Source of the DNA: Pseudochrobactrum sp. sp1633
GTDB lineage: Bacteria; Pseudomonadota; Alphaproteobacteria; Rhizobiales; Rhizobiaceae
Length of the DNA: 35,322 nt
Assembly: GCF_030376605.1 (NCBI RefSeq)
Contig: NZ_JARRAE010000022.1
Location: 1-35,322, forward strand
Direction of reading: 5' to 3'
Under the pieces are notes generated by a model. It saw nothing but the letters and a program-made list of their open reading frames with translations. It was not told the origin of the DNA and ran no database searches. The translations under genes were made by a program, and so were the position numbers. This document shows positions 1 to 35,322 of this stretch, piece after piece. The number at the start of each line of letters is the position of its first letter. The stretch's first letter is position 1.

Positions 1-418
1 CACACTTTCCACCCCTCTTTATCCCCTCACCCACCAACAAAAGCGATCAAAACAACCCAAAACGCACCGCACATATATCAAAACCCCACCACAAACCCTT
101 GTTTCGACTCACAAAAACAGAATCAAAACAGGAAACACAGAACAAAGAACCCGTGAAAAATTCATCAAAAACGGAATCAAAAGACTTCAAACCGCAAAAA
201 ACACGATTCTACGTCTGAATTTTCAGACTCACCGCACAGGATTCGCTTTACGCCACACACAGTCCTTATTGTTTGATGCAAAATGAATATTAGATAGATC
301 TGGATGCCGCTGACAGAGTCGGCATTATGAACGCGTAATCAGATTGCATTCGGTTCGTGTTGATAATGCGTGTCTGCGTTTCTCTTTAGTCGTAACAATG
401 TCCGGGATACTTTCGCAT
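1..418. other. Gene-free, G-poor leader region
   Basis: I see no credible coding region here. Roughly the first 230 bases are strikingly poor in G and rich in A and C on the plus strand, unlike the rest of the window. The stretch ends with a perfect inverted repeat at 213-228 (GTCTGAA-TT-TTCAGAC). The remaining ~190 bases before the AraC-type gene probably hold its promoter, but I cannot place -35 and -10 boxes with confidence. The element that the skewed stretch belongs to may lie mostly outside the window. Confidence 0.5.
213..228. promoter_or_regulatory. Inverted repeat upstream of the AraC-type gene
   Basis: GTCTGAATTTTCAGAC has two perfect 7-base arms around TT. It lies about 190 bases before the preferred start of the AraC-type gene. 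It could be a protein-binding site or a small hairpin; nothing in the sequence decides between them. Confidence 0.3.
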
Positions 419-1426
419 ATGTCACTCCTGCGCTCCGTATTCGATACAAATTCGCTGCCTGAAAAGAAGCGCGTTCCACTCTGGCGTGACAGTGCAACAT
501 CTGTGTGGGACATCTCAGCAATTACAGACGAGACATTCCACGCCAGTGTTGATGCATTTCATGCTGCGGATTTGATGTTTGGTACGGTTACGAGTTCCGG
601 ACAAAAGACTGAGCGTATCGGATCGCGGATCGCCGCAGACAGCCTCGATTACTATATGCTTCAATTCTATGTTCGTGGTCAGCGTAGTGCGACCACGCGC
701 GGGCAGGAACAGTTGGCCGCTGACGGAGATATGCTCGTGGTCGATATGGCTCAGCCAATCCAAACAGCCTCAACTACCTATCAGAGTTTTGACCTTGTTA
801 TGCCAAGACGCCTGTTCGATCCGCTTTTAAAGAATCCCGACACACATGGCGGACGACGCCTTGCTGCTGAATTGCCTTTGACGGCCCTGCTTCGCAGCCA
901 TGTTCTGGCGCTCTATCGTGCCGGACCACATATGACATCGGCGGATGCAATTGCCATGCAAGGACCAACATTGGCCCTGGCTGCGGCCGCCCTGAACGGA
1001 ACAATCAATGAAGAGCAGACCGTACCGCTTCGCACTGCAACCTGGCTGGCGGTGCGCCGTCACATTGAAGATAACCTGACTGACTTTACATTGAGTGCAA
1101 ATCGGGTCGCGAGGCATTTTGCTCTTTCACGCGCCACATTATATCGTGTTATGGGGCACGTGCACGGCTTTCACACTTATATACGCCAGCGACGCCTCTA
1201 CCGGTGTCGTGATGATCTCGCTAATCCGGCGCATCATCACTATACGATTAGTGAGATCGCCGCGAGCTGGGGTTTTGCAAACGCCTCCGCTTTCAGCGCA
1301 CTGTTCTCCCGAACCTTTGATATGTCTCCGCGCGATTATCGGGAACTGGCATTCAGCAAGGTTTTGGACACGTCAGACACAAGTTCAGAAATCGACTGGA
1401 GCCGGTGGCTGGCTGCTATGCGATAA
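419..1426 (+). CDS. AraC family transcriptional regulator
   Basis: This is a cytoplasmic DNA-binding regulator of about 335 residues. The C-terminal third has the double helix-turn-helix of the AraC/XylS family: a first helix pair around 'ANRVARHFALSRATLYR' and a second around 'ISEIAASWGFANASAFSALF', followed by the family ending 'FDMSPRDYRE'. The N-terminal part resembles the AraC-binding-like domain that precedes it in many such proteins (a 'VPLWRDS' opening and a strand-rich core). The frame is open back to a TTG at 344, with an ATG at 398. I prefer the ATG at 419 because the protein then starts like relatives and a weak GGGA lies upstream. No effector can be deduced, and the gene is not clearly linked to the next one. 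Confidence 0.85.
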   Translation: MSLLRSVFDTNSLPEKKRVPLWRDSATSVWDISAITDETFHASVDAFHAADLMFGTVTSSGQKTERIGSRIAADSLDYYMLQFYVRGQRSATTRGQEQLAADGDMLVVDMAQPIQTASTTYQSFDLVMPRRLFDPLLKNPDTHGGRRLAAELPLTALLRSHVLALYRAGPHMTSADAIAMQGPTLALAAAALNGTINEEQTVPLRTATWLAVRRHIEDNLTDFTLSANRVARHFALSRATLYRVMGHVHGFHTYIRQRRLYRCRDDLANPAHHHYTISEIAASWGFANASAFSALFSRTFDMSPRDYRELAFSKVLDTSDTSSEIDWSRWLAAMR

Positions 1427-1447
1427 CGAGCCGGATAAAAATCACGC

Positions 1448-1463
1448 AGCATGTGCACATGCT
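1448..1463. promoter_or_regulatory. 16-bp perfect palindrome between the AraC-type and deformylase-like genes
   Basis: AGCATGTGCACATGCT is its own reverse complement. It lies 21 bases after the AraC-type stop codon and about 110 bases before the next gene. With no loop it is a poor terminator, so a dimeric-regulator binding site is more likely. Confidence 0.3.
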
Positions 1464-1572
1464 TATTAAAGCGGTGTGTATTCGACCTGTTCATGGCGCC
1501 GGTTTTGCATTAATCAAAAAACACCATGCGAAATACCGCACTCCTTTTGCCTTCCATATATAAAGCAACACC

Positions 1573-2070
1573 ATGACCATACGCCCGCTCGTTCAATATC
1601 CCGATCAGCGCTTGCGACAAGCTGCTGAAACCGTCACCCTGTTTGACGAAACCCTGCGTGTGTTAGCGGATGATTTGCTGGATACAATGCGGGCAGCTCC
1701 GGGGATCGGCATCACGGCCTCCCATATCGGCATACCAAAACGTATCGCTGTGCTGGAACTATCTGCCGGTGAGACTGTCAAAATCTACATTAATCCTGAA
1801 ATCATCTGGACGTCTGAAAAGATGATCCGTCATCAGGAAGGCAGCGTTTCTATGCCGGGGGTCGTCGATGAGGTCGAACGTCATGCCGCTGTGCATATCC
1901 GTTATCAGGATCTGGACGGAAAAGAGCATATAGAAGAGTCTGAGGGTTTGCTTGCCGTTTGCCATCAGCATGAGATTGACCAGATGAACGGTATTTTCTG
2001 GATTCAGCGTCTCTCGCGTCTGAAACGCGATCGTTTGATCAAGCGCTATGAAAAATTGTACCGCCGGTAA
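1573..2070 (+). CDS. Peptide deformylase-like protein with degenerate active site
   Basis: The 165-residue length and overall sequence match the peptide deformylase (Def) family, which removes the formyl group from nascent proteins using a metal held by one Cys and two His. All three family motifs are recognisable but altered. Motif 1 is GIGITASH (44-51) where GxGLAAxQ is expected. Motif 2 is EGSVS (89-93), so the metal-binding Cys is Ser91. Motif 3 is HEIDQ (133-137), so the second metal-binding His is Gln137. Only His133 and Glu134 of the core remain. I infer that it does not deformylate by the normal mechanism, and it may be a ribosome-binding or other moonlighting paralogue. The reading frame is intact and ends cleanly, so it is not an obvious pseudogene. 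The ribosome-binding site is weak. Confidence 0.8.
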   Translation: MTIRPLVQYPDQRLRQAAETVTLFDETLRVLADDLLDTMRAAPGIGITASHIGIPKRIAVLELSAGETVKIYINPEIIWTSEKMIRHQEGSVSMPGVVDEVERHAAVHIRYQDLDGKEHIEESEGLLAVCHQHEIDQMNGIFWIQRLSRLKRDRLIKRYEKLYRR

Positions 2071-2101
2071 TTGCGGTGTTTGCCTTTCTTTATAATAAGA
2101 A

Positions 2102-2130
2102 CGCCTCCCGAAGATCATCTTCGGGAGGCG
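2102..2130. terminator. Bidirectional terminator hairpin
   Basis: CGCCTCCCGAAGA / TCTTCGGGAGGCG is a perfect 13-bp stem around a TCA loop, lying between two convergent genes. AT-rich tracts flank it on both sides, so it can end transcription of the deformylase-like gene and of the ABC-F gene. Confidence 0.85.
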
Positions 2131-2138
2131 TATTCATT

Positions 2139-3761
2139 TTAACTATGCAAACCCGGTGCTTCCTGACCTGTGCTTTCCACATATTCGGTATAGCCACCGC
2201 CATATTGGTGAATACCATCAGGTGTCAGTTCCAAAACACGGTTTGAAAGTGCCGACAAGAAATGTCTGTCATGCGAAACGAACAGCATTGTGCCTTCATA
2301 GGTTGAAAGCGCCTTGATCAGCATTTCTTTGGTATCAAGATCAAGGTGGTTGGTCGGTTCATCAAGCACCAGAAAATTCGGCGGGTCAAACAGCATGGCC
2401 GCCATCACCAGCCGTGCTTTTTCACCACCGGAGAGAACACGGCATTTCTTTTCAATATCATCGCCTGAAAACCCGAAACAACCGGAAAGAGCGCGTAAAG
2501 GCGCCTGCCCCGCTTTTGGAAAGCGCTGCTCCAGCCACTCAAGAATAGTGCTGTCACCATCCAGAATATCCATCGCGTGCTGCGCAAAATAGCCGAGCCG
2601 CACACTGGCACCAAGTGTGACAATGCCTTGATCCGCTTCCGTTGTGCCGGTAACGAGTTTTAGCAAGGTCGATTTACCCGCCCCGTTAACACCCATAATG
2701 CACCAGCGCTCGCGACGACGCACCATAAAGTCCAGACCATCATAAATCGTCCGGCTGCCATAGGTTTTATGCACGCCCTTCAGGTTAACAACATCTTCCC
2801 CTGAACGCGGCGGCGTTGCAAACTCGAATGCAACAGTCTGACGGCGGCGCGGTGGCTCCACGCGGTCGATCTTTTCCAGCTTTTTAACTCTGCTCTGCAC
2901 CTGCGATGCATGGGAAGCGCGAGCCTTGAAGCGTTCAATAAATTTGATCTCTTTGGCAAGCATTGCCTGCTGACGCTCAAACTGCGCCTGCTGATGCTTT
3001 TCGTTCAGCGCACGCTGACCTTCATAAAAAGCATAATCGCCGGAATAAGTTGTCAGGGAGCCGCCATCAATCTCGATAATTTTGGAAACGATACGGTTCA
3101 TGAATTCGCGGTCATGCGAAGTCATGAGCAACGCGCCGTCATAGGTTTTGAGAAACTCTTCCAGCCAGATCAGGCTTTCAAGGTCAAGATGGTTGGAAGG
3201 TTCATCAAGCAACATAACATCGGGACGCATCAGCAAAATACGGGCAAGCGCCACACGCATCTTCCAGCCGCCGGATAGTTTGCCGACATCACCGTCCATC
3301 ATTTCCTGACTGAAGCTCAACCCCGCAAGAACTTCACGCGCCCGTCCATCCAGTCCGTAGCCGTCCAGCTCTTCATAGCGCGCCTGCACTTCGCCGTAGC
3401 GCTCGATAATCGCATCCATCTCATCCAGACGGTCAGGATCGCACATCGCGGCTTCAAGTTCACGCAGTTCAGCGGCAACAACACTCACCGGACCCGCACC
3501 ATCCATCACTTCCGCAACAGCTGAGCGTCCGCCCATTTCACCAACATTCTGATCAAAATAGCCAACGGTCACACCCTTCTCAACCGTGACCTGACCTTCG
3601 TCCGGCTGATCTTCGCCGGTAACCATACGGAATAAGGTTGTCTTACCCGCACCGTTCGGCCCGACAAGGCCAATCTTTTCACCTCGGTTTAAAGCCGCAG
3701 ACGATTCAATGAAGAGAATACGATGGCTGTTGGACTTGCTGATATTGTCAATGCGGATCAT
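2139..3761 (-). CDS. ABC-F family ATPase (duplicated ATP-binding domains)
   Basis: This soluble protein of 540 residues has two ABC ATPase domains and no membrane segment, the layout of ABC-F proteins, which act on ribosomes (translation quality control or antibiotic protection). The first domain has Walker A GPNGAGKTT (34-42), signature LSGGW (162-166) and Walker B LLDEPSNHLD (184-193). The second has GVNGAGKST (358-366), LSGGEKAR (444-451) and VLDEPTNHLD (466-475). A charged helical linker of about 245-310 separates them, as expected. The frame is open back to a GTG at 3788, but that codon directly abuts AGGGAG with no spacer, so I take the ATG at 3761, which begins like relatives (MIRIDNISKS). 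The subfamily (Uup, YbiT, YheS or another) is not settled by reading alone. Confidence 0.9.
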   Translation of the reverse strand: MIRIDNISKSNSHRILFIESSAALNRGEKIGLVGPNGAGKTTLFRMVTGEDQPDEGQVTVEKGVTVGYFDQNVGEMGGRSAVAEVMDGAGPVSVVAAELRELEAAMCDPDRLDEMDAIIERYGEVQARYEELDGYGLDGRAREVLAGLSFSQEMMDGDVGKLSGGWKMRVALARILLMRPDVMLLDEPSNHLDLESLIWLEEFLKTYDGALLMTSHDREFMNRIVSKIIEIDGGSLTTYSGDYAFYEGQRALNEKHQQAQFERQQAMLAKEIKFIERFKARASHASQVQSRVKKLEKIDRVEPPRRRQTVAFEFATPPRSGEDVVNLKGVHKTYGSRTIYDGLDFMVRRRERWCIMGVNGAGKSTLLKLVTGTTEADQGIVTLGASVRLGYFAQHAMDILDGDSTILEWLEQRFPKAGQAPLRALSGCFGFSGDDIEKKCRVLSGGEKARLVMAAMLFDPPNFLVLDEPTNHLDLDTKEMLIKALSTYEGTMLFVSHDRHFLSALSNRVLELTPDGIHQYGGGYTEYVESTGQEAPGLHS

Positions 3762-3765
3762 GAGT

Positions 3766-3794
3766 AGGGAGGCCTTTTGATTTTGCACCTCCCT
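3766..3794 (-). promoter_or_regulatory. Leader hairpin sequestering a Shine-Dalgarno-like sequence
   Basis: On the minus strand AGGGAGG (3794-3788) can pair perfectly with CCTCCCT (3772-3766) across a 15-base loop. It ends four bases before the ATG at 3761. The only strong purine-rich ribosome-binding sequence of this gene is the one locked in the stem. Confidence 0.35.
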
Positions 3795-3935
3795 ATGCCA
3801 CGCCTTAGGCTCACTGTCACGTCATGCCTGCAGAGTTGTGCCAATCTGTATTTTTTACGGACAAACTATCTGTGCTGTGACCACAGACACCGGGAAACAA
3901 TTTGCCGCATGATCTGATGCATCACGCAAACATGA

Positions 3936-3962
3936 CTTGAAAAATCAAGATTATGCTATACT
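3936..3962 (+). promoter_or_regulatory. Putative promoter and overlapping inverted repeat for the sulfonate-type operon
   Basis: A TATACT at 3957-3962 is a good -10 box, about 40 bases before the permease start. The expected -35 area coincides with an inverted repeat CTTGA-AAAA-TCAAG (3936-3949), so a repressor or activator bound there would affect the promoter. The -35 match itself is imperfect. Confidence 0.35.
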
Positions 3963-4004
3963 CAATCGCAAAACTGCTAATAGCCTGCAATGTATTGAGT
4001 CAGA

Positions 4005-4778
4005 ATGATTACCCGCCGATATTTTACCACCATTTCTGTGTTTGCCGGTTTGCTCGGGCTTTGGTGGATAGCAAGCACTTTCGGCTGGGTTAACCGGTTT
4101 TTGCTTCCGCCTCCAGCAAAAGTAGCCAATACATTTTGGGAATTATTGCAATCCGGTGAGCTTGCCCGCCACACGCTCATCAGTATGCAGCGCGTCGGGC
4201 TTGGCTATATTATAGCTGTCATGCTCGCCGTTTTACTGGCGGCACTCTTCTCCATCAGCAAGCCGGTCCGCAATATTCTCGATCCGTTGCTGGAATTCAT
4301 GCGGCAAATTCCGCCGCTGGCGCTTATGCCGCTTCTCATGCTCTGGCTGGGTATCGGAGAAACGCAGAAAGTCGGCATCATTATTCTTGCGTGTTTTTTC
4401 CCGATTTTTCTCGGCGTGCGTGGCGGTATTGCCCATGTGGATCAAAAACTGGTTGAGGTGGGAAAAGTCTGCGGTCTGAGCAAAACTGAAATCATGCGGC
4501 GTATTATTCTGCCCTCTTCACTTCCGGCCATTGTTATCGGGTTGCGCATCGGTCTTGGCTATAGCTGGCGAGCACTGGTTGGCGCAGAACTCATCGCCTC
4601 ATCGGCAGGGCTTGGCTATCTCATCGTTGACGCAGAAAACCTTGCACGCACAGACATTGTGCTGGTCGGTATTTTAGTGATCGGCATCACCGGCCTGATC
4701 GCCGATCAGGTTTTGAAGCGCGTCATCAGTCACTTCGCCCCCTGGCTTTCAACAGATCTGGAGACGGCCCGTGCTTGA
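4005..4778 (+). CDS. ABC transporter permease, SsuC/TauC type
   Basis: This inner-membrane permease of 257 residues belongs to the sulfonate/nitrate/taurine uptake family. It begins with a membrane helix (about residues 10-25) and has the family's 'LLPPPAKV' segment at about 33-40. It carries the cytoplasmic coupling (EAA-like) loop around 'EVGKVCGLSKTEIMRRIILPSSLPAI', which docks on the ATPase. Several further hydrophobic helices follow. Its last codons overlap the ATPase gene by eight bases, which indicates translational coupling. It works with the ATPase and binding protein that follow; the substrate is not readable from the permease. Confidence 0.9.
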   Translation: MITRRYFTTISVFAGLLGLWWIASTFGWVNRFLLPPPAKVANTFWELLQSGELARHTLISMQRVGLGYIIAVMLAVLLAALFSISKPVRNILDPLLEFMRQIPPLALMPLLMLWLGIGETQKVGIIILACFFPIFLGVRGGIAHVDQKLVEVGKVCGLSKTEIMRRIILPSSLPAIVIGLRIGLGYSWRALVGAELIASSAGLGYLIVDAENLARTDIVLVGILVIGITGLIADQVLKRVISHFAPWLSTDLETARA

Positions 4779-5520
4779 GCTTCAAAATATCGGGCGGCAC
4801 TATCAGGTTGCTGAAAAACATGTCTCGGCTCTGAGCGGGATCACTGTAACCTTAGCCAAGGGAAGCTTCACGACAGTTGTCGGTCGCAGCGGCTGTGGAA
4901 AAACGACACTGCTGCGCATTCTTGCCGGTCTGACAGAGCCGACTGAAGGCACATTGACCCACAAGGGCACAGCAAAGCTGACCGTGGGCGTGGTGTTTCA
5001 GGATGCCCGTCTGATGCCCTGGCTGTCAGTGATTGATAATGTTGCCTTTGGTCTTAAAGGCCGCCTGCCACAAGATGTCATCATGCAGCGTTGCGTTGCC
5101 GTTCTGGAATTAGTGAACCTGACTGCCTTTCGCAGTGCTATGCCCGCCCAGCTGTCCGGCGGCATGGCACAACGCGTTGCTATTGCCCGCGCCTTAGTGA
5201 TGGAACCTGATCTGCTGCTGCTCGACGAACCCTTTGCGGCACTGGACGCCTTTACCCGCCGCTCCATGCAAAATGAACTGGTCGGCATCTGGCAGAAACG
5301 CAAACCGACAATCGTTTTCGTAACGCATGATGTTGAAGAGGCTGTGTTGCTTGGACAAACCGTTCTGGAGCTGGATCAGGGCACATTGGCCGGTACTGCA
5401 ATGATTGATCTGCCCTATCCGCGCGATCCCACAGATTCCCGTATTTCCCTGCACCGGCGCACGATTTTGCAGCGGCTTTTAACGCCGCAAGACGCCGTGC
5501 CGAACCATAACACCAATTGA
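4771..5520 (+). CDS. ABC transporter ATP-binding protein, SsuB/TauB type
   Basis: This 249-residue cytoplasmic ATPase powers the adjacent permease. Visible motifs are Walker A GRSGCGKTT (near residue 40), a Q-loop (VVFQDARLMPW), signature LSGGMAQR, Walker B LLLLDEPFAALD and the switch His in VTHDVEEA. It starts with GTG at 4771, with GGAG seven bases upstream, inside the end of the permease gene. The 'DARLMPW' and 'EPFAALDAFTR' stretches are characteristic of the sulfonate/nitrate/taurine subfamily. Confidence 0.92.
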   Translation: MLELQNIGRHYQVAEKHVSALSGITVTLAKGSFTTVVGRSGCGKTTLLRILAGLTEPTEGTLTHKGTAKLTVGVVFQDARLMPWLSVIDNVAFGLKGRLPQDVIMQRCVAVLELVNLTAFRSAMPAQLSGGMAQRVAIARALVMEPDLLLLDEPFAALDAFTRRSMQNELVGIWQKRKPTIVFVTHDVEEAVLLGQTVLELDQGTLAGTAMIDLPYPRDPTDSRISLHRRTILQRLLTPQDAVPNHNTN

Positions 5521-5542
5521 TAATGTAATCTGGAGCCTCCCG

Positions 5543-6511
5543 ATGAAATACCTGTCCTCTTTTGCGCTTACCGCTGCAATGATCCTGCCATTTGCAATCC
5601 AGCCTGCACTGGCAACCGAAAAGCCAGACACCGTGCGTATTACTTATGTCTCCGCACCGTTCAACGTGCCGTCCATCATCATGCGTGAAAAAGGCTATCT
5701 GGATGAGGCGTTTGCCGCGCACAATATTAAAGTTGAAAGCCCGGTTATAACCTCCGGTGCGCAGCAGACGCAGGCTATCGCTGCCGGTGAAATTGATATT
5801 GCCAGTGTTCTTGGCGGGACATCCGCCATTCTGGCAAAAGCCAATGGAATTGATCTTAAAATCGTCGCGGCTTATGCCCGCTCACCTAAAGCTTATTTTC
5901 TGATGACGCAGGCATCAGGCCCTGCAACCCTCGCAGATCTGAAAGGCAAGAAAATTGCAGGTCCAAAAGGCACTGTATTGAACCAGCTGCTGGTATCGGC
6001 GCTTGCCTCACAAAATCTGACGCTGAGTGACGTGGAATATATCAACATGGATCTGAGTGCCGCCCGTGCAGCCCTGCTCTCGGGTCAGGTTGATGTTGCT
6101 ACCCTTGCAGGCAACGGCGTTGTGCAGGTTGAGCAGGCCGGTGGCAAAGCCCTCACAAACGGCGAAGGCTTTATCAAGCCAACCACTGTGATTGCTGTGC
6201 GCGGTGCATTTCTTGAAGAGCATCCTGATCTCGTGAAAGCCTATTTTGCAGCGCATTATAAAGCGCTCGATTTCATGAGCCAGCATCCGGAAGAAGCAAT
6301 GGAAATTGCATCAAAAGAGCAGAAGATCTCAATCGAAGATGCAAAAAAGCAAATGCCGCTTTATGACTTCACCCCTGTTATGACAGAAAATGACGTTGCA
6401 AATCTGACCGCTGATCAGGCCTTCATGATTGAAGCAGGTATGCTGCAGAAAGACAGTGCCATCGACATTAAAGCCGGTCTGGTTGCACCATCCGCCTTCT
6501 CAAAAAACTAA
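5543..6511 (+). CDS. Sulfonate/nitrate-type periplasmic substrate-binding protein
   Basis: The protein has 322 residues with a clear signal peptide (MKYLSSFALTAAMILPFAIQ, cleaved near 'ALA-TEK' at about residue 25). The mature part has the NMT1/SsuA-like two-lobe fold pattern: 'VRITYVSAPFNVPSIIMREKGYLDEAF', then 'ITSGAQQTQAIAAGEIDIASV' and 'DLKGKKIAGPKGT'. It captures the substrate in the periplasm and delivers it to the permease. A good ribosome-binding site (CTGGAG) precedes the ATG, 22 bases after the ATPase stop. Members of this family bind aliphatic sulfonates, taurine, nitrate or pyrimidine precursors, so the ligand remains open. Confidence 0.9.
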   Translation: MKYLSSFALTAAMILPFAIQPALATEKPDTVRITYVSAPFNVPSIIMREKGYLDEAFAAHNIKVESPVITSGAQQTQAIAAGEIDIASVLGGTSAILAKANGIDLKIVAAYARSPKAYFLMTQASGPATLADLKGKKIAGPKGTVLNQLLVSALASQNLTLSDVEYINMDLSAARAALLSGQVDVATLAGNGVVQVEQAGGKALTNGEGFIKPTTVIAVRGAFLEEHPDLVKAYFAAHYKALDFMSQHPEEAMEIASKEQKISIEDAKKQMPLYDFTPVMTENDVANLTADQAFMIEAGMLQKDSAIDIKAGLVAPSAFSKN

Positions 6512-6530
6512 TCTGACAGGAAAAGACGTT

Positions 6531-7547
6531 ATGAAGCTCTCGATCCTTGATCCGGTGCAAATCCCGAATGGCAAAACCTCGGCGGAAGCAGTTCAGGGAT
6601 CGCTCGCTCTGGCTCAACGCGCTGAAGAACTCGGTTATCACCGCTATTGGCTTGTTGAGCATCATAATGTTCCCTATGAGGTTAATCCCGCGCCTGAGGT
6701 GCTTGCTGCGGCACTTGGCTGTGCAACAAAAACAATCCGTATCGGCGTTGGCGGTGTACTGCTCAATCATTACAGCCCCTACAAAGCTGCCGAAGCCTTG
6801 CATACACTGAACGCCCTGTTTCCGGGGCGTATTGATGTGGGTATTGGCCGTGCCACCGCAGGTATTGAGGCCGATACCGCACTCAGGCGTCTGCGGGACA
6901 CGGAAATTCCCGATGATCATGCGCAGCAGACAGAGGAATTTGCCGGATGGCTCGGCAATGACCTGCCTGAAAACTCGCCGTTTCATCAGATAAAGATTAT
7001 GCCGGATCAGCCTGCCCGTGTGCTGCCTTGGGTATTGGCAGCAACCGAAGCCAGCGCCAAACGCGCAGCAATTCTTGGCTTGCCGCTGGCATGCAGTGCC
7101 TTTCACCAACCTGAAAATGCACCGCTGGCAATGAAAGCCTATTATGAGCATTTCCAGCCATCGCGGTTTGCTGCGGGTGTTCAAAAACCTGAAACACTGC
7201 TCGCAGTTCGTCTGATTGTTGCTCCGACGCAGGAAGAAGCTGAACGTCTGGCAATGCCGATGCGGGCAGCTTTTAAATTACGCCGCAAAGATAATATCAT
7301 GCTGGACCATCTCCCCACACCGGACGAAGCAATTGCAATGATGGGTGGCGTATTGCCTGCGGAAGACACGGACTGGCCGGCTTACGTGATTGGCACGCCT
7401 GAGCGGGTTAAATCTGTTCTGGAGCGCATGATGCGGGAAACGCAAGCAACAGAAATTATGGTGCAGGATGTGCTGCATGATGCGCAATTGCGTATCCGTC
7501 ATTATGAATTACTGGCCAAAACATTCGATTTATCCGGTCAGGCTTAA
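6531..7547 (+). CDS. Luciferase-like flavin-dependent monooxygenase (MsnO8-type LLM)
   Basis: The protein has 338 residues and belongs to the bacterial-luciferase-like (LLM) superfamily, which uses reduced FMN and oxygen. The opening 'LSILDPVQIPNGKTSAEAVQ', the segment 'LGYHRYWLVEHHNV' and 'LNALFPGRIDVGIGRA' are typical of the MsnO8/'luciferase family group 1' branch. The frame extends upstream to 6429, inside the binding-protein gene, but the ATG at 6531 has a good site (AGGAAAAG) and matches relatives. It is the last gene of the transporter operon, so it probably oxidises the imported compound or a derivative, for example C-S bond cleavage of a sulfonate. The exact substrate is inference. 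Confidence 0.88.
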   Translation: MKLSILDPVQIPNGKTSAEAVQGSLALAQRAEELGYHRYWLVEHHNVPYEVNPAPEVLAAALGCATKTIRIGVGGVLLNHYSPYKAAEALHTLNALFPGRIDVGIGRATAGIEADTALRRLRDTEIPDDHAQQTEEFAGWLGNDLPENSPFHQIKIMPDQPARVLPWVLAATEASAKRAAILGLPLACSAFHQPENAPLAMKAYYEHFQPSRFAAGVQKPETLLAVRLIVAPTQEEAERLAMPMRAAFKLRRKDNIMLDHLPTPDEAIAMMGGVLPAEDTDWPAYVIGTPERVKSVLERMMRETQATEIMVQDVLHDAQLRIRHYELLAKTFDLSGQA

Positions 7548-7554
7548 ACAAAAA

Positions 7555-7584
7555 CCGCCGGTTTCCTGTTCAGAAAACCGGCGG
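7555..7584. terminator. Bidirectional terminator hairpin
   Basis: CCGCCGGTTT / AAACCGGCGG is a perfect 10-bp stem around a 10-base loop. It is followed by CTTCTTTT on the plus strand and by a T-rich tract on the minus strand. It sits between the convergent monooxygenase and autotransporter genes. Confidence 0.88.
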
Positions 7585-7612
7585 CTTCTTTTGCGATATG
7601 TTTAGCAGAAGA

Positions 7613-10600
7613 TCAGAACGTTATCCCCAGTTTGGCATTAACGGAGTTACTCTGATAACCGGAGCCGAACTGGCCACGATAGCTGATGTCAAAACTGGCC
7701 TGCTCACTGGCTTTAACATCGAAACCTGCCTGCACCAGCGCTGTATCTTGCGCAACAGGAATACCCGAAATGTCGAAAGCTGTGCCCGAGGCAAAAGAGG
7801 CACGGCTGATCGGATCTGTATCGCCGAAAGCATGCTGCCAGCCCAGTGTGCCATTGAGGCTGGCTTTCACATCACCCAGCACAACATCCGTTGCCGCGCG
7901 AAGACCAAGCGTTGTGAAAGTGGTGCTCATTGTATTGCCGTCAATGGTCAGAGCAGCATTACCGCCTGCTTCTTTAAACCCGTCTGTTTTCACCGATACA
8001 TAGGCCAGATTAGCAAAAGGCTCAAACACAGCAGTGCCTGTTTGCAGCTTATGGCTGAGTTCACCGAAAGCCTGCACTGTACCTGCATCATAATCCGCAG
8101 TGAGTTTTTCTGAAAAATCAGGGAACCGGACTGAGCGGCTAATATCCACGGAATGCCAGCTATAGGCCAGACCACCGCTCAGAGCTGTGTTGCCCCAATG
8201 TGCACCGCCGTAAAGACCGAGATGATAATTATCGCTCTCACCCGAGGATGCGCGGTTATCAACGTCAAAGCTGGTACGGCTGTAACCGGCCAGAGCACCT
8301 AGTCGCGCATTATCTGCCACTTCCGCATCATAACCCGCAAACACACCACCGGTTGTCTGGCTGAGTCTTGCTGCATTATTATTCAACGCGTTTTCGCTCC
8401 ATGTGCCAAAACTCTGCAACCACAGAGCTGCAGGAGCATCTTTCTCAGAGGCAACCTGTGCACCTTTCTGTGCTGAGGCATCCCCGAAAGCACTCCGCAG
8501 ACGATCCTGCGCGGCATTGCGCAGATCAGCACTCGCATTAACCAGCGTAGTTCTGGCAGATGCATAAATCTCACCGGATAAAAGATTAAACGCATTCAGC
8601 GCATGCTCTTTACTCTCCTGTCCGACAACGGCATCATAAACCGCATTGCCACTCCCCAGAACCTCGACTGAAGCTGCAACTGAACGCTGATTTTCCGTTT
8701 CACCAATGGCATCAAAAGCAATCTGATTGCGCAGCACATCCAGATAGACTGCCTTCGGATCATAGGTCAGACCAAGATTGATAAACGGCATATTCTGGCT
8801 CAGATCAGCAAAGGTGCCGCTGATCCCTGCATCAGCAGTCATGATCGTATAGCGGCTGTCCGGCGCATAAGTGCCTGTTGCTTTTTCTACATAAAGCTTA
8901 GCACCGTCGATTGAAGCCGTTCCCGCAGCATGCACATGATCGGCACTGCCATCCGGATTAATTTCCAGATGATAGAGGGCACCGGTATCCATCACCAGAT
9001 CACCGCTTGTCGTTAATGTGCCAATGGAATTTCCCGGAGCCAGCACGCCGTCTGCAGCAATATGAATTGCACCGAATGTACCAGCGCCGCCAATGAAACC
9101 GCCGTTACGCACAGTAACAGCGCCTGCCACCGAAGCATCACTATGATCCGCATCGCCAACAATCAGCCCGCCGCGTTCAACCAGCGTTCCGCCCGTATAG
9201 CTGTTGGCCGCATTCAGCGTTAAAACACCATCGCCGCGTTTGGTAAGACTGCCGGTTCCGGTGATTGCCTGATCAACTGAGAGATTATTTCCCGCAGCAA
9301 CCACATCAATCCAGCCTTTTCCGTCCAGCACAACTTTACGGTCAAGCTTGTTCATGTCGTGCCCTGCCACACGCAAACCACCATCATTCAACCGCAAATC
9401 AGCGGATGCGCCTCCCAAGGCTGCATCATCATCAACAACGACTGTTCCGCCATCTGAAATCACAGTCTCCCCGATGAAATTGTGATTATCGATACAATAG
9501 TCTCTGACAGCCTGAGCAAACCGCGCATCCGTTGTCTGACAATTGAGAAGCGTTTGCTTTTCTTCTGTCGTCAGATCTTTCAGGATCGGATTGCCGTTCG
9601 CATCCGCAATCTGACCGAGATAAACATCATTACGGTTGTTATTTCTGGTCAGATAAAATTCTTTATTCTTTGTCTCGAAACCGGATGCATCCGCGCCCCA
9701 GATAAGGCGGCTCTTCGTATCATCACCATCTTTATAGGTTTCAAGCTTAGGACCAACCCAGCGCAATGTTTGCGCTATCGGATCGTGGTCAGAAAGCGAA
9801 TTGCCATTTGGCAGCAAAGCAGGCTTTGAAAGCGTACCGGACCATTTTCCGTTATCAACAATCTCCACCCATTTGGCGAAAGGGCGCGACACCATAATAT
9901 GGTCGATATTCGCTCGGTCCCAGCTCTCCCATATATTGGTGGCTTCTTCACCGTCACTGGTCCAGGTTGCACGCTCATCCCCGACATCACTTGGTTTGAA
10001 CTGCTCTCTGTTTCTGTCCAGCTGGATGAGCTGATGCTGCTGCTTCAGAATATTCATCGTTACCGGCAAATTATTCGCGACCGGATAGGTTTCATTGACC
10101 AGACCAATATCTTTTTTGGCCTTATAGGCCTTTTCAAGGGCAGTGCCCCATTGGTTGTAAGACAGGGTATCAATATTGGAACCAGGATATTCTGCCTGAA
10201 TAATTGCGCGATATTTCGCTGTATCAGCCAATCCCAGATATTCTGCGGCCAGCGCAGCATAAAGCTTATTACCGGTTGCTTTTTTTATCAGCCGCAACTG
10301 CGCATCCACACTCAGCAGGCCGCGCTCGGAAATATCACCGGCATTTAAATCGCCAACGAGGATTGTCGGCACAAGATTGGATTGCGCCAGCTTATTGGCA
10401 TCTTTTGCCTGATTGATCCGGTTAACCGGTGCATCCGCATAATTGAAATGGCGCCCCTCAATAACAGTGTCGGGGAAGCCATTGCCCGCTTTCATCAGAA
10501 TAGTATTGGGAGCCAGATATTCCGTATTGCCACTGGAAAAGACCATTCCGCTGCCTTCGCGCGCCTCATGGTCTTTGATTTTTTGATAGGTACCGAGTTT

Positions 10601-10975
10601 ATCCGTCTGCCCGTTGAGCAGATCCAGCGTATTTTTTACATGCGCGCCGACAACACTGTTGCCCTGCCATGTTTTACCGCTGTTATTATAAAGCTCGGGC
10701 ATAACCAGCACATCGGGAGCAACGCCGAGCAGCAGATCCTGCATCGTCTTATTATAAACCAGCGCACCGTTCTTCTTTGCCTCAGCATCCCACATTTTGG
10801 AATCGGCACCATTATTCCAGATATTAAATCCCATAATGGTCAGCGAAAAATTATCGCTTTTTGCCTGCTCAGCCTGTGCACTGGTGCTGATCGCCGCGAA
10901 CAGCAATGCACCTGCAACCCCTGCTCCCAGACCAGATTTATTTTCTGTCCCTGCCCGCGGTTTTCTCATCGTCAC
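7613..10975 (-). CDS. Autotransporter with an endonuclease/exonuclease/phosphatase passenger
   Basis: This is a type V secreted protein of 1120 residues. A signal peptide ends near 'SAQA-EQ' (about 35). Residues ~42-408 form an EEP (DNase I/sphingomyelinase/phosphatase fold) domain: FNIWN (50-54), the metal-binding Glu in MPELYN (Glu94), VGDLNAGD (207-214), IDH (357-359) and the terminal SDHDP (395-399). Residues ~560-640 contain autotransporter-associated beta-helix repeats ('GTGSLTKRGDGVLTLNA', 'YTGGTLVERGGLIVG'). From about 850 a 12-strand beta-barrel domain ends in the expected aromatic residue (LGITF). The passenger should thus be exported and displayed or released at the surface. Start is GTG 10975 or ATG 10969, with AGGAAA upstream of both. 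All core EEP residues appear intact, so it is probably active on nucleic acid, lipid or phosphoester. Confidence 0.9.
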   Translation of the reverse strand: MTMRKPRAGTENKSGLGAGVAGALLFAAISTSAQAEQAKSDNFSLTIMGFNIWNNGADSKMWDAEAKKNGALVYNKTMQDLLLGVAPDVLVMPELYNNSGKTWQGNSVVGAHVKNTLDLLNGQTDKLGTYQKIKDHEAREGSGMVFSSGNTEYLAPNTILMKAGNGFPDTVIEGRHFNYADAPVNRINQAKDANKLAQSNLVPTILVGDLNAGDISERGLLSVDAQLRLIKKATGNKLYAALAAEYLGLADTAKYRAIIQAEYPGSNIDTLSYNQWGTALEKAYKAKKDIGLVNETYPVANNLPVTMNILKQQHQLIQLDRNREQFKPSDVGDERATWTSDGEEATNIWESWDRANIDHIMVSRPFAKWVEIVDNGKWSGTLSKPALLPNGNSLSDHDPIAQTLRWVGPKLETYKDGDDTKSRLIWGADASGFETKNKEFYLTRNNNRNDVYLGQIADANGNPILKDLTTEEKQTLLNCQTTDARFAQAVRDYCIDNHNFIGETVISDGGTVVVDDDAALGGASADLRLNDGGLRVAGHDMNKLDRKVVLDGKGWIDVVAAGNNLSVDQAITGTGSLTKRGDGVLTLNAANSYTGGTLVERGGLIVGDADHSDASVAGAVTVRNGGFIGGAGTFGAIHIAADGVLAPGNSIGTLTTSGDLVMDTGALYHLEINPDGSADHVHAAGTASIDGAKLYVEKATGTYAPDSRYTIMTADAGISGTFADLSQNMPFINLGLTYDPKAVYLDVLRNQIAFDAIGETENQRSVAASVEVLGSGNAVYDAVVGQESKEHALNAFNLLSGEIYASARTTLVNASADLRNAAQDRLRSAFGDASAQKGAQVASEKDAPAALWLQSFGTWSENALNNNAARLSQTTGGVFAGYDAEVADNARLGALAGYSRTSFDVDNRASSGESDNYHLGLYGGAHWGNTALSGGLAYSWHSVDISRSVRFPDFSEKLTADYDAGTVQAFGELSHKLQTGTAVFEPFANLAYVSVKTDGFKEAGGNAALTIDGNTMSTTFTTLGLRAATDVVLGDVKASLNGTLGWQHAFGDTDPISRASFASGTAFDISGIPVAQDTALVQAGFDVKASEQASFDISYRGQFGSGYQSNSVNAKLGITF

Positions 10976-11129
10976 AATTTCCTGCTAGTAAGATTGAGAA
11001 TAATTAAATGTTGCTTTTCTTACATTAGCTGAGTTTCATGTCAGTTTTTATACAATGCCCGCCTAGTGCAGGCTTTACCTTGACGCATCAGGGCAGCAGC
11101 ACGTAAGAAACGGTCATCGGGGGTCTTCC
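10976..11129. promoter_or_regulatory. Divergent promoter region between autotransporter and DeoR-type gene
   Basis: This 154-base AT-rich stretch must hold both promoters. A TATACA-like -10 near 11050 could serve the DeoR-type gene. I see no clear repeat that would mark the DeoR operator. Confidence 0.3.
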
Positions 11130-11939
11130 ATGCAACTTGAAAACTCTGCGCCAGCAGGCGGAAATAAAAAAGAAAGCCGGCAGGCTTTTTTGCTCAGCTA
11201 TATTGAGCAGCATCATTATATTTCCATAGAAGAAATCGCGCGGTTGTGTGCTGTCACCATGCAAACAGCTCGGCGCGATATTATGGCGCTGGAAGCCACC
11301 GGAAAAGTACGCAGAATTCATGGCGGGGCAACCATTGCCACCCCTGTGGATCCGGGAACATACCGTCAGAGACGTCTTGATCAGGCTGCCCAAAAACAGG
11401 CAATCGCCGCTTTTGTTGCCAATATTATTCCTGATAATGCGACACTTTTCATTGACACCGGAACAACCTGCGAAGCAATTGCGCGTGCACTGACAGACAT
11501 CCGGCAAGGCCTGCGAATTGTCACCTATAGCCTGCGCGTCGCTTCTATCATCAGCGAAAACTCTGAATTCGCGCTGGCAATTCCCGGTGGTTTTGTCCGC
11601 GCGGTCGACGGCGGTATTTTTCAGGAAGACACGCCGGATTTTATAAACCGCTTCAAATTTGACTATGCGGTGATTTCAGTTAGCGGCATCGATGATGATG
11701 CAGATTTGTGTGATGACGACCGCACAGAAGTTGCAGCCGTTTCCAAAGCACTCAATCAGTCACGGTACAAATTGCTGGCCGTAGACAGCAGCAAATTTGG
11801 TAAAAGCGCGCTTGTAAAACTAGGCGCCCTGAATATCGTGGATGCCGTGATAACAGACAGCGCGCCACCACAAAATATTATTCAGAAAATACAGGCCTAT
11901 AATATGCAGCTGCATCTGTGTGAAACAGCCGACCCGTAG
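11130..11939 (+). CDS. DeoR/GlpR family transcriptional regulator
   Basis: The protein has 269 residues. The N-terminal winged helix-turn-helix spans about residues 18-75 ('AFLLSYIEQHHYISIEEIAR', then 'TARRDIMALEATGKVRRIHG'). The rest is the DeoR sensor domain with the phosphate-pocket-like 'LFIDTGTTCEAIARAL' and the C-terminal 'LLAVDSSKFGKSALVKLG'. Relatives usually respond to phosphorylated sugars. It is divergent from the autotransporter, with only about 155 bases between, so it may control it or a distant sugar operon. No sugar gene lies next to it, which is unusual for the family. Confidence 0.9.
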   Translation: MQLENSAPAGGNKKESRQAFLLSYIEQHHYISIEEIARLCAVTMQTARRDIMALEATGKVRRIHGGATIATPVDPGTYRQRRLDQAAQKQAIAAFVANIIPDNATLFIDTGTTCEAIARALTDIRQGLRIVTYSLRVASIISENSEFALAIPGGFVRAVDGGIFQEDTPDFINRFKFDYAVISVSGIDDDADLCDDDRTEVAAVSKALNQSRYKLLAVDSSKFGKSALVKLGALNIVDAVITDSAPPQNIIQKIQAYNMQLHLCETADP

Positions 11940-11981
11940 AACACATCGCCTGTTTCAATCATTCTGATACAGAAGATCACG

Positions 11982-12917
11982 TTATTCCGTTGAAAAACTG
12001 ATCTCCTGTGCACTGAACACAGTGCTGAATATTTCATTGCGACCGGCGCGTTTGCTTAAATAGAGCTGGCGATCAGCATAGGCAATCCACTGCGAAGGCG
12101 AAGTATCCGGCAGACAGCATGCTGATGCAACACCTATACTCACGGTGACACAAGGGCTGACCGTGGATTCCGGATGCGGAATTCTCAGTGAACTGACCTG
12201 TTCCTGAATTTCTTTGGCGACCTGTACAGCCGCTTCATGATCACGTCCCGGCAGAACGCAGACAAACTCTTCGCCGCCATAACGTGCAGCCAGATCCGTT
12301 GCCAGATGAATTGCGCGTGTCAAAGCAGCAGCCACCATAGCCAGACAGCGATCCCCCGCCGGATGGCCAAAAGTATCGTTAAACCGCTTAAAGAAGTCGA
12401 TATCGACCATAATAACCGACAGCCATTCACCGGAATGTGCCAGTTTAGCGGTTTCCTGCGCTAATGTTTGCTCCAGATGACGGCGGTTGCTTAAGCCGGT
12501 CAGTGCATCTGTTACCGCCATCTGCGCGAGCTGGTCGCGCAAGCTCTTCAGTTCAATATGATTGGCAACACGGGCGCGCAAAATGACAGGCTGGATCGGC
12601 TTTGTAACATAATCAATCGCACCGGCAGACAAGCCACGCACTTCTGCATCCTGATCATTCAGTCCGGTTGTAAAAATGACCGGAATATCGGCGAGCATGC
12701 GTTCTTTTTTCAAACGCTTGCAGACCTCATAGCCGTCAATACCGGGCATCAGCACATCAAGCAAAACCAGGTCAGGTAAAACGGTCTGCGCCACCGTCAG
12801 CGCTTCTTCGCCGGACGTTGCAAAACACACCTCATACTCATCTTCGAGTGCTGCGCTCATAATCTCGATATTTGAGATTTCATCATCCACAATGAGGATG
12901 ACTGCCCGGTCTGTCAT
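11982..12917 (-). CDS. Response regulator with diguanylate cyclase (GGDEF) output
   Basis: The protein has 311 residues. Residues ~5-120 are a receiver with the phospho-accepting Asp54 (LLDVLMPG) and conserved Lys106 (VTKP). Residues ~130-300 are a GGDEF domain with 'VTDALTGLSNRRHLE', the metal-binding DIDFFKRFND and an intact catalytic GGEEF (214-218), so it should make cyclic di-GMP from two GTP. The inhibitory-site motif RxxD that normally precedes GGEEF reads LATD (205-208), so product inhibition is probably lost. It starts two bases after the stop of the hybrid kinase, with its ribosome-binding site (GGAGAA) inside that gene's end. It is therefore very likely the kinase's partner, as in PleD-like pathways. 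Confidence 0.93.
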   Translation of the reverse strand: MTDRAVILIVDDEISNIEIMSAALEDEYEVCFATSGEEALTVAQTVLPDLVLLDVLMPGIDGYEVCKRLKKERMLADIPVIFTTGLNDQDAEVRGLSAGAIDYVTKPIQPVILRARVANHIELKSLRDQLAQMAVTDALTGLSNRRHLEQTLAQETAKLAHSGEWLSVIMVDIDFFKRFNDTFGHPAGDRCLAMVAAALTRAIHLATDLAARYGGEEFVCVLPGRDHEAAVQVAKEIQEQVSSLRIPHPESTVSPCVTVSIGVASACCLPDTSPSQWIAYADRQLYLSKRAGRNEIFSTVFSAQEISFSTE

Positions 12918-12919
12918 AG

Positions 12920-15769
12920 TTATTCTCCGGTACGCTCATTGCCTGACGAAGGCAGCGGATCATCCGCAAATTCTTCGTTCAGCAATGTCAGGGCACGATT
13001 ATAGTCAAGATTATCAAGTGCGGCCTTGATCGGATGAACCTGCAATGCTGCCGGTGTCATACCGAGTGTCTGGGCCAATTTTTCAAAACTGCTGCGCGCT
13101 TTCAGGCTCCGGCGCTCAAGAAGCCCGCGGAAAGCTGAAATCTCTGCCTTTATATTTGCAGGGTCAGCTTGTTCTGCCGGAACAGCCTTATTATCACTTT
13201 CTGCACCAGGAACAAGGCTTTGCGCCGCTTTTACCGCTGGTTTCAACACCTGTTCCAGTTCTGTGATCAATGCATCCGCCACAATCACATCGCCTTGCGC
13301 TAAAGCAGCCTCTGCATTTGCAGCATGCGTATAAACTTCAGCAAGTTCCAGAGATCCCGCAACTCCTTTCAGCGTATGGGCATTGCGTCGTGCTTCATCC
13401 AGCGCACCACGACTGATCTGCGCACGAAGCTCGTCTGGTGCAGCAGCAAATTTCTGCCCGAAGTCAATGATCAGCTTGCGCAGCAAGGCTGTTTTGCCAT
13501 TCATCCGTATCAGTGCTTTTGAAAGATCAAACGGCGGCAGGGTTTCCGGCAAATCCGCATTTTTCTTTATGGCAGGCAGCGCAGTGTCCGCGGTTTTTAC
13601 CGCAGCATCTTTGCTGCGGGGCTTCAGCCAGCGATCAAGCGTACGCACCAGCAGGAAAGGATCAACGGGCTTGGCCACATGGTCATCCATGCCAGCTGCA
13701 AAACACTTCTGCCGTTCTTCCTCATAGGCATGAGCCGTCATCGCAATAATCGGCAGCTGTGCTGCAGACCACTTTTTCCGGATTTGCAAAGTCGCTTCAA
13801 TCCCGTCCATTTCCGGCATCTGAATATCCATCAGCACACCATCATAAAGCAACGGATCATGCAGCACGAGATCGCGGGCGATCTGACCATTTTCGGCCAC
13901 ATCAACGACCAGTCCGGCATCCTGCAGTAGTTCAACCGCGATTTCACGGTTAATCATACTGTCTTCAGCCAGAAGAACTTTCAAGCCGCGTAAATGTTCT
14001 GCGACCATCGGAATAGTCTGTCCGATTTCCGCATGCGGTGCATTCGTATCTGCCTGTCGTGAAAACAAGTCCGTAATCGTATCAAAGAGAACATTTGGGA
14101 CAATCGGCTTGGACAAGAAGGCCGCAATGCCTGAGCGTTCCGATTCCGCACGGAACTCCTCACTCCCATAAGCAGTTACCATCACCACATAAGGCAAAGG
14201 TGAGAGTTTTTCATTCTTATGAATGGCCTGTACGGTTTCAAGCCCGTCCATGCCCGGCATTTTCCAGTCAAGCACCACCAGATCATAAGGTTGGGTAGCT
14301 TCGCAGGCACTCTCAAGTGCGCCCAGCACCTCCTCACCGGAGGCAACAAGATCAATAGTCATTCCCCATGAACTGAAGACGTCATGCAGAATTTCACGCG
14401 AAGCCGGATTATCGTCAGCAACCAGAACCCGCAAGCCTGCGATCTTCGCCGAAGGTACGCGCTCCGGTTCAATCTGCATTTCGCCGATTGCCATTTTGAC
14501 AGTAAAGGTGAAAGTGCTGCCCTCTCCCGGTATGCTTTGCACACCGATTGCGCCACCCATCTGTTCAATGATCTGCTTGCTGATAACCAGACCAAGTCCG
14601 GTGCCGCCAAAGCGCCGCGTCATGGAACTGTCGGCCTGCGTAAAGGAATTAAACAGCAAGGCCTGCTGCTCCGGCGCCATGCCGATTCCCTGATCGCGAA
14701 CTGCTACTTTCAGCGTAATACTATCTTCTTCCTGATCCAGCGTATCAACGGCAACAGTGACTGTTCCCTTTTCACTGAACTTCACAGCATTGCTGACCAG
14801 ATTGAGCAGCACCTGATTCAGGCGCAACTCATCGCCGACGAGAACAGCGGGCACATTGTCCTCAATGAGCGTCGCAATCATGACGCCTTTATTCTCGGCA
14901 TTGATCGCAGCCAGATTGAGCTGGCTCTGCAAGGATGAGCGCAAATTAAACGGACGTGTCTCAAGAGAAAGCTTACCGGCCTCATTCTTGGAGAAATCAA
15001 GAATGTCATTGATCAGCCGCAGCAATGCCGTGCTCGCATTGCTGATTTTGGATACATATTCTTTTTGGCGCAGATCCAGATCGGTGCGCAATACCAGATG
15101 GCAGAACCCCAGAATAGCGTTCATCGGCGTGCGGATTTCATGGCTCATATTGGCGAGGAACATGCTTTTGGATTTGCTGGCAGCTTCAGCCTCAAGGGTG
15201 CGTTGTTCCAGTGCCGCATTCTTGGCAATGATTTCATCACGCATCGTATTGATACGGTTGAAACAGTCCACAAGCATATCGCCAAACCACACCAGCACTG
15301 CGGCCTGAAATGCAACGATCACGGCATGCAGTATGACGCGCTTCAGATCGCCGCCTTCCGGAAACACCGCAGCCGGCATCAGATAATCAAGAATTAAATG
15401 ATGTGCAGCCACTGCTAAAGCGGCGAAAATGACCGCACGACGATCACACCACGCAACCGTCAGCGCCAGCATGGCAAAGAAATACATATGCATATCCATT
15501 TGCCACGCCTGCCCGCTCATAAAATACAAGAGCAGTGCGGGTTGTCCCATCAGGGCAACACCGGAAATATAGCGTGTCGCCGGAGCAATCCCCACACGCG
15601 CCCATGACAAATGATAAGCTCCGGCCAGTACAACACCGGCAAAAGCAGCACCAATCGGGGAATGTCCGGTCAGATAGGCAACCAGCGCCAGAAGCGGGAC
15701 ATGCAACCAGAATAATATCACCAAAAACCGGCCAAAGCGGCTGCGAAGGTCGTCAAGTTCAAAAATCAT
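12920..15769 (-). CDS. Hybrid histidine kinase with two receivers and an HPt domain
   Basis: The protein has 949 residues. Residues ~12-168 form a membrane domain of about six helices with conserved-looking histidines (DMHMYFF, His94; AAHHL, His123-124). After a helical linker, HisKA has the phospho-His in FLANMSHEIRTPMN (His210), and the HATPase has N327, DQGIGM and GGTGLGL. The first receiver (~446-565) has Asp501 and the second (~596-712) has Asp648. An HPt domain has His798 in AHTLKGVAGSLE, and a helical C-terminal tail follows. The full phosphorelay His-Asp-His is present, so the final acceptor is likely the downstream receiver-GGDEF protein. It overlaps the upstream small gene by four bases (ATGA). 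Confidence 0.93.
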   Translation of the reverse strand: MIFELDDLRSRFGRFLVILFWLHVPLLALVAYLTGHSPIGAAFAGVVLAGAYHLSWARVGIAPATRYISGVALMGQPALLLYFMSGQAWQMDMHMYFFAMLALTVAWCDRRAVIFAALAVAAHHLILDYLMPAAVFPEGGDLKRVILHAVIVAFQAAVLVWFGDMLVDCFNRINTMRDEIIAKNAALEQRTLEAEAASKSKSMFLANMSHEIRTPMNAILGFCHLVLRTDLDLRQKEYVSKISNASTALLRLINDILDFSKNEAGKLSLETRPFNLRSSLQSQLNLAAINAENKGVMIATLIEDNVPAVLVGDELRLNQVLLNLVSNAVKFSEKGTVTVAVDTLDQEEDSITLKVAVRDQGIGMAPEQQALLFNSFTQADSSMTRRFGGTGLGLVISKQIIEQMGGAIGVQSIPGEGSTFTFTVKMAIGEMQIEPERVPSAKIAGLRVLVADDNPASREILHDVFSSWGMTIDLVASGEEVLGALESACEATQPYDLVVLDWKMPGMDGLETVQAIHKNEKLSPLPYVVMVTAYGSEEFRAESERSGIAAFLSKPIVPNVLFDTITDLFSRQADTNAPHAEIGQTIPMVAEHLRGLKVLLAEDSMINREIAVELLQDAGLVVDVAENGQIARDLVLHDPLLYDGVLMDIQMPEMDGIEATLQIRKKWSAAQLPIIAMTAHAYEEERQKCFAAGMDDHVAKPVDPFLLVRTLDRWLKPRSKDAAVKTADTALPAIKKNADLPETLPPFDLSKALIRMNGKTALLRKLIIDFGQKFAAAPDELRAQISRGALDEARRNAHTLKGVAGSLELAEVYTHAANAEAALAQGDVIVADALITELEQVLKPAVKAAQSLVPGAESDNKAVPAEQADPANIKAEISAFRGLLERRSLKARSSFEKLAQTLGMTPAALQVHPIKAALDNLDYNRALTLLNEEFADDPLPSSGNERTGE

Positions 15770-16119
15770 GCTGCGGTTGTCCGTTCCTGAATAGCAAAAC
15801 AGCCGCCTGGTTGCAGCGGTTCAAAAACCAGCCACTCACCGTCCTTGTAAAGCCTGCTTGGGAAATCTTTATGCTCGGAATAAACTGTAATCAGGCTGGA
15901 TGACGCATTGACCGAAATGATCGCGCCTTCTGCAAGCTGAATGGAGTTGATGACAGAGTTCAATGTGCGCCACGGTGCAACCATGACAACATACTGATCG
16001 TCTTTACCTGTGGGCGTGAGAACAGCCGCCGCGAGGCCGCCAAGCAGCAATACCAGCAATAGTATTGCCGGTACAAGATCGCGGATATGGAACCGGTGAT
16101 CTCCACTCAGACCCCTCAT
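15766..16119 (-). CDS. Small membrane-anchored protein of unknown function
   Basis: I do not recognise this 117-residue protein. It has one strong hydrophobic helix at about residues 15-33 (LVPAILLLVLLLGGLAAAVL) after a short charged N-terminus, so a cytoplasmic start and an ~80-residue periplasmic tail are likely. The tail is mostly strand-like ('QYVVMVAPW', 'ITVYSEH'). It ends in an ATGA overlap with the hybrid kinase gene, a strong sign of translational coupling and joint function. AGGAA lies seven bases before its ATG. It could be a periplasmic sensor, an accessory or an inhibitor for the kinase; that is inference from position only. Confidence 0.8.
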   Translation of the reverse strand: MRGLSGDHRFHIRDLVPAILLLVLLLGGLAAAVLTPTGKDDQYVVMVAPWRTLNSVINSIQLAEGAIISVNASSSLITVYSEHKDFPSRLYKDGEWLVFEPLQPGGCFAIQERTTAA

Positions 16120-16246
16120 AGGTATATTCCTGCTTCAAATATTACTGATATTGACAGATTTATACCGTTGCAGAGTAAATGTGGCCTTAATATTTGATCA
16201 GAGATTACCCAAGTGTCTCAAATAAACAGACACCAAAACCTGATTT

Positions 16247-17854
16247 TCACGCGGCTCCGTCTCGTCGCAGCACCCGACCGGCTCTTGCACCCGTCGGTTG
16301 TCCTTCAGCAATCACCGCCTGCCCGTTCACAAAAACATGGCTGATCCCTGATGGCATCTGCGTTGAGTTTTCAAATGTGGCGTGATCTGTGATTGCATCT
16401 TCGAACAGCACCAGATCAGCAGCCATTGCAGGGCGCAACAGACCGCGGTCGTGCAGGGAAAAACGTTGCGCCGCAACCGAAGTCATCCGGCGCACGGCAT
16501 CCTCAAGCGGGAACCACTTTTTATCCCGCCGTAAAGGACCGGCAATACGCGGAAAAGTCCCGAAAGCACGCGGATGCGGTTTGGAACCCGGACGCGGCAA
16601 TCCGTCAGACCCAGCCATAAACAAACGGTTGCAACATGCTGCATGGAGATCATCTTCATCAAGCTGAAACAGGATAATCCCCGTCTGCCCGTCATCCTCT
16701 TCAACAAAGCGAACCAGCAGATCAAAAGGTGCCATCCCCAAAGCAAATGCTGCCTCGCGCATGGTCTGCCCTTCCAGATGTTTCAGCGCCTCAATACCGA
16801 TGGCCGAAAGCCGCACATTCTCCCAGCCGATCAGCGAGACTTTACTCTGACCGTGATAATCATCCCCGCCATGATCGACCCAATGCGCCAGTTTCTGCCG
16901 CCATGCCGTATTCTGCAGGCGCGCTTTCAAAGCCAGCAAACCACCGTCCATCACAGCCGCTGGCAGAAGTTGCAATATCCATGTGCTGCCTGCCGGATAG
17001 GGATACATATCAAAGCTGATATCCACGCCATCCGTGCGTAAATTTTCCAGATAGTCGATAACCGCAGGTACATTGCCCCAGTTCGGTCGCCCTGCCGATT
17101 GCAAATGTGAGAGCAATCCGGCTGCACCGGACAGACGCACAGCCTCACCGAATTCTTCTGTCGCCTGCATCAGCCCTGCTTCATAGGAGCGGATATGCGC
17201 GGCCAGCACCCCGCCAAAACCGGCGACAACTTTTCCAAGCGCCACCAGCTCCTCAATCTCAGCAAAAGCACTCGGCGGATAAACCAGTCCCAGAGACAGA
17301 CCTGCCGCGCCTTGCGCCATTTGCACTTCAAGCATTTGGCACATCGCCGCCAGTTCGTTCTCGGTTGCTGGTCGCCGGTCATGCCCCATTACTGCCAGCC
17401 GCAAAGCCGCATGGCCCACAAGCGAGATCAGATTGAGGGCAATCCCCTCTCCTTCCAGTGCCTGATGGTATCCCGAAAAATCATCAAAAATCTCATCAGA
17501 TCGCGTTTCCCCAAGAAGACCGGAGAAATGCTGGCGCAGATATTCACGGGACTGTTCTGCTGCCGGATAAAGCGAAAACGAACAATTGCCAACTACAATA
17601 CTGGTCACGCCCTGCATCGCTTTTTCAGGCCTGTCCCGCTCGCGCAGAAAAATCAGATCATCATGGCAATGGGCATCGATAAAACCGGGGCTTAAATAGC
17701 GCTCATCCGCATCAATGATCTGCACATTCCCGTCTGCTTTCAGACCTCTGCCAATCTGCCGGATTAACCCGCTCCCCAGCAGTACGTCGCCGCGATACCA
17801 GGGCGCACCGGTGCCATCAATGATGCGGGCATTGCGAATGAGCGTTTGTGTCAT
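16247..17854 (-). CDS. N-acyl-D-amino-acid deacylase family amidohydrolase
   Basis: The protein has 535 residues, the usual length of D-aminoacylases, which are metal-dependent amidohydrolases that cut the acyl group from N-acyl-D-amino acids. Visible metal-site features are HCHDD (62-66), the Cys ligand in VVGNCSFS (Cys91), His220 in AHIRSYE, His250 in LSHLQSAG and the Asp of AGSDGLPR. The C-terminus has the typical 'PAMAADLVLFE' beta-sandwich segment. It follows RidA by 26 bases with its own site (CGGAG), so the two form one operon. In this cluster the acyl substrate could be an N-acetylated amino sugar acid such as N-acetyl-D-glucosaminate, rather than an ordinary D-amino acid. Confidence 0.88.
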   Translation of the reverse strand: MTQTLIRNARIIDGTGAPWYRGDVLLGSGLIRQIGRGLKADGNVQIIDADERYLSPGFIDAHCHDDLIFLRERDRPEKAMQGVTSIVVGNCSFSLYPAAEQSREYLRQHFSGLLGETRSDEIFDDFSGYHQALEGEGIALNLISLVGHAALRLAVMGHDRRPATENELAAMCQMLEVQMAQGAAGLSLGLVYPPSAFAEIEELVALGKVVAGFGGVLAAHIRSYEAGLMQATEEFGEAVRLSGAAGLLSHLQSAGRPNWGNVPAVIDYLENLRTDGVDISFDMYPYPAGSTWILQLLPAAVMDGGLLALKARLQNTAWRQKLAHWVDHGGDDYHGQSKVSLIGWENVRLSAIGIEALKHLEGQTMREAAFALGMAPFDLLVRFVEEDDGQTGIILFQLDEDDLHAACCNRLFMAGSDGLPRPGSKPHPRAFGTFPRIAGPLRRDKKWFPLEDAVRRMTSVAAQRFSLHDRGLLRPAMAADLVLFEDAITDHATFENSTQMPSGISHVFVNGQAVIAEGQPTGARAGRVLRRDGAA

Positions 17855-17880
17855 TTCAGGCTCCGGCTTTCAGCTTTTCT

Positions 17881-18225
17881 TTACAAAGCAGCGATTGCAG
17901 TCATTTCCACGCGCAGATCAGGATCGGCAAGACGCGCTTCCACACAGGCACGCGCCGGTGGATTTTCAGGATCAATCCATGCATCATAAACAGAATTCAT
18001 CGCGTCAAAATCCACAATCGCCGGAAGGAATACATTCACAGCCAGTAATTTGGAACGGTCAGTTCCTGCCTGCTGCAAAAGCTGATCAATCTTACCCAAC
18101 ACATCACGGGTTTGCTCTTCAATGGAAGCCTTGCGGTTCTCTGCCACCTGACCGGCAATATGCACCATGCCGCCATAGCTCACGGCCTGACTCATCCGGC
18201 TGCCTTTTTGATAACGCATAATCAT
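17881..18225 (-). CDS. RidA family protein (enamine/imine deaminase)
   Basis: The protein has 114 residues, normal for RidA/YjgF/UK114. These trimers hydrolyse the reactive enamine/imine intermediates released by PLP enzymes. 'GSRMSQAVSYGGMVHIAGQV', 'EEQTRDVLGKIDQLLQQAGTD' and the C-terminal 'PARACVEARLADPDLRVEM' with the conserved Arg are visible. The frame extends to 18306, but those extra codons read through the operator box and promoter. The ATG at 18225 has AGAAGGA upstream and matches relatives. It lies first in an operon with the deacylase and in a cluster with a PLP enzyme, which fits a clean-up role for that enzyme's intermediate. Confidence 0.88.
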   Translation of the reverse strand: MIMRYQKGSRMSQAVSYGGMVHIAGQVAENRKASIEEQTRDVLGKIDQLLQQAGTDRSKLLAVNVFLPAIVDFDAMNSVYDAWIDPENPPARACVEARLADPDLRVEMTAIAAL

Positions 18226-18272
18226 ACCCGTATTTCCTTCTGTCATCGTCACTTCTGATTGTAAACTTCTGC

Positions 18273-18300
18273 TTGCCTGCATAATAAAATCCAATATAAC
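18273..18300 (+). promoter_or_regulatory. Putative promoter of the IclR gene
   Basis: TTGCCT (18273-18278), a 16-base spacer and TATAAC (18295-18300), about 36 bases before the ATG. The -10 box lies inside operator copy A, suggesting autoregulation. Confidence 0.45.
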
Positions 18301-18305
18301 AGACA
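18288..18305. promoter_or_regulatory. Putative IclR operator, copy A
   Basis: AATCCAATATAACAGACA on the plus strand. The core TCCAAxATAACxGACAT recurs in the only other divergent region of this cluster (24458-24475). It overlaps the predicted -10 of the IclR gene and the predicted start of transcription of the ridA operon, as expected for a repressor site. Confidence 0.55.
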
Positions 18306-18312
18306 TAGTAAC

Positions 18313-18318
18313 ATTATA
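18313..18318 (-). promoter_or_regulatory. Putative -10 box for the ridA operon
   Basis: The minus strand shows a perfect TATAAT. A rough -35 (TGACAT) lies 18 bases upstream, inside the start of the IclR gene. The predicted transcription start falls on the edge of operator copy A. Confidence 0.45.
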
Positions 18319-18336
18319 GTGCTCATCGGAGACAGC

Positions 18337-19125
18337 ATGTCAGACAACACCGCATCCACTCCGGTCACGTCCAAAGAAGACAGCAGCAAACGTGCACGCG
18401 GTCTGGATCGTGCCTTTGAGATACTGGATTTTCTGCGCAACAAGCGTGAACCGCTGAAACCCAATGAAATTGCCGCCCAGATCGGTGCCCCGCGCTCTTC
18501 GGTTTACGAACTGGTCAATCTGCTGCTGCGCAATGGTATTCTCGAATTTACCGGCGGCGATGGCCGCGTCTTTCTCGGACGCAAATTGTATTTTCTCGGC
18601 GCCGCTTATGAAGATCATTTTGACTTCATGCGCGAGTGTGACAGTGCACTGGAGCGCATTGCTGAACAGACCCGCGAAACAGCGCAATATTGTGTGCTTG
18701 ACGGCAATAAATACACCGTCGCCCGCATGAAAGAGGGGGTGCGCCCGTTCCGCATCTCCTCCGATGTCGGTCATTCTGTGCCTATTCCGTGGACAGCATC
18801 CGGTCGCCTGCTGGTCGCCCATCTCAGCGATGAAGAAATTACCACTTTCATTCCTGCTGCCGATTTCCAGATGCCCAATGGCAGCTGGCTTGATCCGGCG
18901 GAATTTATCGCGCAGGTGCGTGAAGCGGACAGAACCGGACAATTCACCTTCAACAGCACGGTCGACAATTTCACTCACTGTTTTGCCGTACCAATGCGTG
19001 ATGCGCAGGGCATTGCCACCGCGACGCTGTGTCTTGTTGCACCCCGCGATGACGGGCTGAAGAACCATACTTTCTATCTGCAATGCCTGAAAGAGGCCGC
19101 GCAGGCGCTCAGTGGCAAACACTGA
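18337..19125 (+). CDS. IclR family transcriptional regulator
   Basis: The protein has 262 residues. The N-terminal winged helix-turn-helix ('GLDRAFEILDFLRNKREPLKP', 'NEIAAQIGAPRSSVYELVNLL', 'GILEFTGGDGRVFLGRKL') is followed by the IclR effector domain ('IAEQTRETAQYCVLDGNKYT', 'GHSVPIPWTASGRLLVAHLS', 'HCFAVPMRD'). The frame is open to a GTG at 18319, but GGAG six bases before the ATG at 18337 decides the start. It sits divergent from ridA and beside a KDG-kinase-like cluster. KdgR, the classic KDG-responsive repressor, is also of the IclR family, so a sugar-acid effector is plausible but not shown. Confidence 0.92.
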   Translation: MSDNTASTPVTSKEDSSKRARGLDRAFEILDFLRNKREPLKPNEIAAQIGAPRSSVYELVNLLLRNGILEFTGGDGRVFLGRKLYFLGAAYEDHFDFMRECDSALERIAEQTRETAQYCVLDGNKYTVARMKEGVRPFRISSDVGHSVPIPWTASGRLLVAHLSDEEITTFIPAADFQMPNGSWLDPAEFIAQVREADRTGQFTFNSTVDNFTHCFAVPMRDAQGIATATLCLVAPRDDGLKNHTFYLQCLKEAAQALSGKH

Positions 19126-19157
19126 CTGGAAGAAGGGCACTTGTTTCACCGGACGCG

Positions 19158-20981
19158 TCATTGGAATATGAAATGCCCTTCTGAAACTTCACGCATCTGG
19201 CGTTGCACCGGCACATAGTCCGGCGCACGGACAGGGCTGTGCAACTCATCGGCAATCTGACCACGCCGCATACCGCGCCGTGCAGGATCAGGCACCGGCA
19301 CTGCTGCCATCAGCTTTTTCGTATAAGGATGCTGCGGGTTTTCAAACACCGCTGCACGCGGCCCGATCTCAACAATCTCGCCCAGATACATCACCGCAAC
19401 ACGGTGACTGAGACGCTCCACCACCGCCATGTCATGGGAAATAAACAGAAAAGACAGGTTGAGGCTGGATTGCAGATCGAGCAGCAGATTAATCACCTGC
19501 GCCTTAATGGAAACATCAAGAGCGGACACGGATTCATCGGCAACAATGAGTTTCGGATCAAGCGCCAGAGCACGCGCAATACAAATACGCTGACGCTGCC
19601 CGCCGGAAAATTCATGCGGAAAGCGCGAGGCCATATCCGCTTTCAGCCCCACCCGCTCCAGCAGATCAGCCACGCGTTCCCGCGCCTGTTGTCTGGTGCC
19701 GAGCTTATGCTCCAGAAACGGCTCCGCAATCGACGCGCCGACCCGCATACGCGGATTGAGACTGGCATAAGGATCCTGAAAAATCATCTGCATGGTACGG
19801 CGCAGACCTTGCAGCTCATGCCCTGCCATGGCCATCACATCCTGCCCGTTGACCATAACGGAACCGCTTTGCGGCTGTATGAGCCGCATGATGGAGCGGC
19901 CGGTCGTCGATTTACCGCAACCGGATTCCCCGACCAGCGACAGCGTTTCTCCCGGTTGCAGCGAGAAAGAGACATTCTCTACGGCGTGCACTCTGCCCGC
20001 CAGTCGCCCGAATAGTCCGCTGTGAATGGTAAAACGTGTCGTCAGCCCTTTCACATCCAGAATGGGAGCCGCATCCTGCGCAACTGTATCGGCAGCCTCC
20101 ACAGGCGGCAGTGCCGTACCGGTACGGATATCAACAACCGGAAAACGCAGTGGGCGCACACGTCCAGTCATCGAACCAAGTGCAGGCACGGCTGATAGCA
20201 AAGCCCGCGTATAAGGATGTTTCGCATCACGGAAAATCGTGGTCGTATCACCGGTTTCCACCGCATCACCATGATACATCACCACCGTGCGATCAGCGAT
20301 TTCTGCAACCACGCCCATCTCATGGGTGATGAACAGTACCGAAGTGCCTTCCTCTTCCTGCAGGGTTTTAATCAGGTCGAGGATCTGCCCCTGAATAGTC
20401 ACATCCAGCGCGGTAGTCGGCTCGTCGGCAATCAGCAATTTCGGGCGGGTGACCAGCGCCATAGCGATCATCACGCGCTGGCGCATACCGCCGGAGAAAC
20501 AATGCGGATATTCATTGAACCGGCTTGCGGCAGACGGAATGCGAACCTTATCCATCAGGCGCAGAGCTTCAGCCTTTGCCTCTGCCTTGCTCATATTGCG
20601 ATGGCATAACAGAGCTTCACAAATCTGGTCTCCCACCGTGTAAAGCGGGTTGAGCGACGTCATCGGCTCCTGAAAGATCATCGCGACATCATTGCCGCGT
20701 ATTTTTTGCATTTCATGCTCGGACAGCTGCAAGATATCTTTGCCGGCAAGCAGAATATTCCCTTCAATCCGGCTGGTATCCGGCTGCAACAACCGCATGA
20801 CAGAAAGAGACGTTACACTTTTTCCTGAGCCGGATTCCCCGACCAGCGCCACGGTTTCCCCTGCACCGACATCAAAGGAGATGTTTCTCACAACCGGCCG
20901 CCAGCCGCCCTCACCGAGAAAAGACGTTGTGAGGTTTTGCACACGGAGCACAGGCTGTTTGTCTGATAAATGGCTCATCAT
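19158..20981 (-). CDS. Fused double ATP-binding protein of an oligopeptide-type ABC transporter (DppD-DppF)
   Basis: The protein has about 607 residues. Two complete peptide-transporter-type ATPases are joined in one chain. The first half has GESGSGKSVTSL, LSGGMRQR-like (FSGGMRQR) and ADEPTTALD. The second half has GESGCGKSTTGRS, FSGGQRQRICIARAL and ADESVSALD. Each half ends with the oligopeptide-family extension ('HPYTRALLSAVP', 'HPYTKKLMAAVPVPDP'). The long open frame to 21074 runs into the permease gene. The ATG pair at 20981/20978, with GAGGA upstream and four bases after the permease stop, is the likely start. It energises the two permeases upstream. Dpp-type systems carry di- and oligopeptides and also some oligosaccharides. 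Confidence 0.92.
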   Translation of the reverse strand: MMSHLSDKQPVLRVQNLTTSFLGEGGWRPVVRNISFDVGAGETVALVGESGSGKSVTSLSVMRLLQPDTSRIEGNILLAGKDILQLSEHEMQKIRGNDVAMIFQEPMTSLNPLYTVGDQICEALLCHRNMSKAEAKAEALRLMDKVRIPSAASRFNEYPHCFSGGMRQRVMIAMALVTRPKLLIADEPTTALDVTIQGQILDLIKTLQEEEGTSVLFITHEMGVVAEIADRTVVMYHGDAVETGDTTTIFRDAKHPYTRALLSAVPALGSMTGRVRPLRFPVVDIRTGTALPPVEAADTVAQDAAPILDVKGLTTRFTIHSGLFGRLAGRVHAVENVSFSLQPGETLSLVGESGCGKSTTGRSIMRLIQPQSGSVMVNGQDVMAMAGHELQGLRRTMQMIFQDPYASLNPRMRVGASIAEPFLEHKLGTRQQARERVADLLERVGLKADMASRFPHEFSGGQRQRICIARALALDPKLIVADESVSALDVSIKAQVINLLLDLQSSLNLSFLFISHDMAVVERLSHRVAVMYLGEIVEIGPRAAVFENPQHPYTKKLMAAVPVPDPARRGMRRGQIADELHSPVRAPDYVPVQRQMREVSEGHFIFQ

Positions 20982-20985
20982 GTCC

Positions 20986-21849
20986 TCACATATCTTTACG
21001 CAAACGTGGGTCGAGAAGATCGCGCAATCCGTCCCCCACCATCTGCAAAGACAGCACGGCGAGAATGATGGCAAAACCCGGAAACAGCGTCATCCAGTCT
21101 GCCTGTCCGACATATTGACGGCCGGAAGCAATCATCGTTCCCCATGTCGGGATTTCCGGACTGACACCAAGCCCCAGAAAGGACAGACCGGCCTCAGCAA
21201 GCATGGCCTGCGCAAACAGAAACGTCCCCTGCACCAGAATAGGTGACAGCAAATTGCGCAACACATGGCGGGTCATAATATGCGGCGTGGAAATGCCCAG
21301 CGCACGCGATGCCTCAATATAAGGCAGTTCGCGGATAACGAGTGTTGAAGCGCGCACCACACGCGCCAATCTCGGTGCATAGACAATCGACAGCGCCACA
21401 ATCACTGTTGTCAGCGAAGGGCCGAGTGCGGCCACCAGCGCAATCGCCAGCAGAATATCAGGAAACGCCATCATCGCATCAATCAGACGCGCAATCGGCG
21501 TATCCAGCCGCTGAAAAAAACCGGCCAGCAGACCGAGCGTGATACCAATGACAGAGGCCAGCACCACCACGGCGGCACCGACTGCCAATGACAGCTGCCC
21601 CGCATAAAGTGTGCGGGAAAACACATCGCGGCCAAATTCATCGGTGCCGAAAAACCATGTGCCATTGGGCGCAGTCAGACGGTTACTAATCGATAATTTA
21701 CCCGGTGCATAGGGTGCAATCAGCGGCGCCAGCACAGCCAGTAGCACAAAAACCGTCAGGACAAACAGGCCAAATGCAACGGTGCGGCGACGCAACAGGC
21801 GACGGATGAATAACCGCGTTTCTGAAGTCTTTTCACTTAAAACAGCCAT
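20986..21849 (-). CDS. ABC transporter permease, DppC type
   Basis: This is an inner-membrane subunit of 287 residues. It has an N-terminal helix after a basic stretch ('RRLLRRRTVAFGLFVLTVFV') and the DppC-type periplasmic loop 'FFGTDEFGRDVFSRTLYAGQ'. The coupling loop is 'EASRALGISTPHIMTRHVLRNLLSPILV', and the C-terminus is 'FPGFAIILAVLSLQMVGDGLRDLLDPRLR'. It is co-transcribed with the other permease (one-base overlap) and with the ATPase. Confidence 0.93.
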   Translation of the reverse strand: MAVLSEKTSETRLFIRRLLRRRTVAFGLFVLTVFVLLAVLAPLIAPYAPGKLSISNRLTAPNGTWFFGTDEFGRDVFSRTLYAGQLSLAVGAAVVVLASVIGITLGLLAGFFQRLDTPIARLIDAMMAFPDILLAIALVAALGPSLTTVIVALSIVYAPRLARVVRASTLVIRELPYIEASRALGISTPHIMTRHVLRNLLSPILVQGTFLFAQAMLAEAGLSFLGLGVSPEIPTWGTMIASGRQYVGQADWMTLFPGFAIILAVLSLQMVGDGLRDLLDPRLRKDM

Positions 21850-22790
21850 CAGTAACGCACCCTCGGATCGACTGCCAGATAAAGCATATCAATGGCAAAA
21901 TTAATCAGAACATAGAGCGCGGCAATCACCAGCAATGCCCCCTGAATAACAGGATAATCACGGCGCATCACCGCAGACACTACCAGATTGCCGACACCAG
22001 GGAGGCCAAACACCGTCTCGGTCACCACTGCGCCGGAAATCAGCACAGCTGCGGTCAGCCCGATCACGGTCAGAATAGGGATCAGTGCATTTTTAAACGC
22101 ATGCTTCATCACCACACGTCTGCCATTCAGCCCTTTGGCTTTGGCCGTGCGCACATAGTCATCGCCCAGTACATCCAGCATAGAAGCGCGGGTAAAACGC
22201 ATAATCAAAGCGGAGGACACGATGCCCAGCGCGAAAGACGGAAGCACCAGATGCATCATCCGCTGGCCAAAACTCGTATCGGGCCCGCCATAACCGGAAA
22301 CCGGAAATAAGCCGTAACGTACGGCAAATACCTGCATCAGCAGCAGGCCGAGCCAGAAACTGGGAATACTGGCGGCAAACATCGCCACTGCTGTCGCCGT
22401 CTGATCGAAAAATGAGCCACGTTTAACCGCGGCATAAATCCCGACCGGCAAGGCAATCGCACTGGCAATCAGAATGGAAAACAATGTGAGAAAGAATGTC
22501 GGCTCTGCGCGCTCAGCAAGCGCATGCGCCACCGGTTGGTCGAGAAAGATTGACTGGCCAAGATCACCGCGCAGCAATTGCAGCAGGTAATAGCCATATT
22601 GCACCGGCAAAGAGCGGTCGAGACCGAGCTTTGTACGCAGCGTTTCAATGTCGGCCTGCGTTGCCTCCGGCCCCAGCATCACAGCAGCAGGATCGCCCGG
22701 CGTAACCCGTACGATCACAAAAACGATCGTCACAACCAGAAACATGACCACAATCATGCCGATCAGACGCTGTATGATATAGCGTATCAT
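21849..22790 (-). CDS. ABC transporter permease, DppB type
   Basis: This inner-membrane subunit of 313 residues opens in the typical way for DppB ('IRYIIQRLIGMIVVMFLVVTIVF', 'RVTPGDPAAVMLGPEAT'). The coupling loop is 'RTAKAKGLNGRRVVMKHAFKNALIPILTV', followed by 'TETVFGLPGVGNLVV'. GGAGA before the ATG gives a clear start. It follows the binding-protein gene, separated by a strong intercistronic hairpin, and pairs with the DppC-type permease to form the channel. Confidence 0.93.
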   Translation of the reverse strand: MIRYIIQRLIGMIVVMFLVVTIVFVIVRVTPGDPAAVMLGPEATQADIETLRTKLGLDRSLPVQYGYYLLQLLRGDLGQSIFLDQPVAHALAERAEPTFFLTLFSILIASAIALPVGIYAAVKRGSFFDQTATAVAMFAASIPSFWLGLLLMQVFAVRYGLFPVSGYGGPDTSFGQRMMHLVLPSFALGIVSSALIMRFTRASMLDVLGDDYVRTAKAKGLNGRRVVMKHAFKNALIPILTVIGLTAAVLISGAVVTETVFGLPGVGNLVVSAVMRRDYPVIQGALLVIAALYVLINFAIDMLYLAVDPRVRY

Positions 22791-22816
22791 TCAGTCTCCA
22801 CCCAAACATATTTCAA

Positions 22817-22850
22817 GCCGCGTTGTCTCCTCCTCCGGAGACAACGCGGC
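22817..22850 (-). terminator. Intercistronic hairpin after the binding-protein gene
   Basis: GCCGCGTTGTCTCC / GGAGACAACGCGGC is a perfect 14-bp stem around a six-base loop, nine bases after the binding-protein stop. The following tract is only weakly T-rich. It likely acts as a partial terminator or 3' stabiliser that keeps binding-protein mRNA above permease mRNA. Confidence 0.75.
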
Positions 22851-22859
22851 CTATTTTAT

Positions 22860-24389
22860 TTATTGCGTAACGGAAGCATTCCAGAAATACGGCCAAGGCG
22901 CAGGCGTAACGCCGTCCAGTTTCTTGGATTTCGCAGACAGATTGTTAAAGTTACCGACCTTGATGAACGGCACTTCGTCGAACACGACTTTCTGTACGTC
23001 TGCCCAGAGTGCCGCACGCTTCTGCGGATCAGCTTCCGCATTAAACGCATCCATCACCTTGGCGCGAGCCGGTGTATTCCACTTGCCCGGTGCACTGACA
23101 GAAAGCGGATCAATCAGAGCCGGTTCCGGCAGGAACGGACTATGGGTAATATAAATATCCCAGAGTGCCGGATCAGCACGGCGCTGGGTGAGCGTTGCCC
23201 AATCCACCACCTGCATATCAACAGTGAAGCCGGCCAGTTTCAGATATTCAGCCGCAACTTGCGCCATTTTGTAATGGAATTCATATTGGCGGCTGGTGAG
23301 AATACGCAGCGGCTCGCCATTATAACTGGCAGTTTTCAGCAGGGCTTTTGCGGCCACTGCATCACCGACATTATAGCTGCCTTCCGATCCCGCATCTGTG
23401 CTCCAGATAAATTGGGACGGATAGAGCGATGGTTCAGCGCTGAAGAAATCCTTGCTGCCATAGGCAGCAGTCAGCATATCCTCATTATTCAGCGCCACCT
23501 GAACGGCTTTACGCAGATCACGGTTTGCAGCAATGCCTTTGGAGGTATTCATAATGAACACCGGCCAGCCGAACGGCTTGAGCATAACCGCATCCGAAGA
23601 TGCTGAACCGGACACACGGTCAAAAGCCTCAACCGGCAGCGCATCAACATAACCATACTGGCCGGAAACAGCAGCTTCTACACGGGTGCTGGCATCAGGC
23701 ACAGGTACAAAACGGATTTCATCCAGATTCTGCTGACGGCCACCGGCATAACCGCTCGGCTCGCCTTCCTGCGATTTATAACCGTCATAACGCACTAGCT
23801 GAATATACTGATCCGGCTTACGCTCTTTGAACTGATAAGGGCCGGTACCGACAAATTCGGTCATTGGTTCAGCCTGTTTTTCAGCAGGCAAGACAATCGC
23901 CGCGGAATTGTTAAAGGCGAGCAGAGATGTCAGTGGCGCATAAGGCTGCTTCAAGGTGATTTTGATGCTGTGATCGTCAACCGGCTCAATGGCTTCAATC
24001 AAAGTCGCTGCCTGCTTGCCGCGCGAGGCTAAGGTTGTCCAGCGTTTGAGCGATGCCACAACATCTTCCGAAGTCATGTCCGAACCATCGTGGAATTTGA
24101 CACCCTCACGCAATTTAATCAGATAGGTTTTGCCGTCGGCAGAAATTTCCGGAAGGCTGGCAGCCAGAAGCGGCGCCGGTTTCCAGTCTTTATCGAAAGT
24201 ATAAAGCGTCTCAAACATATGCTGACTGACAATACCGACGAGATCAGCCGTTGAGACCATCGGGTCCAGTGTCGGCGGCTCACCAATAGTTGCCACATCC
24301 AGCACGCCGCCTTTTTGCTGTGCGAAAGCGGATGGTGTCAATGCGATTGTCGCGGCACCCAATAACAGCGCCAGTTTCATTGCCTGCAT
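22860..24389 (-). CDS. Oligopeptide-type (family 5) periplasmic substrate-binding protein
   Basis: The protein has 509 residues with a signal peptide (MQAMKLALLLGAATIALTPS, cleaved after 'AFA'). The mature protein has the SBP_bac_5 pattern: 'GGVLDVATIGEPPTLDPMVSTAD', 'LREGVKFHDGSDMTSEDVVASLKRW', 'FVGTGPYQF' and the C-terminal 'VVFDEVPFIKVGN'. The frame is open to 24476, but that extension reads through the operator box. The ATG at 24389 with TGGGGGT upstream starts the signal peptide. Family 5 proteins bind peptides, and some bind chito- or cello-oligosaccharides, so the ligand could be a peptide or an oxidised sugar. Confidence 0.92.
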   Translation of the reverse strand: MQAMKLALLLGAATIALTPSAFAQQKGGVLDVATIGEPPTLDPMVSTADLVGIVSQHMFETLYTFDKDWKPAPLLAASLPEISADGKTYLIKLREGVKFHDGSDMTSEDVVASLKRWTTLASRGKQAATLIEAIEPVDDHSIKITLKQPYAPLTSLLAFNNSAAIVLPAEKQAEPMTEFVGTGPYQFKERKPDQYIQLVRYDGYKSQEGEPSGYAGGRQQNLDEIRFVPVPDASTRVEAAVSGQYGYVDALPVEAFDRVSGSASSDAVMLKPFGWPVFIMNTSKGIAANRDLRKAVQVALNNEDMLTAAYGSKDFFSAEPSLYPSQFIWSTDAGSEGSYNVGDAVAAKALLKTASYNGEPLRILTSRQYEFHYKMAQVAAEYLKLAGFTVDMQVVDWATLTQRRADPALWDIYITHSPFLPEPALIDPLSVSAPGKWNTPARAKVMDAFNAEADPQKRAALWADVQKVVFDEVPFIKVGNFNNLSAKSKKLDGVTPAPWPYFWNASVTQ

Positions 24390-24457
24390 TTTCTGAACCC
24401 CCAATTGTTTGCCTGCATCAGGTGATGCAGCTCCTCCTCGGTATGATTTTTCATTTT

Positions 24458-24475
24458 TGTCCAAAATAACGGACA
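24458..24475. promoter_or_regulatory. Putative IclR operator, copy B
   Basis: TGTCCAAAATAACGGACA has perfect 5-base inverted arms (TGTCC/GGACA). It shares the core TCCAAxATAACxGACAT with copy A at 18288-18305. It lies downstream of the predicted promoter of the binding-protein operon and upstream of that of the PLP-enzyme operon. Confidence 0.6.
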
Positions 24476-24493
24476 TTAGTCTATTTTACCGGA

Positions 24494-24522
24494 TTGACGT
24501 ATCTCAATACAGTATGCATAAC
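24494..24522 (+). promoter_or_regulatory. Putative promoter of the PLP-enzyme/kinase operon
   Basis: TTGACG (24494-24499), a 17-base spacer and CATAAC (24517-24522). Operator copy B lies just upstream. Confidence 0.45.
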
Positions 24523-24529
24523 TTGTCAA
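24500..24529 (-). promoter_or_regulatory. Putative promoter of the binding-protein operon
   Basis: On the minus strand TTGACA (24529-24524) is followed at 17-18 bases by TGAGAT/GAGATA. It overlaps the divergent promoter, and operator copy B lies about 20 bases beyond the expected transcription start. Confidence 0.4.
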
Positions 24530-24607
24530 GAGGGCGGCTCGCCAGACCGGCACGTTTTTTGACGGCCATAGCGGGAATATGCAGAGCCGGAAAATTTGTG
24601 AGGAAAA

Positions 24608-25690
24608 ATGGAACCTAAACTTGCAGACCAATTGAACACACCGGCAATTGTGGTGGATCTGGATATTGCGGAAAGAAATATCCGTAATTTTCAGTCCTAT
24701 GCTGACCAACATGGTTTCAAGGTGCGTCCTCACATCAAAACGCACAAATTACCGGCGCTGGCCTATGCCCAGCTTGCAGTCGGTGCGGGCGGCATTACCT
24801 GCCAGAAGATCTCTGAAGCAGAAGCCATGCTCGACGGCTTGCAAAAACAGTATGGTCTCTCCCCTGACCTGTTGATTACCTATAATATTTTAGGCAGCGA
24901 AAAACTTGACCGGCTCAAAGCGCTCGCGCACCGCACAAAACTGAGTGTGGTTGCGGATAATCTGACTGTGATTAACGGTCTGTCCGAAGCTTTCGTCAAT
25001 GAGGCACAGCCGTTAACGGTGCTGGTAGAGTGCAATACCGGTGCAGACCGCTGTGGTGTAGCAACACCTGAATCAGCAGCAGAACTTGCCAAGGCCATTC
25101 ATAATGCTGCAGGGCTGCAGTTCGGCGGCCTGATGACCTATCCGCCTGCCAATGCCCATGCTGCAGTTGAAAGCTTCATGGAGCAGGCAAAACAAAAAAT
25201 CGAAGCATCCGACATCACAGTTCCGCTCATTACCTCCGGCGGCACGCCCTCAATGATGAGCGCGGCTGATGCCCCTGTTGTCACAGAATACCGCCCCGGC
25301 ACTTATATTTATAATGACCGTTCGCTCGTTGAGCGCGGCGCTTGCAGTTACGATGATTGTGCGTTTTTTGTTCTGGCTACCGTTGTGTCCGCGCCGTCTG
25401 ACAACCGCGCAATTATTGATGCAGGCAGCAAAACGCTGACTTCTGACCTGTTCGGATTGAGTGGTTATGGCCATGTCCTCGGACGTGATGATATCCGCAT
25501 CGATCAGCTGTCAGAAGAGCACGGCCGTCTGGTCAGCGACAAGCCGATCAACCTCAAGGTCGGCGACAAAGTGCGGATCATTCCGAACCATGTCTGCGTC
25601 GTCACCAATATGTTTGACAGCGTCTATATTCAGCGCAATGGCATGGTCACAGAAAGCTGGCCAATTGCAGCGCGCGGCAAACTGGTCTGA
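24608..25690 (+). CDS. PLP-dependent enzyme of the D-threonine aldolase / D-serine dehydratase family
   Basis: The protein has 360 residues. The N-terminal alanine-racemase-type barrel carries the PLP lysine in RPHIKTHK (Lys44). It also has 'CNTGADRCGVATPE', 'LMTYPPA', 'TSGGTPSM' and the typical 'EYRPGTYIYNDRSLV'. The C-terminal beta domain ends with the family metal site HVC (His328, Cys330). Members are D-threonine aldolase, D-serine dehydratase and, as I recall, bacterial D-glucosaminate dehydratase. The neighbouring KDG-kinase-like gene nine bases downstream favours a dehydratase making 2-keto-3-deoxygluconate, with RidA helping the imine step. The start is supported by GAGGA upstream. 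Confidence 0.88.
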   Translation: MEPKLADQLNTPAIVVDLDIAERNIRNFQSYADQHGFKVRPHIKTHKLPALAYAQLAVGAGGITCQKISEAEAMLDGLQKQYGLSPDLLITYNILGSEKLDRLKALAHRTKLSVVADNLTVINGLSEAFVNEAQPLTVLVECNTGADRCGVATPESAAELAKAIHNAAGLQFGGLMTYPPANAHAAVESFMEQAKQKIEASDITVPLITSGGTPSMMSAADAPVVTEYRPGTYIYNDRSLVERGACSYDDCAFFVLATVVSAPSDNRAIIDAGSKTLTSDLFGLSGYGHVLGRDDIRIDQLSEEHGRLVSDKPINLKVGDKVRIIPNHVCVVTNMFDSVYIQRNGMVTESWPIAARGKLV

Positions 25691-25698
25691 GGTTAATC

Positions 25699-26592
25699 AT
25701 GAGCGGACAGTTTCTCGCCATCGGTGAGGCAATGATCGAGCTTGCCCCTGATGGCAGCGGCTTGTTACGGCAGGGCTTTGCCGGAGACACCTTCAATGCC
25801 GCTTATTATGCCCGTGCAGCACTACCTGCGGACTGGCAGGTTAGCTATTTCACTCTGCTCGGGCAGGATGCAATGTCCGATGCCATGTTGGCATTCATGG
25901 CACAAAAACAAATCGGAACCGACTATATAAGCCGTCATGCCACACGCATGCCCGGCCTCTATATGGTGCATCTCAATAATGGTGAGCGCAGCTTCTCTTA
26001 TTGGCGGTCACAATCCGCAGCGCGTCTGCTGGCAGAAAACAAAATGGCATTGCGGCAGGCCATTGAAGCTTCTGATATTATTGTTTTCTCCGGCATCACG
26101 CTGGCAATCCTTGAGGGTGACGGTGCCGATAATCTGCTCAGCATTCTGCAAGAGCTCCGTGATACGGATAAGATTATCGCTTTCGATCCCAATATTCGTC
26201 CTCGCCTCTGGGAGGATAAAAACCATATGCGCGCGCAACTGATCCGAGGTGCCAAAGCCAGTAATCTTGTCTTGCCGAGTTTTGATGATGAGGCCACCTG
26301 CTTCAGTGATCTGACGACAACAGACACAATCAGCCGTTATAGCAGCTATGGTCTCAACCGGATCATCGTCAAAAGCGGTGCGGATGCAATTGAGGCACTT
26401 TTTGACGACCAGTCTTTTACTGTCAAAACAGCGCCCGTCGCACAGATTATTGACACGACCGGTGCAGGCGACAGTTTCAACGGTTCATTCTTGGGGCATT
26501 TCGCATGCACAGGTGATGCCGGAGCCGCTATTCGTTTTGCAGCGCAAACCGCAGCAAAAACCATTCAGCATTATGGTGCTCTGGTAGACTAG
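25699..26592 (+). CDS. PfkB family sugar kinase, 2-keto-3-deoxygluconate kinase-like
   Basis: The protein has 297 residues. It has the ribokinase/PfkB N-terminus ('FLAIGEAMIEL', 'GFAGDTFNAAYYARAAL') and the C-terminal signature DTTGAGDSFNGSF with the catalytic Asp. 'SYWRSQSAARLL' and 'FDPNIRPRLW' are KDG-kinase-like features. It would phosphorylate KDG to KDPG for the Entner-Doudoroff aldolase. It follows the PLP-enzyme gene at eight bases with TGAGGT as ribosome-binding site. Other PfkB substrates cannot be excluded. Confidence 0.88.
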   Translation: MSGQFLAIGEAMIELAPDGSGLLRQGFAGDTFNAAYYARAALPADWQVSYFTLLGQDAMSDAMLAFMAQKQIGTDYISRHATRMPGLYMVHLNNGERSFSYWRSQSAARLLAENKMALRQAIEASDIIVFSGITLAILEGDGADNLLSILQELRDTDKIIAFDPNIRPRLWEDKNHMRAQLIRGAKASNLVLPSFDDEATCFSDLTTTDTISRYSSYGLNRIIVKSGADAIEALFDDQSFTVKTAPVAQIIDTTGAGDSFNGSFLGHFACTGDAGAAIRFAAQTAAKTIQHYGALVD

Positions 26593-26693
26593 AGCGGTTT
26601 ACGTTCATGTTGGATCACAGTGCTCGCTCTAGATTTTTTAGTTTGTCGCATTATCCCGACGTCAAGTTGATCCAACTTGACTGTGAAATGCTC
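26592..26693. repeat. MITE-like palindromic repeat element
   Basis: A ~102-base element begins with GAGC at the kinase stop codon and ends with its complement GCTC. The outer ~26 bases are imperfect inverted repeats that share GAGC, several scattered positions and a fully matching TTGGATCA inner end. Nested repeats (CAAGTT/AACTTG and AGAGCG/CGCTCT) add structure. Its size and place between genes match short palindromic repeats known from Brucella and relatives (Bru-RS type, ~103-105 bp). I see no second copy in the window. Confidence 0.6.
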
Positions 26694-26704
26694 AAAAAAC
26701 AAAA

Positions 26705-26726
26705 GCCCGCCGGAGTTTCCGGCAGG
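26705..26726. terminator. Terminator hairpin between kinase and SDR genes
   Basis: GCC-x-GCCGG / CCGGC-x-GGC stem with an AGTTT loop. On the minus strand it is followed by TTTTGTTTTTT, a strong intrinsic terminator for the SDR gene. It may also stop the kinase transcript. Confidence 0.82.
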
Positions 26727-26752
26727 CTCTCTTTTCCAAAAAAGTGCAACAC

Positions 26753-27532
26753 TTAGCGATAAACTATACCGCCGTCAGTCAGAATGGCCTGACCGGTAAT
26801 ATAATCGGAATCCGGCCCTGCAAGGAAAGAAACCAGCGCCGCCACATCATCCGGTGTTTGCGCACGGCCAAGGGCAATCCCTTCAACAAATTTCTTGTAG
26901 GTCTCGCCCTTCGGTGCACCGGTGATTTCCGCAAAGCGTTCGTCAATTTCCACCCACATATCGGTGCCGACAATACCTGGGCAATAGGCATTCACGGTAA
27001 TTCCCGCGCTGGCATATTCTTTGGCCGCAGCCTGCGTCAGCGCCCGCACCGCAAATTTGGTTGCGGAATAAACGCCCAGCATCGCGAAACCGTCATGACC
27101 AGCAATGGATGAGGCATTGATGATTTTGCCTTTGTGACCGCGTTCTTTGAACTTTGCCGCCGCTGCCTGAATGCCCCAGAGCACGCCTTCAATATTAATC
27201 TTGAAAATCCGGTCAACCTCTTCCGGCATCACCTCAGACAGTGGCTTAACCTGCGCGATACCGGCATTGTTCACAATCACATCAAAACCGCCGAGCTCTT
27301 TCTCGGTGTAGTCAATCGCGGCATAGATATCATCGCGCTTGCTGACATCAGCAGCAAAAGTGGTCACCTTGCGTCCCAGCGCTTCAACTTCTTTGGCAAC
27401 CGCTTCCAGCTTGTCTTCTTTCAGATCCACCAGCGTCAGGTCGAAACCGTCTTTCGCCAAACGCAAAGCAATGCCGCGGCCAATGCCCTGCGCAGCACCG
27501 GTAACTAATGCAACCTTATTGGTAACAGTCAT
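26753..27532 (-). CDS. Short-chain dehydrogenase, acetoin (diacetyl) reductase type
   Basis: The protein has 259 residues. It is a classical SDR with the NAD(P)-binding [10 protein letters not shown] near the N-terminus, NNAGI, the catalytic Ser in INASSIAG, and YSATK (the Tyr and Lys of the YxxxK motif). '[15 protein letters not shown]' and '[20 protein letters not shown]' are very like acetoin reductase/2,3-butanediol dehydrogenase. The ATG at 27532 has AAGGA seven bases upstream; the TTG at 27538 is less likely. An FNR-type box upstream suggests expression under low oxygen, which fits disposal of reducing power through acetoin. Confidence 0.9.
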
Positions 27533-27672
27533 AACCAAATCCTTTTCGTCTATGTAATCGGAAACACAGGATCAGCAACATGCCGCGTATACGAGGCCGC
27601 AATATGGCTTACCATAGAATAAGCAACTGACCTGACTTAACTGAGAGCTTAAACAATATTGATATTAATTCA

Positions 27673-27686
27673 TTGATTATAATCAA
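27673..27686. promoter_or_regulatory. FNR/FixK-type box
   Basis: TTGAT-TATA-ATCAA matches the FNR/FixK/FnrN consensus TTGATN4ATCAA exactly. It lies about 140 bases upstream of the acetoin-reductase-type gene and downstream of the DUF488 gene stop, so it can only serve the former. Confidence 0.65.
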
Positions 27687-27737
27687 TTTTTCATTCAATT
27701 CAGAAAACATCGCTCAAAGCATCGCCGTTTACGGCGC

Positions 27738-28097
27738 TTATTGCTCAGATAAATAATCTCTGAGAACAACAGCCTGATTATGGTCTGTATCTTTTGCCGA
27801 ATAAAGCAACGTAACCGCCCCCTCTGAACAATGCTGCAAAAGCAGTTTCACAGGTTCGGGATTATGCCGCAACTCCTCACGATAGCGCCCGCAGAATATC
27901 TGCCAGTTTTCCGGACTACTTTCCTGATGATGGAACCACTGCCGCAGCTCCGTTGTCGGCGCGATCTCTTTAAGCCAGAGATCAAGGGAAGCATGCTCTT
28001 TGCTCATACCCCGCGGCCAGATGCGGTCAATCAGCACTCTGAAACCATCCGCCGGTGATACATCTTCGTAAATCCGTTTTACTGCAATTTTCAACAT
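27738..28097 (-). CDS. DUF488 family protein
   Basis: The protein has 119 residues. 'VKRIYEDVSPADGFRVLIDR' followed by WPRGMSKE is the hallmark of DUF488 proteins, a small conserved family of uncertain function. 'LRQWFHHQESSPENWQIFCGRYREEL' and 'VTLLYSAKDTDHNQA' are also family segments. The frame extends upstream to 28127. The ATG at 28097 with GGAGGAG upstream is the likely start. Confidence 0.88.
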   Translation of the reverse strand: MLKIAVKRIYEDVSPADGFRVLIDRIWPRGMSKEHASLDLWLKEIAPTTELRQWFHHQESSPENWQIFCGRYREELRHNPEPVKLLLQHCSEGAVTLLYSAKDTDHNQAVVLRDYLSEQ

Positions 28098-28223
28098 TGC
28101 CTGCACTCCTCCGGCATTGCCAAACATATTCAGTTTTACAGGATGATAAATGTCAGGTTTTTATAGTACTACTCCGGAACCGGTGTTATAGCAAAATCTG
28201 AACTGAAACGGGCAGAGTGAACA

Positions 28224-29309
28224 GTGCATTCAAAAGAACACACCGGACAAACTGATAACAAGATTGCCGCCCTGCAGGTGTCGGCCGTTAACAGGCGTTT
28301 CGATTCCACAGATGCATTACAGGATATCTCATTGTCCGTTGCTGCCGGTGAAATTATCTGCCTTGTTGGTCACTCGGGTTGCGGCAAAACTACTTTACTG
28401 AAAATCATCTCCGGCATTGATACTCCTGACAGCGGTTCAGTCTTTATGAATGGGCAACCGGTCGTCAGCGGTGCCCGTTTCATTGAGCCGGAACAACGCC
28501 GCGTCGGCGTTGTGTTTCAGAATTATGCGCTGTTTCCGCATCTGACAGTCAAGCAAAACGTACTGTTCGGATTGCGCAAAACGCCGAGAGCAGCGGCATC
28601 CGGCCGCGCAGATGAACTGCTGGCTCTGGTCGGACTTTCCCATATGGCCGCTCGTTATCCGCATATGTTGTCCGGCGGTGAGCAGCAACGCGTTGCGCTT
28701 GCCCGCGCACTCGCTCCTGCGCCTGATATTTTGCTGATGGATGAGCCATTTTCCAATCTGGATCAGGGGCTGCGCCAGAAAGTACGCGGAGAAACCATTA
28801 CGTTGCTTCGCAAATTAGGCACTACTGTTATTATTGTGACCCATGACGCCGAAGAGGCTCTGTCTGCGGGTGACCGCATCATCCTGATGAAATCTGGCCG
28901 GATCGTTCAGCAAGGCACAGCACACGACATTTATGACCATCCAAACGGCCGATATGCCGCTGATTTTTTCTGTAACTTCAATGCGATTTCCGGTGTCATT
29001 CGCGGACAGATGATCGAAACCGCGATTGGTATCTTTCCGATACATAATCCGGAAATGACTGACGGATCCGTCAGCATGTATCTGCGTCCTTATGATGTTG
29101 TCCCTCAGGTGGATGAAAACAACCTTCAGGATACAATTGAGGGCACAATCATCAGCCGTCATTTTCTTGGTGAGATGGAAGAACTGATAATCAGGGTTGA
29201 AAATTTGCAGATGCCCTTGCGTGTGCGCACATCAGTGCGTCTGCCGGTGAACAGGCAGACGATCCGTTTGCGATTAAAGACGGATAAAGCCCTTTTCTTT
29301 CGGGATTAA
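28224..29309 (+). CDS. ATP-binding protein of a ferric iron-type ABC transporter (FbpC-like)
   Basis: This cytoplasmic ATPase has 361 residues. It has Walker A GHSGCGKTT, Q-loop VVFQNYALFPH, signature LSGGEQQR, Walker B LLMDEPFSNLD and switch HDAEEAL. A C-terminal TOBE-like domain follows ('FNAISGVIRG', 'MYLRPYDVVP', 'FLGEMEELIIRV'). 'DEPFSNLDQGLRQKVR' is typical of FbpC/AfuC iron ATPases. It starts with GTG at 28224. It precedes the binding protein and permease; the usual FbpABC order has the ATPase last. Confidence 0.9.
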   Translation: MHSKEHTGQTDNKIAALQVSAVNRRFDSTDALQDISLSVAAGEIICLVGHSGCGKTTLLKIISGIDTPDSGSVFMNGQPVVSGARFIEPEQRRVGVVFQNYALFPHLTVKQNVLFGLRKTPRAAASGRADELLALVGLSHMAARYPHMLSGGEQQRVALARALAPAPDILLMDEPFSNLDQGLRQKVRGETITLLRKLGTTVIIVTHDAEEALSAGDRIILMKSGRIVQQGTAHDIYDHPNGRYAADFFCNFNAISGVIRGQMIETAIGIFPIHNPEMTDGSVSMYLRPYDVVPQVDENNLQDTIEGTIISRHFLGEMEELIIRVENLQMPLRVRTSVRLPVNRQTIRLRLKTDKALFFRD

Positions 29310-29423
29310 GCAAACGGGTCGTCGATCACAAAGACTTGACTGGACAGGCAAACTTCGCCAATAGTTGAGCTTAACAATCATAATATCAACCTCCCATGCA
29401 GCTTTAACCAGGAAACAGATACA

Positions 29424-30446
29424 ATGACCAGAACCGGATATGCACAAGCAGGCTTTGCCTTGGTTTTCGGAACACTTCTCACCGGTGCAGCAAGTGCAGA
29501 GGAAGTCAACATCTATACCACCCGCGAGCCGGGCCTGATCCAGCCTTTGCTTGATGCGTTCAAGGCCTCCAGCGGCATTACGGTCAACACTGTATTCCTG
29601 AAAGACGGTCTGGCAGAGCGCGTTGCAACTGAGGGTGAAAACTCACCTGCGGATATTCTGATGACTGTTGATGCGGGCAACCTGATCGACCTTACAGAAA
29701 AAGGTCTGACACAGCCTGTTGCATCCAAAGTGCTTGAAGAAGCCATTCCTGCTCAGCTGCGTGATGCCAAAGGCGAATGGTTTGCATTGTCCATGCGCGC
29801 CCGCGTTGTCTATGCAGCGAAAGATCTCGATGTTGCAGCTCTGAATTATGAAGACCTGTCCGATCCGAAGTGGAAAGGCAAGATTTGTATCCGTGCCGGT
29901 CAGCACCCTTACAATACAGCCCTGATCGCCGATTACATTGCCCATTACGGCGCTGAAAAAACCGAAGAATGGCTCAAAGGCGTCAAAGCCAATCTGGCGC
30001 GTAAAGCAGCCGGCGGCGACCGTGACGGCGCCAAGGATATTGCCGGTGGCATTTGTGATCTCGCCGTTGCCAACTCCTATTATGTTGGCCTGATGCGCTC
30101 CGGCAAGGGTGGCGAAGAGCAGGTCAAATGGGGCGAAAGCATCAAGGTTATTCTGCCAACTTTCAAAGAAGGCGGCACACAGGTTAACATCAGCGGTGCG
30201 GCTCTGGCCAAACACGCCAAGAACAAAGATGCAGCCGTTAAGCTTCTTGAATATCTGGCTTCCGATGAAGCTCAGAAAATCTATGCAGAAGCCAATTTCG
30301 AATATCCGGTTAAAGCCGGTGCACCGCTTGATCCGATTGTAAAATCTTTCGGTGAACTGACAATCGACAAAACACCACTGACAGAAATCGTAAGCCATCG
30401 TAAACAGGCAAGCGAGCTGGTAGACAAAGTCGGTTTCGACAACTAA
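29424..30446 (+). CDS. Ferric iron-binding periplasmic protein (FbpA/AfuA-like)
   Basis: The protein has 340 residues with a signal peptide ending 'GAASA-EEV' (about 26). The mature part has 'VNIYTTREPGLIQPLLDAF', 'PADILMTVDAGNL', 'KGKICIRAGQHPYN' and the iron-binding paired tyrosines in ANSYYVGLM. These are marks of the class of transferrin-like bacterial iron-binding proteins. It takes ferric iron in the periplasm to the permease encoded next. A 114-base gap separates it from the ATPase gene and could carry its own promoter (a TTGACT lies near 29336). Confidence 0.92.
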   Translation: MTRTGYAQAGFALVFGTLLTGAASAEEVNIYTTREPGLIQPLLDAFKASSGITVNTVFLKDGLAERVATEGENSPADILMTVDAGNLIDLTEKGLTQPVASKVLEEAIPAQLRDAKGEWFALSMRARVVYAAKDLDVAALNYEDLSDPKWKGKICIRAGQHPYNTALIADYIAHYGAEKTEEWLKGVKANLARKAAGGDRDGAKDIAGGICDLAVANSYYVGLMRSGKGGEEQVKWGESIKVILPTFKEGGTQVNISGAALAKHAKNKDAAVKLLEYLASDEAQKIYAEANFEYPVKAGAPLDPIVKSFGELTIDKTPLTEIVSHRKQASELVDKVGFDN

Positions 30447-30455
30447 TAAAGATAT

Positions 30456-30490
30456 TTCGCCGGCCTTCATTTCAGGTGAAGGCCGGCGAA
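30456..30490 (+). terminator. Intercistronic hairpin after the iron-binding protein gene
   Basis: TTCGCCGGCCTTCA / TGAAGGCCGGCGAA is a perfect 14-bp stem with a seven-base loop, followed by GTTTTG. It lies 10 bases after the binding-protein stop and only 12 bases before the permease start. It probably gives partial termination or mRNA stabilisation. Confidence 0.78.
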
Positions 30491-30502
30491 GTTTTGTAGT
30501 CA

Positions 30503-32170
30503 ATGACGAGCCTCTCCATGCCAGAATGCTCTAAACGCCGGTTCTTCCGCGCCGGAACGCTGTGGCTTTGCCTCTCAGCAATCAGTGCGGCACTGGTTTT
30601 GCTGCCGGTTCTGGCGCTTGCCTTGCAGGCAGCCCAAGGCTCCGAAGGACTCTGGTCGCATCTTTTAGCAACCACTCTGCCTGTTGCGTTCATCGACACA
30701 ATCATTCTGCTGACCGGCGTCGGCATTCTCGTAGCCATACTCGGCACATCATCCGCATGGCTGGTCACAGCCTATGATTTTCGCGGACGTAAATTTCTGG
30801 AATGGGCATTGCTGCTGCCGCTTGCAGTACCGACCTATATCATTGCCTATGCCTATCTCGACATTCTGCATCCCATCGGCCCTGCGCAAAGCGCATTGCG
30901 GGCGATCCTAGGCTATACGAGCCCGCGTGAGTTTCGTCTGCCGGATATCCGCTCCATGACCGGTTGCATCCTGCTGCTCGGCTTCGTGCTTTACCCTTAT
31001 GTCTATATCCCGACACGGGCGATGTTTCTGACCCAGTCTTCCTCGCTGATTGATGCGGCACGCACACTGGGCGTAACACGGAATGCAATATTCTGGCGTG
31101 TTGCCCTGCCGATGGCGCGTCCTGCCATTGCTGTCGGCATTAGTCTTGCTTTGATGGAAACCCTGAATGATATTGGCGCGGCTGAGTTTTTAGGCATACG
31201 CACACTTACGGTTTCCATCTATACAACATGGATCACGCGGTCAGATCTGCCGGGAGCCGCGCAAATTGCGCTGGCACTGCTGCTGATTGTCGTCATTCTC
31301 GTTTCACTGGAACGCTGGGCACGACGCAAGCAGCGTTTTGCCTCCAGTGCGAAACGCAGTCAGAATTTCGCACCATATAAAGTAAGCCCACTGAGTGGTG
31401 CAGGCCTGTTCATTGCAGGCCTATTTCCCATCCTGATCGGCTTTGCTTTTCCGGCAACATATCTGGTTATTGAAGCGTGGAAACGCATGCGTTTTGCCGG
31501 CATTTCTCCGCGTCTTTATGATGAGATTGTAACTACAATCACACTCGCGACATCGGCGACGATTGTCACACTCATTGTTGGTCTGATTGTTGCCTATACA
31601 ATGCGCCTGCGGCCCGGACATGCCTCACAATGGTTTTTCCGTTTCTCAACTATGGGCTACGCAGCTCCCGGCACAGTCATTGCCATCGGCGTTTTGATTG
31701 TTACCGGCAGCATTGACCGGATGATAAGCAATCTGGCGCTGTCATGGCTGAATATTCCGGTCAGCCTGTTTTTGCTGGGTTCCGGTGCAGCACTGATCTA
31801 TGCCTATCTGGTACGGTTCCTTGCAATTTCCGCAGGTAGTATTGAGGCTGGTTTCAACCGCATACCAGTTACTTATGATCAAGCATCCCGCACATTGGGA
31901 GAAACCGCAACCGGCACATTCCGTCTCATTCATCTGCCCTTGTCCAAAACGGCACTCAGCGCCGCTGCATTGCTGGTCTTTGTTGATTGCGTGAAAGAGC
32001 TTCCTGCAACTTTGCTGCTGCGTTCCCTCAATGTGGAAACACTGGCGACGCATCTCTATGGCGAAGCCGCACGCGGCACCTATGAGGAGGCCTCAATTGC
32101 TGCTCTGGCTATTGTAGCCATCGGTATTCTGCCGGTAATTGTTTTGTCCCGCATCGGACGGCGCCTGTAA
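30503..32170 (+). CDS. Ferric iron-type ABC permease (FbpB-like, two fused permease domains)
   Basis: This inner-membrane protein of 555 residues has about 12 hydrophobic helices in two homologous halves, as in FbpB/SfuB. Each half has a coupling loop: 'LIDAARTLGVTRNAIFWRVALPMARPAI' in the first and 'YDQASRTLGETATGTFRLIHLPLSKTAL' in the second, which ends with 'FVDCVKELPATLLLRSLNVETLA'. The ATG at 30503 lacks a strong ribosome-binding site because the hairpin is so close; an ATG at 30518 is the alternative. The stop lies one base from that of the convergent LysR gene. Confidence 0.92.
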   Translation: MTSLSMPECSKRRFFRAGTLWLCLSAISAALVLLPVLALALQAAQGSEGLWSHLLATTLPVAFIDTIILLTGVGILVAILGTSSAWLVTAYDFRGRKFLEWALLLPLAVPTYIIAYAYLDILHPIGPAQSALRAILGYTSPREFRLPDIRSMTGCILLLGFVLYPYVYIPTRAMFLTQSSSLIDAARTLGVTRNAIFWRVALPMARPAIAVGISLALMETLNDIGAAEFLGIRTLTVSIYTTWITRSDLPGAAQIALALLLIVVILVSLERWARRKQRFASSAKRSQNFAPYKVSPLSGAGLFIAGLFPILIGFAFPATYLVIEAWKRMRFAGISPRLYDEIVTTITLATSATIVTLIVGLIVAYTMRLRPGHASQWFFRFSTMGYAAPGTVIAIGVLIVTGSIDRMISNLALSWLNIPVSLFLLGSGAALIYAYLVRFLAISAGSIEAGFNRIPVTYDQASRTLGETATGTFRLIHLPLSKTALSAAALLVFVDCVKELPATLLLRSLNVETLATHLYGEAARGTYEEASIAALAIVAIGILPVIVLSRIGRRL

Positions 32171-32171
32171 A

Positions 32172-33065
32172 TTACATATTCTGCGCATTTGCTTCCTGAT
32201 GCAGCCATTCAATAAATAGCTTCACTGCAGGCTTCTGCGCATTTTCAGGTAAAGTCAGCACATAATAAGCAAATTGTGTCGGCCAGGGACGATCTATCGC
32301 AAGCGCAAGACGCCCCGCCGCAATTTCCGATCGGGCGTAAATATCCCGTACGAGCGCAATTCCCTGCCCTGCCTCCGCAGCACGCAATAACAGAAAATCA
32401 TCATCAAAAGCAGGGCCACGCTCTGCTTCCGCCGTTGGCTCCACACCGCAGGCAGTCAGCCACAAACGCCAGTCAGCACGATCAGAATCCTGCAACAAAG
32501 GATAGGCTAGACAATCTGATGGCTCACGAATAACCGGTCCGGAAGCCAGCAATGCAGGACACATCACCGGCACAAGTTCTGGTGCCATCAACGGCTGCAC
32601 ATCATAAGACGGATAATCACCGAGCCCGTGACGGATTGCTATATCCACGCGTCCGCCATGAAGATTGGTCAAGCCGGACGTCGCCTCAACACGGACTTCA
32701 ATTTCCTGATTTTGCTCCATAAACTTACCCAAACGCGGCACCAGCCATGAAGCCGCAAAAGAGGGCAATGTGCTGACCGTTAAGGTTTGTCTGTTTGTGC
32801 TAGCTTCAAGTACAGCAAGACTCGTCTCAATCTGTGTAAATGCCCGCATTAAAGCCGGATAAACACCCGCTCCTACTTCCGTCAGCTCTACGCCATATCG
32901 CGTGCGCCTGAAAAGCGTGACACCTGTCCGTTCTTCAAGCAGCCGGATTTGCTGGCTTACTGCTCCCGAGGTTACCCCCATTGTTTCAGCTGCACTTTTA
33001 ATGCTGCCCGTGCGCCCTGTCTCAGTGAACGCCCGTAAAGCCAGCAATGGCAAAACTTTCCCCAT
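32172..33065 (-). CDS. LysR family transcriptional regulator (GcvA-like)
   Basis: The protein has 297 residues. The N-terminal helix-turn-helix ('LLALRAFTETGRTGSIKSAA' through 'GVTSGAVSQQIRLLEERTGVTLFRR') is followed by a substrate-binding domain typical of the GcvA branch ('LTVSTLPSFAASWLVPRLGKF', 'VDIAIRHGLGDYP'). It is divergent from the glutathione S-transferase gene, so it most likely controls that operon. Two similar TTTAGATTT-type motifs in the gap are candidate binding sites. Confidence 0.93.
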   Translation of the reverse strand: MGKVLPLLALRAFTETGRTGSIKSAAETMGVTSGAVSQQIRLLEERTGVTLFRRTRYGVELTEVGAGVYPALMRAFTQIETSLAVLEASTNRQTLTVSTLPSFAASWLVPRLGKFMEQNQEIEVRVEATSGLTNLHGGRVDIAIRHGLGDYPSYDVQPLMAPELVPVMCPALLASGPVIREPSDCLAYPLLQDSDRADWRLWLTACGVEPTAEAERGPAFDDDFLLLRAAEAGQGIALVRDIYARSEIAAGRLALAIDRPWPTQFAYYVLTLPENAQKPAVKLFIEWLHQEANAQNM

Positions 33066-33067
33066 AG

Positions 33068-33082
33068 TTTAGATTTCCTAAA
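33068..33082. promoter_or_regulatory. Candidate LysR site 1
   Basis: TTTAGATTTCCTAAA has inverted TTTAG/CTAAA arms and the T-N11-A spacing of LysR boxes. It lies right next to the LysR gene start. Confidence 0.4.
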
Positions 33083-33157
33083 GCAAACTATCAGAATCTA
33101 TCGACTCTAAAATAGTACAATACCCAATATTTAAGTTCAAAGATGATGTTATCATAA

Positions 33158-33170
33158 TTTAGATTTTCTA
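33158..33170. promoter_or_regulatory. Candidate LysR site 2
   Basis: TTTAGATTTTCTA repeats site 1 with one mismatch, 90 bases away, about 22 bases before the glutathione S-transferase ATG. Confidence 0.35.
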
Positions 33171-33191
33171 CACCATCATCAAAAGGAAAAA

Positions 33192-33815
33192 ATGATTGAA
33201 CTTTATAGCGATTCATCCCCAAACGGGTTCAAGGCAACCATTGCCCTTGAAGAAACAGGCCTAAACTACACGCTGCATCATATTAAAATTGATCAGGGTG
33301 AACACCGGAAAGCGGATTTCCTGAAGCTCAATCCGCATGGGCGCATACCGGTGATTACAGACAGTGCAACAGGAATAACACTGTTTGAATCTGCAGCAAT
33401 CCTGCTTTACATCGCAGAAAAATCCGGCCAGCTCCTCCCTCAATCTTTTGCAGAGCGCTGGCAGGCTTTGCAGTGGCTACAGTTCCTTTCGTCCAGTATG
33501 GGGCCGATCTTTGGTCAGCGTGTCCATTTCGAAATTTTCGCTGAAACAAAATTACCGCAAGCTATCTCCCGCTACCAAAAACTCAGCAACGATATTTACG
33601 CCGTTCTGGATCAACGCCTGAATGAAACCCCGTGGTTTGCAGGAGCAGAATATTCCGTTGCGGATATTGCAGCTTTCGGCTGGACACATATCGCCAGGAT
33701 TTGCGGTTTTAGCTTCGACAACTACACGCATCTAAACAACTGGCATCAGAAGGTCGCTACGCGGCCTGCTGTGCAACGCGGCATTACTTTGCCGGAACCA
33801 GCGACCGGCCCTTAA
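33192..33815 (+). CDS. Glutathione S-transferase family protein
   Basis: This cytoplasmic enzyme has 207 residues. The N-terminal thioredoxin-like domain has 'MIELYSDSSPNGFKATIALE', the cis-Pro loop NPHGRIPVI (about 49-57) and the glutathione-contacting ESAAIL. The C-terminal helical domain has 'FAGAEYSVADIAAFGWTHI' with the N-capping Ser-x-x-Asp. Ser/Asn near residues 9-11 place it near the YfcG/YghU-like (Nu class) disulfide reductases. AAGGAAAAA precedes the ATG. It is first in a likely operon with a flavin monooxygenase and an alkyltransferase relic, under a divergent LysR regulator. Confidence 0.9.
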   Translation: MIELYSDSSPNGFKATIALEETGLNYTLHHIKIDQGEHRKADFLKLNPHGRIPVITDSATGITLFESAAILLYIAEKSGQLLPQSFAERWQALQWLQFLSSSMGPIFGQRVHFEIFAETKLPQAISRYQKLSNDIYAVLDQRLNETPWFAGAEYSVADIAAFGWTHIARICGFSFDNYTHLNNWHQKVATRPAVQRGITLPEPATGP

Positions 33816-33857
33816 CCTCTGCCCGCCAAACACTTCCTAAATCCTGAAAGCCTTACC

Positions 33858-34898
33858 ATGAACCATAATCTGCCTGCTTCAGAAATCCCAACCGGCATGT
33901 CATCCGATGCCTTTGCACATCATCCGGGTTACAGACGTATGTTTGCCGCCAATCAACTCACCATCGGTATATTCCTGCCCCTTCGCTTTTATGAAGGGGA
34001 TATGCGTGTTCTTGAGGGGCAAACTGCTCTCGTCAAAGACATTGATCAGCGCGGATTTGCTTCCATTTGGGTGCGTGATGTGCCGCTATATGATCCGTGT
34101 TTTGGTGATGCCGGTCAGATTTTTGATCCGTTCACCTATCTTTCCTATCTTGCAGCCAACACAAACCGTATTTCGCTGGCAACTGGCAGTGCTATCTTCT
34201 CTCTGCGTCATCCCATTGACCTCGCCAAGGCAGCAAGCACAATTGACCATTTGTCCGGAGGTAGGTTGATCCTCGGTATAGCATCTGGTGACAGGCCGGT
34301 GGAGTTTCCGGCCTATGGCTTAGATCTGGATGCAAGAGGTGAGCGCTTTGCTGAAACAGTCATCTATTTTCGTCAATTGCTGGCAGAAAGAACGCGGCCG
34401 ATCCGGTCAAATTTGGGAATCCTCACAGAAGCAGAGTTTTTACCTAAGCCCCCTTACGGACGTATTCCTTTGCTGATCACAGGTTCAAGCCGTCAGACAC
34501 CGCAGTGGGTTGCAGAACATGCTGATGGCTGGCTCACTTATCCGCAGCAGACACATAATGCTGAAGGCCCTGTACGACTGGCGCAAAATATACGCAGATG
34601 GCGTGATGCTATTCCAGACGGAGGGTTTCGTCCGCATGTCACTAATGAATGGCTTGAACTGACCGAAGATCCAGATTTTCCAAGAACACCGCTCAATGGC
34701 GGCTTTGTTTTGAAAACAGGACGCAAGGGGCTGATTGATCTTCTCGGTGAATGGCAGCAAGCTGGCGTCAATCATGCAGCACTCGGTATGCAGTTTGCTT
34801 CACGCCCGCCAGCTGAGATTATACAAGAACTGGCTGAAGAGGTTCTGCCTCTTTTTCCTTCCATTGATGGTCCCGCCCCATCAAATATAAAGTGGTAA
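33858..34898 (+). CDS. Luciferase-like (LLM class) flavin-dependent oxidoreductase
   Basis: The protein has 346 residues. The bacterial-luciferase-like fold is indicated by 'LTIGIFLPLRFYEGD', 'DQRGFASIWVRDVPLYDP', 'LATGSAIFSLRHPIDLAKAA', 'GGRLILGIASGDRP' and 'PLLITGSSRQTPQWVAEHADGW'. These segments resemble the 'BA3436-type' luciferase-like oxidoreductases. It would use FMN and oxygen on an unknown substrate. It differs clearly from the monooxygenase at 6531-7547, so it is not a local duplicate. It follows the glutathione S-transferase gene by 42 bases. Confidence 0.9.
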   Translation: MNHNLPASEIPTGMSSDAFAHHPGYRRMFAANQLTIGIFLPLRFYEGDMRVLEGQTALVKDIDQRGFASIWVRDVPLYDPCFGDAGQIFDPFTYLSYLAANTNRISLATGSAIFSLRHPIDLAKAASTIDHLSGGRLILGIASGDRPVEFPAYGLDLDARGERFAETVIYFRQLLAERTRPIRSNLGILTEAEFLPKPPYGRIPLLITGSSRQTPQWVAEHADGWLTYPQQTHNAEGPVRLAQNIRRWRDAIPDGGFRPHVTNEWLELTEDPDFPRTPLNGGFVLKTGRKGLIDLLGEWQQAGVNHAALGMQFASRPPAEIIQELAEEVLPLFPSIDGPAPSNIKW

Positions 34899-34943
34899 AC
34901 TCCCCACATTTAAGTGGCTAAATTATTCAACGGAAAAACACGC

Positions 34944-35322
34944 ATGCCAGCCCGTTTTTATTCAGGAAACATTAAAACGCCTATCGGAGTTTTGATAGTT
35001 ATTGTGAACGATCAGGGCGCTGTCATGCGTCTTGATTTTGAGAATGATACCCGCGCTCATTCAGCCAATACACGTATCGCCATCACACATCACGACGATG
35101 CTGCAGTGAACCATGTCACCTAGCAGATACATGAATATTTTGCGCGAGAGAGGCGTCATTTCGATCTCACACTTGCCCCGCTTGGCACTCCGTTTCTGCA
35201 AGCTGCATGGCAGGAGCTCGCCAAAGTGCCTTATGGCACAGTTGTCACCTATGGTGAACTTGCAGAACGCGCCGGTCATCGCGGCTCTGCGCGTGCCTAT
35301 GGCCGTGTAAATGCAATTAATC
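34944..35322 (+). pseudogene. Methylated-DNA-protein-cysteine methyltransferase (ogt-like), nonsense-interrupted, partial
   Basis: The first part (from ATG 34944, with ACGGAAAA upstream) has the N-terminal Ogt-like segment 'FYSGNIKTPIGVLIVIVNDQGAVMRLDF' in short form. An in-frame TAG at 35121-35123 interrupts it. The same frame continues at once with the unmistakable family core: 'QIHEYFARERRHFDLTLAP', 'GTPFLQAAWQELAKVPYGTV', 'TYGELAERAGHRGSARAYG'. A single C-to-T change (CAG to TAG) would explain the stop. The window ends just before the expected catalytic PCHR motif. A real nonsense mutation, suppression or a sequencing error are all possible. Confidence 0.82.

Follow-up and report, generated by a model that had tools for sequence, protein, structure and literature searches.

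The window, that is, the whole 35,322-nucleotide stretch of DNA analysed from the soil-type bacterium Pseudochrobactrum sp. sp1633, carries at 16247..26592 a cluster in which each named gene is intact and contiguous by a check of open reading frames and domains. It opens with a D-aminoacylase-family deacylase of 535 aa belonging to a subfamily of its own (16247..17854, minus strand; Pfam Amidohydro_3), followed by a RidA-family imine/enamine deaminase (17881..18306, minus strand; Ribonuc_L-PSP, 92.6 bits) and an IclR-family regulator (18319..19125, plus strand; HTH_IclR and IclR_C). A Dpp-type importer lies next on the minus strand, consisting of a two-domain Dpp/Opp-type ATPase (19158..20978; ABC_tran and oligo_HPY, two of each), permease C (20986..21849; BPD_transp_1 and OppC_N), permease B (21849..22790; BPD_transp_1 and BPD_transp_1_N) and a family-5 solute-binding protein (22860..24476; SBP_bac_5, 238.7 bits), whose solved relatives include AgaA and the agrocinopine binder AccA, as well as peptide and nickel binders. 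On the plus strand, a fold-III PLP enzyme of the beta-hydroxy-D-amino-acid dehydratase type (24608..25690; Ala_racemase_N and D-ser_dehydrat) is followed, 8 bp past its stop codon, by a KdgK-like PfkB kinase (25699..26592). For RidA, IclR and the ATPase, translation probably begins somewhat downstream of the longest-ORF starts. All of these genes were found where a preliminary description of the DNA had placed them.

Among 80 loci returned, five of Pseudochrobactrum type (L002-L006, of which L003 bears the title Bacillus subtilis) each contain every gene of the cluster, arranged identically, at 81-99% identity, and a chance neighbourhood is therefore ruled out.

The enzymes and their relatives

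Deacylation, deamination to KDG and phosphorylation are the steps of a route already described for marine Gammaproteobacteria, the ong pathway (PMC9537276, PMC12017989), in which a D-aminoacylase-like OngB, a fold-III PLP enzyme OngC, the RidA protein OngD and KdgK follow one another; complete ong pathways have been reported in Gammaproteobacteria and one Betaproteobacterium (PMC9537276). The ong cluster of Pseudoalteromonas prydzensis (PMC9537276) resembles the window cluster in bringing together the same four protein kinds with the same proposed reaction order, but it has an SSS symporter rather than a Dpp ABC importer and a MurR/RpiR regulator rather than IclR, whereas the window cluster has a PLP enzyme from another clade, a deacylase from another subfamily and an alphaproteobacterial host. 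In contrast to the oxidative chitin pathway to which ong belongs, LPMO (PF03067), GH18 chitinase (PF00704) and GH20 (PF00728) gave no match at an E-value of 0.001 in the window genome, which is 99.96% complete. Judged from these comparisons, the window cluster would be a rebuilt variant of the ong pathway. Such a variant was not found in the literature searched, which had subscription papers mostly outside its range; the cluster is described neither in an Aeromonas study (PMC11653859) nor in one on haloarchaea (PMC12343721), as far as these were covered.

Among solved relatives, the deacylase scores best against a D-aminoacylase (274 bits), followed by 9g5m (253 bits), whose printed letters match those of the OngB-like Klebsiella protein in L088 throughout, and PpOngB (218 bits; PDB 9kb1/9kb3, PMC12017989). 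In PpOngB numbering, it keeps the subtype V metal site Cys97/His222/His252, the catalytic Asp368 and His68/His70, but these are also typical of D-aminoacylases and therefore do not discriminate for OngB. The acetyl-pocket residue Y194 is likewise retained, as are L116 and L370 by reading of the alignment, and the carboxylate contacts Y285, S291 and R379 are present. What sets it apart from PpOngB is an insertion of ~45-50 residues, found in some other rows too, and the lack of sugar contacts, namely four published hydroxyl contacts (E226Y, S290G, S292T, Q298L) and the carboxylate contact K254 (K254Q). In PpOngB, S292T reduces kcat/Km to 1.3%, and Q298A and Q298N reduce it to 6.9 and 10.0%, respectively (PMC12017989). 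Across the 52 aligned rows, Y226/Q254/G290/S291 is found in all 18 rows of the deacylase subfamily, six of which retain S292, and the OngB residue set is limited to L023, L088, L089 and L090; identity to the four signature-bearing OngB-like rows, which stood in for the full PpOngB sequence, is 34-38%. G290/T292/L298 is common to some D-aminoacylase-type rows, G290/T292 being AfDam-like. Assignment to OngB, a class defined by deacetylation of N-acetyl-D-glucosaminate (GlcNAc1A) as the sole substrate, was rejected; E226, K254, S290, S292 and Q298 are all altered.

The metal site of the PLP enzyme reads HxC, as in 97 of 102 aligned rows, whereas the four solved aldolases have HxD; one row was unreadable. 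According to PMC4401734, His plus Cys in D-serine dehydratase versus His plus Asp in D-threonine aldolase is the metal-site difference, and by its residues the site is of the dehydratase type, not the aldolase type. The best solved relatives by score are aldolases (181, 172 and 170 bits), and the best NCBIfam match is BhcC at 223 bits (cut-off 690). The solved dehydratases 3wqc (D-threo-3-hydroxyaspartate dehydratase) and 3anu (D-serine dehydratase) have the HxC site in common with the window enzyme, for 3anu again according to PMC4401734, but differ from it in their low scores (119 and 82 bits, respectively) and in the sugar-acid neighbourhood that surrounds it. In a tree of 36 rows picked from the metal-site alignment, the enzyme sits among 31 rows, with three OngC-like proteins and two from L128 and L130 apart (support 100/100), and it falls with 3wqc in one 26-row clade (support 99/97). 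On this topology it belongs outside the OngC-like clade, whose members (L088-L090) were named by the genes around them and stood in for the OngC of P. prydzensis. Because OngC is also active on D-serine and D-threonine (PMC9537276), a PLP dehydratase alone is no proof of a sugar substrate.

The NCBIfam family that best matches the kinase is KdgK (NF052444), at 234-235 bits against a cut-off of 400; this cut-off is reached in none of 101 genomes of the order and may therefore suit other lineages. The protein looks like a KDG kinase by its motifs. It aligns over nearly its full length with the solved 2-keto-3-deoxygluconate kinases 4e69, with which YWR/SAAR and RPRLW are in common, and 3lhx, with which YWR/RPRLW are; it differs from them in scoring under the equivalog cut-off. 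In addition, it is the sole strong KdgK-like gene of the genome (235 bits, the next at 36.5). The gene follows the PLP gene after 5-8 bp in L002-L006, and in three Aminobacter loci a kinase 53-57% identical is found at another position. The deacylase subfamily is present in eight further genomes of the order, which belong to four genera and do not count as independent cases, and each of the eight has a KdgK homologue of at least 295 bits. Across the order, a homologue is found in 44 of 101 genomes when the same E-value limit is applied and in 8 of 101 when at least 295 bits are required. That the kinase stands here by accident was rejected on its conserved place behind the PLP gene, its standing as the sole strong KdgK-like gene and this co-occurrence. 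The KDPG aldolase family PF01081 has two matches elsewhere in the genome.

Regulator, candidate operators and related loci

The IclR protein scores 63.9 bits against the KdgR profile NF011671, far under the cut-off of 275, and BhcR is among its NCBIfam matches, below the cut-off of 350. Its relatives are 61-72% identical in L009, L013, L014, L016, L017, L023, L025 and L087, and 66-82% in L128-L131, although in L128, where the end of the locus truncates the gene, the match covers just 19% of the query. A candidate operator, TGTCC-N8-GGACA, is located at 24458..24475 between the binding-protein and PLP genes. The exact pattern is found in 11 of 25 IclR-bearing loci versus one match in 81 other loci, and exact arms with spacers of 4-7 and 9-12 bases give 0-2 matches in the loci with IclR and 0-3 in those lacking it. 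The arms alone occur at 5 places in the genome itself versus 11 for a reversed control pattern; as they are not rare there, the case for an operator is built on where the pattern lies from locus to locus. Within one mismatch, the palindrome is at the expected place in one of the loci L128-L131 (L131), and that of L023 is degenerate. A second, degenerate candidate operator, TCCAATATAACAGACA (18290..18305, plus strand), lies in the RidA/IclR divergent promoter with 2 mismatches to the core and has a counterpart in L002-L006 with 2-3 mismatches.

Orthologues of the IclR and PLP genes recur with other importers and once adjoin a deacylase that carries the complete OngB signature. In this locus, Telmatospirillum L023, the IclR and PLP relatives are at 61% and are accompanied by a GntP-family symporter, which scores 296 bits against the D-serine carrier DsdX, below the DsdX cut-off. 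The deacylase-RidA-IclR trio is found in four other genomes (L128-L131) with OngC-like PLP enzymes, parts of a CUT2 sugar importer and an Amidohydro_2 hydrolase of lactonase type; there, RidA proteins 78-89% identical (74-81% of the query aligned) lie near the same deacylase. Two of the nine order-level loci of the deacylase subfamily, L127 and L134, have neither RidA nor IclR within 20 kb. Azospirillum loci L084, L086 and L095 contain importer, deacylase, RidA and PLP enzyme, with no annotated kinase within 8-12 kb on either side, and rhizobial loci combine the same IclR and PLP genes with a polar amino-acid importer and no deacylase. As far as gene context can tell, the neighbourhoods in other genomes point to sugar acids.

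Proposed pathway and competing readings

We favour, with some reserve, the reading that the cluster is self-contained and serves catabolism of an N-acyl amino-sugar acid to KDPG. The substrate would be an N-acylated 2-amino-2-deoxy aldonic acid, a glucosaminate-type oxidised amino sugar, entering through the Dpp-type ABC importer, and the zinc amidohydrolase would strip off its acyl group, which is most likely an acetyl. With the help of its metal, the PLP enzyme would then remove water and subsequently ammonia from the resulting beta-hydroxy D-amino acid to give a 2-keto-3-deoxy sugar acid, which would be KDG if the sugar is glucosaminate, with RidA hydrolysing the enamine/imine set free. The kinase would convert this product to KDPG, to be split by a KDPG-aldolase-family protein of the genome, and IclR would control the cluster from the palindrome between the importer and PLP genes. 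These substrates, reactions and binding are what we infer from gene content, the HxC site, the kinase motifs, the palindrome, the neighbourhoods and an aldolase-family gene outside the cluster, all read from sequence. The ong protein kinds, the L023 and L128-L131 contexts, the KdgK co-occurrence, the PF01081 matches and the close spacing of kinase and PLP genes also count for this scheme. Counting against it are the absent OngB contacts, the top aldolase scores of the PLP enzyme, the sub-cut-off kinase and the inclusion of DsdX in the GntP family, together with the Azospirillum loci lacking a kinase, the missing LPMO, GH18 and GH20, and L127 and L134.

The preliminary description had proposed the same type of route with N-acetyl-D-glucosaminate as the substrate. 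The route type has gained from the ong precedent, the KdgK-like kinase, the HxC site and the sugar-acid neighbourhoods; the exact substrate has gained no such support, as the deacylase lacks published specificity residues, the PLP enzyme falls outside the OngC-like clade and the regulator scores far under the KdgR cut-off. That GlcNAc1A is nevertheless degraded here, by an ong pathway assembled from other parts, is a possibility we regard with some doubt. It shares the points in favour of the broader amino-sugar-acid reading and agrees with the retained acetyl pocket, with 9g5m scoring close behind the top D-aminoacylase, and with L023, but it is opposed by the five altered contacts, by that D-aminoacylase being the top solved relative and by the published mutants, which lose most of kcat/Km, S292 being kept, however, in a third of the subfamily rows. 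Plain catabolism of N-acyl-D-amino acids or D-amino-acid peptides, in which D-serine, D-threonine or a similar amino acid is dehydrated, with RidA disposing of aminoacrylate and the kinase an unrelated passenger, would suit the Dpp-type importer, the AfDam-like G290/T292 plus L298, the rhizobial loci and the Azospirillum version; it appears unlikely given the KdgK-like kinase, kept behind the PLP gene in L002-L006 and present at another position in the Aminobacter loci, the CUT2 parts, lactonase-type enzyme and OngC-like partner accompanying the trio, and the KdgK co-occurrence. A beta-hydroxyaspartate-type or D-threonine aldolase cluster is highly improbable and was rejected: despite the BhcC and BhcR matches and the top aldolase scores, both NCBIfam scores are far under their cut-offs, the metal site is HxC where aldolases have HxD, and an aminotransferase, threo-hydroxyaspartate dehydratase and iminosuccinate reductase are absent among the ten proteins scanned.

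More speculatively, and with less confidence than misgiving, the deacylase subfamily may mark a so far unrecognised route in Alphaproteobacteria whose substrate is an oxidised amino sugar distinct from chitin-derived GlcNAc1A, such as another epimer or glucosaminate from bacterial envelope glycolipids, with a conserved IclR/TGTCC-N8-GGACA regulon in which importer, deacylase, PLP dehydratase and kinase modules are swapped while regulator and chemistry stay constant. Because the PLP type is swapped beside a constant deacylase-RidA-IclR trio, a small number of purified proteins would be enough to address the substrate directly. If the pathway is as proposed in an alphaproteobacterium that lacks LPMO, GH18 and GH20, oxidised amino sugars would be scavenged more widely than the chitin-tied gammaproteobacterial description implies, and a large PLP family that so far bears just the label D-TA family would gain a function.

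A conserved cluster and its proposed chemistry

The preliminary description had placed a D-aminoacylase-family deacylase, RidA, an IclR regulator, a Dpp-type importer with its binding protein, a PLP enzyme and a KdgK-like kinase in one cluster (16247..26592), which is real and complete in the window. The whole cluster recurs with unchanged gene order in all five Pseudochrobactrum-type loci L002-L006, the top five relatives of the PLP enzyme (91-96% identity; best 80 of 132 relatives kept). The L003 record (JAHREI010000005.1) goes under the title Bacillus subtilis SK6B4; its copy of the Pseudochrobactrum cluster is at 93-98%, and the assembly is probably contaminated or mislabelled.

The route proposed there, in which N-acetyl-D-glucosaminate (GlcNAc1A) is deacylated, deaminated to 2-keto-3-deoxygluconate (KDG) and phosphorylated, is the same as the published ong chemistry. 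GlcNAc1A is deacetylated in Pseudoalteromonas prydzensis by OngB (PMC9537276, PMC12017989), glucosaminate is deaminated to KDG by OngC, KDG is phosphorylated by KdgK, and growth requires OngD, a RidA protein of unknown role (PMC9537276); complete ong pathways are reported there from Gammaproteobacteria and one Betaproteobacterium (PMC9537276). Because this pathway coincides with the proposed route, the chemistry is already known, and the question is whether the window cluster performs it. The best reading of the cluster is an N-acylated amino-sugar-acid route to KDPG, with GlcNAc1A itself not established as the substrate.

The deacylase and the PLP enzyme

In a 52-row alignment (two genes present twice, L106/L135 and L107/L136), the window deacylase retains the metal ligands, the catalytic Asp and, by our reading of another alignment, the acetyl-pocket residues, and the published OngB contacts to the sugar hydroxyls are absent from it. 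Its subfamily comprises 18 rows (the window, L002-L006, Ciceribacter, three Azospirillum and L127-L134), all with Y226, Q254, G290 and S291; position 292 is T in 12 and S in six, and position 298, the assignment of which relies on a gap-free loop, is L in 16 and M in two. The complete OngB set E226/K254/S290/S291/S292/Q298 is found in four of the 52 rows: Telmatospirillum (L023), and Klebsiella (L088), Vibrio (L089) and Pseudoalteromonas (L090), whose deacylases sit within ong-like clusters. As Y226 with Q254 also occurs outside the subfamily (L092, L122-L124), loss of K254 need not mean lost carboxylate binding. The top-scoring solved relatives are a D-aminoacylase (274 bits), 9g5m (253), whose printed letters agree with the Klebsiella protein, and P. 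prydzensis OngB (218). Within the Rhizobiales, 50 of 397 genomes match the deacylase at E 1e-30, nine of them at 60% identity or more, and the next falls to 36%, which at the sequence level marks the subfamily as a discrete family.

The metal ligands are His and Cys in D-serine dehydratase and His and Asp in D-threonine aldolase (PMC4401734). Across 102 aligned PLP enzymes (three OngC-like proteins present twice), the site reads HxC in 97 rows and HxD in the four solved aldolases; the remaining row, the leading part of the L084 gene, which is split, is unreadable. A 36-row tree drawn from this alignment groups the window enzyme with D-threo-3-hydroxyaspartate dehydratase and Azospirillum enzymes in a 26-row clade (support 99/97) and sets it apart (100/100) from the OngC-like proteins. 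The latter take their name from their place in the clusters of L088-L090; the OngC of P. prydzensis is not among the rows. Ranked on score alone, the nearest relatives of the window enzyme are the solved aldolases. The HxC site thus assigns it to the dehydratase type, and the tree places it outside the OngC-like clade.

Kinase, importer and regulator

The top family of the window kinase is KdgK (234 bits; family cut-off 400), and YWR and RPRLW stretches are common to it, 4e69 and 3lhx. It is the sole strong KdgK-like gene of its genome (3.89 Mb, 99.96% complete), in which the KDPG aldolase family has two matches. A PfkB gene lies within 7 kb of the PLP gene in 20 of 86 PLP loci; the window-type motifs occur in eight (L002-L006, L014, L016, L017), L065 has variants of both, L054 has one and ten have neither, among them L018 and L026, whose kinases have KDG/KDGal kinase as top family. 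All eight other genomes of the order carrying the deacylase subfamily possess a KdgK homologue of at least 295 bits, but are not independent, being drawn from four genera; as background, 101 genomes of the order, the window's own among them, yield such a homologue in 44 cases when the E-value limit is kept the same and in 8 cases when at least 295 bits are required.

Solved relatives of the binding protein include AgaA and AccA as well as peptide and nickel binders, so that, judged by homology, the Dpp-type importer does not imply peptide cargo; the AgaA ligand is an opine.

Among 25 IclR-bearing loci the exact palindrome TGTCC-N8-GGACA is present 11 times (six of these 11 in one lineage), always in the promoter of the PLP or binding-protein gene, and once in 81 other loci, likewise just upstream of the PLP gene (L012, truncated contig). 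L013, L023 and L084-L087 have degenerate copies at those promoters. Rarity is not the argument, since the bare arms match at 5 places in the own genome versus 11 for a reversed control. We infer that the IclR protein binds at this predicted site.

Adjacent to the cluster, an SDR gene (26753-27538, minus strand) scores 371.9 bits, above the acetoin reductase cut-off (TIGR02415), and probably lies outside it. Elsewhere the window encodes components of an NMT1-type ABC importer together with a luciferase-like monooxygenase (4005-7547) and an autotransporter of 1120 aa (7613-10975).

Neighbourhoods in other genomes

Relatives of the IclR and PLP proteins are found with differing feeders: Shinella, Rhizobium, Ancylobacter and Aminobacter combine them with RidA and polar amino-acid importers (annotation from Shinella only), Aminobacter additionally with a kinase at 53-57% identity, and Telmatospirillum (L023) has them beside the full-signature OngB-like deacylase and a GntP-family symporter. 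In Azospirillum, the loci comprise importer, deacylase, RidA and PLP enzyme, with no kinase listed. Four genomes (L128-L131) bring together deacylase (69-76%), RidA (78-89%) and IclR (66-82%; the L128 match spans just 19% of the query). Accompanying these three are an OngC-like enzyme, components of a CUT2 importer (Peripla_BP_4, BPD_transp_2) and a protein of the Amidohydro_2 family; at E 1e-10 this last protein has a single solved relative, 4dlf, a sugar-lactonase relative. These contents rest on Pfam for six L130 proteins and one L128 protein and on similarity for the others; of the four PLP enzymes, the tree includes those from L128 and L130. RidA and IclR are weaker (28-42%) in L132 and L133, and neither was found near the deacylase in L127 and L134.

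Several other families recur in these neighbourhoods. An M81/MlrC-type metallopeptidase gene adjoins the D-threonine-aldolase-like HxC PLP gene in L026 (8529-9995), L050, L054, L060, L065, L074 and others, 40 of 86 loci in all, a count that may include shadow ORFs and is Pfam-confirmed for L026 only; RidA, a PfkB kinase and an importer of the TRAP or Dpp type occur in some of these loci as well, and the metallopeptidase may be an alternative amidase doing the same job. A second amidohydrolase/deacetylase family (NF006689; cut-off exceeded in both members scanned, L007 and L030) has members close to that PLP gene in seven loci (L007:6575-7783, L030:16665-17825, L010, L033, L041, L042, L044). 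The family of L130:10820-12010, a member without a Pfam match, recurs beside these clusters in L008, L015, L033, L082, L129 and L131. A small protein family (57-60% identity) accompanies RidA/PLP clusters in L069, L071, L072, L074, L076, L078, L080 and L081; its L134 member (10861-11346; 161 aa, no Pfam match) is the only one adjoining the deacylase subfamily.

As LPMO, GH18 and GH20 were not found in its 99.96% complete genome, the Pseudochrobactrum organism would be a scavenger.
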